A stretch of 64,000 nucleotides of DNA from Rhododendron vialii (taxonomy: Eukaryota; Streptophyta; Magnoliopsida; Ericales; Ericaceae). Every line of letters starts with the position of its first letter. Within the stretch, counting starts at the first letter, position 1. The translations under genes were made by a program, and so were the position numbers. The notes under the pieces are model-generated. The model saw nothing but the letters and a program-made list of their open reading frames with translations, made no database searches and was not told the DNA's origin. Location of the stretch: the NCBI RefSeq assembly GCF_030253575.1, contig NC_080562.1:27116352-27180351 (forward strand), written 5' to 3'. This document shows positions 1 through 64,000 of the stretch, piece after piece.

Positions 1-429
1 TATTCTTCTTCCCCTTGGGTTGTGGGCGGTATATGATTGCCCAAGTACTTGGTGTCATCATTGTTGAGTTTTGGTTCTTGATTTTGATATTGTTGTTCCC
101 GTGTTCATAAAAAAAAATCGTCTTTATTGAAATCTTTTCATCTCTAGTGAATTAGTTTGTCAGGATCAATATTTTCTTTTTCAATTGATCTTGCCTAGAA
201 AATTTGAAAAATAAAAAAAAATGGAGCAAGTTTGAAATTAAACCCCGTACTTAAGACTAAAAGATTTCAGTTCAAAACCATATGGAACCATCTTTTTATC
301 ATATCACGTGGCAAACGGTAGCATTATCAAAGTAATTTTTAAACTTCTCTTCCGTTACCTGTTTCGTTAAGGTTTTTATTTTTTAAGTACTTATTTTCCA
401 TTGAAAAGTCAAGCTTATCAAATTGGTTG
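1..429. other. AT-rich intergenic sequence, nothing recognised
   Basis: No open frame, RNA gene or repeat terminus that I recognise. Only A/T runs are seen. Confidence 0.5.
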
Positions 430-575
430 TCTCATTTCTCTCCCCAGTGGTGACCGGAGTTCGAGTCCCACGAGAAGTAGCTTTGGGGTTCAGGGCTATA
501 GATAGCCTCTGAATCCTCTGTTGACAAACATACTAACACACTGCTAACCTTGCTGATGTATAACGTATGAAAAAA
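430..575 (+). repeat. SINE-like, tRNA-derived repeat, copy 1
   Basis: The block contains GTTCGAGTCCC, which matches a pol III B box (GGTTCGANTCC), and ends in a short A-run near 566-577. A related block lies at 63,655-63,780. The two share the stretch from CAGTGGTGACC through the B box and CCACGAG, and later ATAGCCTCTG. Shared internal promoter, short length and an A-rich end point to a SINE. The A box is only loosely recognisable, so the 5' end is approximate and no target duplication was found. Confidence 0.5.
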
Positions 576-609
576 AAAAGTATTTATTTTTCATTTTACG
601 AGACAAAAA

Positions 610-818
610 GATAAGTACTTATGCTAATGAAACACATAATGCGGATTTGCTGGCTAAAGCCTAAAGATGCTTTTGACATCTCCTAGTAATCTTGCTTTAA
701 TTTCTCTCCCTTCCTTTATTTGGAACAATTATGTAATGACACTGCCAGCGCGGGGCTAAATACTCCAGACTCTGTTATGTTTAGTTGTTTGAAATCTTCA
801 TTTTACCAAAAAAAAAAA
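610..818 (+). mobile_element. 3' tail of a truncated LINE
   Basis: A short reading frame ending at the TAA at 662-664 encodes NADLLAKA, like the end of the RNase H domain in plant L1-type elements. About 140 bp of 3' UTR-like sequence follows and stops at an A-run near 806-816 (TTTTACC plus A's), the usual LINE terminus. Everything upstream of the RNase H tail is missing, consistent with 5' truncation during target-primed reverse transcription. Confidence 0.5.
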
Positions 819-1920
819 GGTTCTCTTATGTTAGTAATCATCAAAATCCTATTATAATATACTACAAAGACGTGCAGTTCACTGAGTGGTGACCCTAGAA
901 GAAAGAAGTTTGTGAGCATGTGGTCATTTCGTATTCATGTTTATATTCTTAAACATTTATTTTAGTATATAAGAAAATGACATTTGTACTAACGAATGAT
1001 TAATTAATAGTGCTAAAATCACTCATCATGAAGTCAACTAAACTTTTTAACTGTTAGTAAAAGATATCGAAAGACATACTACTATTAAAGATATTTATCC
1101 ATTTAAAAAAAATAAGAAAATAAATAAATATCCTGTTTGGAGCCCCTATTTAAGTTCTCATCATAAAATTGCATAAATTTTATATTAAGCCCTTATTAAT
1201 TAACTAGCGAATTGTCCGTGCTTACGGCACTACCCACCCCGATTGGAATTACCTTTTGAATCTTGATATTGGCTCAAAATACTAAATTGATTCATTTCTT
1301 GGTGGCATAAAAGAGAATTATTTGAGGGAATTAGCCATGCTAGAATCCAAGTAAATACACAAACGATGAACAAAAGAAAATTTGTTTAAAATACCCTATT
1401 TGCTCCAGCACCCTTCAAAATAAACCAAATTACCAATGATCCTTCTAAAATACTAATTAAGCTGAGAAAATGAAAAGTTAGTTTATCGTACAGTTTTCTC
1501 CAAAAAAATACTCCTATATATGACCAACAAAATCTATTATATCTCGATGCAAGGTGTCTATTTTATCAATCAAGATATCTCCAAAAATTTTAGTTGCTCA
1601 AAAGCATTGACGGATAAGTGTTTGTGAAATTCTACCACTTGATGAACAAAAATTTTCTTTCCCTTAGACTACACATATGGCCTTTCCTTTCCATTTAGAA
1701 AATTTCATTGCTTCTTTATTTGGAAGTAAAAACAAATAAACCACTCGTTAGAATTGTTCTCACTTGAACAGAAGAAAAAAAAAGAAGTAAAGCCAATATT
1801 TTCACTCACATAATCAATAATATAAAACTACGTAAGAAAGAGCAGAATTTCTCCAGAACAACTGTTTCGAAAAACACACAGAACAAAGAGAAGGGTGGGT
1901 TTCGTCGATTTCGTTAATTT
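819..1920. other. AT-rich intergenic sequence
   Basis: No gene is seen. The only structure noted is the possible Helitron terminus at 1,204-1,230, listed separately. Confidence 0.5.
1204..1230 (-). mobile_element. possible Helitron 3' terminus
   Basis: Read on the minus strand, a small hairpin (GTGC-CGTAA-GCAC) is followed about 10 nt later by CTAG and then T. This matches the Helitron 3' rule: a hairpin, then CTRR, inserted before T. The other end of the element was not identified, so this is a terminus only. A similar structure lies at 31,735-31,763. Confidence 0.35.
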
Positions 1921-2010
1921 GTGTCGAAGTCTAATATAAACCACAACTCAACAGTTCCTTTATTACTAATATAGACTTCGACACAGCTTCTAATTTGTGG
2001 TTTATATTAG
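1921..2010. repeat. interleaved inverted repeats (A-B-A'-B')
   Basis: GTGTCGAAGTCT (1921-1932) is repeated inverted at 1973-1984. CTAATATAAACCACAA (1931-1946) is repeated inverted at 1995-2010. The two pairs interleave rather than nest, giving a pseudoknot-like order. The block abuts the left end of the MITE at 2,010. It could be the remains of two overlapping foldback insertions. Function unknown. Confidence 0.7.
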
Positions 2011-2750
2011 AGCATCAGCAGTGGAATAAGTAAATGTGAATAATCAAAACATACCACATCAGATTTTGATTATCCATTTAGAGGTTACTAAAGTTAGCAA
2101 TGTCAAATCCCACATTGGTTATTTTTTGCCAATAATCAAAATGGGCCCTCCAAACTTTTTCCCTTCATTTCACGCATATTTTTTGAAAAAGCAGTTTTTG
2201 AATGAAAAAAAGCAGTTTATGTTAGAAACAGTTCAAAAAAAATAGTTTTTCGAAACAAAAAACAGTTTTTCAAAACACACACTTTGTTCACTTAAAAACT
2301 ATAAATACAATTTTGAAAAAATTGTATTTACACAATTAGTTTTGAAATTTTAAAAACATAAATACGGTTTTTAAAAAACAAATTTTGCGTAAAAAAAATA
2401 GTTTTCTATAAAAGAGTTTTGTAAAAAAAAAAGTTTCTGAAATCTGAAAGTTACAGTTTTTTAAAATTATTTTTGAAAACATTGTTGAGAGAGAGAGAGA
2501 GTGAGTGGAAGAGAGAGAAGATTTTTGTGTAATGTTGTACTTGATTGAGAGATAAAATTTGGTTATTGACAAAATATTGCTAACTTTGATTATTGAAGAG
2601 CCAAAATTTGATGAGTTGTTAAGAGGTTGCTAGGTTTGGTTATTCCAATGTGAACACTTTTTTATCAAACATTGCTAAATTAGCGGATCAAAAAAAAAAC
2701 ATTGCTAATTTTAACAATTTTTTATTTTGCTTATTCCACTGTGAATGCTC
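2010..2750. mobile_element. PIF/Harbinger-like (Tourist-type) MITE
   Basis: The terminal inverted repeats start GAGCATCAGCAGTGGAATAA on the left and are matched by TTATTCCACTGTGAATGCTC on the right. The element is flanked by TTA (2007-2009 and 2751-2753). A TTA/TAA duplication is the hallmark of PIF/Harbinger elements. The 741-bp interior is A/T homopolymer-rich with a GA microsatellite near 2,485-2,520 and no credible transposase, so it is non-autonomous. A related TIR is found on the element at 56,559-57,627. Confidence 0.75.
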
Positions 2751-2990
2751 TTAGAACATTAATTAGTTGTTAGATTCAAAAATCCCAACAGTCTAAAACT
2801 ATTATGGATCAAAGCATTGGTTCTCACCTACCCCAAAATTATGGATCAAAGAATTGGTTCTTACTTCTTACCTTCCACACATAGCATTGGATTTCGACAC
2901 CAATGCCAGCGGTAGATTTCGTCGCCGGTGACACTAATAAGAGCGGAGGATTCGAAATATGAGAGAGAGAGAGAGAGAGATTACTAGAGG

Positions 2991-3061
2991 AACCCAAAGG
3001 TTTTTTGGTCAGATCATCGGAGAACCCAAAGGTTTTTTGGTCAGATCATCGGAGAACCCAA
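2991..3061. repeat. 32-bp tandem repeat
   Basis: Two complete 32-bp units beginning AACCCAAAGG and ending ATCATCGGAG, plus the start of a third. The units are virtually identical, so the expansion is recent. Confidence 0.8.
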
Positions 3062-3297
3062 ACGTGAGTAGGAAAAAGCTGATGATTATCAAGGGGAAAA
3101 ACTGATGGCATTTGTGTAATATGTTTGAAAGAGTGAGGGTAAAAAACTTTTGGCATTTGTGAAATATATTTGAAAGAGTATGGATACTTTCTTAAGAGAG
3201 TTGGAGAGCACACCTAATCTCTTAGATCAAATCAATCTCAATCTTTTTTTCAACTTGTATTTATGTGGACCCTACACCCTTGTGTTTTATTAGGTAG

Positions 3298-3298
<1 letters not shown>

Positions 3299-3337
<39 letters not shown>

Positions 3338-3360
3338 GCCCATAATAGTGTCAATAATTG

Positions 3361-3397
<37 letters not shown>

Positions 3398-3430
3398 TAA
3401 GCCCATAATAGTGTCAATAATTGGGGCTTA
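3299..3430. repeat. duplicated (CT)n microsatellite and spacer
   Basis: A CT run near 3,299-3,333 is followed by a spacer (CATAAGCCCATAATAGTG onward). A second CT run near 3,365-3,395 is followed by the same spacer. This looks like slippage or unequal exchange at the microsatellite. Confidence 0.75.
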
Positions 3431-3523
3431 TGTGAATCCTATTATGCCATTATTAATTCTCTTGAGATGAGGTGTATCTTTTCACCATAGTAGGATCTGT
3501 TACCTACACATATATCTCATTAA

Positions 3524-3709
3524 TCTTTTTTTCGGTCAAACGGGAATTCATTAAGGATTATGAAACGAAGTACCACATTAGGGTTACACACATAATCATT
3601 AGTCTTACAGATAAAATCTTTTTTTCGATCAAACGGAAATTCATTAAGGATTACGAAACGAAGTACCACATTAGGGTTACACACATAGTCATTAGTCTTA
3701 CAGATAAAA
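3524..3709 (-). repeat. tandem duplication of the LINE-A 3' end
   Basis: Two 93-bp copies in direct orientation (3524-3616 and 3617-3709) differ at only a few bases. Each carries the oligo-A terminus. This could reflect slippage at reverse-transcription initiation or a later tandem duplication. Confidence 0.85.
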
Positions 3710-3757
3710 ACTAAACCTAATACTAGTCTAGCACTTGCTTGATATTCAGGTTTTCTC

Positions 3758-5165
3758 TTAGAACAAATCTCTCATGGCAATGTGCATGTCCACAACAAAT
3801 GTAAGCTCATCAGTCTGTTCGATTCCCATTTTGGCAAGATGATCGACATATTGGTTGGCCGAGCGATAGGTGTGTCCAATCAAGGTGTTGGTCCTAGCCA
3901 TGATGTGGTGGGATTCATTTATCAACACACTTTGCGGATGATGGCTTGGGTTCCATGATTAAATTAACTGCTGTGAGGGAGTCCGATTCGATTGTCACGT
4001 TAGTCAGCTTTCTGTCCAATATGATTTCCAGCCCCTTGTAAATGCTCCAGATCTCCGCTTCCAAACTTGAGGAAAAATATCGCATTTCATAGAATCCCAT
4101 GATCCAGTCGCCTTTATGATCTCTGAAAAATCCTCCAAAACCTCCTCTCTCATTAGTTTCGTACCGGCAGCCATCTGTGTTAAGCTTGATATTATCTGCA
4201 GTTGGATTAGACCAAGATATTAGGCATGCCTACCGAGAGTACGTAATGAGGGGGGACTTGAAAGCTTCTACAATTTCTTGGGAATAAGAAATGATATTCC
4301 TGGCATTGACTTGGCTGGGCATTTCAATGTTCTCAAAAAATTTCCTGTTCCTATCCTTCCAGATTTGCCACAAAGTGGTGATGAACATAGTGTGCCAGGG
4401 TATATTATTTCCATTCCCTAGGTCTCTGTTGCTTTGCAAGTTAAGGGACATCCAGACATGGTTAGAAGTATCCAAATCCCCTCTCATTAAGTGGCTCATG
4501 AGAATGTTACTGCAAAGCTCTTTGGCTTTGTTACATTCCCTGAATAAATGTTTAATGTTTTTTGAGCAGGTGTTGCATCTTGGACATAAATCCGAAGTTG
4601 CAATACCTCTCCTGGCCCGGAGTTGATTTATTGGAAGGCTATTGTGGAGAATAAGCCATATAAAAGTTTTGAGTTTTTTTGGAATTTTAAGTTTCCAAAA
4701 CCACTTCCAACCCTTCAAATCCGTGTCCTCTTTGTTTATAAGATCATAGGTAGCAGAAATAGAAAATTTGCCATTCCTAGATCCCACCCAAGTGGAGTGA
4801 TCTGCAGTTTGCGTGGAAGTTGGGATGGTGATGGAGCTGATAGCCTCCAAAGTGTCAACATCCACATGTTGGGCTATCTCATCCAAAACACAATTTCCAT
4901 CCATTAACAGAGTTTCTACCTTTTGGGTAGAGTTGCTATGTTCCCCAGGATGGGAAAGGGCTAGGGGTTTGTCCCCACACCACCAATCATGCTAGATACT
5001 AACAGATTTTCCCTCTCCAATGATGCATTTCACACCCTTTTCAAGAACATGTTTTGTGTCCAAAATACTTCTCCAAAGATAAGAAGCAGACCTATTTCTA
5101 GGCCAAGAAGAAATAGATTGATTACTCATGTATTTGTCCCTTAGAATCGAAACCCAAATTGGAAA
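3758..5165 (-). pseudogene. LINE ORF2 C-terminal part: zf-RVT and RNase H, broken
   Basis: The reading starts near 5,165 (FPIWVSILRDKYM) and meets a TAG after GKSVSI near 5,000. The open stretch below 4,904 encodes the post-RT zinc-binding domain (CPRC, then HLF-REC). A frameshift near 4,235 leads into RNase H with its acidic residues visible as NTDG, SLEAEIW and IESDSL. The frame ends with NQYVDHLAKMG and a stop at 3758-3760. The reverse transcriptase core is absent. Domain order matches plant L1-type elements with a C-terminal RNase H. Non-functional. Confidence 0.8.
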
Positions 5166-7265
5166 CTTTCCAATCCAGCTTAATTAGAAAGAAATGCCAA
5201 ACAATCAAACTAAAAATGTGGCAAAGCTGCCCGAGCCATGTCATGAGCAGCCTTAACCACCAGTCTCGACACTTTTACAACTTCTACATACGAAAACATA
5301 GAACAGAGGAAGAGCAAAAGGGCAATTTGTCTATGATGCCCCAATGTGGTATTGGGGCATGATGCCCCCATTTAATATGGGCCTTTAGATTAGGTTTTGG
5401 ATGAATCTCAACCCTTGGATTAAAATCACTTCCAAAAAGTATGGTGTTTTTGCCTTTTTTTTAAAAAAAAACGCTATTATACTTACCATGAACACTGGTT
5501 CTACTTATCATAGTTTATGCTGACACTTACCACAAAATATTGTATACTTACCATAACAAAAGACAACACTTCAATGTTTTTGCCCTTTCTCTCTCTAACC
5601 GGTTCTCTAGGTAGCCGGTTTGGCGGGAAAATATTTTTTTTGGGCGGAAAAATGAACCTTTTTGCAGAATTTTTTTAATTATTATAAATTTATAAATTGA
5701 CACCACTTTTTGTCCTATTCCCCCTACTTTTTGACATTTTTCTAATCATTTGTGTAATATACTACCAAATATTTGGTGAAAATATAAATATAATTTAATA
5801 ATATTTAATTTGTAAACCAATCTTTTTTAACAATTTTTTGAAACTAATTATTTAAGCCAAAAAATTCCCTTCACTTTTATAATTATTTTTAATATATTTC
5901 ATTAAATTAATTATAATTACTTATTTAACAAATATTATTGTGAAAATAATTATTCATTTATTGTTTTGAATAACTTACCATTAATGTTGTTAATATATTC
6001 TATTAAATTTTTACTTTGTGTATATATGTTTCTTATAACAAATTTTTAAAAATTAAAAGTATAAACCATATAATTGTAATAATCTCTGAATTATATTTAA
6101 ATAATTTATTTGAAATAACTTCTGTAATCGATTGACATGATATTATAACGATTAGTAGTTATAATTCGTTATAATATGACATTAGACTATTCAATTAGTG
6201 GTAGGGTAACGATTAATCGCTATAATCGGCTATAGTAGTCAGAGTCATTTGACTAAGAACTTAATTAATTGATCATATTCAATGAGTGATGATTGACTAT
6301 AGTAGTTGAGTCATTGGCCAATTGTACTAATGCTATAATGATGATTGAGCATTAATAATTGGCTAAAATGAATTGGTTAATGTAGGTTGATAGTGATCAA
6401 AGTCATTAGTAGATGTAGTTGTGAACTATAGTGTTAATTGTGATGAATGAGTGACTGATACAATTGGTTAACGTAATAGTAACTACTAACTATTGATCCC
6501 TAATGCCACATTCAATAAATCATTTAGCTAGTTTCATTAATCATTACATACAATGCTTTAATTACAAGGTAATACAAATTAAGTAGAACTAAATGACATC
6601 AAATTTTGTTGTAATAGTTAGCTTATTAACTATCCTTATTAAGTTATTATGGTGCATTAGTTATGTTAGAAAAATGTGTACCTACCCGTAATTAATGCCA
6701 TAGTTACCACAAAATAAGGCTATGCATACCACACTACATGATCATTGTTGCCACTATAATACTCGACTATTATTTCATGATGTGTGCATACCACAGTTTA
6801 TGCTAGTACTTACCTTTTGAAAATGATACACTTGCCATAAAAGATCAATGATTACGTTTTTGGTTTGTATAAATATAATGTATATCAATCGATTACCACG
6901 ATATATGAAATTACTTACCCCAAACTATGGTCGTATTTGACCATAATTTGAATTTATCTCAATGATTACCTTTTTTGTTTGTTTAGATCACGTTGACCAT
7001 AATGTATTACATTTTATACCACTATATAAGAAAACACAACTGATTGTGGTCGTTGTTGACCAAATTTGGAGAGATAGATGACAACGTTCATTCGAAAGGA
7101 AAGAATGTCATGATAAACATTAGTGATGACACTAGCGATGATGATGGAAATGACTATAATCGGTTAATAAAATTGGTTTGTTCAATTCAACACAAAAAAA
7201 AAAAAACTAATTAGTCTGATAACTCGACATCTTGAATTGAATAATGAGTTCACTAATACATCAGA
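5166..7265. other. AT-rich intergenic sequence
   Basis: No gene recognised. It contains a palindromic GGGGCATGATGCCCCC near 5,355 that resembles sequence near 18,235. It also contains recurring CTTACCAT(A) motifs and long A/T stretches. The boundary at 7,266 is where similarity to the chromovirus LTR begins abruptly. Confidence 0.5.
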
Positions 7266-8736
7266 GATGATATCTTGTTAATTTCATATTTTTTTTATTT
7301 TAATTACTATTTATTATTATTTTTACAGTGTTTCCAATTAAAATTACCTTACGACCTTATAAACCTTATTATTAATGCCGAAGTAATTTTATTTAGACTC
7401 CTTACCTTCCCAAGATAAAAATTTATTTACCTCAACCTATTTTATTTATTAAATAATTTATTATCCATTTATTTTACTTTCGACAACTTTTGTTAATATC
7501 TTATTTAAAATAATCTCACGACCCTCCGAACCCAACTTTTGACACTCAACTGGTTGCATAGGACCTTTAGGACTTTTATTAAGGCCATGTTAATTATTCT
7601 AATATTTTTACCTAGTTAATGTATTTAATTAGTTTTTAATCAATCTAATTACTTAGAAATAATTAATGAGAGCCTAAAAAAATATTTTTTTAAAAAAAAT
7701 CTTTTAAAAAGTTCTTACTTATTATCATCTTGGTCATACGAGATTAAGGGCAACGACCCATTCATAAAAAGTTGTGTGATTGCATTATTTACTAATTGTT
7801 TTGTTTATTATTTGATTAATTGTATGTGGCACCACTACTTGATTTGAATGCTAGATTAGACCCTAGAGATATGGGGTAGTATGCGAAATAGAATTCACTT
7901 AGATGATGCTAGGTAATGGATAAATTGAGAAGTTTTTCCTTTTTAGAGATTGCCTGCAGGCAGAATTTTGAGATGTGATGAGATTTGTGATGAGAATGAA
8001 ACTGGCGGGAGTCCAGTGACGAATTGATAGACTGGCGGGAGTCCAGTGATGATTGTGAAGTATTTGTGAAGTAGTGTATAAGATAAGCGAACCCTAGTTG
8101 TGATTCAGGCATGATAAGCTTTCCTTTTGTTGTAGTTATTGGGGTGCACACTCGGTATATAACTTAGGTGTATCTGCGACAGCAAAGGGAAGTGATCTCA
8201 TGGGACCGAGCATGGCTAGCGGTTGGGGAGGAAATATCTCGTGGATGAGATCTTAGATTTCACATTAGAATAATGGATAGTAATAAATTGGTGTTTGTGA
8301 ATCTCTGTTCTACTTTTCGCATCTTTATTATCCTATTACTTGCTAGCTGTAAAGTAAGAGGGGTAGTTGAGTTGGATTATACTACGGGGTGAACTCTATC
8401 ACTCAGGTACGGATTGCCTGGCATCCGTGTCAGATTTTGCAGAAAATCAAGAAGAGACACAGAACCCCGAAGGCGAGCAGTTTTATGCAGAGGAGAATCC
8501 AGAGAGGGGAGCCGAGCCAAAAGATGTTTGGGATCCGTATCAAACTTAGGAGTCGGCTCTATACTCTGTTTATTTCTTTATCACAAAGACTAGTTTTAGT
8601 ATTTCCACAATGGTTTGTAATAAATGAATCTTTATGTTGAACTATATGTTTTGGATTTTGAACTTTAATTTAATAAAATTTTCAGTAATTAATAATTAAT
8701 GCCTCCGGTTTTATTTCCGAAAATTGGGGCGTTACA
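7266..8736 (+). repeat. chromovirus 5' LTR, truncated
   Basis: Matches 16,454-17,895 of the 3' LTR almost base for base, but the first ~1,070 bp of the LTR are missing. The missing part includes the TATA box seen in the 3' LTR at 15,673. Relative to the 3' LTR it carries an extra tandem copy of a ~30-bp segment near 8,005-8,060 (CTGGCGGGAGTCCAGTGA). It ends in GGGGCGTTACA. Loss of the promoter half should prevent transcription of the element from its own 5' LTR. Confidence 0.85.
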
Positions 8737-8739
8737 ACT

Positions 8740-8751
8740 TGGTATGAAAGC
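8740..8751 (+). other. primer-binding site, initiator-tRNA-Met type, degenerate
   Basis: TGGTATGAAAGC lies four bases after the LTR terminus CGTTACA. It matches the plant tRNA-iMet complement TGGTATCAGAGC with two mismatches. Confidence 0.7.
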
Positions 8752-8885
8752 CTTAGGTTCAAACCCTTGGCCTTGGGTAGTTTGGGTAGGTCACATCAGA
8801 TTGAGTATTTCACTACAAATTTAAAATAACACTAATTGAAATATACCGAGACCTAACGATAAATATATTTTTCCTTACTTTATAG

Positions 8886-10404
8886 ATGGACCCCACGTTT
8901 GCAAACCAACTAGCCGATGAATGGAGCAGATTGCAGGACTTCTTGGAAAACACCATAGGATTCGACTTCTCTTTCCGAGACCCTTACGTACCAACTGAGT
9001 TTCCTATTATGTACGGCCAGTATCAGCAGCTAAGGGCGAATTCACCAAACTAGAGGGAGGTATACACGGCTCAGTATCCAAGCCCATGGAGAAGGGCTAA
9101 TCTCGAGAAGGAAATCCGTGACATTCTAGAAAGCATACCAGGCTTTGACATCAGGAGCGACCCCTATAACTCACATTATAGAGATATGGATAACCAGCCC
9201 CCGATTCCTACCCCAGACTGGAACCATAACCCTCCCAATACTCAGGAAGAGGATGAGGCGGCCCAGCTAGCTACGAAAGTGAAAAACCTAAGAGCATTCA
9301 TGACAGCCACCCCAGATTTTTCGATGGGAGATGACTACTTGGCCGGAATGTTCCCTACCCTCTATCGGATGAGACAGGCTCACCGAAGGATTACAGCTCT
9401 CACCGACGCCGTCGCTCGCTCCACCGTTGAAGACTACGAGATACGAGGCATGCTAGCTAGCCTACATCCTCGGAGTAGAAGTAGGACCGCAAGGAGATCC
9501 CGAGGAACCCCCTGAGCAAGAAGAGGATCCTAAAGAGCCCTCTGAGGAGGAAGAAGACCCAGAAGAGCCTCCATTTCCAGGATCAGAGCACGATTACCAT
9601 TTGGGCCCCTGGCAGCCAGAGCAGGAGGAACCAATAGTACCAGAGGAAGGACAGAACCAGGATGAAGAGATGGGCAATGCTGAGCCGAAATTGGAAGAAG
9701 ATGCAGAAAATAGCAGTGACAGTGAAGATGGATTTTTGGTAGAATCGGAGATGGATGATTATGGCTGGCTCTTACCCATAGATGCACCAATAGACATGGA
9801 TGCCGAGCTGCAGTGGTGGCTAACAAGCCAACGGCTCGAGATGCAAGAACCTCCACCTTCTCCAGCCCCCGTACCAATAGAAGAATCTGATAGTGAGTGT
9901 GAAGTCATAGACGCCGACCCTCCACCTCGTCCTAAGATGGCTCGACCCGTAGGAATTCCATGGGTAGGACACCATTCCGACTATGATCCAAACACTTGGG
10001 TCTATATACAGCTGGAACTGCTATACCCTTGCCCATTTAAGATCAGGGCACAATCAGCCTACCTAGGGCCAGTAAAGATCCAAGCCCCATGCTATAATGG
10101 ATACTATCTCATTGCTGTACCCCAAGGATTTGGGGAACACTACACCGACCGCATCCATTATTCACGAGTCGCAAGGTCCTGTCCCGAGCAGGAACATCGT
10201 ATCATTACATAGAATGCCAACTTCACCGATCACGTCACCTATACAGAGATACCCATCCGCCTAGAACCTTATAACAACCCAAATCCCAACGAAGGACAAC
10301 AGGAACCACTATGGCTAGTAACATGGCATTGCTACGGGCTCACAGAGGACACCGTCGAAAAGCAGAGTCTTCTAGAAGAGCATTTTCCAGTACATTTCGA
10401 TTGA
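8886..10404 (+). pseudogene. extra ORF upstream of gag: acidic protein of unknown function
   Basis: An ATG at 8,886 (MDPTFANQLADEW) begins a coding-like stretch of about 500 codons before gag. It is interrupted by TAG at 9,051-9,053, a frameshift near 9,480-9,515, and TAG at 10,210-10,212, and ends with TGA at 10,402-10,404. The middle is rich in Glu, Asp and Pro. The last ~120 residues look globular (WVYIQLELLYPCPFKIRAQS; later YYLIAVPQGF). I recognise no domain. Chromoviruses normally go straight from the leader into gag. An additional 5' ORF is known in Ogre/Tat elements, but I see no similarity to those. The bases just before the ATG (TTTCCTTACTTTATAG) could be a splice acceptor. Confidence 0.6.
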
Positions 10405-10680
10405 TCGATTCCTTAAGCATCTACTAGTCGTTTCACGCACAACACTTTTTTTTTTCTTCTTTCTAGGAAAACAATTGTGGTAGTGGGAATTATCTTGACT
10501 TTTAGTAGCTACACATCTGAGTAGTATGTTTTGACATGAATGGTGTGTTTGATTCATTTTGTTAATAAAAAAAAATTTATTATGATGTTCTGCTTCCATG
10601 TATATAATAGATATACAAATATATATGTTCTTCTAATAAACCCCCCCTTACTAAATTATAACATAACGGTATCTAGATAG
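10405..10680 (+). other. non-coding spacer before gag with possible splice acceptor
   Basis: Between the extra ORF and gag lies a non-coding, A/T-rich spacer. Its end has a branch-point-like TTACTAAAT (10,648-10,656) followed about 25 nt later by AG (10,679-10,680). The gag frame opens exactly there without an in-frame ATG. Splicing from a 5' leader donor could supply the start codon. This is inference from signal placement only. Confidence 0.35.
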
Positions 10681-11955
10681 AGGAAACAAGAGACAACCAG
10701 AATAACGAGCAAAACAATAGACAAAATGGAGCCCCTCAACTCAACGGCCAAATTGGGACTACCCAGCTAGTCCAACTCATGCAAGCATTTATTGCCGCTG
10801 CGACTGCAAATAACCAGACTCAGCACACACCTCGAGGGCCAATGACCAGGAGTCAGGCACTGAATGAATTTTGCAAGCGTCTCCCGCCCTACTTTCAAGG
10901 AAAACCTAACCCCACAACTGCGGAAGCTTGGCTAGAAGAAATCAAAGAAAATTCTTGAAACCCTAGACATTCAAGAAGCCAGCAATCGAATTGTTCTAGC
11001 TACCTATTAGATGCAAAGTGAAGCTCAGCATTGGAGGAACCTGATGAAGAACACCCATGATGTAGCAACAATGACTTGGGAAAGGTTCGAGGAAATTTTC
11101 CTTGACAAGTACTTTCCAAAACCTGTCAAACAAGCACTGGCCTTGGAATTCATGAACCTCGAACAGGGCACAATGACCGTGACCTAGTACGCAGCACGAT
11201 TTGAAGAACTGTCTCGCTATGACACAACAATCATACCTACTGATGACGACAAGGCAAGAAAATTTGAGTGGGGACTCAATGAGACACGCCGAGCAGTGAT
11301 GGCACAGACACTTCCCACCTACTCACAAGTGGTGCAATGCGCACTTAAGATGGAGAGAGAAAACTTGGATTTCAAGACAAGGCGTGAACAGAAGAAGGCA
11401 ATACCTGCAGTTGGAGGACTTATCTGCACCAACCCTAACAACAGGGGTACCCCAACCTCTCAACCCTACCACCAAGACTACCCTCGCCCGCAACCGTCAC
11501 AATCCAACCCAGCTTGGAGAAACCGCAATCTAGGGTTCAATCGAAACCCTAACCCTAATCCGAACCAGATTCAAGCACCGAACCGAGGCCCAAACCCCAA
11601 TCTTGGACCAAACCGCAACCTCCTTCCCCAGAGTCAAAACCTAGACCACCGCTGTTATTACTGCCCAGAGGATGGACATATCAGGAGGAATTGTCCTAGG
11701 TTGAACGGTGCTGGAAACTATGGAGGACCGCCGCAAAATCAGGTCAGGACTGCAGGATTTGGAAATCAGAATCAGAATCAAGCTAGGCCGGTTTGGAATG
11801 GTAACCAACCCGGAGGACAGAACCAGCCTCGTGGTGGGTGGAACAACCGCCAACTCGCCTTTTTCAGAACAGAGGATCAAACGGGCCAATCCAACCCAAT
11901 GCTGGAAGGGTGTTTGCACTGCAAGGAACGGAAGAGGAGATGGACCCTGCAGTAA
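10681..11955 (+). pseudogene. chromovirus gag (capsid and nucleocapsid), broken
   Basis: Encodes the retrotransposon Gag domain: LPPYFQGKPNPTTAEAWLEE early, then the MTWERFEEIFLDKYFP helix typical of plant Ty3/gypsy capsids. A Pro/Asn/Gln-rich linker follows, then a zinc knuckle CYYCPEDGHIRRNC near 11,660-11,700 (CX2CX4HX4C). Lesions are a single-base frameshift near 10,945 and TAG codons near 11,010 and 11,188, the latter in place of an expected Gln. From 11,296 it is open to 11,955. No ATG lies in the early frame. It overlaps the protease frame at its 3' end. Confidence 0.8.
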
Positions 11956-14900
11956 TCCAAGGTACCCTCACTCTTTATACTACATGCGTTCAAGCACTAT
12001 TTGATTCTGGAGCTTCGCACTCATTCATATCTGCCGCGTGTGTATCTACACTTGGATTATAAACTGAACCTCTAAAGACAACTATGCATGTGACCTCACC
12101 ATTAGGGGGTAAGATTTCGGTAGTACTAATTTGTAAAGGGTGCGAACTAGAAGTGTCTAACTTGCGGTTAACATGCGACTTACGAGTAATCGAAATGATG
12201 GACTTTGACGTCATACTCAGGATGGACTGGTTGACTGCGCACCGAGCTGTCATAAACTGCCATCGAAAGATAGTGACAGCCTATTCACTAGATGGAACGA
12301 GTTTCAAGTTTAAGGGGGATAGACAAGACCCTTCTGCACCCCACGCGCACAAAACGAAGTGGCATAGGAAGCTCGCTGGATGGTTAGCGAGTTTCAAATT
12401 GGAGGAAATGGACCGAATGGAGTTGGGCCTCCTTCACGTCGTCTGCGAGTACGAGGACGTATTTCTAGAGGAATTACCAGGATTACCGCCACCAAGGGAA
12501 TTGGATTTCACCATCGAGCTACAACCCGGCACGACCCCAATCTCGATGTCCCCGTATCGAATGGCTCCAGCAGAACTACGAGAGTTGAAGACACAACTAC
12601 AGGAACTTTTAGAAAAGGGTTTTATCCGACCTAGTACCTCACCATGGGGAGCTCCACGCTATTCGTCAAAAAGAAAGAAGGAACGCTCCAACTTTGTATC
12701 GACTACCGCCAACTCAACAAAGTCACCATCAAGAACCGATATCCTCTACCGAGAATAGACGACTTGTTCGACCAGCTGAGAGGGTCAACTTGTTTCTCGA
12801 AGATCGATCTGAGATCTGGATATCACCAATTGCGAATTCGAGATTGTGACATACTTAAGACGGCATTCCGCACGCGTTACGGGCACTACGAGTTCATAGT
12901 CATGTCGTTCGGTCTAACCAATGCTCCTGCTATTTTCATGTGCCTGATGAACCAAATTTTCACGTCGTACTTGGACAAATTTGTGGTAGTGTTCATCGAT
13001 GACATCTTTGTATACTCTCCAACAGAGAAAGAACACGAAGACCACTTGAGAATTGTCCTCCAAGTACTTCGAGACAACCATTTGTATGCGAAGGCCAGCA
13101 AGTGCGAATTCTGGATGAAAGAAGTCAAATTCCTAGGACACGTGGTGTCAGAGAAAGGAATCTCAGTCGACGAGAGCAAAGTAGAAGCAGTCATGGACTG
13201 GAAAAGACCTTCTACGGTATTCAAGATTAGAAGTTTCTTGGGATTAGCCGGCTACTACAGAAGATTTATTCAGGATTTCTTCATCTTGGGAAAACCATTA
13301 ACGCGACTGACCCAAAAAGGGGTTAAGTTTGAATGGAACGAAGCATGTGAGAGATCCTTCCAAGAACTTAAGAAGAGGTTGACTAGCGCTCCTATATTGA
13401 TCATACCCGAACAAGACGCAGGGTATACCATGTACTGCGACGCATCCAAAGATGGATTGGGAGCTATACTCATGCAAAATGGAAAATTCGTTGCTTACGG
13501 ATCCCAACAATTGAGGCCGCATGAAAGGAATTATCCGACTCACGATTTGGAACTGGCAGCAGTGGTATTCGCCCTAAAGTCTTGGCGACATTATCTATAC
13601 GGAGAGCAGTTCAAGGTATTCACGAACCACAAAAGTTTGAAATACTTGTTTACCCAGGAAGAGCTGAACATGAGGCAAAGGAGATGGGTGGAATACTTGG
13701 AGGATTTCAACTTCACGATGTCCTATCATCCTGAAAAGGCAAACGTAGTCGTTGATGCACTAAGTCGCAAAAACCGAGGACAAGTGGCTAGTTTAGCAAT
13801 AAGAGAATGGAAGATGATGGAGGACCTTAACAGATTCAAACTACAACCAACCGCAGAAGGCGCCAACGCGTGTCTCTTCACCGTAGTCGCAACCTCAACC
13901 TTACACCGAGAAATTCTTTTAGCCCAAACATTTGAACAAGAATGTGATTTCATCAGACACCAACTCTCAATTGGAAAAGCAGCAGCCGGGTGGACAATCC
14001 ACACTGATAAAAGTCTCCGCTTCCAAGGAAGAATTTTTGTACCAGACACCGGTACCCTCCAGGAAGCAGTACTTAAGGAATTCCACCATTCCAATTTCGC
14101 CGTCCACCCAGGGAGCACCAAGATGTACCAAGACCTCCGCCGACAATACTGGTGGGCTGGAATCAAGAAGGACATGGCCAAATACGTTTCAACATGCCTC
14201 ACCTGCCAACAAGTAAAAGCGGAACATCAGAAACCCGATGGAACCCTGCAACCCTTGCCTATACTCGGATGGAAGTGGGAACATATCGCCATGGATTTTG
14301 TGATAGGACTACCTGGGTCTCCGCAATCAAACACCGCCATTTGGGAGATAGTTGATCGTTTAACCAAATCCACCCACGTTTTACCCATGAAGATGACAGA
14401 CTCAATGGACTCTCTCAGCAAACTCTACATCCGAGAAATCGTGCGATTACATGGTGTACCCGTATCCATTGTGAGTGATCGAGATTCACGATTCACGTCG
14501 ACCTTTTCGGATAGGTTACAGAAAGCATTGGGAACCGACCTTCATCTCAACACCGCATTTCACCCACAGACGGACGGACAATCCGAAAGAACAATCCAAA
14601 TCTTAGAAGACATGCTCCGTGCCTGCACTTTGGACTTTAAGGGAAGTTGGGAACGACACCTACCCTTAGTCGAGTTCGCCTATAACAACAGCTATCAATC
14701 CAGCATAGACATGGCACCATACGAAGCTTTGTATGGGCAACCTTGTCGATCACCAGTTTGTTAGGCTGAATTGGGAGAAGCAAGCTTACTAGGACTAGAA
14801 TTAGTTCGAGAGACAACAGAAAAGATCAAAACCATTCGCCAACGGCTCCTGGCTGCGCAGAGTCTACAGAAGAGCTACCTCGACAAAAGGACCAGACCAT

Positions 14901-15345
14901 TGACCTTTCAGGTTGGAGAACATGTGTTCTTAAATATCAGACCACGAAAAGGAGTTATCCGATTTGGAAAGAAAGGAAAACTATCACCACGATACATTGG
15001 CCCTTTTGAGATCCTCAAGAAAATTGGAGAAGTGGCGTACCGCCTGGCACTACCACCACAACTGGACCGAGTTCACAACGTGTTCCACGTGTCAATACTC
15101 CGAAGTACATAACACATCCTTCCCACATCATCAATTGGGAAAACATTGAACTCAACGAGGACGTCACTCTCGAGGAACAGTCAGTGGAGATCCAAGACTA
15201 TAGTGAGAAGTGCATTCGAGGCAAAACCATTCAACTCGTCCGAATCCTTTGGCGACATCAAGGAATTGAGGAATCAACCTGGGAACGAGCGGATACTATG
15301 CGCGCCAACTATCCGAATCTGTTTCCTCCTAAAGGTACACTCTAA
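11940..15345 (+). pseudogene. chromovirus pol: protease, RT, RNase H, integrase, chromodomain
   Basis: The protease motif LFDSGASHSFIS lies near 12,000, with a TAA at 12,060. The linker to RT runs to a frameshift near 12,657. From 12,644 a 706-codon stretch carries RT (catalytic FIDDIF near residue 118), RNase H ([11 protein letters not shown] near 263) and integrase. The integrase shows the HHCC zinc finger ([10 protein letters not shown], then CLTCQQ) and catalytic D (MDFVIGLP), D (VSDRDSRF) and E (TDGQSERT). A TAG at 14,762 replaces the expected Trp. A frameshift near 15,108 precedes a chromodomain tail (WERADTMRANYPNLF) ending at 15,345. Catalytic residues look intact, so the damage is confined to stops and shifts. 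Confidence 0.9.
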
Positions 15346-15364
15346 TTTCGAGGACGAAATTTTG

Positions 15365-15379
15365 TTAAGGGGGATAGGT
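15365..15379 (+). other. polypurine tract of the chromovirus
   Basis: AAGGGGGATAGG sits directly before the 3' LTR start TGTAACG, the expected plus-strand priming site. Confidence 0.75.
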
Positions 15380-17895
15380 TGTAACGACCCGTAAATTTTA
15401 TCATTAATAATATCATTTAAAAAGTATTATTCGTATTAATAAAATTCTTTCTCTTAATAGATATGTACAAATATAATTATCTTATCTTATTTATCTTATT
15501 TTTATTTTTTTTTCAAGTTGCATGCATGCACACTCCTTCCGTCTCTCTCTCTCTCCTACTCAGTCTCTACTTCCTCCCTGATCATATATTCGTCCTTATC
15601 TCGTCCATATCAAAGCCCAAGAGATAGAATTTTCATTAAAATCAATCCTATCCTACACTACCAAAATTCACCTATAAATACCCCACCCCATTGACCCACG
15701 AGCATACCACGATATTTTCCATACTCCACCGACCAAAAAAGAAGAGAAAAACAAAAGTAAACCAAGCTCCAATCAATGGAGTTTTAGAGAGAGAAAATTA
15801 GAGTGAGAAAAGTGGGTTTCATAACTACGTTCAACCAAAACCCAATTCCCCCGTTCCAATCACTTCCTACAACTCCAAGCATCACCAAACACCCCTCAAT
15901 TCGATCCCAAGGTCTCCCGATCAAAGAACTCGAAGTCTTCTTCCCCAAAATTCAAGATTCGTTTTTTTTAAATCAATCCGATCCAATTCAAGGTATTATA
16001 ATCCATTCCAACCTCCTCTCTACATATATTAAGTGTTTTTATGTTTAACCCAATAGCCCAAATGGACCCATGCATCGAAATCGGAGCGAAAAACGAAAAA
16101 AATCGAATCTGTCATCGAGTTTGCGGCCGCAAACTTCGGGCCGCAAGAACCAAACCTGAGTTTGCGTTTCGCTGCTTAGCCGCAAAGTTGACTCGGTCAG
16201 ACCTTACGGCAGCTGTTCTTTTGGTTCGAATGTGTTTTGCGACCTCCCGAACAATGTTTTTGACCCCTGGACTATTTTTCTAGACTTTTCACATCTCAAA
16301 GATCATACCTTATTAATATCATATTTTATTTATTTATCTATTAATTATTTATTTATTCGTTATCTTTCAAGATTTTACAAACGAAAAATCGTTACGACCT
16401 TCCGAAGAACATTTTGCCACCCAAACTATTTTTCCTAGACTCCTCGCATCTCAAAGATGATATCTTGTTAATTTCATATTTTTTTTATTTTAATTACTAT
16501 TTATTATTATTTTTACAGTGTTTCCAATTAAAATTACCTTACGACCAAATAAACCTTATTATTAATGCCCGAGTAATTTTATTTAGACTCCTTACCTTCC
16601 CAAGATGAAAAGTTATTTACCTCGACCTATTTTATTTATTAAATAATTTATTATCCATTTATTTTACTTTCGACAACTTTTGTTAATATCTTATTTAAAA
16701 TAATCCCACGACCCTCCGAACCCAACTTTTGACACTCAACTGGTTGCATAGGACCTTTAGGACTCTTATTAAGATAATGTTAATTATTCTAATATTTTTA
16801 CCTAATTAATGTATTTAATTAGTTTTTAATCAATCTAATTACTTAGAAATAATTAATGAGAGCCTAGAAAAATATTTTTTTAAAAAAATCTTTTAAAAGG
16901 TTCTTACTTATTATCATCTTGGTCATACGAGATTAAGGGCAACGACCCATTCATAAAAAGTTGTGTGATTGCATTGTTTACTAATTGTTTTGTTTATTAT
17001 TTGATTAATTGTATGTGGCACCACTACTTGATTTGAATGCTAGATTGGACCCTAGAGACATGGGGTGGTATGTGAAATAGAATTCACTTAGACGATGCTA
17101 GGTAATGGATAAATTGAGAAGTTTTTCCTTTTTAGAGATTGCCTGCAGGCGGAATTTTGAGATGTGATGAGATTTGTGATGAGATTGAAACTGGCGGGAG
17201 TCTAGTGATGATTGTAAAGTATTTGTGAAGTGGTGTATAAGATAAGTAAACCCTAATTGTGATTCAGGCATAATAAGTTTTCCATTTGTTGTAGTTATTG
17301 GGGTGCACACTCGGTATATAACTTAGGTGTATCTGCGACAGCAAAGGGAAGTGATCTCATGGGACCGAGCATGGCTAGCGGTTGGGGAGGAAATATCTCG
17401 TGGATGAGATCTTAGATTTCACATTAGAATAATGGATAGTAATAAATTGGTGTTTGTGAATCTCTGTTCTACTTTTCGCATCTTTATTATCCTATTACTT
17501 GCTAGCTGTAAAGTAAGAGGGGTAGTTGGGTTGGATTATAGTACGGGGTGAACTCTATCACTCAGGTACGAATTGCCTGGCATCCGTGCCAGATTTTGCA
17601 GAAAATCAAGAAGAGACACAGAACCCCGACGGCGAGCAGTTTTATGCAGAGGAGAATCCAGAGAGGGGAGCCGAGCCAGAAGATGTTTGGGATCCGTATC
17701 AAACCTAGGAGTCGGCTCTGTACTCTGTCTATTTCTTTATCACAAAGACTATTTTTAGTATTTCCACAATAGTTTGTAATAAATGAATCTTTATGTTGAA
17801 CTATCTGCTTTGGATTTTGAGCTTTAATTTAATAAATTTTTCAGCAATTAATATTTAATGCCTTCGATTTTATTTTCGAAAATTGGGCCGTTACA
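15380..17895 (+). repeat. chromovirus 3' LTR, complete (2,516 bp)
   Basis: Begins TGTAACGACC and ends GGCCGTTACA, a TG...CA LTR with inverted ends. A TATA box (TATAAATA, 15,673-15,680) lies 293 bp in, with CT-rich leader sequence around 15,540-15,580. The 3' half matches the truncated 5' LTR. Small open frames inside (for example near 15,803-16,283 and 17,526-17,772) have no recognised content. Confidence 0.9.
15673..15680 (+). promoter_or_regulatory. TATA box of the chromovirus 3' LTR
   Basis: TATAAATA followed by a CCCC-rich start region. The corresponding segment of the 5' LTR is deleted, so this is the element's only intact promoter. It would direct transcription outward into 17.9 kb and beyond. 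Confidence 0.6.
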
Positions 17896-18215
17896 GAATC
17901 ATTCTGTTTTGCCCTACGAATTCTGAGAAAACCCTTACAGATATCCGTTGGAGCTGATTTTTTTTAGGAACCCTCTAGAAAATATTTTAAAAAAGATGAG
18001 CGATTCGGATCATTTTGTGGAACTCCAATGTAGGCCCCACAAAAATGTATGTGCAAGATTATTTGTGCAAGTAGCACAGTTGTTCTCCTTTGCTGGTGCC
18101 GAGAAGCTAACATAAATGAACAAAGACAGAGAGAGAGAGAGAGAGAAGAGAGAGAAAACTGGTTGTAACCGGTTGGGCCTTTTCAAAATCAAAGGTTAAA
18201 AATCAAGTGAGATGA
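17896..18215. other. spacer between chromovirus and LINE-B
   Basis: No gene. Sequence near 17,945-18,010 (AGCTGATTTT, then AAAATGAGY) resembles 54,660-54,720, suggesting a shared repeat. A GA microsatellite lies near 18,127-18,157. Confidence 0.4.
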
Positions 18216-19258
18216 TCAGACGGTCAAAAACATTTGGGGGCATGATGCCTCAAAACCGCTTTGGGGCATGGAAGCCTTCGCCACGCTATTTGGATCCTTC
18301 AAGCCCTGCACAAGAGTTAAACAATCTGTCTTGATGTAAATCCCACGCAACTTCTCCTTGATAGCCCATTCCATCAAAATCAGCCCCGCCTTAATCTCCA
18401 TTACCGTTGCCGACGAAGCCATACATTGCATAACTTGTCCCTTAGCCTCCCTACAACTTCCTTCTTGGACCCAAGCTGCAGCTCCCACACCAGTAGCAGC
18501 CAGCCAAGCACCATCCACTACAAAAGAAGACACCACCCCAACCTCTATATCCATACTAGATTCATCAAATAAAAAGCAAGTTTCTGACTTCATCTTTACA
18601 AGAGTAGACCTATACAAACTAGAAATGCCTGAAAAACAACGCAGAACGCAGTCAACATTCGGCTTATTAGAATTAAACAAAGCATCATTACGTGCACACC
18701 ATATAGCCCACATCATGAAAATAGAATCCCGCACCACCTCCTTATTTGTAGCCTCTCTAAGCCACATAGAAAACCAATCTCCAAACTGAAATAGATTTCT
18801 TTTTGAGAAATCAAAGCCCAAGTAAGATGCCCTCCACACCTTCCTCACAAAGTCACACTCAAAAAACAGATGTTCTATCGTCTCTAGTGCCTCACCACAC
18901 ACCGGACAAGAAGGACCCACCTGAATATTCTTCATAATCAGAGCATCCTTCACTGCAATAATGCTATGAATCACCTTCCAATCAAACATCTGATACTTAG
19001 GAGGAACATTCAAGCCCCACACCGTACCCTAACCCTTGAAATGAGCTTGTTCCCTTCTAAGGACCCCGCCAAACGCCTCCTCAAACCTTTGAAGATACGC
19101 AGACTTGACCGAAAACATACCACTATTAGTATGCTCTCATACGAATTTATCCTCCACATCTCATAGAGGAAAATGAAGAGCCTTAATGACTTTAACCGCC
19201 TCCGCAGGAAACAACACCTCCAACAGAGGTTCCCTCCAAACCTGAGTTCGAAAATCAA
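18216..19258 (-). pseudogene. LINE-B 3' part: zf-RVT and RNase H
   Basis: The 268-codon open stretch below 19,022 encodes the zinc-binding domain (CPVCGEALETIEHLFFEC, then WCARNDALFN). RNase H follows with catalytic-type residues VVDGAW, VMEIKAG and IKTDCL. The final helix found in complete RNase H domains is absent, so the 3' end is lost or diverged near 18,240. The upstream piece (19,010-19,258) continues in another frame. It belongs to the same element as the RT pieces at 19,525-20,108 and 27,196-27,510. Confidence 0.8.
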
Positions 19259-19524
19259 AAAGGTCCCTAACTCTGAATTCAGTCAGACCGGTACTCTACG
19301 GGGACCCGTGAAGAGGATTAGACATTTTCGGAATCCACTCATCATCTAAGACTTTTATAGTTTTCCCGTTACCAATAGTCCACTTAAGCCCTCTACATAA
19401 GAGATCCTTTCCCCAAACAATACTTCTCCAGCCCCAAGAGGCCACAGAACCCATCCTAGCCCCTAACAAATCCTAACATTGGCAATATTTACCAACAAGA
19501 ACCTTAAAAACTTAAGACTCTGGA

Positions 19525-20108
19525 TTATTTTGCTAAAAGAGCCTGGTTCATGCAACTCAAATCTCTCAAGCCCAAACCACCCTTACTCTTAGGAAAACAA
19601 CAAACTTCCCACTTCCGCCAAACCAACCTTTTCTCCTTATCACCGTGCCAGAGAAATTTCACCACAATACTCTTAACCTTATCTAAAAAATTAACGGGAG
19701 CTCTAAAAACTGAAATAGCTTGGGATTGTAAGCAACACATGCTTGACTAAGACAAGTCGTGAAGAAAACGACAAAAGCAAAGCCTTCCACGAGGAAAGCT
19801 TGGCACCAACTCTATCCAGCACCTTAGAAAAAAGACTACCTTTCCTTAGAGAAAAATCCATATTAGCACCCAAATAAATCCCAGGTTTGTCAACACATTT
19901 AACTCCAAAAATACGTTTCAAATTCAGCATCTCATCAGAATGCATGTTTGGACTAACAAATAACTCTGACTTATTGAAATTGATCTTTTGTCCTGCCTGG
20001 CAGCAATACACATCCAAAACCATTTTAAACACCAAGCATGCTCCAGCTTATGCTCCACAAGAATAAAACAGTCATCCGCAAATAATAAGTGAGAAATGCT
20101 AGGCGAAC
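19525..20108 (-). pseudogene. LINE-B reverse transcriptase, C-terminal half (interrupted by a provirus)
   Basis: Minus-strand frames encode SISHLLFADDCFIL, the catalytic FADD motif, near 20,060-20,105. Then come the thumb-region motifs PGIYLGANMDF, SWKALLLSFSSRLVLVKHVL and GGLGLRDLSCMNQALLAK. There are frameshifts near 20,035 and 19,740. The coding sequence is cut at 20,108 by the endogenous pararetrovirus and resumes at 27,196. Confidence 0.8.
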
Positions 20109-20420
20109 GAATAATTGGGGTATAATGTTTATTAGGTAAAGTTGTATGTACTTTAGTTTGAATAAGTAGGTAAGTTTACGACAATAAATGGCATGTACCA
20201 ATTATGTATAGGTACTGTAGCAAAACAGTAATGCCCAATTATGTATAGGTACTGTTTAATGATGTAATCAGCCTCCTTACTTCGCCTATAAAAGGAGGAC
20301 TTACCCCGGTGTAAAAGCCAAGCGAGAGTTCAGTGTTTTCCTAATATATCCTGTGTCTTGTATTCACTCTTTTTGATCCTAACCTACTTTGTGTTTGTAC
20401 CCACTTCGTGTCTGCAAATT
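20109..20420 (+). repeat. provirus left terminal repeat (LTR-like)
   Basis: Begins GAATAATTGGGG and ends GTCTGCAAATT, immediately before the primer-binding site. It contains a TATA box (20,287-20,293) and two copies of CAATTATGTATAGGTACTG. Against the right repeat I count nine substitutions and one 3-bp indel, about 97% identity. Confidence 0.9.
20287..20293 (+). promoter_or_regulatory. TATA box of the provirus promoter
   Basis: TATAAAA within CGCCTATAAAAGGAGG, typical of a caulimovirid pregenomic promoter. TGATGTAATCAGC lies just upstream. The same box is in the right repeat near 27,063. A transcript starting just downstream would run through the primer site into the movement protein. Confidence 0.65.
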
Positions 20421-20432
20421 TGGTATCAGAGC
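20421..20432 (+). other. primer-binding site, tRNA-Met
   Basis: TGGTATCAGAGC is a perfect complement to plant initiator tRNA-Met, the universal primer of Caulimoviridae. It starts on the base directly after the terminal repeat. Confidence 0.9.
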
Positions 20433-20764
20433 CAATGTTGTTCATACTAGCTTAAACCCTTTCTGGAAACTTCTTTTCCAATACTACTTCAAATCTTTTT
20501 TAAAAGAAAAAATTGAAGCGTATACTCTGTAGTTGCCTTTCAAGGATCCTCCACATCAGAAACTTCATTAACTATTTTGATTAAAGAATTTTGTATCAGT
20601 GGGTTAAAAGTACCTTGAGACTTTGGCTTTTGAGCAGTGTGTCTCGGTTTATCTACCCTAGTATATAGAATTTTGTTAATCAAAATTAGTTAAAAGATTT
20701 TACATTAAAAAGAAAAGATTTGTTGTATGAGGAAACGAAGAACCCAGACTTTTATCCATAAAAA

Positions 20765-21682
20765 ATGAATCACTTGTTTTCCACCTATTCCTCTGCTACC
20801 TCCTCTTTAGTTCCTTCAAGATCATCCACCAGTAGAAATTCCTCAACCTCTTCTTCTTCTAATCTTGAGTACTTGTATGAGTTTGAATATCTACCTGATG
20901 ATAGAAAGGTCCCCCTTACTGATCTCCTTTTCTTAAACCCCTATAATGCTTTTGTCAGACCACAAACCTCTGTAAAAAAGTCTGTCACCCAACTCTTCTC
21001 CACAAAACGTCCAACCTCCGTAAAAGAATATGTCCAAGCCTCCAAGTTTGATCAGTGCTTCATAGCAGCTACAGAAGCTGAACAACTTTTACCTTTGGAA
21101 ATCCCAGTTGATTTGCCTCGCCTTTGGAAACAACAAGGATTTACTCATCTTCACTTTGGAGCAATCAGATTGGCTGTTACTTTCCATGGCAGAAAAGGTT
21201 TGCCTGTTACTTCCAGACTTGCTCTGGTAGATACCAGGTTCTTGCAGTATCAGCATGCATGTATTGCTACAGTTCAAACCACTTTAAATGCTGGAACTGT
21301 GATCTTTACCTTTTACCCCAATTTCAACATGCCACTAGCAGATCCTCATTTGCTATCAGCCTTGAAAGTGCAAGTTCAAATTGGTGGTGCCTCCCAAATT
21401 TCCACCACATATGCAGCAACCCTTCACTACCAAATGGCCTATCGTCTCCAAAACCATGCTCTGGACATGTCATTACCCTCCTCCACAGATGAAGCCATTT
21501 TCCTAACTGTCAACGCACCACACCAAGCTTCTTGTGTCCATGTTCCCTGTCAAATTTCCCGTCCTGAGCTTCTCAAGCTTCTCCCAGAGTCTTGGGTTAC
21601 AGCTTATGAGAAAACCAACAAAAGCCTATCCCAGTTCAATCCTCAAATCCAACTTTCATCCCAAAACCTGATGGTACAGTGA
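20765..21682 (+). CDS. caulimovirid movement protein (30K superfamily)
   Basis: A 305-codon open frame that begins with a Ser-rich N-terminus. The 30K-type core lies around residues 125-215, with LVDTRFLQYQHA followed by a GTVIFTFYPNF strand. Movement proteins widen plasmodesmata for cell-to-cell spread and do not occur in ordinary LTR retrotransposons, so this is the key evidence for a viral origin. The frame closes at 21,680-21,682. The polyprotein frame overlaps it and is open upstream of 21,679, so in the ancestor the movement domain may have been fused to the polyprotein, now separated by a frameshift. The leader from 20,433 holds no large ORF. Confidence 0.8.
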   Translation: MNHLFSTYSSATSSLVPSRSSTSRNSSTSSSSNLEYLYEFEYLPDDRKVPLTDLLFLNPYNAFVRPQTSVKKSVTQLFSTKRPTSVKEYVQASKFDQCFIAATEAEQLLPLEIPVDLPRLWKQQGFTHLHFGAIRLAVTFHGRKGLPVTSRLALVDTRFLQYQHACIATVQTTLNAGTVIFTFYPNFNMPLADPHLLSALKVQVQIGGASQISTTYAATLHYQMAYRLQNHALDMSLPSSTDEAIFLTVNAPHQASCVHVPCQISRPELLKLLPESWVTAYEKTNKSLSQFNPQIQLSSQNLMVQ

Positions 21683-24600
21683 AAATTTCATTCCCAAAAG
21701 AAGTCTCTGCCTCATCCTCCACCCATCTTGTCATTTTTCCCTCAAGAATTGACATGTTTATAGATGGTTCTAGACCTAGCCCTCCAATTAAATATTTTCA
21801 ACCCAATGGCCTTCCAGTCTTCTATTTCAAAAATCCAGAAACAGGTCATTGTTATTTTGATGCCTGTGACTGTGATGAGTGTCTAGAAGACCGTCTCCTA
21901 GAAGATGATGAAGAGAACTTTGAAGAACCATGTCCCATATGTCCTTCGTTACCTCCCACTCCTTGTAAATCTCCACCTCCTCCTCAACCTCCGTCTGATG
22001 ATGGCTCTTCGAGTCAACCAAGTGGGTGTTTTATGTTCACCTCATCTCCTTCCTGGACTGAAGCAGATTTCCCTCCTCTGGAATTTCATAGTTTTCAAGA
22101 AAGAACGACCCATCGTCATAAAATTCCAGATCCTACTACCATTCTCCCTGATGGTAGCACAAAAGCAGTGTCAGAAACAGAAGCAGCAATAAATTGGCAA
22201 TTAGCAAATTCTTTGGCTCAAAACAAAATTCTTCAGAGAATTGCTAACTCTCAGCAAAATTTGGAAAATGTTGTCCATAAGAAGTTATCATCTTTAGAAC
22301 TTCTTATCAGAGATTTGTAGCAGAAAATTCAAAATGTTCACCAAGAACTATTCCAGATGGCATATGCCAACCAAGCTTTTTCAGCAGTTTTTTACCAAAA
22401 GGATGCTGAAATGAAGCATTTAAAGAATCAGCTTCATTCACTTCAAGCTCAACAGTATTCTCAACAAAAAAGTCCATTTGACATGTTCACATCTTCCTCT
22501 CAACAAAGTTTGTTTGGGCATCCTCAAATGTCTCAGCCCTTACCTATAAACCCTACTTCAGGATTTGGTGAGTCCAATATCTTTGGAAGCTCATCAGCTT
22601 TTCTTCCTCCACCAAAAAGACCATCTCCACCAAAACTTCCTTTCCCAAAGCCCCAGATAAAGCGTGTCCGACCTCCAACAGTTCCGTCTCCACCAACTAC
22701 CTCTACCTCAATTCCTACTACTTCATCTCCTTCTAAACTAGCTGATCCAAATTCAAAGTCACCTCAGTTAATGGTTCAGTCAACTTCTAACCCTTCTAAA
22801 AATCCAATTTCCACTCTTCTAAATACCTTAGCCACTATACCAGAAACCCCATCTCTTGAACCAACCATTGAGTTTGATTCGGATACTGAATCTATTGATT
22901 CTGTGCCAATCCCTCATGTTTTCATGATGAACCCTGAAAATTCTCCAGAAGAACATGTTAATGATCCTATTATTGAAGAAGGTCCTGAGTTTGATATACC
23001 TCCAGAAATTCCAACCTTTGATTCCTTCTCACATTCTAACATCCATACCCAAGATTTCTCCATTGATAATATCCCCCCATCAAAATGGCTGGATAAACTT
23101 TATGAGATTCATGCTTGGTGCACTGCTATTATGCTTTCCCTAAACGCTACACTGAGTATTGTCATTACTAAGTGTACAGGTAAATTCCTTGGCCGTTTTC
23201 GTCAATGGTACTTAGCTCTTGGTGAATATCGACAGTTGCAGCTAAAACAATTGCCAACCCTTGATCAATTCATCTCAGTCCTGCATACTGAGTTTCTTGG
23301 AGACCACAACAACACAAAAGAGTTTGTTTGAGAAGAATATCTCAGCATGAAGTGTTGTTCATTCAAAAGAAAAGATCTCGAGATTCATTATGATCGTATG
23401 TCTCAGAGATTTTATCTTCTCAACGGCATGGATGATGTCAATCTCAAGCAAGCCTTTCTCAATTCCCTTCCTGAACCATTTGGAAATGAGACAACAAGGT
23501 TACTTCAAACAAAAGGATTGACGCTGAATGCAACATCTCTTGGTGGTATTTACCAGCACTCTTTGATTGCCTTGAAAAAATTGTGCAATCACCAGAAATT
23601 CCTCAGAACTCTTGAAGAACAGGGAAAATTTCTTGGTAAAGCGTGTGACCGGCCTGACCTATCTATAAAGTGCAAAGACAAGAAGTGCACTTGCCGTCCT
23701 TCATATCGGAAGTCCAAACACTTTCAAAAATAGAAGTTCCAATCTCCTGGCAAGTTTTCAAAGTTTCCAAAATCTAGCAAGTTCTCACGCTGGAAAAAAT
23801 AGAAATTTTTCAAGAAGAAAAAGTTCAAAGGGCAGCGAAAGTCTGATCGCTGCTACATATGCAGAAAGAAAGGGCACTATTCAAAACAGTGTCCAAATAA
23901 AGCCGCAAGGGACAAGATGGTGAGCTCTCTGGCTCTCATTGATGATAATCTTGAAGATGCCGATGTTGAATCACTATTTTCCATTGATGATGAAGCAACA
24001 GATGAAGCAGTCCTAGCATTCACCTTTTCTGATTCAGATGATTCATCAGAATCAGATGATTTTTCTGATAATCCTGACTCATTCCCCTATGAAATCCAAA
24101 CATTTGAATTCTCAAATATCATGGTGGCTCAACCCTTAGCCAAGGTCAAAATCTTGCTTGGAAAATATGAGAAACCCATGCCAATTATCGCTTTCTTTGA
24201 TACTGGTGCAGCAGCCTCCATTCTCAACCCAGCAATCCTTCCCAGGTCCTATTGGCAATCATGTTTTACACCCTTTACAGCAGCTAATGGAGAAACTTTT
24301 GTTATCACTCTGATCAGTAAGCCTATTACTATCCAACTTTTCCCATGATACACCATAAAACACCAAGTCTATGGTTCTGATCTTCCAGAAAAAGATTTAT
24401 TATTAGGGTTTGATATTCTCCAAAATCTCAGCAAAGTCTTTTGGCTCAAAAAAGGCTTGAAATACAAAAATTACCTGTTACCCTGGACCACCCAACCAAA
24501 TCTCTTTACCATAGAAAATTTCTCCTCCATCAAAGAAGCCATAATCCAAACCTCTTGTGCTGAATCCCATTCTCAGTTCCTCACCAAATGCTCCAACCCA

Positions 24601-26052
24601 CTCTGGAAAAACCCAGATTTCTTTATTTCTCTTCCCTTTAAGAAAAATGAAGACATCAATCCTACCAAAGCTACCCATCATGGAATGAACCCAAAACACT
24701 ACCAGCTTGCTCTCCAAGAACTCCAGCAACTCCAGTCAGAAGGTTTGATTGAACCCACAACCTCTCAGTGGGCATGTGAGGCATTTTATGTGAACAAAAG
24801 AACAGAGCAGATAAGAGGAAAACTTCGCTTGGTTATCAATTACCAGCCTCTTAATCATTTTCTGCAAGATAATAAATTTCCTCTTCCTCGGAGAAGTGTT
24901 CTTTTTGCAAACTTGCCTAAAGCTCAAATTTTCTCTAAGTTTGACTTGAAAGCAGGTTTTTGGCAGCTGGGCATCCATTCAAATGATCGCCCCAAAATAG
25001 GTTTTTGCATTCCAGATCACCACTTCCAGTGGTCAGTCATGCCTTTTGGATTAAAAACAGCCCCATCTTTATTTCAAAAGGCCATGATTCGGGTATTTGC
25101 TCCGATATTATCCTCAGCACTTGTCTATATTGATGATATCCTACTCTTTTCTCCAGATATTGAGTCTCATGCTGTCTTACTACAAATTTTCAATTCCCTA
25201 GTCCAAACCCATGGTATCATGCTTTTAGAGAAAACGATGCTCATTACTCAACCAAAAATTGATTTTTTAGGGATGCATATCTCTAAAGGTCAATATTCCC
25301 TCCAGCCTCATATAGCCTCTCAACTTGACCATTTTCCAGACGAAAATCTCACAGTCAAACAAGTTCAACAGTTCCTTGGAATTGTTAACTATATGGCTGA
25401 TTTCATTCCCAACCTTGCCCAATACCGAACTCCTCTCTCAGCTCTACTAAAGAAAACCCCTCCTCCTTAGTCAGCCATTTGTACCAAAGCTATAAAAGAC
25501 CTCAAAGCCATAGCCAAAACTCTTCCTCCATTAACCATACCTTCAGATGGGAAGAGAGTCCTTCAGACATATGCCTCTGATCTATATTGGGGAGCAGTTC
25601 TTTTGGAAGAAAACACAGATCAAAAGCGCAGAATTTGTTGATATATGAGTGGTGCATTCTCTCCAGCAGAACTTCATTACCACTCTACCTACAAAGAAAT
25701 TCTGGCAATCAAAAGGAGTATTGAGAAGTTTGAATTTCATCTAATCGGTCATCATTTTCTAATAGAGACTGATATGATGAGCTTTCCCAGCATGCTCAAG
25801 TTCAAACAGAAGCACTTTCCAAAGGCGCAGTTACTCAGATGGGCAAATTGGTTTTCCAATTGGAGTTTTAATGCTGTTCACATAAAAGGAAAAACAAATG
25901 TCCTCCCAGATTTTCTGTCAAGGCTCAAAAAAGAAATCAACCAATTTTCAAAAACAAAACCACATCCCTTTGTTCTTGGCTGTTTTCCAATGATTTCCTG
26001 TTTCACCCAGTTAATCTTCCTGTCCACCTTCAATGTCAAATTTTGGAGTTAA
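21679..26052 (+). pseudogene. caulimovirid polyprotein: coat region, protease, RT, RNase H; multiple stops
   Basis: One continuous frame interrupted by stops at 22,318, 23,329, 23,731, 23,800, 24,346, 25,468 and 25,639. The first third has acidic, Pro-rich and coiled regions. The coat-like region ends in a CX2CX4HX4C zinc knuckle near 23,850-23,895. An aspartic protease motif (DTGA) lies near 24,200. RT follows, with YIDD near 25,125 and the FSKFDLKAGFWQL block upstream of it. RNase H ends in a LPDFLSRL block near 25,915. This order is the standard caulimovirid one. No integrase-like HHCC or DDE region is seen between RNase H and 26,052. With so many stops it cannot yield the full product. 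Confidence 0.85.
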
Positions 26053-26783
26053 CCCTTCTTTCCAGATGTGTCCAAATGTGTCAAAACCTTCAATATCTCT
26101 GTATTTTCAAGTATGGTCTTGATGAAGGTCCCATAAAAGGTTTAACTTTCCATCCTGTCTATCCCTTTCTCACCCAGTTTGAAGTGTCTTACCACAATGT
26201 CTTTTATTTCAAAAAAGAAGCCTATCTCCTCTTATGGTATTTAGTCGATGTGTATACTATAAGTGTCTGTTTTAATAGATCAGCAGTATTGGTGTATTTA
26301 GCATATGCGGTGTTCAATCAGGTCCATCCTCCAGAAGATTTCTTTTTGAAATTTCTCTTGCTCTTCGGAAGCATTTCTTACTGGCAAGAGAAGATCAGAC
26401 AAATCCCCAACAGTGCAGGCGGAGATCTCCAATTTTCTTTTTGGACAAGTCGCAATAACAGATGTCTTCCCAATCCAGATGGTTCTATCACTTGGCAGAA
26501 GGAGTATCACATTATATTTCTCTCTGCATATCAAGAGTCTCAGAGCATCCAGAATGACAGTGGAAATTATCTTGTCATGACTCAAACACTGTGTTCACTC
26601 AATGGATTGACACCTGCGGAAGTTCCTTCATCTCTCCTCCATTATGAATCTGCAAACTGGAAATTCAATGATACTTATCCGGAAGAATGACGCCAAAATA
26701 TCTGCTATCTTTTGGAACAATATTACTTGACTGACAGAACTGAAGACTATTCTGGAGAAAGTGGTTCAGATGATTCAGAGTAA
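26043..26783 (+). pseudogene. downstream provirus ORF of unknown function
   Basis: Open from about 26,043 to a TGA at 26,688-26,690. The same frame then continues for 30 more codons to TAA at 26,781-26,783 with an acidic Ser/Asp/Glu tail. The start is uncertain because there is no ATG at the frame's beginning. Florendoviruses carry a second ORF of unknown function after the polyprotein, and this is positioned like it, but I see no diagnostic motif. Confidence 0.5.
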
Positions 26784-26877
26784 CAACCATGTGCTCATGA
26801 TAGCTGTCTCTTTTGTGTGTAATGTAATATAAAGTTGTGAAGAGAAATAAAGTAAAGGTAGTGTTGTCCGCTTTTCT

Positions 26878-26886
26878 GGAGAGGGT
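26878..26886 (+). other. polypurine tract-like sequence
   Basis: GGAGAGGGT sits immediately before the right terminal repeat. In LTR elements this is where plus-strand DNA synthesis is primed. Confidence 0.55.
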
Positions 26887-27195
26887 GAATAATTGGGGTA
26901 TACTGTTTATTAGGTAAAGTTGTATGTACTTTAGTTTGAATAAGTAGGTAAGTTTGCGGCAATAAATGGCATGTACCTATGTATAGGTACTGTAGCAAAA
27001 CAGTAATGCCCAATTATGTATAGGTACTGTTTGATGATGTAATCAGCCTCCTTACTTCGCCTATAAAAGGAGGACTTACCCCAGTGTAAAGGCCAATCGA
27101 GAGTTCAGTGTTTTCCTAATATATCCTGTGTCTTGTATTCACTATTTTTTATCCTAACCTACTTTGTGTTTGTACCCACTTCGTGTCTGCAAATT
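26887..27195 (+). repeat. provirus right terminal repeat (LTR-like)
   Basis: Direct repeat of 20,109-20,420 in the same orientation, including the TATA box and primer-proximal end. It ends AAATT before host LINE sequence resumes at 27,196. Confidence 0.9.
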
Positions 27196-27510
27196 GAGAA
27201 CTTACAGCAATGCCTCGGCAAATATCATGAGAAGCAAATTCTGATAAACCATCCGAAAAGGCTTGAGCTACCAAAATGAACAAATACGGTGACAGTGGAT
27301 CCCCTTGACGAATTCCACAGGCTGGAACAAAAGAACGACTTTCCTTCCATTAACCATTACTGAGAAGGACACTGTAGAAATGCACTGATGAATCCAGCCC
27401 ACTCACTGCTGACTAAACCCCATAACTCGCAAAATCCCATCAGAAAACCCCAATCCACTCTATCATAAGCCTTGTTCATATCAAGTTTAAGTGCATGAAA
27501 CGCTCACTTA
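27196..27510 (-). pseudogene. LINE-B reverse transcriptase, N-terminal half
   Basis: The minus strand encodes HALKLDMNKAYDRVDW near 27,450-27,500. Then, in other frames, it encodes [20 protein letters not shown] near 27,260-27,320, both hallmark LINE RT blocks. It ends with RGIAVS at the provirus junction. Together with 19,525-20,108 it makes an RT domain interrupted only by the provirus. The element is truncated at the hairpin starting at 27,511. Confidence 0.85.
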
Positions 27511-27661
27511 CCAAGGACATGTACTTTCTATATCAAAGATGAAAGGATAGTCCCACGTGCTTTCCAATGTATTTTTATTCTAGATCTATTTTCGATAAAA
27601 ATACATTGGAAAGCAAGTGGGACTATCCTTTCATCTTTGATAAGAAAGTACACGTCCTTGG
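27511..27661. repeat. near-perfect long hairpin (67-bp arms)
   Basis: The left arm at 27,511-27,578 (starting CCAAGGACAT) and the right arm at 27,595-27,661 (ending GTCCTTGG) pair with only about three mismatches and one indel around a 16-nt loop. It abuts the LINE-B truncation point and lies 300 bp beyond the 3' end of receptor-kinase copy 1. It could be a foldback MITE, a small-RNA hairpin, or an inverted duplication made during LINE insertion. No flanking duplication is obvious. Confidence 0.85.
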
Positions 27662-27973
27662 TGGTCTCTTCTACAAGAAACTTAAGGTGCCTTTTCTCAT
27701 TCTCTTCATTTTGTTTGCTACATTTTAAAGCAGGCAGTAAGAACACCGAATGTATCATGGGTTTACAAATATATGAATCATGTAACGGCCAAGTCCAAGT
27801 ATTGTTTGAAATTGTTCACCAAAAAAATAGGAAACAACTGAGCATAAAAACAAGTGGATAACATGTTCGTAACAAGAAATTACAACTTAGAAGAAACTTC
27901 TGATAGGACCAATTACTTTGCCAACTTCCTTTACACTCGAATGAAATTTTAACAATTTTCTAGAAACTTGCCT

Positions 27974-30444
27974 TCACCTTGGTCCTGATAGAACTGATGC
28001 TAGTAACGGAGTGCCATCATCAACAGCATCCATGTCTTCACCAGTAGTTGCCATTGTTCTTCTTGCTGGAGCATTTATGAAGTTATAGTCCAAATTGTCT
28101 TGGACACTAACCAAGCCCTCCAAGACCTGAACCACCACTGTCATTGAAGGTCGCCTCCGGTAATCACTTTGTAGACACCACACAGCAAGCTTCATCATCT
28201 CCACCACTTCTGCTCCATGTAATTGCATATCAGCATTGTATTTATCGACCATATCCAAAAGTTGCCCCTCTTCTCCTTTCCTTTCGAATAAACCTAATAA
28301 ATGCATCTCTTCCTCAGGCTGAGACATATCCAAATTTCTCCGTCCGCTCAAGATCTCTAAGACCACGACCCCAAAGCTATAGACATCTACTTTCTCTGTG
28401 ATAAATGAGCTCAACCATTCAGGAGCCATGTAGCCTGGGGTTTCCCCCAATGTCGCTACAACTCGGCTTTGGTCTTTGTCAATTAGTTTTGCCAATCCAA
28501 AATCGGAAACTTTTGTGACAAAGTTGTCGTCCAGGAGGATGTTTTGGGGTTTGATATCCAAGTGGTATATTTTCTGTCGACATTCATCATGGAGATAAGC
28601 TAGTCCCTTGGCTATATCAGCGATGATTTTCTTTTTGGATTCCCACCCAAGAGTGAACTCTTGATGTCTTTTGAATATCCATCTATCCAAGGACCCGTTG
28701 GACATGTACTCGTAGACTAGAAGCCTATTAGAGTTTTCAGTACAAAATCCGATCAATCTTACCAAATTGACATGGTGGATGCTGCCTATTGTTTGAACTT
28801 CAGCCAAGAATGACTTCTTGATCTGACTTACACCATTGAGACGCTTCACTGCTACATTGGTGCCATCAGTTAAAGTCCCTTGAAAGACTGAGCCGAATCC
28901 TCCTTCTCCAAGCTTTTTGTTGAAATCATCGGTCGCAGTTTTCAAATCATAGTATGAGAATCGTGTAGGCATCCCGGGTACTTTTACGATAGAAAACTCA
29001 TCATCAAGTTCCTCTGGTTCTCTTTTCATTTTGAAAACGAAAATGTAAGATCCAACCAAAAGACATACACCAAACAAAGCCCCAAGACTAGATCCCAGGA
29101 TGATTGTGCCACTCCTTGATTTCTTTTGAGGAAAATCTATTGGCGGCAATGACTGTTTGGTTGGAGAATTCTGTATTTTAAGAAATACAGAGCTGCTGTT
29201 GGATCTTCGCTCATTGTTTATAAGAGAAAAAACTTCAAACAGTAACAAGCAACCTCTCCATGGGGCATAATAGAATAAAGCGGCTTTGCACGAACAATTT
29301 CTCAAACAAGCGCTCTTGCAATCCTCCAATCCTGTTTTCTCATCCAACTGATTATCGTTGTACCTTAAGTTAAAGTAACCAATATTCTTAAGCTCCAAAA
29401 GACTATGATACTGAGAATAATTGCAAGAAATGGGTGTAACAAGGGAGCATCCGAGGTTGGGTTGCTTATAACTTATTTGCTTGAATTTCCCTGTTACATT
29501 GCTGGATCTCTCAAAACAACTGCACTGCCCGTTGGAAGAACATATGCCATATCTGCCACAGGCCATTGGATGCCCGCAGTGACCGATACTTGACGTGAGC
29601 AAATCCGCCACGGACCTGATCAATTCGAATCTTCCCCATTCGTAAACCTTCAAATGCCCGTCGGGTTCCAGCCTCATGAACTGAGCTGTTGACCCAAGAG
29701 GGACATTTTGACCATTGAAGCTTCCGTTCTCAAAAACAACATACGCTTCCCTCAAACTAGTGAAATTTTCATATCCTGCTAAAAGGGATTTATAATAGAC
29801 CAACGGTGGATTAACTTCCAAGTAGCCGACCAAAAAACCATCAATAGAAAGAGAAAACAAGCCTCGGCTGAAGTCTGAGGCTGATGTGCTGGCTATCAGC
29901 TTTTGCCCGGTCACCAACTTTTGCCCGAGAAGTAAGCAGTTGGTGGGGTGATCAAAAGACTGCCAAACCGTCGCCTTGTTTCGATCAAAAAGCACAAGGT
30001 TTCCGACTTCAGTGAATCTTAAGCCTGTGACGGATTTTCCTCCCGTGTTGGTAGACCATACCATATCTCCATCAGCGGACGATCCCTGTTAGCAGACCAG
30101 ACTAGCTGGGGGCCGCTTATAGAGGTCGATGTTCGGGAATCGTACATACTTGCAAACATGACGATACCAAAGAAACATGAAGTTCCATTGGAAAAGCAAT
30201 AGAAGCCGGAAATGAAGTGTGAGGTATTGGATAGGGAAAGGACCGGAGAAAGGACCGGATATTTTTTATTTTCTAACTCCTCAAATGAGAAGGTGTTAAT
30301 TGTTGGGTTGTTGATCCATGTAGTGGATAAATTGGCAACTTGTTGGTACTTGAGTGATTGGGCGTTGTTCAACTGTGCAGAATAGATGAAGACGGTGATA
30401 CTAATAGCAAATGACATGATCAAAGGCAGACTTGGTTTAGCCAT
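27974..30444 (-). pseudogene. G-type lectin S-receptor-like kinase, copy 1 (frameshifted ectodomain)
   Basis: Intronless membrane receptor kinase resembling the SD2-5 group. The N-terminal part (MAKPSLPL, from 30,444) has a signal peptide and the start of the B-lectin domain, ending RDRPL. The remainder (30,064 to the stop at 27,974) has the rest of the lectin domain, an EGF-like Cys cluster (CGRYGICSSNGQCSC), a PAN-like Cys-rich region, a transmembrane helix near its residues 320-345 and a kinase at about 380-655. The kinase has GEGGFGSVFQG, HLDIKPQN (a non-RD catalytic loop, no Arg before Asp) and SDFGLAK. Compared with copy 2, about 58 bp are missing near 30,074, shifting the frame and removing a lectin strand. 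The 3' flank (27,750-27,930) is also shared with copy 2. Confidence 0.85.
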
Positions 30445-31365
30445 TACTAGCTAGTAGATCTCGATCGTTTCTGATCAGTGGGTTATGGAAACTGGGAAGA
30501 AAAGGAGAAAGACTACGGAGGAAATCGGCCCATGTAAGAACCAATGTGTGAAAGGGAAAGGCATGCTAGAAGTCAAGGCTTGGGATTGGCAGCCTTTGTA
30601 GACCTCCTGAAGCCCACACCAAGGATTTGGAATAAGAGAGAGATAGATGGGGGCTTAAAAGGTGGAAATGAGAGAGAGACGGAGAGAGAGAGAGAGATTT
30701 GAGAATAAGGAAATTGAACGTAGGTCAAGACTCACGATCGAAAAATTGAGCAGTGAGTACTGTACCGGAAAACGTTTTACGCCTAAACAAACAAAGCCTG
30801 AATCCCAACTTGTTTTCCGTTGAGCTTGCAATGTACATGTGCTTCTGTGTAGGTGATAGGTAATTTTGGTCCATTCCTGAATTATGAGATGAAATATTTT
30901 GGTCTTGAAATACTCCCTCCGTTCTTTTTTAAGTGTTCAGTTTTGTAACTCCAACTTATTAAGGAGATATCATTTTTACACCTTTACATCAACAAAACCT
31001 TTGCTTATTTCATACTTACCTTCTATGAAGATATTATCAATACACCTTTACTCACTAACTTTTTAAAATGGAATATACTTTTACGAGTAAAATGGAAAAT
31101 GCACCAACTTTACCTACTAACTTTACAAAATGGATACAAATGAAATAAAAAAGAAGAAAGAAAAAAGAGAGAGAGAGAAAGACTATATGAGGGTGTGGAA
31201 ATTGATTGTTGTTTGGGGTCACCTTCACTCAATGTGAGGAAGGGTCAAAAAAAAGCCGAGTCCGTTGACCGGTGATGTTACCAAGTCCTCGTTTGCAAAG
31301 TCTTCTTTTTCTCTAGATGAACAAATAAATGAGTTCTTTTGATAACAAGGTATCTGAGCAGCCTA
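30445..31365. other. upstream region of receptor-kinase copy 1
   Basis: Contains the presumed 5' UTR and promoter of copy 1. Sequence near 31,205-31,280 (GGTCAC, then GTCCGTTGACCGG) recurs near 55,655-55,715 and 63,205-63,250, so it belongs to the duplicated unit. A GA microsatellite lies near 30,668-30,700. A Stowaway-like terminus is listed separately. No other gene is seen. Confidence 0.5.
30910..31140. mobile_element. possible Stowaway-type MITE, one terminus
   Basis: TACTCCCTCCGTTC at 30,912 matches the Stowaway/Tc1-mariner terminal consensus CTCCCTCCGT preceded by TA. No matching right terminus was found, so the element is either truncated or the match is incidental. The right limit is a guess. 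Confidence 0.35.
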
Positions 31366-32149
31366 CGCACCCCCTTGACTAATCTTGAAAGACTAATCTC
31401 ATTGTATGGTAGTGAAGGTCCCATTTAAAAGATCGAAGAGTAAAGTTCTGTATGAACTAACTCAAAAGAAGTTGATTGCACGCGGTAGAAGTTTCGAATC
31501 TAAATCCTTCTAAGGGAGCCAACTTCTAATTAGTATCATGCATTGACTATCAATGCCCTGGGGCATGATTTGAGCATGAACCTGAACCACACAAATGTGT
31601 GAGGTCCAATCCCAAGTGTGTAAGACTCATTCAAAAGTGTGGTCTAGATTCGTTCTCAAGCATGTCCCAAGGGCATGGAATAACTCCTCCTTGGGGTTAA
31701 CCAAATACTATAAATGAGTTTATTCTTAATATTACTAGGGTTCTCCGCTCCGTGCACGCACGGAATCTCGTGCTCGTTGTAATTTGAATAAAAATATCAA
31801 TAATTTGAATAATACTAATGAATATAGTTAGAATGATTTAATTGAATGGAAAAATTGTCATTTGGATAATAAAGAGTATGAAATTATAATTTCAATGCTT
31901 TGTTGGGTAGTTGCGTAATACTACATTGCACCATGTTTAATTTTTTTGTTATTTACTAAGCAAGGAAATATTTTAGTAATCAAGGAATGAACAGATTGGC
32001 TCATGTATTTGTTACGGTGATATATTTGTGGAAGAATGCATGCTGGTGACTTTGTAGAATGGAGTGTTGGTTTTCCTACAACGTTTAATTTGTTGGAACA
32101 AGGTAACAAGGATATATATAAAGGAAAATTAAAGAGTGTTGGAACAAGG
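31366..32149. repeat. duplicated flank, copy A
   Basis: 31,366-31,570 and 31,955-32,149 match 37,471-37,830 and 38,240-38,286 (copy B) closely. Copy A has about 385 extra bases (31,571-31,955) that copy B lacks. Copy B has a foldback element that copy A lacks. Both copies lead directly into an LTR of the same copia family after CAAGG. Confidence 0.8.
31735..31763 (-). mobile_element. possible Helitron 3' terminus
   Basis: On the minus strand a hairpin, CCGTGCGTGCACGG (31,750-31,763), is followed about 11 nt later by CTAG and T. This is the Helitron 3' pattern. It lies inside the 385-bp segment present in flank copy A and absent from copy B, in keeping with an insertion. The 5' end was not located. 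Confidence 0.4.
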
Positions 32150-32510
32150 TGTTGGCATTTTCCCTAGTCAAACTTTGATTTTCGGTGGAGAGAATAACAA
32201 GGAAAATGGGAGATTTGGGGCTGCCCAATATACAGCAGCAGCAGCTGAAACAACAAAAGAAGAAAACAGAGCAAGAGGGAGGTTGCTCTCTGGATCTCTT
32301 TTCCGAAAAGTGGCAGCTCTATATTGCTTTTCTCATTCAACTTCACTTTATATACTAGGTTCATTACATAACATAGACTTGAGCTTTACCTAGCAATTGG
32401 GCCCATAACAAAACAAAGAAAACTAGCCCATCACAAATATAAATATAGCCCAAACACAAACATAACATTTGGTCCAATTACAAAAAGATAATAAAGCATT
32501 AATTTTAACA
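32150..32510 (-). repeat. copia 3' LTR (complete, 361 bp)
   Basis: On the plus strand it begins TGTTGGCATT and ends TTTTAACA, so TG...CA on either strand. It is the full-length reference for the truncated LTR at 37,060 and the split solo LTR at 38,287-48,264. A polypurine tract (TTAAGGGGGAG on the minus strand) adjoins at 32,511-32,521. Confidence 0.9.
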
Positions 32511-32517
32511 CTCCCCC

Positions 32518-34163
32518 TTAATGCTTTGTTGTAACACCCAACATTTCTCTAAAATATTGGAACTTTTCCTTTGAAAGAGCTTTGGTGAAGATGTCCGCCA
32601 CTTGATCTTTGGTTGCACAATACTTGAGTTGAATCTCTTCATTTTCCACGGCCTCTCGAATGAAGTGATGCTTGATTGCAATGTGTTTGGTGCGGCTATG
32701 GTAGACGGGATTCTTTGTCATTGCAATTGTGGACTTGTTGTCACACAAAATTGGAGGCTTCACCTTGCTTTTCATCAACATCTTCCAAAATCCTCCTTAG
32801 CCATATTGCTTGAGAAGTTGCCGATGATGCCGACACATACTCGGCTTCGGCGGTAGATTACGCCATGGTTTGTTGCTTCTTAGATGCCCATGAGAAGACA
32901 CCCGAGCCAAGAGAAAAAGCATATCCGGAAGTGCTCTTCATATCATTGACACATCCGGCCCAATCACTATCACAAAATAGTAGCAATTTTGTATCAACAT
33001 TCTTCTCATACAAAATGCCATAATCAAGTGTACCTTATAAGTATCTCAAGACCCTCTTAGCCACTCCAAAATGAGTTTGGCTTGCATTGTGCATGAATCG
33101 GGATAACTTGCTTGTAGTAGACATGATATCCGGCCTTGTGATAGTCAAGTACAATAAGCTTCCATCCAAGTTTCTATAAAGAGATTCATCCACTTTTTTG
33201 CTTCCATCTTCTTTTGACAATTTCTCATTCGCAATCAAGGGAGTTGCAACCGACTTGCATTCTCTCATCTTGAATTTCTCAAGAAGAGTTCTTGCATACT
33301 TTCTTTGACAAATGAAAATATCCTCTTTGCTTTGATAAATTTCAATGCCCCAGAAATAATGCAAGAAACCCAAATCACTCATTTCATACTTCTTCATCGT
33401 GTCTCTTTTAAAATCCTCAATCATTTTCACATTGCTACCGGTAAAAACCAAATCATCAACATAGATAGAAACAATGAGAATACCGGTGTTACCTTGCCTC
33501 TTGATGTACAAGGTTGGCTCGCTTTTGCTTCTTTGAAATCCTCTTTCATTGAAGTAAGAGTTAATCTCACTATACCATGCCTGGGGTGCTTGCTTTAGCC
33601 CATATAAAGCCTTCTTCAACTTGTACACTTTTTGTTCCTTGCCTTTGACAATGAAGCCTTGAGGTTGATCAACAAACACATCTTCCTCCAAGACACCATT
33701 CAAGAAAGCCGATTTCACATCAAGTTGATATAAGAACCATCCCTTCGATGCCGCTAAGGCAACAAGAGACCTAATTGTGTCATGTCGAGCCACCGGTGCA
33801 AATGTCTCTTGAAAATCAATTCCGGGTTGTTGAGAATACCCTTTTTGCAACAAGTCTTGCTTTGTGCTTTTGAATGGAATCATCGGGGTTGAGCTTTGTT
33901 TTGAAAATCCACTTTACACCAATAACTTCTTTGTCTTTTGGCCTCTCTACCAACTCCCAAGTTTTGTTCTTCTCAATGACATGAATTTCCTCTTCCATAG
34001 CTTTCTTCCAAGCTTCCTCCTTAATTGCTTCTTCAAAGGTCTCCGGTTCAACAACACAAAAATTACAACTCGCATACACATCACTAAGGCTTTTCATTCT
34101 TCTTGGAGTTGAACTTGGAGATGAGGAACTTGAGCTTGATGGAGAAGTTGGAGGAGTTTGATT
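32518..34163 (-). pseudogene. copia reverse transcriptase and RNase H, frameshifted
   Basis: From 34,097 the frame encodes WKKAMEEEIHVIEKNKTWEL, then shifts near 33,850. From 33,883 the RT core has LDVKSAFLNGVLEEDVFV and the catalytic YVDDLVFTGS. It stops at 33,035. Further pieces encode STAEAEYVSASSATSQAIW, with an upstream TAG near 32,860, and then RNase H ending CDNKSTIAMTKNP and DIFTKALSKEKF (32,518). The catalytic YVDD is intact. Frameshifts and stops prevent expression. Confidence 0.85.
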
Positions 34164-34924
34164 TAGAGCTTCAAGATCATCACATTCTTCATCTTCTTGA
34201 CTCTCCGGTTCTTCATAATTGAAATGGACTTGGTTTTACACCACATTCCCCTTCCAATCCCAATATGCTTCTCATCAAAAAGAACATCTCTAGAAATGAT
34301 CACATTGTTTGTGGTCAAATTGAAGAGTCTATAGCCCTTTGATTGGGAGCTGTAACCCACAAAGATACACTTTTGACTAATTTCATCTAGCTTGCTCCTT
34401 TTCACTTTTGGAACATGAGCATAACAAATTGACCCAAAAACCTTCAAGTGATTCACGGATGGCTTTCTCCCACTCCAAGCTTGAAATGGAGTGATATTTT
34501 CAACGGCTTTTGTTGGACATCGATTCATCAAGTCGACCGCCGTATAGACGGCTTCACCCCAAAAAGTCTTGGGCAATCCCTTCTCATGTAACATTGATTT
34601 TGACATCTCCTCTATGGTTCTATTCTTCCTCTTGGCCACTCCATTTTGTTGTGGAGTGTACCCAACTGTTAGTTGTCTTTCCATGCCAATGTCTTCACAA
34701 AATTTATAGAATTCATTTGAAGTGTACTCGCCACCCCTTTCACTTCTCAAAACTTTCATTAAATAGCCACTTTGTCTTTCCACAAGGCTTTGAAACTTTT
34801 TGAAAATTGAGAAAACATCCGATTTTTGCCTCATGAAATAAACCCATGTCATTCTAGAAAAATCATCAATAAAAATGATAAAGTACTTGTTACCTCCATG
34901 AGTTAGCGTATCCATAGGCCGCAC
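34163..34924 (-). pseudogene. copia integrase core, catalytic residues altered
   Basis: Encodes FIIFIDDFSRMTWVYFM, then RSERGGEYTSNEF, then YTPQQNGVAKRKNRT, followed by the C-terminal GYRLFN region. In active copia integrases the second motif is RxDxGGEF/Y and the third NGVAERKN. Here the second catalytic Asp reads Glu and the catalytic Glu reads Lys. The integrase is therefore likely dead in its active site as well as in reading frame. Confidence 0.8.
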
Positions 34925-35224
34925 ACATCGGTATGAACAAGCTCTAATGGTGCTTTAGCCCTCCACGCCTTGTCTTTTGAAAATGACTCTTGGTGATGCT
35001 TTCCAAGTGCACAACCTTCACAAACTTGCTTGACTTCATGAATAGTTGGCAAGCCATACACCATGTTCTTTTGTTGTAAGTTCTTCAAACTTTGGAAATT
35101 CAAGTGCCCAAATCTTCTATGCCAAAGCCATGAGTCATCTAGCACATCCACCTTCAAGGCCACATTTTTGGAGTAGCGAAAAGTGATAGGGATCTTGACT
35201 TTTGCTTCAATTTGATTTCTCTCC

Positions 35225-35262
<38 letters not shown>

Positions 35263-35618
35263 ATAGGCCGCACACATCGGTATGAACAAGCTCTAATGGT
35301 GCTTTAGCCCTCCATGCCTTGTCTTTTGAAAATGACTCTTGGTGATGCTTTCCAAGTGCACAACCTTCACAAACTTGTTTGACTTCATGAATAGTTGGCA
35401 AGTCATACACCATGTTCTTTTGTTGTAAGTTCTTCAAACTTTGGAAATTCAAGTGCCCAAATCTTCTATGCCAAAGCCATGAGTCATCTAGCACATCCAC
35501 CTTCAAGGCCACATTTTTGGAGTAGCGAAAAGTGAGAGGGAAACTTCTATTCTTCTCCATCTTGACTTTTGCTTCAATTTGATTTCTCTCCCCCCTCCCC
35601 CCCCCCCCCCCCCTCCCC
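34903..35618 (-). repeat. tandem duplication of the GAG-pre-integrase segment with poly-C tracts
   Basis: About 350 bp encoding WLWHRRFGHLNFQSLKNLQQ and VCEGCALGKHHQ through HTDVCGLW occurs twice in direct orientation (34,915-35,226 and 35,267-35,589). The upstream edge of each copy on the coding strand is a G tract. On the plus strand these are a pure run of 36 C's at 35,227-35,262 and a T-interrupted C run at about 35,590-35,618. The copies differ by a small deletion (the EKNRSF segment) and a few substitutions. The duplication breaks the protein with poly-Gly. Confidence 0.9.
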
Positions 35619-35792
35619 GGTCATAAATCTTGCAAGAGTCTCCTTCAAATTGGATGGTGTACCCATGCTCTATAAGTTTGCCCAACACTCAACAAGTTTT
35701 GCTCCAAGTCTGGAACAAGTAGCACATCCGAGATATTCCTTGTACCCTTCTTTGTCTCCATGGCAATAGTACCATTTCCCTTTGCTTGGACT

Positions 35793-36972
35793 TAGGCACC
35801 ATTCCCCATCTTTACTTGAGAATTGGAGGAAGTATCGATTTTCACAAAGATACTCTCATCTCCGGTCATGTGGTTACTACAACCACTATCAAGAAACCAC
35901 ACATCATTCTTTTGCTCGGAAGCCGCTTGACAAGCATAAAACTTGCACCCTCCACCTTCTTGCTCTTCGGAGTAATTAGCTTGTTGATTGTTTGTGACTC
36001 GGCAACCCTTTTTGACGTGCCCAAATTTGTTGCAATTGTAACATTGTGGCTTCCCTCGAAACCAACAATATTTATCAACATGACTACCCCTTTTACAAAT
36101 TCCACACCTTGGTTGAGTAGCCTCATCATTCCCTCTTGCTTGAAAATTGTTTCCCCTTTGAAAATTATTCATTCCTCTTCCTCTTCCTCTATCATTTCCA
36201 CCTCTTCCTCGTTCAAAATTTCCACCACTTGAAAATTCCCCTCTAGATTGATTATGACTTGAAGAAGATCCTTTCCCATGGGGCTTTGGGGTACTAACAT
36301 TAAGTTTAGATTGAAAGGCACTCTCAATTGACTTTTCGGATTGCCTATTCAATCTTTGCTCAAATGTCTTAAGGGAACCATCAATTCTTCGACACTCAAA
36401 TTGGCTAAATCTTGAGTATTTTCAATAACGGCAACTATGGGATCATACTTCCGTGGCAAATTAATCAAGATTTTCTCAACAATTTTTTGAGTAGCAACAT
36501 CCTCCCTATATATTTTCATTTGATTCACAACATCCATAAGTCTAGAAAAATAATCATTTAACAATTCATTATCCTTCATTTTCAAATTCTCATAATCTCT
36601 TCTCAAGAATTGAAGTTTGATGGTTTTTACCTTCAAATTGCCTCTATACTCATTGTAAAGAATATCCCATGCTTTCTTGGCTTGGGTTTCATTGATGATT
36701 CTAGGAAAGAGGTTGTCAGAAATACCTTGTTAAATCATGGAGAGGGCTTTTGCATTCATCCTATTATCCACCTTCAATTGTTTCTTTTGCTTATTTGACA
36801 AAGCCACCTCCACACCTTGACAATCTTCAAACCCATCTTGAACATATTCCCAAACATCATTTGACATAAGTTGGGTCTTCATCTTCACACACCAAAAATC
36901 ATAGCTTTCTCCATTGAGAAGTGGAAAAGAAAGTGGTAGAGCTCCCATGTTTTGATTGCTTGAACTTGCCAT
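35793..36972 (-). pseudogene. copia gag and protease
   Basis: Start MASSSNQNMG at 36,972. The UBN2-type Gag core is YDFWCVKMKTQL through LKVDNRMNAKAL. A TAA near 36,730 replaces a Gln. The frame resumes with LQFLRRDYENLKMKDNE and shifts near 36,355. It then has a Gly/Arg-rich linker and CYNCNKFGHVKKGC, a CX2CX4HX4C knuckle. The protease motif WFLDSGCSNHMTG follows, then a TAA at about 35,793. A further 61-codon piece (35,503-35,688) leads to the poly-C tract. Confidence 0.85.
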
Positions 36973-37043
36973 TGTTGTAGACTTTCTAGGGTTTTGTTTC
37001 CCCTTCAAAAATCTTCACTCCCAAGTTGATTTGATCCACCAAT

Positions 37044-37055
37044 GCTCTGATACCA
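37044..37055 (-). other. copia primer-binding site, tRNA-Met
   Basis: On the minus strand TGGTATCAGAGC lies four bases inside the 5' LTR end, a perfect complement to initiator tRNA-Met. Confidence 0.9.
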
Positions 37056-37059
37056 CTTA

Positions 37060-37228
37060 TGTTGGCATTTTCCCTAGCCAAAATTTGATTTTCGGTGGAG
37101 AGAATAACAAGGAAAATGGGAGATTTGGGGCTGCCCAATATACAGCAGCAGCAGCCGAAAAAACAAAATAAAAAAAACAGAGCAGGAGGGAGGTGGCTCT
37201 CAGGATCTCTTTTCCGAAAAGTGGCAGC
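37060..37228 (-). repeat. copia 5' LTR, truncated
   Basis: Matches the first 169 bp of the left LTR up to GTGGCAGC and then breaks into unrelated sequence. On the minus strand this means the outer, promoter-side half of the 5' LTR is gone. Confidence 0.85.
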
Positions 37229-37470
37229 ATTAAAAATTGAAACATTAAATTTCAGTGAGAGAAATTATGCACAGAACTTGGGGAGCATTAAAAACAAAGC
37301 AAAAGTCGCCAGTAAAATTCAAACCTAGGACCTCTTTGAGAAGACACGGAGCACTTACCACTTACCACTGCACCACAAATAACTTTTATGAGAAATAATA
37401 ACATATCTATTATTTATTAACATTCTAGCTGGGTCAAATGACTCAGCTGGGCCTACATTAAATCCGCCCT
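37229..37470. other. unidentified segment between copia remnant and duplicated flank
   Basis: No coding potential seen. It is bounded by the LTR truncation at 37,228 and the start of flank copy B, so it marks the join of a deletion or duplication. Confidence 0.5.
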
Positions 37471-38207
37471 TGCGCACCTCCTTGACTAATCTTGAAAGAC
37501 TAATCTCATTGTACGGTAGTGAGGGTCTCATTTAAAAGAAGTGTAAAGTTCTGTGTGAACTAACTCAAAAGAAGTTGATTGCACGCGGTAGAAGTTTTGA
37601 ATCTAAATCCATATAAGGGAGCAAACTTCTAATTAGTATCATGCATTGACTATCAATGCCCTGGGACATGATTTACCAAGCAAGGAAATATTTTAGTAAT
37701 CAAGGAATGAACAGATTGGTTCATGTATTTGTTACGGTGATATATTTGTGGAAGAATGCATGCTGGTGACTTTGTAGAATGTAGTGTTGGTTTTCCTACA
37801 ACGTTTAATTTGTTGGAACAAGGTAACAAAGATATATATATATATAGTCCCCTTCTCCTAAGGACCACCTTAACTTAATAAAATAAGGACCTCCCTTTCC
37901 CGATCGAATTTCGATGATCTGAGCCGCTCAATGTGTTCAGAACATGATTTTAAGGGTACCCGTAAGAAATCAGCAAAAAAAAAAAGACCGGGAAGGACTT
38001 CATCTGAGCAGTTTTTGTTTATTTTTTATCGAACGGTTCAAATAAAAACTGCTCGGATGAAGCCCTTCCTGGTCATTTTTTTTGCTGAATTTTCGCGGGT
38101 ACTCTTAAAATCGCGTTCTGAATACATTGAGCGGCTCGGATCATTGAAATTCAATCGGGAAATCAGAGAAATAGAGCTAAAATAAGGACCTCCTCATTTG
38201 AAAATGA

Positions 38208-38261
<54 letters not shown>

Positions 38262-38286
38262 GAAATTAAAGAGTGTTGGAACAAGG
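37471..38286. repeat. duplicated flank, copy B
   Basis: Second copy of 31,366-32,149, including the final GTTGGAACAAGG before the LTR. It carries an inserted foldback element (37,846-38,209) set in TA repeats and lacks the 385-bp segment found in copy A. Confidence 0.8.
37846..38209. mobile_element. foldback (long inverted repeat) MITE in a TA microsatellite
   Basis: Arms of about 150 bp pair with each other (AGCCGCTCAATGTGTTCAGAA on one side, its inverted counterpart TTCTGAATACATTGAGCGGCT on the other) around a short centre near 38,020-38,045. It is flanked on both sides by (TA)n, up to about 45 bp on the right. Flank copy A has only GATATATATA at the same place, so this is an insertion. 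TA target preference is typical of Stowaway-like elements, but the ends do not match Stowaway. Confidence 0.8.
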
Positions 38287-38482
38287 TGTTGGCATTTTCC
38301 CTAGCCAAACTTTGATTTTCGGTGGAGAGAATAACAAGGAAAATGGGAGATTTGGGGCTGCCCAATATACAGCAGCAGCAGCCGAAAAAACAAAAGAAAA
38401 AAAACAGAGCAGTAGGGAGGTTGCTCTCTGGATCTCTTTTCCGAAAAGTGGCAGCTCTATATTGCCTTTCTCGTTGAACTTC

Positions 38483-38597
38483 GGCTTATTTGCAAGGACA
38501 CCCCTTCAACTATAACCGTTTGTCAACTTTACCCCCTCAACTATCAAACTCAACAGCTTTACCCCCTCAACTATTAAAACTCAACAACTTCACCCCC
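38483..38597 (+). repeat. MULE left terminal inverted repeat
   Basis: Pairs with 47,977-48,091 at high identity. Internally it contains imperfect ~30-bp repeats of the form CCCCTCAACTATYAAAACTCAACA, so the TIR is itself tandemly structured. Confidence 0.9.
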
Positions 38598-38921
38598 CTT
38601 GTCAAAATTCCGTTAAAAAATTGGACGGAGACGAGTGAAAGGACCATTATACCCTTCTTATGTTAAAAATGGGTTTCGTGTTGTTCATTACCTCATCGAC
38701 CCACTCCTCTCTCTCACTCTCACTCCTCTCCTCAGTCGAGAACCAGCATGGAGAACTCGAGAACCAGCAGCATGAGAGAACCCACATGAATCCTTTCGTT
38801 TGAGAGAACCCACGGTTTGTGAATAACATCAGTCATCTGTCGGTCATCTACTTTGAAAACCCTGAAGTGTGGACGACGAACGACGAACAACGTCCGTTTC
38901 TGCGATGTCCACCATGTAAGT

Positions 38922-39775
38922 CGCATTTTGAACCCTAAACCTTTGATCGAAGTGGTTAAATGTTTTATGTGTTATTTCTCAGAAATTTTGGGTTTTGAAC
39001 TGAAACCCTAATTTTTTGAATTAAAATTTAGGGTTTCTGTATATATTTGTTAATTTTCAGTACGATTTGGAACCCTAAACCTTTGATCGAAGTTGTTAAA
39101 TGGTTTACGCGGTTTTTGTCAAAAATTTTGGGTTTTGAACCGAAACCCTAAATTTTGGAATTAAAAATTGGGGATTTTGTATAAATTTGCTATTTTTCTG
39201 TACGATTTTGAGACCTCCTTTCTTCGGAGTTGTTAAATGGTTTACATGGTTTTTCTCAAAAATTTTGGGTTTTGAACCGAAACCCTAAATTTCCGAATTA
39301 AAAATTGGGGATTCTGTGTGTATTTGTAATTTTTCAGTACGATTTTGAAACCTTAACCTTTCTTCGGAGTTGTTAAATGGTTGTTTACGTGGTTTTTCTC
39401 AAAAATTTTGGGTTTTGAACCGAAACCCTAAATTTCCGAATTAAAAATTGGGGATTCTGTGTGTATTTGTAATTTTTCAGTACGATTTTGAAACCTTAAC
39501 CTTTCTTCGGAGTTGTTAAATGGTTGTTTACGTGGTTTTTCTCAAAAAATTTGGGTTTTGAACCGAAACCCTAAATTTCCGAATTAAAAATTGGGGATTT
39601 TGTGTGTATTTGTAATTTTTCAGTACGATTTTGAAACCTTAACCTTTCTTCGGAGTTGTTAAATGGTTGTTTACGTGGTTTTTCTCAAAAATTTTGGGTT
39701 TTGAACCGAAACCCTAAATTTCCGAATTAAAAATTGGGGATTCTGTGTGTATTTGTTCTTTTTCAGTACGATTCT
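38922..39775. repeat. ~143-bp tandem array in transposase intron 1
   Basis: About six units, each running from CAGTACGATTTTGAAACC through GAACCGAAACCCTAAAT to GGGGATTCTGTGTG. Later units (from about 39,330) are nearly identical and earlier ones more diverged. Each unit holds two AACCCTAAA-like telo-box motifs (one degraded to AACCTTAACC in later units). It lies wholly within the inferred first intron. Confidence 0.85.
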
Positions 39776-39939
39776 GTATATATACTGTATATTGTGAACC
39801 CTAAATTAAGGAACTAATCCTGGCATAGACATAGAGTTCCTAGACTCAAAACTCACCCAAAAGAAAATAGAAAAAAAACCCACCAACAGTCCAACAGTCC
39901 CAAAACAATCTCTGATAAAAAACCTTCGTATGAATCCTC

Positions 39940-40250
39940 TATGAAGCAGCAGTGGCTAAGTTTTGATGAGAAGCCTTCAACCTCCTCCAAGGGCTAAGGC
40001 ATGAACGAATGTCCCCTAAGATTGACTAATTTTTGTAAACTGGAGGAGGAATCCCTGCAGAGATTTTGAAACACCCTACCATTCCTTTCCCTCCACAGCC
40101 AATACATAGTTGCAACTAGGGATAGCTTGAAAATAGTGTGAACCGTGGAACTGGCACCTCTGTGTTGCCTGGTCCAGCTCAACAGTCCAGAAAACTCCAT
40201 AAGACCAGTAGTCAGACCAACAATATAGAAGACCTGACTTGCTGAGCATA
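39940..40250 (-). pseudogene. LINE fragment within the MULE intron
   Basis: The minus strand encodes FKLSLVATMYWLWRERNGRVF, the tail of the LINE zinc-binding (zf-RVT) domain. No RT or RNase H accompanies it. The adjacent frame adds RGHSFMP and a stop near 39,994. Confidence 0.6.
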
Positions 40251-43200
40251 AGGACAAGAAAAAAAGAGATGAGAAATCCCTTAAACTGGGACTTTTGCAC
40301 ACTTTTACTAAGCCAAGAAAATTGTGAGATTCTGTATAACTTTGTGAATCTTTTGAACGTAAGTTTAGTGCTTCCTTCTTGTATTTTTGGATATGGTTGT
40401 GCTCTTTTGGATATTGTTCTGCTCTCATTTTATACCTTGTTTTTGAGTGACACAATTGCATTATTAGCTGCTTATGTAGTAATTTTGTTTGAATGAATCC
40501 TAAATTAGGTGGTCCTATTGATAATCTAACTTATTTGTTGCAGAGAAAACAATCTTGACTTCAGGTGTACTTTGGAAATTCATGTTGGTGGTAAACTTGT
40601 GAGGGGGGCCCAGGTTGAATACTTGGGTGGGTTTGTTGCACAAAGTAAGGTAGATCCAGACTTCTTCTCATTTTATGACTTCATGTCTGTAATTAAGGAG
40701 ACAGGATATTCACAAGCAGATAACATTAGTGTGTTTTATAGACTTCCCAACACTGACATGAACAATGGCTTAGTTGCATTGACTTCTCATGATGAAATGC
40801 TTAACATGTTTGCAACACATTCTCCTGGTATGAAGTATTTCTCTATTGATATGTATGTTGATTGTCCTAATGTGGTTGATTCAGAGGATGAGGAGGTGAT
40901 AGGTAGAGACACAAACACTGTAGACCAAGGTTGCTTAACCGAGTTGGGATCTGACTTACAAGTAGAGGAAGGACAGGGAGGTGTTGACTTAGGAGTAGAG
41001 GAAGGACATGAAATTGTTGACTTAGACGTTGAAGGTGTAGTCCAAGGTGTGGATGCAAATGAAACTGATCATATGGAGTTCCAAATGGATGATGATAGCT
41101 CAGACATTGAGTGGATGCCTTATGATGATAGCTCAACTTCCACTGGGTCTTTTAGTGGGGTAGAAGAGTCTTCTGATGAGGAGGAAGAGGACAACATTCC
41201 CTTGGTAGGTTTAGGTAAAAACTTGGGTCAAAACATAGGTGATGAAGAAGAGGACTTTAGTTCTGATAGTGATGATAACAATTTAGTTGATGATGTGACT
41301 GATGAGGATGGGAAACCTATTTTTCCAGAGTTCAAAGAGCATTATATGAAGAAGCCTGAATTAATAGAAGGGATGAAGTTCCCTAATGTGCAAGTGTTTA
41401 GGAAACTATTGAGAGAATATCATATAAAGGAGGGGTATACGTTTAAATTTTTGAAGAATGAGTCTAAGAGGGTCACTGTGAAGTGTACACATGATTGTGG
41501 CTTTAGACTTCATGCCTCTCCCATGTACGAAGAGAGATCCTTTCAAATAAAAAAGATAAATCAACAACATTCATGTACTAGGAAGTACACTAATAATAAT
41601 GCAACTTCGTCTTGGCTTTCTGAAAAGTACTTGGCCAAAGTTAGTGATGCCCCAGAGACTAAGATCAGTTCAATGAAGAAAACAGTTAGGAGGGAATGGT
41701 TGTTAAATGTTTCTGAGAACAAGATCTATAGGGCAAAGAGAAAGGCCCTTGAACTGATTCAAGGAGATCATAGAGTTCAGTATGTGAGGTTGTGGGACTA
41801 CTGTGAAATGGTAAGAATACAGAATCCACATAGTACTGCTAAGTTGAAGGTGGATAGGCCCTTGCCAGATGAAGGACCAGTGTTTAAAAGGATGTTTATA
41901 AGCTATGCTGCCCAACTGAGGGGATTTTTAGCAGGTTGTAGGCCGATAATTGGGTTAGATGCTTGTTTTTTGAAAGGGCCATTTGGTGGTCAGTTGATGC
42001 ATGCAACTGCGAAAGATGCCAACAATCAGATGTTTCCTTTGGCATTTGCTGTTGTGGAGGCTGAAACAAAAGAGAGTTGGACTTGGTTCTTGGAAAGTCT
42101 GATGGACATGATAGGCAATCCAGAGGAAAGGGGTTGCTGCTTCATATCCGACAGGCAGAAGGTATACCTACCTGTTTTTTTTTTTTTTTTGTATTTAATC
42201 ACTATTGTTGTTTACTTCATTAACTGTTGCCTATATTTAACTACAACTTTTTGTTTCCTTTAGGGATTGACACAAACGTTTGCACAGTTGTACCCTAATG
42301 TGGAACATAGATACTGTATTAGGCACATGTACTCTAATTTCAGTAAAGTGTACAAGGGTAAGGAGTGGAAAGACCTCATGTGGAGGGCTGCATCAGTGTA
42401 CACAATTCATGAATTTCATCAAGCTATGGAGGCCATTAAATCAATTGATGAGAATGCATATGAGTATTTAATGAGTGAACAACCCTCAACATGGGCTAGG
42501 TGCATGTATGGAACAAGGTCTAAATGCAATAGAATGGACAATAACACAAGTGAAGCATTCAATAGAGCAATAAAAGATGCAAGGGACCAACCAATTTTGA
42601 CCATGGCTGAAAGTATTAGAAGGTACCTAATGACAAGGTTGCAAACAAGAAATCGATTGTGCCAAGGCTGGAAGGGTAATGTATGTCCAAGAATTAGAAG
42701 AAGGGTTGAGAAAGCATGCAAGTTAATGGGGGAGTGTGAGGTGATTTACAGTGGTGGCAGAATATTTGAAGTACTTACTGTACTTAGGACCCATGTTGTG
42801 GACATATGAGAGAGAACATGCACTTGTAGGAAGTGGGATGTCAGTGGGATACCATGTTCACATGGAATGGCTGCAATTATAGAAGATAAAAGTGACCCAT
42901 TGGACTTTGTTGATGAGTGCTTTCACATAAGTACATTTGCAAAGATATACAACTTCAACATCAAACCAATTCCTGACCAAACAATGTGGGTTCATACAGA
43001 GTTTGATCCTATAGGTCCTCCCCCTTTAAGAAAGAAGAGTGGTAGACCCAAGAAGAATAGGAGGAAAGGGCATGATGAACCAAAGAAACCCAATGGAGGT
43101 GTTAGGAAGTATTACACAACTCTCAAGTGTAGCATATGCAAGCAGCCAGGACATAATGCCAGAACATGCTCTCAAAAGGCTAACAGCACTACTGTTGACC

Positions 43201-43972
43201 AAGTAAGGAAAATTCAAATTTTTTTTCCATTGTCCTTTATTGTTTTTTAAGGCATATTTGACATGTTACTTGTACAGGACTGTCAAATGGCAATGGAAAC
43301 AGCAATTGTTGGAGGACATGAAATTGAAGTGGCAGAGGAAACAATAGCCAATAGTGGGAGAGGTAGTGGTAGAGGAGGGAAAGGAAGAGGAGGGAAGACT
43401 GGCAGAGGAGGAAGAGGAGGTAAGAGTGGTGGAGGAGGGAAGATTGGGAGAGGAGGTGGTGCAATGGTGGTTGGAGGCACAGGAAGAGGTGGTGATCCGG
43501 CATCAAAGTATGACACTATTGCTCCAAGAGGTAGAGGAAGAGGAAGAGGTGGAACCACTGCTCCACCTCTTCTTGGAATTGTGATTAGAGAAACAAATCC
43601 TAACACTAGGGTGGATATTGGTACAAACAAAGGTGTAAACCGTGGGAAGGGAAAACAGCCCATAGTTTGTAGAGGCAAAGCACCAATAACAAGGTTTGGA
43701 GGTGCCCCAAGGGTGGGATTGCCAGCACCACAGGTAATACACTAACCTCATGCCTATACTGTACAATTTAGTCCATACAATAAGCTAAGTTATGCATGGT
43801 GTCAATGTAGGGATGGAGAAGATCCACAAGGATGGGGAATGCCATTTTTTGGACTCAACCAGAAACTTCATCTGCAGCATCATGTGGCAGTGGTGGTGGA
43901 AGTGGCAGTACCACAATGCCAAGCACTCAACCATCAAGTTCAACCCCAAGTACCCAAAAATCAGCCACTTGA

Positions 43973-44998
43973 ATCTGCTTTAGGAAATGGATTAGGATAA
44001 GTCTTTTGGTTAATGATAAGTCTTTTGGAAACAATGTGTAATGTTTACACAGAGTTAGAAGAATGTGTAATCCATTAACTAGTACTTTCATATTAACTAG
44101 TACTTTCATATTTCTTTTGTGGGTTGGAACTACTGAATGAAATGTAACCTTTTGAAATCAATGTATGAATGAATGAAATGTAACCTTTTGAATTGAACTG
44201 CTTCTGTTGTTCAACTGCTGCTGCTGTAACCTTTTCATGCTTGAATTAAACTGCTGTTGTGGTTCTATTAGTCCAGCTGCTACTGTTGTGTTGGTACATA
44301 CAAAATGTGTTATGCTATTGCTATTGCTGTCCAGTTTTATGGTGGTCTATTATGGATCTTTTTGTTGCTGTCATGGGATACCTGTTATGACTGTTATGGC
44401 TACTTGTTCTGTTGTTTTTTTGCTGTTATAGTAGCCCTGTTATGCTGTTGTTCTGCTGGTAGTGAAGGACTGGACTGCTCTGTTATGGACTGGCTGTCTA
44501 TTCTAGCTCTGTTATGCTCTGTTATACTATGAATGGACTGTTGTGGTGCTGTTTGCAGGTACTGATTACAGCTCCGTTCTGCTTTGGTTATGTTTTATTG
44601 CAATGCTTCTAGTACTTGTGTTAGTTTTGTAATTGGTTTAAGTAATGAAAAAGAGGAGCAGCAGCTTCTGAGAGTGACTTACCCCATTCGGTCAGATCTA
44701 GAGAGACTAACCCATTTTTTTTGTTTCCCTCAATAGAAGATATAGTTGTATTTTTAAAGCTCTGTTCTTGTAATTGGAGAAGTAGCTTTTCCATTCCAGT
44801 ATCTTTAGTGGGCTTTTGCTTCCCCTGTATGCCTCTATTAATCTTATTCTTTTAATTGGAGAAGTACCCGAGTAATAGAGATGGAAGATTATCTTTTATC
44901 TTATTCTTTCAACTTGCTTTACTTGCATATATGTATACCATCATTTTCTGAGACATGGTAGTTCGTTAAAACTTTAGATTATCTAGTTGAGATGACCC
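43973..44998. other. MULE internal non-coding sequence
   Basis: Downstream of the transposase stop. It has low-complexity GCTGTTGTTCTGCTG-like stretches at 44,200-44,600. No gene recognised. Confidence 0.5.
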
Positions 44999-45150
44999 CA
45001 TGGTTCAAGATGGAATCACTTCTATTATGATTCTGTCAGTCCTCCATTTTGGCTATTCTACGCATTACTTAATGGAGACCGGTGGTTTAAGAGGCACAAC
45101 CCGCACAAGGAAGGATGCATTCAGATGTTTTCAGAATCTTCAAACTCGAT
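44999..45150 (+). pseudogene. possible captured coding fragment, unidentified
   Basis: An open stretch without a start or stop beginning HGSRWNHFYYDSVSPPFWLF and continuing about 30 residues more. It looks coding-like in composition, and a second piece at 45,395-45,475 (GEKKKHRKEMIALKWRER) follows a TTTCAG acceptor-like site. I do not recognise the source. Position beside the NOT1-like fragment suggests Pack-MULE style capture. Confidence 0.35.
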
Positions 45151-45505
45151 CCTTTTTTCTGTTAATAACTTTATACTCAACTGAAGATTTGGGCAAATAA
45201 ACGTAAGAGGAGGCCGTTTTGAACTGTTGAGTCCTAAAGTAAATGTATTTTGATGCTGGGAGATTTCTACTTTCATTCCTTACCTTATTGTGGTTAATTT
45301 CCATGTCACCTCCTGATAGGTGTGCCTTCACAACAGCAGAAAAAGCACTACCATTTTTGAGCTGTACTACATGTGCTTTAGTGTACTATTTCAGGTGAAA
45401 AAAAGAAACATCGCAAAGAAATGATTGCTTTGAAGTGGCGTGAGAGAATGATTGGCCGTGGTGTTGATCTTGAGCACCCCCTCATGCCCTTGCTCTTTTC
45501 CTCGT

Positions 45506-45655
45506 GAAAATTATATGCAGACGAGGCAACAGGGCTCTTCATTTCTAACTGAGTTGAAGCAGAAATTGCTGCTTTCACCAAGCGATGCTGTTCGGGCTGG
45601 TACCCGGCATAATGTACCATTGATCAACTCCCTTGTGCTTTATGTTGGAATGCAG
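45506..45655 (+). pseudogene. captured fragment resembling NOT1, CCR4-NOT scaffold subunit
   Basis: Fifty codons read TRQQGSSFLTELKQKLLLSP, then VPLINSLVLYVGMQ. This resembles the conserved MIF4G-C/CNOT1 region of plant NOT1, recognised from memory and not by search. NOT1 is the scaffold of the CCR4-NOT deadenylase. The open frame runs on into unrelated sequence after GMQ, where an exon boundary would be expected, and starts abruptly at 45,506. It is a gene scrap carried by the MULE, not a functional gene. Confidence 0.65.
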
Positions 45656-46717
45656 ATGTGTCCATGCTTTTTTGTTTCTCTTTACGCAACAGTGCTAATA
45701 GCAATGAAAGAATATACAACTAGAGGGATGAAAAACTCTTCCAATAGATCCTAAATCATAATAAGCACAACTACTGCTTCTAACCGTAGAGGGGAGTGAG
45801 AGCCTATTTTCTAGCCATTTTTTCCTTCTGTTTTGGCCTAGGACAATAGATGTCGGCTTCGTAGATGCTGCGGCCCCTTTCTTGAAGCATCTATTGGTAT
45901 TTAATACATGTCTAAGAATCTGTTTCCGTGGTCACAAATAGTTGATATTGTGGATTGTTATTTTTATAGAGGGTACTCAACTGATCTTTGCAATGTGTTT
46001 CCTTACTTCCCATCTCTTTTTCACCTGTCAACTTAATTCGTCCTGTGATTATATTTTTATGTGCATCGGTTGTATTTTCAAGTCTAACTGGAACTTGTTT
46101 ATTTTGTGATTATTACAATGTTTATTAGGTAGACTATTCTTCAATATTTCTGCTCTGGAAAACTGTATTTAGAAGACATTTTAATGGACTTCTTATCTCG
46201 TTTGGTTCACACTCAGACTGCACCAGGCTAGCCATCTATTCATCCTTATGGGACAAATTTGAAATACTCCCTAAAGAGTATTTGACATTGAAATTCATTA
46301 TTTACGGGTCGCTTGAATCCACGGAAGATTCAGAGAACGTGCAGAGGGGACAATTTGAAACATAACAAGTAAAATAATTGAATTCATTATTTTAGTGTAC
46401 TAATTCATTATTTAGGTAGACTATTCTTCAATATTTCTGTTCTAGTATGGTTGTTTCAACATTTTTATGGAAAGTCAGTCTGTTGTTGACTAATAAGGAT
46501 GCATGAGAATACACAGTTAATGCTAGATTTTGCATTATCAAAGTCGGTGTGGTTTATAACCATGCTTTTGTGATTACGTATTACACTATCACATAGGAGG
46601 GAATAGCAAATCACAATTCAAAAACCAGCTTATAATAGCAAATGGAATCATATATGAACATCTGCATTAAAAAGCCATGAAATACAATGGTAGAAAATGC
46701 ATGCTTTTCATTCATAG

Positions 46718-47356
46718 TTACGGCAAATACAAATATTTTTGCTGAGGGGTATTATGGTTCACACTTGACATTAGCACACCAATCACACACACAATGACTA
46801 CCACTATTATGATGTTCCTAAAATAACTTGGTCCTATCTCTCTAGTCTTCATAGCTCCAATCTGTGCATTTAAGGTTTCAATAGTAGTTCTAAGGTTGAC
46901 ATTCATTTCAGTCAAGTCTGCCAATTTGACGACCAGTGCATCATTTTCTTCTTCCACCATTTGTCTTCCTCTTTCCAACCTCTCAGTTCTCATTTTCAAC
47001 TCTTCAACTTGTTTCTAAAGTTCTTCCTTTTTCGCTTGCATGATCTTGGCATATTCCAATCCTCTAGGGCACGTTTCAGGATCTATCCAGACAAAGAAAT
47101 TGCATCCATTTTCCTTCTGAAATTACAACATAAACATATTGCATTATCTAATTTTTTTTAAAATGTACTAACAGTTACATAATTTGGTGTACTCCAAAAT
47201 TCAATAAATTACCTTGTAGTTGATACACCCAAGGAATCTTCTTCCCGGATTTTTGACAGTTAGTGACGTTTGCATCACAACCCTCCGACCACATCTGCAT
47301 CTTTCATCTCCATCGTACTGAGATAAGTTTGTGGTGTAGCTACTAGAGCTGCTCAT
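46718..47356 (-). pseudogene. GRF-type zinc-finger, coiled-coil, membrane-anchored protein carried by the MULE
   Basis: Two inferred exons on the minus strand: 47,356-47,213 (MSSSSSYTTNLSQY) and 47,116-46,718, joined by a GT-AG intron. Exon 1 holds CRCGRRVVMQTSLTVKNPGR and a later Cys, exon 2 GCNFFVWID, together a GRF zinc finger. A coiled coil follows (ERLERGRQMVEEENDALVVK) and then a C-terminal hydrophobic helix (IIIVVVIVCVIGVLM). TAG at 47,015-47,017 falls where Trp or another residue is expected. Such short zf-GRF proteins are frequent in plant genomes. Here the gene is convergent with the transposase, as mudrB is with mudrA in maize MuDR, though the protein is unrelated to mudrB as far as I can tell. 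Confidence 0.75.
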
Positions 47357-47465
47357 GCTGAATCTGGGTTTGAATGGGTTTTGGAATCAGTGGGTTTTTT
47401 AGGTTTGTGGTTTTCAGAGTTTGGTTTGAAATCTGAATTTAAATGGGTTCCAATATGGAGTTATG

Positions 47466-47805
47466 GGGACATGGGGAGGGCAGGAGAGTGGGACATGGGG
47501 AGGGCAGGAGAGTGGGACATGGGAGGGCAAGAGAGTGGGGGAGAGATATATATGACTGAGATGAGAGAAATTTCAGAAATCTGACCTTTAGAGAGAGAGA
47601 GAGACGGTGGGTGAGAGAGATGAGATCAGTGGAGATTAGAGAGAGAGAGAGACAGAGAGAGAGAGAGACAGAGAGCAGTAGAGATTACAGAGACAAACCT
47701 GTTTTGGTGGGTGCTTTGGAGAGATGGTGGGTGAGAGAGATATGAGAGATCAGAGAGATGAGAGGAGGTGAGAGAGGATGAGATGAGAGAGAGAGAGAGA
47801 GAGTC
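47466..47805. repeat. minisatellite and GA-rich microsatellites near the MULE right end
   Basis: Three units of a ~26-bp repeat (GACATGGGGAGGGCAGGAGA) lie at about 47,468-47,540. GAGAGA runs follow between 47,590 and 47,805. They lie upstream of the minus-strand GRF gene, so they form its promoter or 5' leader region. Confidence 0.75.
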
Positions 47806-47976
47806 TGATTTGGGTTTTTTTGGTGTCTGTGGTGGTGTAAAAGGAAGAACAGAGGGAGGTATGTATAAATACCCAATATTATTTTCCCGCCCAAGTCAGG
47901 GCATTTTTGGGCACCATTCTGTTTTTCCATCCATTTTAACCTTTAAACTTAACATTTCTTACCAAAACTGGACGGA

Positions 47977-48091
47977 AGGGGTGAAGTTGTTGAGTTTTAA
48001 TAGTTGAAGGGGTGAAGTTGTTGAGTTTGATAGTTGAGGGGGTGAAGTTGACAAACTATGACAGTTGAAGGGGTGTCCTTGCAAATAAGCC
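47977..48091 (-). repeat. MULE right terminal inverted repeat
   Basis: Inverted partner of 38,483-38,597, ending GTCCTTGCAAATAAGCC before the TTGAACTTC target duplication. Confidence 0.9.
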
Positions 48092-48294
48092 TTGAACTTC
48101 ACTTTATATACTAGGTTCATTACATAACATAGACTTGGGCTTTACCTAGCAATTGGGCCCATAACAAAACAAAGAAAACTAGCCCATCACAAATATAAAT
48201 ATAGCCCGAACAAACATAACATTTGGTCCAATTACAAAAAGATAATAAAGCATTAATTTTAACACAAGGTAGCAAGTATATATATAAAGGAAAC

Positions 48295-48425
48295 TTAAAG
48301 AGGTCTGCGACTCAATTTTTTCGTACAAAAAAATAGGAATAGAAGGTAATATTTGAATTTGCTAATGTGAGTGGAACAGCCGACGAACAGGTGTTACCAA
48401 AAATGCAAATGAGCAAAAAAAAAGA
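48295..48425. repeat. direct repeat flanking the solo gypsy LTR, left copy
   Basis: Runs from AAAGAGGTCTGCGACTC to GCAAATGAGCAAAAAAAAAGA. A second copy follows the LTR at 52,189-52,320. The two were probably a tandem pair of about 131 bp before the LTR element inserted at their junction. Confidence 0.8.
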
Positions 48426-49142
48426 TGTTACAGCCTAGAATTTTTATTTATCTTATTAGTTATTTTGGATCATTATTAATTGGAAGTGTTATGGTGTGGG
48501 TCCCAACTAATTAATTTGTGCGCGCTATGGATATTGTTGACACGATTGTAATATTTGGGGTATGAAATTGATTTTGGGTAAACTAGTGGTACCGGATGGT
48601 AATATTATAAATTGTGTTACGTTCTATCTTATTCTAATTAACTAATCAGCTATAACATAGGGAGTAGTAGATAGTTTTAGGAAGTCAGGAGATATTTTCA
48701 CGGAGTACTAGGGTTTTTATTTGGAGAGAACATCTGAGATAAAAAAAATTTGAGAGAAGAAGTCGAGGAAACTGAGTAGAAGAGCTAAGCACTTTTGGGT
48801 TCGGCTGATTGGTGATCGATTGGGTAAGCGTTTCTTTTTCCCCTTTATTCTTGTTCTTTTCCCATCCTTCGTAGTTCATGGGCTGGGGTAGAGTTGGACT
48901 TTTGGAAGGCATCGAACAATGGGTTGCTGAGAGATTAATTAATTAAGTTTCATTCTTTTGGTATCAATCGTTTTCTGTTAATCAGATTGACTTATGGAGC
49001 GGTGGAGTTTGGGTATGGAATCAAGAGGCGTGGAGTATTGGCCAAGTGTGGGACTGTGGATTTAATAATAATAGTGGAAGAAGAAATAAAATGGTCTCGG
49101 GTTTTGATTTAATGTTGTGCGTACGTGAGGTGTATATAGTTT

Positions 49143-49854
49143 CACTACTACAATAAATCATAAAGATCACAGCTATTGGCCGTGATTGTAAGTTTTCCAT
49201 CACGCTCTTGCTACCGTGATGGATTTGGGTGTGATTATAAGTTAATCTCTTTTATCACGGTTATAAACAGTGATTGAAAGAGAGAAACAATCATAGCCAA
49301 AAGGTGTGATCGTTTCTCTTTTATCACGGTTATAAGCCATGATTGTTTCTCTTGGGCGTGATCATTTCTTTTTTCTGGGTGTGATTGTATGTTACTTTAG
49401 ATCACGGTCTATAACCGTGGTTGAAAGTTCAAAATGATCACACCACCATAAACTGAGATAGAAAACCATTGCGCGTGATCTTTTCTTTGTATCTACTAGA
49501 CTATCTTTTCTTGTCATTGCCAAGTTTCGAACCCACGCACTCTTAGTTGATTTCCTAAGCTCTTACCACTAAGCTAGTCAAGAATTTCTGTTACATTAGG
49601 AAAACAAAAATATTTATACTTACTTCCTAAAGTGAGAAATTTTTTTTTCCCCTTAAAATTTGCTGAATTTTTTGAAATGCAATTAACATGATATTAAAAT
49701 ATATAAAAATACATGTATAAACATTGTTTAAAAATATAACAACAGATATTTTGGCAATCAAAATTAATTGTTGGTCACCAAAAGATTTTCTTGAGGCGAA
49801 CAATTTAGTTTTAGCTAGTAAATTTAGTAGACAATAGTGTTTTTTGTTGTAGTG
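49143..49854. mobile_element. CACTA-type non-autonomous element 1
   Basis: Starts CACTACTACAATAAATC and ends TTTTTTGTTGTAGTG, both CACTA-type termini but of different sub-forms. Subterminal repeats (TCACGGTTATAA, CGTGATCNTTTCT) occur in both orientations, as in CACTA elements. No 3-bp target duplication is evident and the ends are not good partners. It may therefore be a chimera or two overlapping elements. Confidence 0.6.
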
Positions 49855-50109
49855 TGCGCTTTATATTTTTATGAAAATTATCACAACCTGCAGATTGTAA
49901 CATTATAGACAAACTTTAGATTTTTTTTATTTTTTTATAAACTAACCATTTCACATGGATTTTGTGTTTATATTGAACTTCAATTTCAATGGTGGCTTCT
50001 CAATTGGATTTTAATCATTTTCAGATAAGACTAAGCCATAATAATATAATTGTTTTTTTACCTAATGAGTCAAACGTATACTTGGAAGACATCCGAAATA
50101 ACTAAATTT

Positions 50110-50932
50110 CACTACTACAATAAACCATAAAGATCACGGCTCGCCCACATGAAAATCGGGCACTAGTGGAACAGTCCACCCGTCGTCGAAGAAACAACCG
50201 GCACTGGTGGAACCCAATTGTGGGATTTGTCTCTTCTTTCTCTCTCTCTCTTTGGGCGTGAAGATGAAGATGAAACGTAAAGATTTTTTGAGATGAGTGT
50301 AATTAGGGCTTATTTTCTTACCTTTTGTAATAAAGAACTTTTCAAAGTTCTTAAACAACATCATTTTTCTCACATAACTTTTCAAAGTCTGCCTAAATGA
50401 GTATCAGCCTGCCCAGGTGAAAATTCAGACTGCGCGCCAAAATCGGTAGGCTTTTTATCTCACTGCAAGAGTGAGATCATTTATCTAACTTTTTTCCACA
50501 CTAAAGTTTTTTATCACGTTACAAGGGTGAGGTCATTTCTCTTTTATCTCGCCACAAGAATGAGATCTTTTATCTCATTCTTTTCCACCCTAAAATCTTT
50601 TATCACGCCACAAGGGTGAAGTATTTTTTCTTTTTTATCACGCCACAAGGATGAGGTCTTTTCTCTTTTATCTCGCCAAAAGAGCGAGATCTTTTATCTC
50701 ATTTTTTTCTGCCCTAAAATCTTTTATCACGCTGCAAGGGTGAGGTTGTTTTTCTTTTATCTCACCGTAAGAGTGATGTCTTTTATTTCGTCCTAAAACT
50801 GACTTTTTATCTCAGCTTTGGATTTAAACTGAGATAAAAAAATTTAAGCACCACATTTTATCACATTTTCACTGAAAACCGTGATCTTTGTGAATCTCCT
50901 TAGTGTGACGCATATCTATTATTGTAGTAGTG
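50110..50932. mobile_element. CACTA-type non-autonomous element 2
   Basis: Starts CACTACTACAATAAACC and ends TTATTGTAGTAGTG, good inverted partners. It is flanked by TTT on both sides (50,107-50,109 and 50,933-50,935), the 3-bp duplication expected for CACTA. The interior has many copies of a degenerate unit, CTTTTATCTCGCCACAAG, between 50,440 and 50,800. No transposase is present. Confidence 0.8.
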
Positions 50933-52188
50933 TTTAGGTGTAGACAAACTGATTTTTTTTTTAGAAGAGAAAACAGGTGGTATCATGGTTTTGCTCTTGG
51001 AGTTCGTGGGTGGATTTTTGGTGGTTACTGGTGGTAGTAATTAGGATCAGGTTAGGTTTATTTTAACAAGAATTGGAATTCTATATCTACTCAGTGTATA
51101 TCTGAATAAGTTAGTTATTTCGTATTGTTCTTTGGTTCAGGTTAGCATCTTTTAGCGTGTTCGAGTTGCATTACTTTTGGACCCAGGTGAGTGGTTAAGC
51201 ATGTTATGTACTTTCGAACTTCCTTGTGTCCCTTAAATTGTTGTTTTGAGAAATTTACTATTGAAATTGGAAACACATATTGTTTATATTTGATTATATT
51301 AAATTGGCATGCGGTATCGGTGAAACCATTTGTTGTTCAAATAATCTTTTGGTGAGAACTTCGTGGATATTGATGGGAACATATTTTTGAAGTCCAGGGA
51401 AATTAATCCTCTGTGTGCGGGTGACTCTGGCCATTAGGGAAGAGACCGGATTAGGCCGGTGACCCTAATGCTCAATGGTTGTTACTGACCGGATCGTTCT
51501 TTGGGAAAAGTTCCACTGCCTACTCGTGGTGACCCTAAGATTCGATATTGGATCCAATTTTGAGATATTTATTCACTGGCACTTGGTACTATTGATTTTG
51601 GTTGTGGTTCCCCACTGTTGTTGGAGGTTGTATTGTGATCACCATTAAGACTTATCGGATGAATCGTTAATTGGATTAATGGATTATTTTGTTGTTCACC
51701 GCATATGCCAAATTTATGTTGACACGGTAAATTATTTTGATCCCTGTTTTGGAACTGTATTTAATATACATGTTTTGCTACTCACTGAGCTCGTCAGCTG
51801 ACGGATTTATTCCAACTTCTTTTCAGGCAAGTTGGGGAATTAGGCAAGGACTCTGATGGCATCTCGGGGATTTCTTGTATTGACCTCCTTAGGGTGTCTC
51901 ATCATATTTTTATTTTATTAATCGCTTCCGCATTTGAAATATTTTGTCAGACATTTGGATTCTTTTATTATTGTTGGATCACTGGATTTTATTTGGGTCA
52001 TGGGATGTTTGTGCCCCATTCTTTTTGTGGAATTTATTGGTTGGAGATGTTCTGAATAAAAAAAAAAATGGTTGACTGTTTGGTGGATCTTTGCTTGAGA
52101 GTTTTTATAATTTCTTTTTAGGCTGCATGTTCTACGAGCTTTGGTCTTGTGGTTCATGGCCGGTCACTTCTCATTTTGGGGTGTGACA

Positions 52189-52320
52189 AAAGAAGTCTGC
52201 GACTCTATTTTTCCGTACAAAAAATAGGAATAGAAGGTAATATATGAATTTGATAATGTGAGGGGAACAACCGACGAACAGGTGTTACCAAAAATGCAAA
52301 TGAGCCAAAAAAAGAAGTCT
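52189..52320. repeat. direct repeat flanking the solo gypsy LTR, right copy
   Basis: Partner of 48,295-48,425, with about a dozen differences. It continues into GAAGTCT, the start of a further unit, which supports an original tandem arrangement. Confidence 0.8.
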
Positions 52321-52561
52321 TAGAAGCATGATATCTTTTGGTTAAAGTGGGAAATACAAAATTATGCATATATGAGAAAACGATAATCGTCACAAAATTG
52401 TTTCAAATGTACATGTTAAATCAAATTCACCCTTGCCGCCAAAGCACTGAAGGAACAGTTGCAACATCTGGTTCCTTGTAAGTTGTAAATTGTAATCAAG
52501 GGGAGGTGCAAAGTCCACCTCACAATCAGTCTCAATGGTACTTGTCGAATTAGAAGGCTTT

Positions 52562-53074
52562 GTTTTTTTTTGTCAAAATTATAAGATCTTGATTATAAAA
52601 GAAGCAAAGACAAAAACATCAAATAGGGTATCTGTCCCTCTTAAGGGAGGACAAAAGCCACGAAGGAGAGATAAATTCCGAAGTACAAGAATGACTCCCT
52701 CTCACAGCACTCTGGGCCAAGCAATGAGCAACTCCATTGCCACCACGACGAACAAACTGCACCACAGATTCCGTAAAAGTAGACCGAACACAGATGATAT
52801 TTGCCAAAATCACAGCTAATCTGTTATGTTCCTCCATTTGCCTCTAAATAAGTTGTGCCACCTGCCTGGAATTTCCTTCAAACACGATGCGCTCAAAACC
52901 CAATTCCTCTGCAAATTTACAACTCTCCCGAGCAGCCATAGCTTCCCCAAGCAAAGGATCAAACACATTTGGAACATGAACCAAACGGGCTGCTCTGAAT
53001 CTGCCCGAAGAATCACGGATAACCACTCCCACACCCTCACATCTGCTATGACGATCCAAGAGCAAATGTCGAAA
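52562..53074 (-). pseudogene. LINE-C RNase H relic with 3' end
   Basis: The minus strand encodes VGVVIRDSSGRFRAARL, then LLGEAMAARESCKFAEEL and FERIVFEGNSRQVAQLI. A TAG follows, then VVQFVRRGGNGVAHCLAQSA. This is a LINE RNase H domain with a typical C-terminal helix. The 3' end runs to an A-run (TTGACAAAAAAAAAC on the minus strand) near 52,562. 5' truncated; its right edge adjoins the target duplication of the next element. Confidence 0.8.
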
Positions 53075-53083
53075 TTAATTTTA

Positions 53084-54166
53084 GGGTTAATTTTACAAAT
53101 GGTCCCTCTAATTTGCATGAATTCTCATTTTCGTCCCTCTAGTATCAATTGTGTTAATTTTAGCCCTATAATTTATATTTTGTCTCAATTTCGTCCCTCT
53201 CGCTTACGGCGTTAATGAAACAAACAGAATTGGAGGACAAAATTGTCATTTCTCCTCACAGAGGGACTAAATTGAGATTTTATGCAAACTAGAGGGACTA
53301 TTTCTATAATTTTATTTTTTACATTTGTTTTTGCAAATAAATTTAAAATACAGCATATGTAATATATTTCTCATCTCATTTTATATTGAATAAATCAAAG
53401 TATGTTGAAATTTTTTAAAGTTTTTATTATATATATCACAAAAAATATGAGAAAAATCAAAAAACAACCCATATGTTAAATGTCTTGGTATTGTATTTTT
53501 TTCAATTGAATTTTCAATCTCGTTATTTTCTCTGTCACATAATTAAAAAGTAAAAGTTCAGTAGTATTTAGAAATCTTGTAATTGTGTTTAATTAAGCAA
53601 TGAAACACTATTGAATATTAAGAGATCAAATACATTAAAACATGGGTATAAGAGTATTTATTTTGGGACTTACTCATAAGATCAGTCATATAACAAATAA
53701 ACACGGATTTTGAACATTTTTTTTATCGGGTAAAAAAAATAAGGAGATTATAAGAATATGATACAAAGATTTTAGCTAAGGGGTTGATTTGTGCATTTTC
53801 TAATATTTTTGTAATGTGTATTGAAATATAAATATAAAATTTTTCAACATAGTTTGATTACCCAATAAAAAATAATTTAGTTGTCAAATACATTACTTAT
53901 GGTCTTTTTTTAATTTTATTTGCAAAAAACGAAAGTAAAATTTTAGAAATAGTCCATCTGGTTTACAGAAAATCTCAATTTAGTCCTTCTATGAGAGAAA
54001 ATGACAATTTTGCCCTTTAATTCTGTTTGTTTCATTGACGGCATCAAGGAGAGGGACGAAATTGAGATGGAATTATAACTATAGGGTTAAAATTGATAAA
54101 ATTAATATTAGAGGGGCAAAAATGAGAATTCATGCAAACTAGAGGGACCATTTATAAAATTTTTCC
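53084..54166. mobile_element. Mutator-type MITE with long TIRs and 9-bp duplication
   Basis: TIRs of about 200-240 bp pair imperfectly. The left end is GGGTTAATTTTACAAATGG, and the right end, inverted, is GGAAAAATTTTATAAATGG. TTAATTTTA flanks both sides (53,075-53,083 and 54,167-54,175), a 9-bp duplication as in Mutator elements. The TIRs carry repeated GTCCCTCTA-like motifs. The A/T-rich centre has no transposase. Confidence 0.85.
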
Positions 54167-54175
54167 TTAATTTTA

Positions 54176-54750
54176 ACCTATCCCTCTTGCGGAGGCTCCT
54201 ACCGAATTTGCTCTTGGACCCTTGCTGATCTCTCTTCATTAGTTCCTCGTCTCTGGAGCTAGGTCTAGGCCAGACCGAATAAGTCCGACCCAAGTGAAGA
54301 CAGAGGATCAGTGTAGATATCTGGAGGAGAAGCTCAGTCATGTTGAGCCCGTCCATACAGCACTCGGTGAGTCATGCATGACATCAACCAAGAGGTGGGT
54401 ATATGTGACGTCATGAGGGGCACGAGCTTTCTTGGAGCCTAGGTCGTACAAACCATTAGTTGTGCATACGGTGTACAACGTCGTATGGGGTCCACTACGG
54501 ATCTCACACAAATGATCCAATCTAATGGTGAAGTTTAAAATTTCTTTATATGTAGCCCTTATCAATCGTTCTGTAAATTAATATTTTCCAGAATTATAGC
54601 TAGCCTGAATTCTGGGACAAAGTTGGAAGTTTTGTAAACGTCTTTACCGGTATCTGATTGAGCTGATTTTTGCTAAAGACCCTAAACAAAGTATTTCAAA
54701 TAAAATGAGTAACTCCGTTCATTTTTTCCCTCTTATATATTTGATAACTG
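54176..54750. other. unidentified intergenic segment
   Basis: Short frames on the minus strand (54,108-54,356 and 54,338-54,565) have no recognised content. The segment is less AT-rich than its surroundings, and 54,660-54,720 resembles 17,945-18,010. It ends in the hAT target duplication. Confidence 0.4.
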
Positions 54751-55354
54751 TAGGACCGGCTGATATGGGAAGCCATAGAAGAATGCGATTCGGACCCCAA
54801 AAAAAGGCAAAAAAAAATGAGGGCCCCAAAATTTTAGGACCCCTACATATATACGTACGTATATATGATCCAAATAAATTTATACTTTACACAAAATAGG
54901 CCCAATTGGATGGTTGTTTCCCGAATGCATGGAGTTGCATACAGAATATTGTTGATTATACAGGTTACAGTTGCATTGGGAAAAAAAAGCTTTTCAAAGT
55001 TAAAATTGATCAAAAATTATCTTCGGTCAACCATGTCTCAAGAAAGATTAAATGGATTGATTTGTATTATCCATCAAGAAGGAATTGGTGAAGAAGTTTG
55101 ACTATGAAGACTTCATTAATACATTTGCAGCAAAAAGTGCTAGAAGACTAATTTTTAAATGATGAATTTTGAGATATTATAATGGTTGTATTTTTTTGGG
55201 ATAATTATATGCCTATATTTTGTTTTGGTACATCTTTTGTAATGTAAATTTTTTTTTATGAAACTCTTTGTAGACCAATTGTTGTATAAAAAATATAGGG
55301 AGGCCTCATTTGAGATGTTCGCTTCCAGCCTCCAAAACTTATGAGCCGGCACTG
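54751..55354 (+). mobile_element. hAT element relic with transposase C-terminus
   Basis: The ends are TAGGACCGGCTGATAT on the left and ATGAGCCGGCACTG on the right, imperfect TIRs. They are flanked by an 8-bp near-duplication, GATAACTG/GATATCTG (54,743-54,750 and 55,355-55,362). Eight base pairs is the hAT signature. The interior keeps the end of a TTF/ZMYM-type hAT transposase, so the element is a deletion derivative. Confidence 0.75.
54899..55161 (+). pseudogene. hAT transposase C-terminal dimerisation domain (ZMYM1/TTF-type)
   Basis: Encodes SFSKLKLIKNYLRSTMSQER and then LNGL, the conserved hAT C-terminal block usually preceded by an ASGERSF-like motif (here ALGKKSF). A one-base frameshift near 55,099 separates it from the tail DYEDFINTFAAKSARR ending at 55,161. 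All upstream domains are missing. Confidence 0.75.
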
Positions 55355-55362
55355 GATATCTG

Positions 55363-55640
55363 TACCATTACTGTACGTTTGCTCGTGTCCAAGAGATTGG
55401 TGATTATGTGATGAAATCTCATGTATAGTAGGTTGAGATAGAAATAGTAATGTATTTTCCCATTGGAGCGGAGGAACTGCGTAATAACCAATGCTAAGTT
55501 TTTATTCTTTTAGTATTAATTTTATAATATTATATATGCACCATAAATTTATTAGATGCAAATCCCGAATTTCCTTGTTCGTTCCTTTAATCAGTCATTC
55601 AAACGTATAAGCTAGCTTGCTTTCTTTCTTTGCAACCCAT
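55363..55640. other. intergenic segment with a short repeat
   Basis: Sequence near 55,400-55,430 (GGTGATTATGTGATGAAATCTCATGT) recurs near 58,085-58,115. No gene. Confidence 0.4.
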
Positions 55641-55800
55641 TTAGTCGTTCAATTTGAGGTCACCATCATTAATGTGAGGAAATGTCAAAAAAAGGAGTCC
55701 GTTGACGGATGAATGTGAGAAAATGGATAGACGAATAAACGGAGGATCTATGTAGTTTGTGAGGCTTGATTTGATTTGGCTTGCGCTTCATTAACATTAT
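55641..55800. repeat. relic of a receptor-kinase upstream region
   Basis: Resembles the upstream regions of copies 1 and 2. GTCCGTTGAC near 55,697 and AACGGAGGATCTATGTAGT near 55,738 match 31,260 and 63,225/63,585 in the same orientation. It suggests a further duplicated copy whose coding part is lost. Confidence 0.55.
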
Positions 55801-56039
55801 GATAATTAATGCTGTAAACTCAAGGTTATAAATATTTGCAATACACCATAGTCGATGTAACTCTTGTATTCTCTTCGTTCGAGACAAAGTAAAAATTGGT
55901 GTGAGCCGTGTGTATGCAATTATAAAGTTGGGAAATCATCCAAAAGAGGTTATGTCATTAATTGTGATTTGACCGATTTCTCAATATATATGATCTCTAA
56001 AGAGTGGAGCATAACAGTTTTACACCGTGCAAGTTGTGT

Positions 56040-56145
56040 GTGGAAAAAAATAGATGAAGATGGTGATATTAGCAAATGAAATGATCAAACGCAGACTTGG
56101 TTTAGCCATTACTAGTAGAATCTCGTTTCTGATTGGTGCAAATGA
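56040..56145 (-). pseudogene. receptor-kinase relic, signal-peptide region only
   Basis: On the minus strand it matches the first codons of copy 2 (AATGAAATGATCAAACGC through TTTAGCCAT, near 56,073-56,109) and its immediate 5' leader (GAATCTCGTTTCTGAT). It breaks off on both sides, giving a third truncated copy of the S-receptor kinase. It lies about 4.4 kb from copy 2 and shares its orientation. Confidence 0.7.
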
Positions 56146-56316
56146 AATGATCAAACAGATTAAAAATTAGAACATTTTATTTTTTAACTATATTTTTTAA
56201 TATATAAACGGTGTAAAAAAATAAGTGTTTCAATTTTCAATCCGTTTGAACCGGTGCGGAGATCTTATTTTTCTAATCATTTTATTTTAAATGGTCATAA
56301 TGGATTTTTGACTCTA

Positions 56317-56553
56317 GGCCCCGTTCCGGAACGCAAAATAAGTACTTATTTTTTAAGAAGGCAATTTCAAGCTAAAAAACGATGAGCTTATTGAAATCTA
56401 AAAATATGCAATATGGATCTTGTTTGAAAGATCTCATTGAGATCTTTAATACGGTGCAAAAAAAATTTAAAAGTTATTTTTTATTTACATTATTTTTGAG
56501 TTTGAAAATGTGAAATAAGTACTTATTTTTTAAGAAGGTGTTCTGGAACGGGC
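56317..56553. mobile_element. short MITE with GGCCCCGTTCC ends
   Basis: The left end is GGCCCCGTTCCGGAAC and the right end is GTTCTGGAACGGGC. AATAAGTACTTATTTTTTAAG recurs in both halves. Possible TCTA duplication at 56,313-56,316 and 56,554-56,557. Superfamily not assigned. Confidence 0.65.
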
Positions 56554-56558
56554 TCTAA

Positions 56559-57627
56559 GGCCATCCACAGTGGTATAATCAAAAGTCAACTGTTGTTAAA
56601 ATTAACAATATTGGTGCAAAAAATGGCTCACAATGGTATAATCAAATTTAACAACATCCTTAGAAATAATCAAATTTTAGACTTTGGATAACCAAAACTA
56701 ACAACCTTTTTCAATAATCAAAATTTGTGAACGCCACACCACATAAGTTAATTGGTTCCAAAATTTATATACACACGTATTTCAACTAGTATTTTCTTCT
56801 TCTCTTCTTCACATACTCTATATCTTTTTCACTTCAACCACAAACTGTTTCTCTTTATTTTCTTCCAAAAGTGAAGCTCATATTTCTCGATCATCTACAA
56901 TTTAACCCATCGTTGCCAGATTATGGTATTTCACTCTTCTTTTCCGTTTCTATTTTAGGCTGCATTCTTATGAACTTAACCTAAATCTGAAAATTGTCTT
57001 TATTTGATTTTTTTTCGCATTTGTTAATTTTGTACCAAACTTTTATGGGTTATTGATTCATTTCGACGAGAGAAATCGAAATTTTTTTTTTTTACTTTTA
57101 CCCAAGTATTTTGAGAAATAATTACTTTTTAGCAAAATAAATAAATTTTTCGACTAAAAAGTAGTTATTCTTTTTTGTTCCTCCCCTTATAGTTTAGTAA
57201 ATGAAGAACCTCGCAAAAGAGAAGAAGAAGGAAGAACCTTGTATTATTTTCCAATTTCAAGAACACATTTGATTTTTTTTTTGAAAGATTAAGAGAGTGG
57301 TGGATTTGTGATATAGGCTACAGGAATAGAAAGAAAAAAAAAGTTTCGGTGTTTTGATAAATAACACTAGGAAGAACACCATATGGCATATGTTCGATAT
57401 ATTTTTGCCCAAAAAAAAAACATAATGGAGAGAAGTGAATGGCGGGAAACAGAGGGGGAGAGATAGATTGTGTGAAATTGTAGTGGACTTCTTATTTTGG
57501 TTATAGACTAGAAGTGACCATTGTGAACCTCAACGTTGTTAAGCTTAGTAACCTCTTAAGTGAATAATCAAAAGCTGATGTGTCAACTTTTGGTTATCCA
57601 TTTTTGATTATACCACTGTGGATGGCC
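56559..57627. mobile_element. PIF/Harbinger-like non-autonomous element
   Basis: TIRs are GGCCATCCACAGTGGTATAA and its inverted partner. TAA flanks both sides (56,556-56,558 and 57,628-57,630). Related to the element at 2,010-2,750 through the shared CACAGTGG core. The 1,069-bp interior has no transposase. It is inserted at the edge of the preceding MITE. Confidence 0.8.
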
Positions 57628-57849
57628 TAAGGCCTTTCAATGAGCACCCTAATGGAGCTCTGAAACTAAATAAGAAGTCTTCGGGTGCTCGTTGAAAGGG
57701 ATTAGAGCCAAAAATTCATTACGACCATCTAGGATAAAATGATAAAAAAAAATTAAATCTTCGCACTGGTTCAACCGGATTGAAAATTGGAGCACTTAAT
57801 TTTTTAATCATATTTTTTCGTTAGTTTCATTAACGGTGTTAAAAATTTT

Positions 57850-60570
57850 ACCAATTTGGAACGTAAAACAAACTACAGGGTTTATTTGGTAGCAATTGAA
57901 ACTAGATGGATGAAATTGAGATAACCGTAAAACTAGAGGGACTACTACGAAAATTTGCCCTTTTTCCTTTTCATCCACTCATATATCATCTACAACTTAT
58001 AGGTTATTGGGGGAAACAACTTGACAATTTTGGACGACAAGAAGTTGTCCATAACTTATTGGTTAGCGAAACGTCCTCTAAGTGAGTGGTGATTACGTGA
58101 TGAAATCTCATGTACCGACTTCGAATGAAATTTGGTACGTCTATTTGTTGTACGCCAAACTTCCTTCCGCAAAAAGACGGGTCCAGATGGAAATGTTGCC
58201 AGAATATTTGTAAAAGCTTGGTATTTATCAATCTCGTCCATGTAGAAAGTCGTTTCCAAGCTCGAGCTCATCATCTGAGTCTCTGAGACCTTTTAGTCTG
58301 CTAGTGCACTATATTCAGTTGTGACTTGTGAGCCATTGTTGATGATTTTAGTGGTTTTACCTACAAAAGAGAATCAATCTCTACTTCGATGGAACCGCTT
58401 TTGCGTATCTGTATATCGCTCTACTAGTTGAAACGAAAAGGATAGTATTTTGTAGAGGGTTAGAGATGATCGATGATGCACACTTTGTATATGGAAATGT
58501 GATTGCTACCGTTTCAATTTGGTGTTTTTCTACAAGTAATATTTATTGAGTTTGGATCTCGACTGCAGGGCTCCGTGTCATATTTTGTAAATAGATGAAT
58601 CAGAGATGAAGGAAGATGATATTGGACAAAAGCTAATGGATTAGCATATCCTCTGAAACTAATCTTTGCACTTGCATAGTTATCTGGGCTTTTTTGACTA
58701 ATATCCCACAGATGTTTTCTGCATCGTTGTAACACCACTTGACGAATTCTAAAGTTGGATGCCTATTTTGGAGAATTTTTATTTTCAGGAATGATGGGGT
58801 AGTTTTAATCACTTTGTTTCATTCCTCTTGAAATCATTTTTACTTGAAATTTCCTTTCTGAACCTATTCATCAATGTTTTGAACCCTCTTCGGCAACGGA
58901 CAATTCAAGGCCTAAATTTTTCTTCTAAATCGATTTTGTTTTTTGTGCCTTTAGAAAATGATAGTAATAGACATACAAAAAATAGATTACTACCTACTTA
59001 CTTTATGCAAGGATCAACTAAAAAAGAACGTACGATTTTATTATCGTGCCACTGTGATAGACGTGAAACGATTATTTTGATTTGTTGAAAAAGTGAATTT
59101 TCATAGCAATACTGCTAATTGAGAATTTATCCTCATTATTGTGATTGGTCGAACAAAGTGAATTGTCATGGCAATACAGCTAACTGAATATCCCGGTCAA
59201 CTTGTTAAACCAATTTGGGATTTCCAGGTCAACTACCAGATCGAGCATTGGATGAATCTTAAGGAATTTGAGTTATCACATTTGTGTCCAGAAATAGCCC
59301 AAAACTAAACATTTTGTTCTCCAACTTTAGGTTGGAGTTTAGAATCTCCAATCCACTTGAAGTCATGTCAAGAGCATAATAAGAGGCAGACGGAAATGTA
59401 TTTTGTTCGTTAATCAACTCCCGATTTTTTAGAGTTACACAATCAAATTTACTGCATTCCTTAGTCCAAATGCCAAACCAAGTGATCCATCGCCAAATCA
59501 ATCAATAACTCCATGATACAATATAGAAATTGATACTCACAAAGCAAATAGCTGGCAAATTCACCGCTGATCAACATTGTACGTTGCTTTGATTTACGTA
59601 ATGAAAGCTTTTGTTTTCCCAAAACTTACCGTCGAAAGAAGGGCAATGAAAAGCTCGTGCAAAAGATGGAACGGTCCCTAGAAGCAGTAAATATCAAGAG
59701 AGGATCCACAACTGAGGCAAATGTAAAAATTCCACTGGTAGACAAGTCATAGTTGAGTTCATTGATGCAAATTCAGCTTGGATTCTATTCGACACAACAG
59801 AGAAGCTGGTAAGTTTCTCAAGTTCCTTCGTATTCAGCCATATTTGTGCACATTTATGATTTACATTGATGGGGTAGCAGTCTCAAGTTACTCATACCAA
59901 CACATACGTTGAGCCTTGTTGAGCTAGTGAAATCTAGTGTAACAAAATCTGTTAGGCATTTTCAAGAGGGACCAAATTAGTGTGATGCGACTCTTGTGTT
60001 TATTCTAAGTATGACACTACTGAAGGGGGCATGCCTTTGTTTCTTTAGAGATTCCTGCACTTCAACGAAAACCATAGCACCGGATCTCATCGTTTTTAAG
60101 AGAGTGACTTTAAATAGAATCATCCAATGTCCCTTTGAAGGATCACCCCAGCCATATGAAAATATACAAGGAGTATAGCATAAGCCAATTGCTATTCTTG
60201 CACAGCAAAGAATGTATGGAGTTTCTTGAATTCATTTAGCGCATGATTCTTTCATCGTTTCATGGATATACATATTCCACATTATGCTCTCGTCATTAGT
60301 TTCGAAGCATAGCAGAAACTTTATGTGAGATCATATCAAGTCCACCAAAGAGTGCCAGAAGCAATAGGTTTCCAAATCCACTCATTGGGTTGCTAAATAT
60401 ATGCATCAAGTAATGACCAAGTCCAAGCATTTTTGAACTTGTTCACCAATAAAGTAGGAAAACAACTGAGGATAAAAACAAAGGAGTAACGGATAACATA
60501 TTTTAAACGTGAAATTACAACTTAGAAGAAGCTTCCGATAGGACCACTTATTTTGTAAACGTAATTTATA
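57850..60570. other. 2.7 kb without a recognisable gene
   Basis: Short frames occur at 58,514-58,738 (minus), 58,828-59,088 (plus), 59,259-59,501 (minus) and 59,996-60,178 (plus). None has a recognised motif and none links into a larger gene by obvious splicing. The minus-strand piece near 58,600-58,740 is coding-like but unassigned. 60,380-60,570 is the 3' flank shared with receptor-kinase copy 1. Confidence 0.5.
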
Positions 60571-60581
60571 GAAACTTGCCT

Positions 60582-63095
60582 TCACCTCGGCCCTGATAGA
60601 TCCGATGCAAATAATGTAGTGCCATCATGAATTGCATCCATGTCTTCACCGGTTGCTGCCATTGTTCTTCTTGCTGGAGCATTTGTGAAGTTAAAGTCCA
60701 AATTGTCTTGGACACTGACGAAACCCTCCAAGGCCTGAACCACCACTATCATCGAAGGTCGCCTCCGGTAATCACTTTGTAGACACCACACAGCAAGCTT
60801 CATCATCTCCACCACTTCTGCTCCATGTAATTGCATATCAGCATTGTATTTGTCGACCATATCCAAAAGTTGTCCCTCTTCTGCTTTCCTTGCGAATAAA
60901 CCTACTAAATGCATCTCTTCCTCTGGCTGAGACCTATCCAAATTTTTTCGTCCGCTCAAGATCTCTGAGACCACGACCCCAAAGCTATAAACATCTACTT
61001 TCTCTGTGATAATTGAGCTCAACCATTCAGGAGCCATGTAGCCTGGGGTCCCCCCCAATGTCGCTACAACATGACTTTGGTCCTTATCAATTAGTTTTGC
61101 CAATCCAAAATCAGAAACTTTTGCCACGAAATTTTCATCTAAGAGGATGTTTTGGGGTTTGACATCCAAATGATATATTTTCTGTCGGCATTCCTCATGG
61201 AGATAGGCTAGTCCCTTGGCTATATCTGCGATGATCTTCCTTCTGGATTCCCACCCAAGAGTGAGCTCTTGACGTCTTTTGAATATCCATCTATCCAAGG
61301 ACCCGTTGGACATGTATTCATAGACTAGAAGCCTATTACAGTTTTCAGCGCAAAATCCAATCAATCTCACCAAATTGACATGATGGATGCTACCTATTGT
61401 CTGAACTTCAGCTAAGAATGACTTCTTGATCTTACTCATACCGGCGAGACGCTTCACTGCTACTTCGGTGCCATCACTCAACATCCCTTGAAAGACTGAC
61501 CCAAATCCTCCTTCCCCGAGCTTATTTTTAAAGTCATTGGTTGCGGTTTTCAAATCACCGTATGAGAATCTGGTAGGCATCCCCGGTACTTTATCAACAG
61601 AGAACTCATCATCAAATTCCTCTAGTTCTCTTTTCCTTTTGAAAACTAGAATGGAAGATCCAACCAAAAGACATATGCCAAACAAAGCTCCAAGACTAGA
61701 TCCCAGGTTGATTGTGCCAGGCGATGGCTGTTTGGTTGGAGAATTCTGCACTTTAAGAAATATAGAGGTGTTGTCGTATTCTCCCTCGTCGTTTATAAGA
61801 GAAAAAACTTCAGACAATAACATGCAACCTGGCGATGTACGAAAATTGGATGATGTATCCGTGAATAAAGCTGCTTTGCAAGAACAATTTCTCAAACAAG
61901 CATTTTTACAATCCTCCAATCCTGTTTTTTTATCCAACATATTGGTGTATATGTATCGCCAATTTAAGTTGAAGTAACTAATATTCTTAATCTCCAAAAG
62001 ACTGTGATACTGAGAATGATTACAAGAAATGGGTGTAACAAGGGAGCATCCGCGGTTTGTTTGCTTGTAATTTATTGGCTTAAAAATTTCTGTTTCATTA
62101 CTGCTTCCCGCAAAACAACTACATTGCACCTTTGAAATACATATGCCGTATTTGCCACACACCATTGGATACCCGCAGACACCAAAATATGAAGTGAGCA
62201 AATCCGCCATGGTCTTCTATTTAGCTCCTCCCCATTCGCAAACCTTCAAATGCCCGTCGGGTTCCAGCCTCATGAACTGAGCCGTTGATGCGAGATCGAA
62301 ATTTTGACCATTGAAGCTTCCGTTATTGAACACAACATATGCTTTTTCCGAATTTATGGAATTCGGATTTGCCTCTAAAGTGGATTTGTAATATTCCACC
62401 GGTGGATTGGCTTCCATATAACCGAACAAAAGACCGTTCTGAACAGAAAGCGAATACAAGCCTGGGCTAAAGTTAGATGATGATGCTCTAGCTATCAGCT
62501 TTTGCCCCGAGTTTGACACCAGCTTTTGTCCAATAAGTAATGAGTCCGTGGGGTGATCAAAAGATTGCCATACCGTCGCGTTGTTGCTGTCAAAAAGATC
62601 AAGGTTTCCAAATTCGGTGAATCTTAAGCCCGCGACGGACTTTCCTCTTGTGTTGGTTGACCATACCATATCTCCATCCGCGTCCTCCAATATCAAATCC
62701 CCATTGCCCGTTAATTTCAAGGTCGCATTAACTTTCACTGGACGGTCCCGGTTAGCAGACCATACTAGTTGGGGATAGTCTATTATGGAATAGTTTAGGG
62801 TATCGTAATCCGTTCTTTCTCCAAATATGAAGATACCAAAGAAACATGAAGTAGTTTCTTCGGAGAAGCAGTAGAAGCCGGAAACGAACTGTGAGGCACC
62901 GGATGGGGAAAAGACAGGAGTCATCTGAAGCCTGGGAGAAAGATCGCCTCCGCTGATGTAAATTGTTGGGTTGTTATTGATCCATGTAGTGGACAAATTG
63001 GCTACTGATTGAGAATTGGTTAAATGTGCAGAATAGATGAAGAAGGTGGTACTAATAGCAAATGAAATGATCAAACGCGGACTTGGTTTAGCCAT
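60582..63095 (-). pseudogene. G-type lectin S-receptor-like kinase, copy 2 (one nonsense codon)
   Basis: Intronless, from MAKPSPRL at 63,095 to the stop at 60,582. It has a signal peptide, a B-lectin domain (VWSANRDRPVKV, WQSFDHPTDSLL), EGF-like (CGKYGICISKVQCSC) and PAN-like Cys-rich regions. A transmembrane helix (LGSSLGALFGICLLVGSSIL) and a kinase follow, with GEGGFGSVFQG, HLDVKPQN (non-RD) and SDFGLAK. A TAG at 62,217-62,219, after CEWGGAK, stops the frame just before the EGF region. Family alignment suggests a Trp there (TGG to TAG). All else is open: 292 codons before the stop and 542 after it from the next ATG (62,210). The second part starts at MADLL and would lack a signal peptide. 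Confidence 0.85.
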
Positions 63096-63654
63096 TACTA
63101 GCTAGTAGAATCTCGTTTCTGATCAGTGGGTCATGGAAAATGGGAAGAAATGGTGAAAGAAAGACCGAGAATGAATGGGGGAGTGGATATTGATTGTTGT
63201 TTGTGGTCAGTAATAGAAAGGGTGAAAGCCGAGTCTGTTGACTGGTGATGTGGGAAGTCTTATTTTCCCGTATATAGTGGTGCATTCTCACCCTTATCGA
63301 TCATTTTCTGAAATTATTGAACGGAGTTTTTTACAAATCTCTACGTTAACGTTTATGATAGATACTATATCCGAATTTTTCTTTTTCCTTTTTTTTTTTT
63401 TTTTGGGTACAATCAAAGTCTTATGGAGTATATTTCTCTAGATAGATGAACAAAGTAACCCATCAACCAAATAAATAAGTGATGAATTGGTCCTTAAAAT
63501 TTGTCAGCTTTCGTTCTTTACAACCCATTTATTTGATTATGAGAGAGAAACTCATATTATCTCACATGGATAGACAAATGAACGGAGGATCTATGTAGTC
63601 TGGCTTGTGCTTCGCTAGCAGTTCAATAATTGCCAATGTACTATGTTATTTGAG
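63096..63654. other. upstream region of receptor-kinase copy 2
   Basis: Shares GTCTGTTGACTGG near 63,232 and the leader ACTAGCTAGTAGAATCTCG with copy 1 and the relics at 55.6-56.1 kb. A poly-T run lies near 63,389. No gene. Confidence 0.5.
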
Positions 63655-63780
63655 AACCACTTCTAGTAAAGTTGGTAATTCATCTCCCTCCCTCCAGTGG
63701 TGACCAAGGTTCGAGTCCCACGAGGGGCAGGGCTTTGGAGGCCAAGCCTATGGATAGCCTCTGGACCTCTCTGTGCATTC
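63655..63780 (+). repeat. SINE-like, tRNA-derived repeat, copy 2
   Basis: B-box-like GGTTCGAGTCCC with the same surroundings as 430-575 (CAGTGGTGACC before it, CCACGAGG and ATAGCCTCTG after it). A possible A box, AAGTTGGTAA, lies about 40 nt upstream. The 3' end is unclear. Confidence 0.5.
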
Positions 63781-64000
63781 TTTACTTGATTGTTTTTTCA
63801 CGTATTGTGTTTTGTGGTTTGTGCGATTTCTCAACATTATCTTCAAAGAGGCACATCAGTTTGACAACTTGCGATTTGTAGGTGAAAGAAATAGATCAGT
63901 ATAGGATGGGGGTGCTCCAGGGCGCATGCTTATTCCCGAGCACCAGTTTGGTGTCACCCAAAAAATGAAATTAGAAATAATCTATTCTTACATAGAAATT
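63781..64000. other. end of window, nothing recognised
   Basis: No gene or repeat terminus identified. Confidence 0.4.

Follow-up and report, generated by a model that had tools for sequence, protein, structure and literature searches.

The window analysed here (64,000 nucleotides of Rhododendron vialii) contains a caulimovirid element at 20109..27195, with a unit length of 6778 bp, that is flanked by two direct repeats resembling LTRs. On the + strand the left repeat (20109..20420) measures 312 nt and the right one (26887..27195) 309 nt. Their pairwise alignment has 300 identical columns out of 312. The differences are nine substitutions and a single indel of 3 nt, which gives 96.2% identity counting gaps and 97.1% without them, in agreement with the value of about 97% in the preliminary description of this DNA. 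Inside the LTR there is an internal direct repeat (20201-20255, ATTATGTATAGGTACTGT, twice), and the 3 nt that are the sole length difference between the LTRs map to its first copy. A TATAAA motif is found at 20287, within the left repeat, which begins 178 nt upstream of this TATA box, and it is consistent with the earlier proposal that the repeats carry the promoter. The repeat terminates in ...CAAATT and not in CA.

Both boundaries of the repeats coincide with putative priming sites. Position 20420 is the last base of the left repeat, and TGGTATCAGAGC (20421..20432, + strand) adjoins it directly. This sequence presumably pairs with the initiator tRNA-Met and is the sole + strand match at up to two mismatches in the 6778-nt unit; the primer site had been described as perfect and starting one base after the repeat, and it does so. 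By convention, caulimovirid maps begin at the tRNA-Met consensus (PMC4241990). On the other side, the presumed plus-strand primer (26872..26886, + strand) consists of TTTTCT, the purine tract GGAGAGGG (26878-26885) and a single T at 26886, after which the right repeat starts. The right repeat had been said to begin after a purine tract, which is correct as to the order, but the two are not directly adjacent since the T intervenes. Within the unit, GGAGAGGG is found at this place only, and just one other purine tract reaches at least 8 nt with at least six G.

Between the repeats, the + strand reading frames are interrupted by stops at several places. A 30K movement protein ORF of 305 aa (20765..21682; Pfam MP, 2.9e-14), whose frame is broken at its end, is followed by a second polyprotein fragment (21679..22320), identified from the ORF list and the alignments of relatives as the linker between movement protein and capsid. 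A third fragment (22357..23331) would be the N-terminal capsid region, as assigned by position, and a further one (23347..23733) was placed in the capsid region by position alone, with no Pfam match. Downstream there are a zinc knuckle (about 23848-23898; zf-CCHC, 0.00015) together with a weak retropepsin in 23803..24348, the RVP scores of the latter (0.025 and 0.037) lying under the cut-off, a reverse transcriptase (RT) fragment with the YIDD motif (24457..25470; RVT_1, 6.2e-25) and an RNase H in two pieces with a stop at 25639 between them (25471..26052; Pfam, 1.5e-12). The last open frame, of 272 aa (25872..26690), overlaps the end of RNase H in a different frame; it had no Pfam match and occupies the position of the florendovirus ORF2.

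No integrase was detected by Pfam in the 13 + strand pieces of the element (eight ORF pieces plus five more, three of which extend earlier ones) or in the stop-to-stop frames that come after RNase H, the scan being confined to these + strand stretches. Given the broken frames, a heavily decayed integrase domain could have gone undetected. Elsewhere in the window the same Pfam library recognised two integrase domains, Integrase_H2C2 (1.5e-19) in a Ty3 element and rve (2.2e-10) in a Ty1 element, so the method is able to see integrases. In addition, the precomputed domain column contained no integrase accession for any of 240 listed relatives (120 found with the RT, the best of 408, and 120 found with the movement protein, the best of 144), a set from which length limits leave out full polyproteins. 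The caulimovirid coding content proposed before is thus borne out by the Pfam matches to movement protein, zinc knuckle, RT and RNase H, by the weak retropepsin and by the lack of an integrase in the + strand pieces.

The layout given in the preliminary description, with the movement protein apart from the polyprotein, needs correction. The metagenome protein P0121 (388 aa) matched 267 of 283 residues in the movement protein and extends into the following ORF of the window (65/81 residues matched); its alignment with the ORF at 22357 (20/68) was discarded as spurious. P0238 of Rhododendron molle (471 aa) carries in a single chain the movement-protein tail (81/91), the ORF at 21679 (166/206) and the ORF at 22357 (118/140). 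With 89% identity across 30% of the movement protein, it is the nearest relative with a named host among the best 120 of 144 matches. Because both relatives have one reading frame here, the stand-alone movement-protein ORF is a product of decay. In the Glycine max virus the movement protein is naturally split from the remainder (PMC4241990), a layout that the nearest relatives of the window element do not have. No protein joining the movement-protein/capsid fragments to the RT was found among the relatives listed.

Membership of the Caulimoviridae is well supported by sequence comparison. Against solved structures, the RT piece scored 197 bits with that of CaMV (8r0s) and 122 and 119 with those of Ty3 (4ol8 and 7q5b), and the RNase H piece 64.3 bits with CaMV and 32.4 and 31.2 with Ty3. 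The CaMV scores thus exceed those of Ty3 by 1.6-2 times for both domains, as pairwise scores and not as positions in a tree. The structure model of the RT was mediocre (pLDDT 69.4), its best viral match having 61% identity and named caulimovirids 26-38% among the matches listed, so that the structure adds support at the family level only. The movement protein gave no match in the PDB up to E = 1.

A florendovirus-like affiliation is suggested by the gene order but is unproven. In florendoviruses (tentative genus Florendovirus) MP-CP-AP-RT-RH1 lie within one ORF1 and there is a florendovirus-specific ORF2 (PMC4241990). The endogenous members share with the window element the order of movement protein, capsid zinc knuckle, AP (weak here), RT and RNase H, an additional open frame placed downstream of RNase H and read in a different frame, endogenous relatives in many plants, the absence of integrase, and longer-than-unit loci with a tRNA-Met junction. 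In contrast to them, the element studied here has its ends at the primer-binding site (PBS) and the purine tract, and its unit of 6778 bp is shorter than the 7.2-8.5 kbp of florendovirus genomes (PMC4241990), although deletions may have occurred here. Petunia vein clearing virus (Petuvirus) likewise has a promoter-bearing “quasi long terminal repeat” (PMC7496347), but one per functional sequence (PMC7496347) instead of two; for petuviruses an integrase-like motif has been claimed, whereas none was found in the + strand pieces here. Petuviruses have a single polyprotein ORF, and the frames of the window element are broken. With Ty3/gypsy elements (Metaviridae) it has in common the LTR-PBS-...-PPT-LTR geometry and the RT/RNase H family. 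It differs from them in having a 30K movement protein and an RT nearer to that of CaMV, and in that no integrase, target-site duplication or terminal CA was found.

The element interrupts the RT of a LINE on the minus strand, the part downstream of the insertion lying at 19927..20108 and the upstream part at 27196..27349. Joining 20108 to 27196 with zero bases added or removed produces a 112-aa open frame that runs through the junction. We compared it with LINE proteins (the best 120 of 380 matches, three of which do not span the junction), and 113 of the 117 spanning proteins showed no net length change there, the other four differing by +4, +4, +2 and -6 residues. The query included the join, which could favour such matches, but differences in length are still visible. 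The join reads VSSRSP, compared with VSPRSP in P0241 and VSSRSP in P0243, both near relatives, and the codon split by the insertion is that for R. The LINE frame would be broken by a 4- or 5-bp duplication, and one of 3 or 6 bp would add one or two residues. The in-frame LINE RT restored by the zero-base join therefore indicates that there was neither a 4-6 bp target-site duplication nor loss of target. Direct comparison at the repeat boundaries also found no duplication of 1-10 bp; the flank duplications of 4-6 bp that had been suggested as a check are thus missing by both approaches. A look-alike at the two flanks (GAAC / GAGAAC) was ruled out by the LINE reading frame. The first base of the repeat and the first base beyond it are both G, so that one base can be assigned either way, leaving the zero-base join unchanged in both assignments. 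Within 500 bp on either side of the element we found no (TA)n of at least four units, which is unremarkable because such repeats flank 14-51% of large loci of florendoviruses in the species for which this was reported (PMC4241990).

Other features were noted in the window. Near the right flank of the element there is a near-perfect hairpin (27531-27642) with 48-nt arms that are 98% complementary and a 16-nt loop, possibly a small foldback element. A Ty3-type LTR element that codes for RT, RNase H and an integrase zinc domain extends over 7261-17895, its repeats being 94% identical over 1476 aligned columns; its 5' LTR has no definable end, and hence it provides no usable control for target-site duplication. 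Fragments of Ty1/copia type with RVT_2 and an integrase core are found on the minus strand at 33035-34924, a tandem array with units of about 137-143 bp at 38940-39811, and an ORF with MuDR/MULE-type transposase domains at 40572-42263. Two related receptor-kinase genes (27974-30064 and 60582-63095), about 32.6 kb apart, code for kinase and PAN domains, with a B-lectin domain in the first, and contain repeat segments that are 80-92% identical.

Taken as a single copy, the element is probably an endogenous caulimovirid that was trapped as linear, LTR-flanked DNA. The insert runs from the end of the purine tract to the PBS and is joined bluntly to the target, with neither duplication nor loss. 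The route to the linear form and the repair pathway are what we infer from these ends. A tRNA-Met at the PBS would prime reverse transcription of the pregenomic RNA, and plus-strand DNA would start from the purine tract that precedes the promoter. On the circular map the two origins would then be separated by 312 bp, one on each strand. In caulimovirids the DNA forms an open circle whose strands are each interrupted where their synthesis was primed, the incoming strand having displaced the old one over a short stretch (PMC7660458). Here the molecule would not have been closed into the usual short overlap and would have become linear, either by strand displacement through the whole 312-bp interval or by opening of the gapped circle and fill-in of two 312-nt 5' overhangs. 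With nicks at this spacing on opposite strands, displacement and fill-in would equally yield a 312-bp direct repeat at both termini. The linear DNA would then have been joined into a break within the LINE, and decay would have come later. The absence of target duplication or loss points to blunt end joining by the host and not to an integrase. Against this reading, usual plant repair is less clean than an end joining with no loss at either the viral or the target ends. One detail also runs counter to a perfect fit: the T standing between the purine tract and the right repeat has no counterpart at the left end, so one nucleotide may have been trimmed or priming may have started one nucleotide beyond the tract, the plus-strand origin itself being deduced from an 8-nt purine tract. 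Capture of a linear reverse-transcription product had been the first option in the preliminary description, and with the ends at the strand origins and the blunt insertion it is the best supported one.

The exact ends on both sides and the clean blunt junction would also be expected if a caulimovirid lineage regularly made and inserted LTR-flanked linear DNA, with a provirus stage but no integrase of its own. Petuviruses, which are reported as the sister group of florendoviruses (PMC4241990), have a described quasi-LTR that fits such a lineage. All of its copies would have the same two ends. Blastn found no second copy of the element within the 64-kb window, searches with one RT piece or an alignment gave none among viral contigs, and no integration activity was identified. 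This was the second option in the preliminary description, and with a single copy at hand we regard it as unlikely. (One genome-contig match, with 24% identity in an archaeal bin, was judged not relevant.) The broader proposition of a pararetrovirus lineage with linear LTR DNA of fixed ends, blunt end-exact insertion and a complete pregenome driven from the LTR in the absence of integrase, which would link LTR retroelements to circular pararetroviruses through a group still living or lost only recently, seems to us rather doubtful. A Ty3-type LTR retrotransposon, or a chimera of a caulimovirid and an LTR element, served by an integrase in cis or in trans, would account for the layout of LTR, PBS and PPT, and Ty3 and Ty1 elements with integrase are located nearby. 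For the copy in the window this is contradicted by the absence of a 1-10 bp target-site duplication, both by direct comparison and in the LINE frame; the + strand pieces scanned have no integrase, the repeat ends in ...CAAATT instead of CA and the RT is nearer to CaMV, making this origin very unlikely.

Chance cutting of a circle, or of a concatemer slightly above unit length, at random points has in its favour the longer-than-unit florendovirus loci already published (PMC4241990). It is disfavoured because both ends coincide with strand origins. Under two independent random cuts, the probability of obtaining both ends is about 9e-8 in a strict model (one cut exactly at the base before the PBS and the other within 1 nt of the end of either 6-G purine tract) and about 2e-6 with the loosest definition of the tract (31 purine runs, 2 nt of slack). 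These figures bear out the earlier argument from the coincidence of both boundaries, and we consider this explanation highly improbable. The fact that the target is a LINE could suggest instead that a viral transcript was captured by target-primed reverse transcription of LINE type. Such a transcript would not explain a left repeat that begins 178 nt upstream of the TATA box, the right end has no poly-A tail and there is no target-site duplication. Moreover, both template switches are required to place a complete repeat at each terminus, and this last origin is hardly credible.

Provided that the two repeats were identical when the linear DNA was inserted and have not undergone gene conversion since, the Jukes-Cantor distance between them (0.0297) would date the event. 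With the plant substitution rates of 1.3e-8 or 7e-9 per site per year, the insertion would be about 1.1-2.1 million years old.

According to a 2023 review, the endogenous pararetroviruses identified so far all lack LTRs (PMC10741241), a generalisation of the review and not an ICTV criterion in the text consulted. Another review of the same year describes the Caulimoviridae as having neither integrase nor LTRs and the mechanisms of capture as speculative (PMC10377300). The preliminary description had stated that the family is not known to have LTRs, which agrees with the first review but needs qualification in view of the petuvirus quasi-LTR and of a florendovirus 1.2-mer in Prunus (peach), both in print. 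The latter starts at ORF2, continues to the tRNA-Met site and then contains a whole copy (PMC4241990). For petunia vein clearing virus, quasi terminal repeats and an integrase-like motif have been described (PMC8256270; PMC12904150), while the part consulted of PMC7496347 describes the quasi terminal repeat with no mention of such a motif. In the portions consulted of the open-access literature we found no integrated caulimovirid whose LTRs end at the PBS and the purine tract, and those of PMC13308828, PMC5491270, PMC9719215, PMC5766536 and PMC11363490 do not describe such ends.

The element is thus an exception to the generalisation that endogenous pararetroviruses are devoid of LTRs, as worded in that review (PMC10741241). 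Annotation tools are likely to file a copy of this kind as an LTR retrotransposon. Repeats at both ends might also provide an LTR clock for endogenous pararetroviruses, and would let one insertion give rise to a transcript with terminal redundancy, a point made earlier for florendovirus loci exceeding unit length (PMC4241990), although the copy in the window is itself decayed. This copy would also record which DNA entered the chromosome, a linear molecule reaching from one strand origin to the other, and the way in which it was joined, bluntly and with no duplication.
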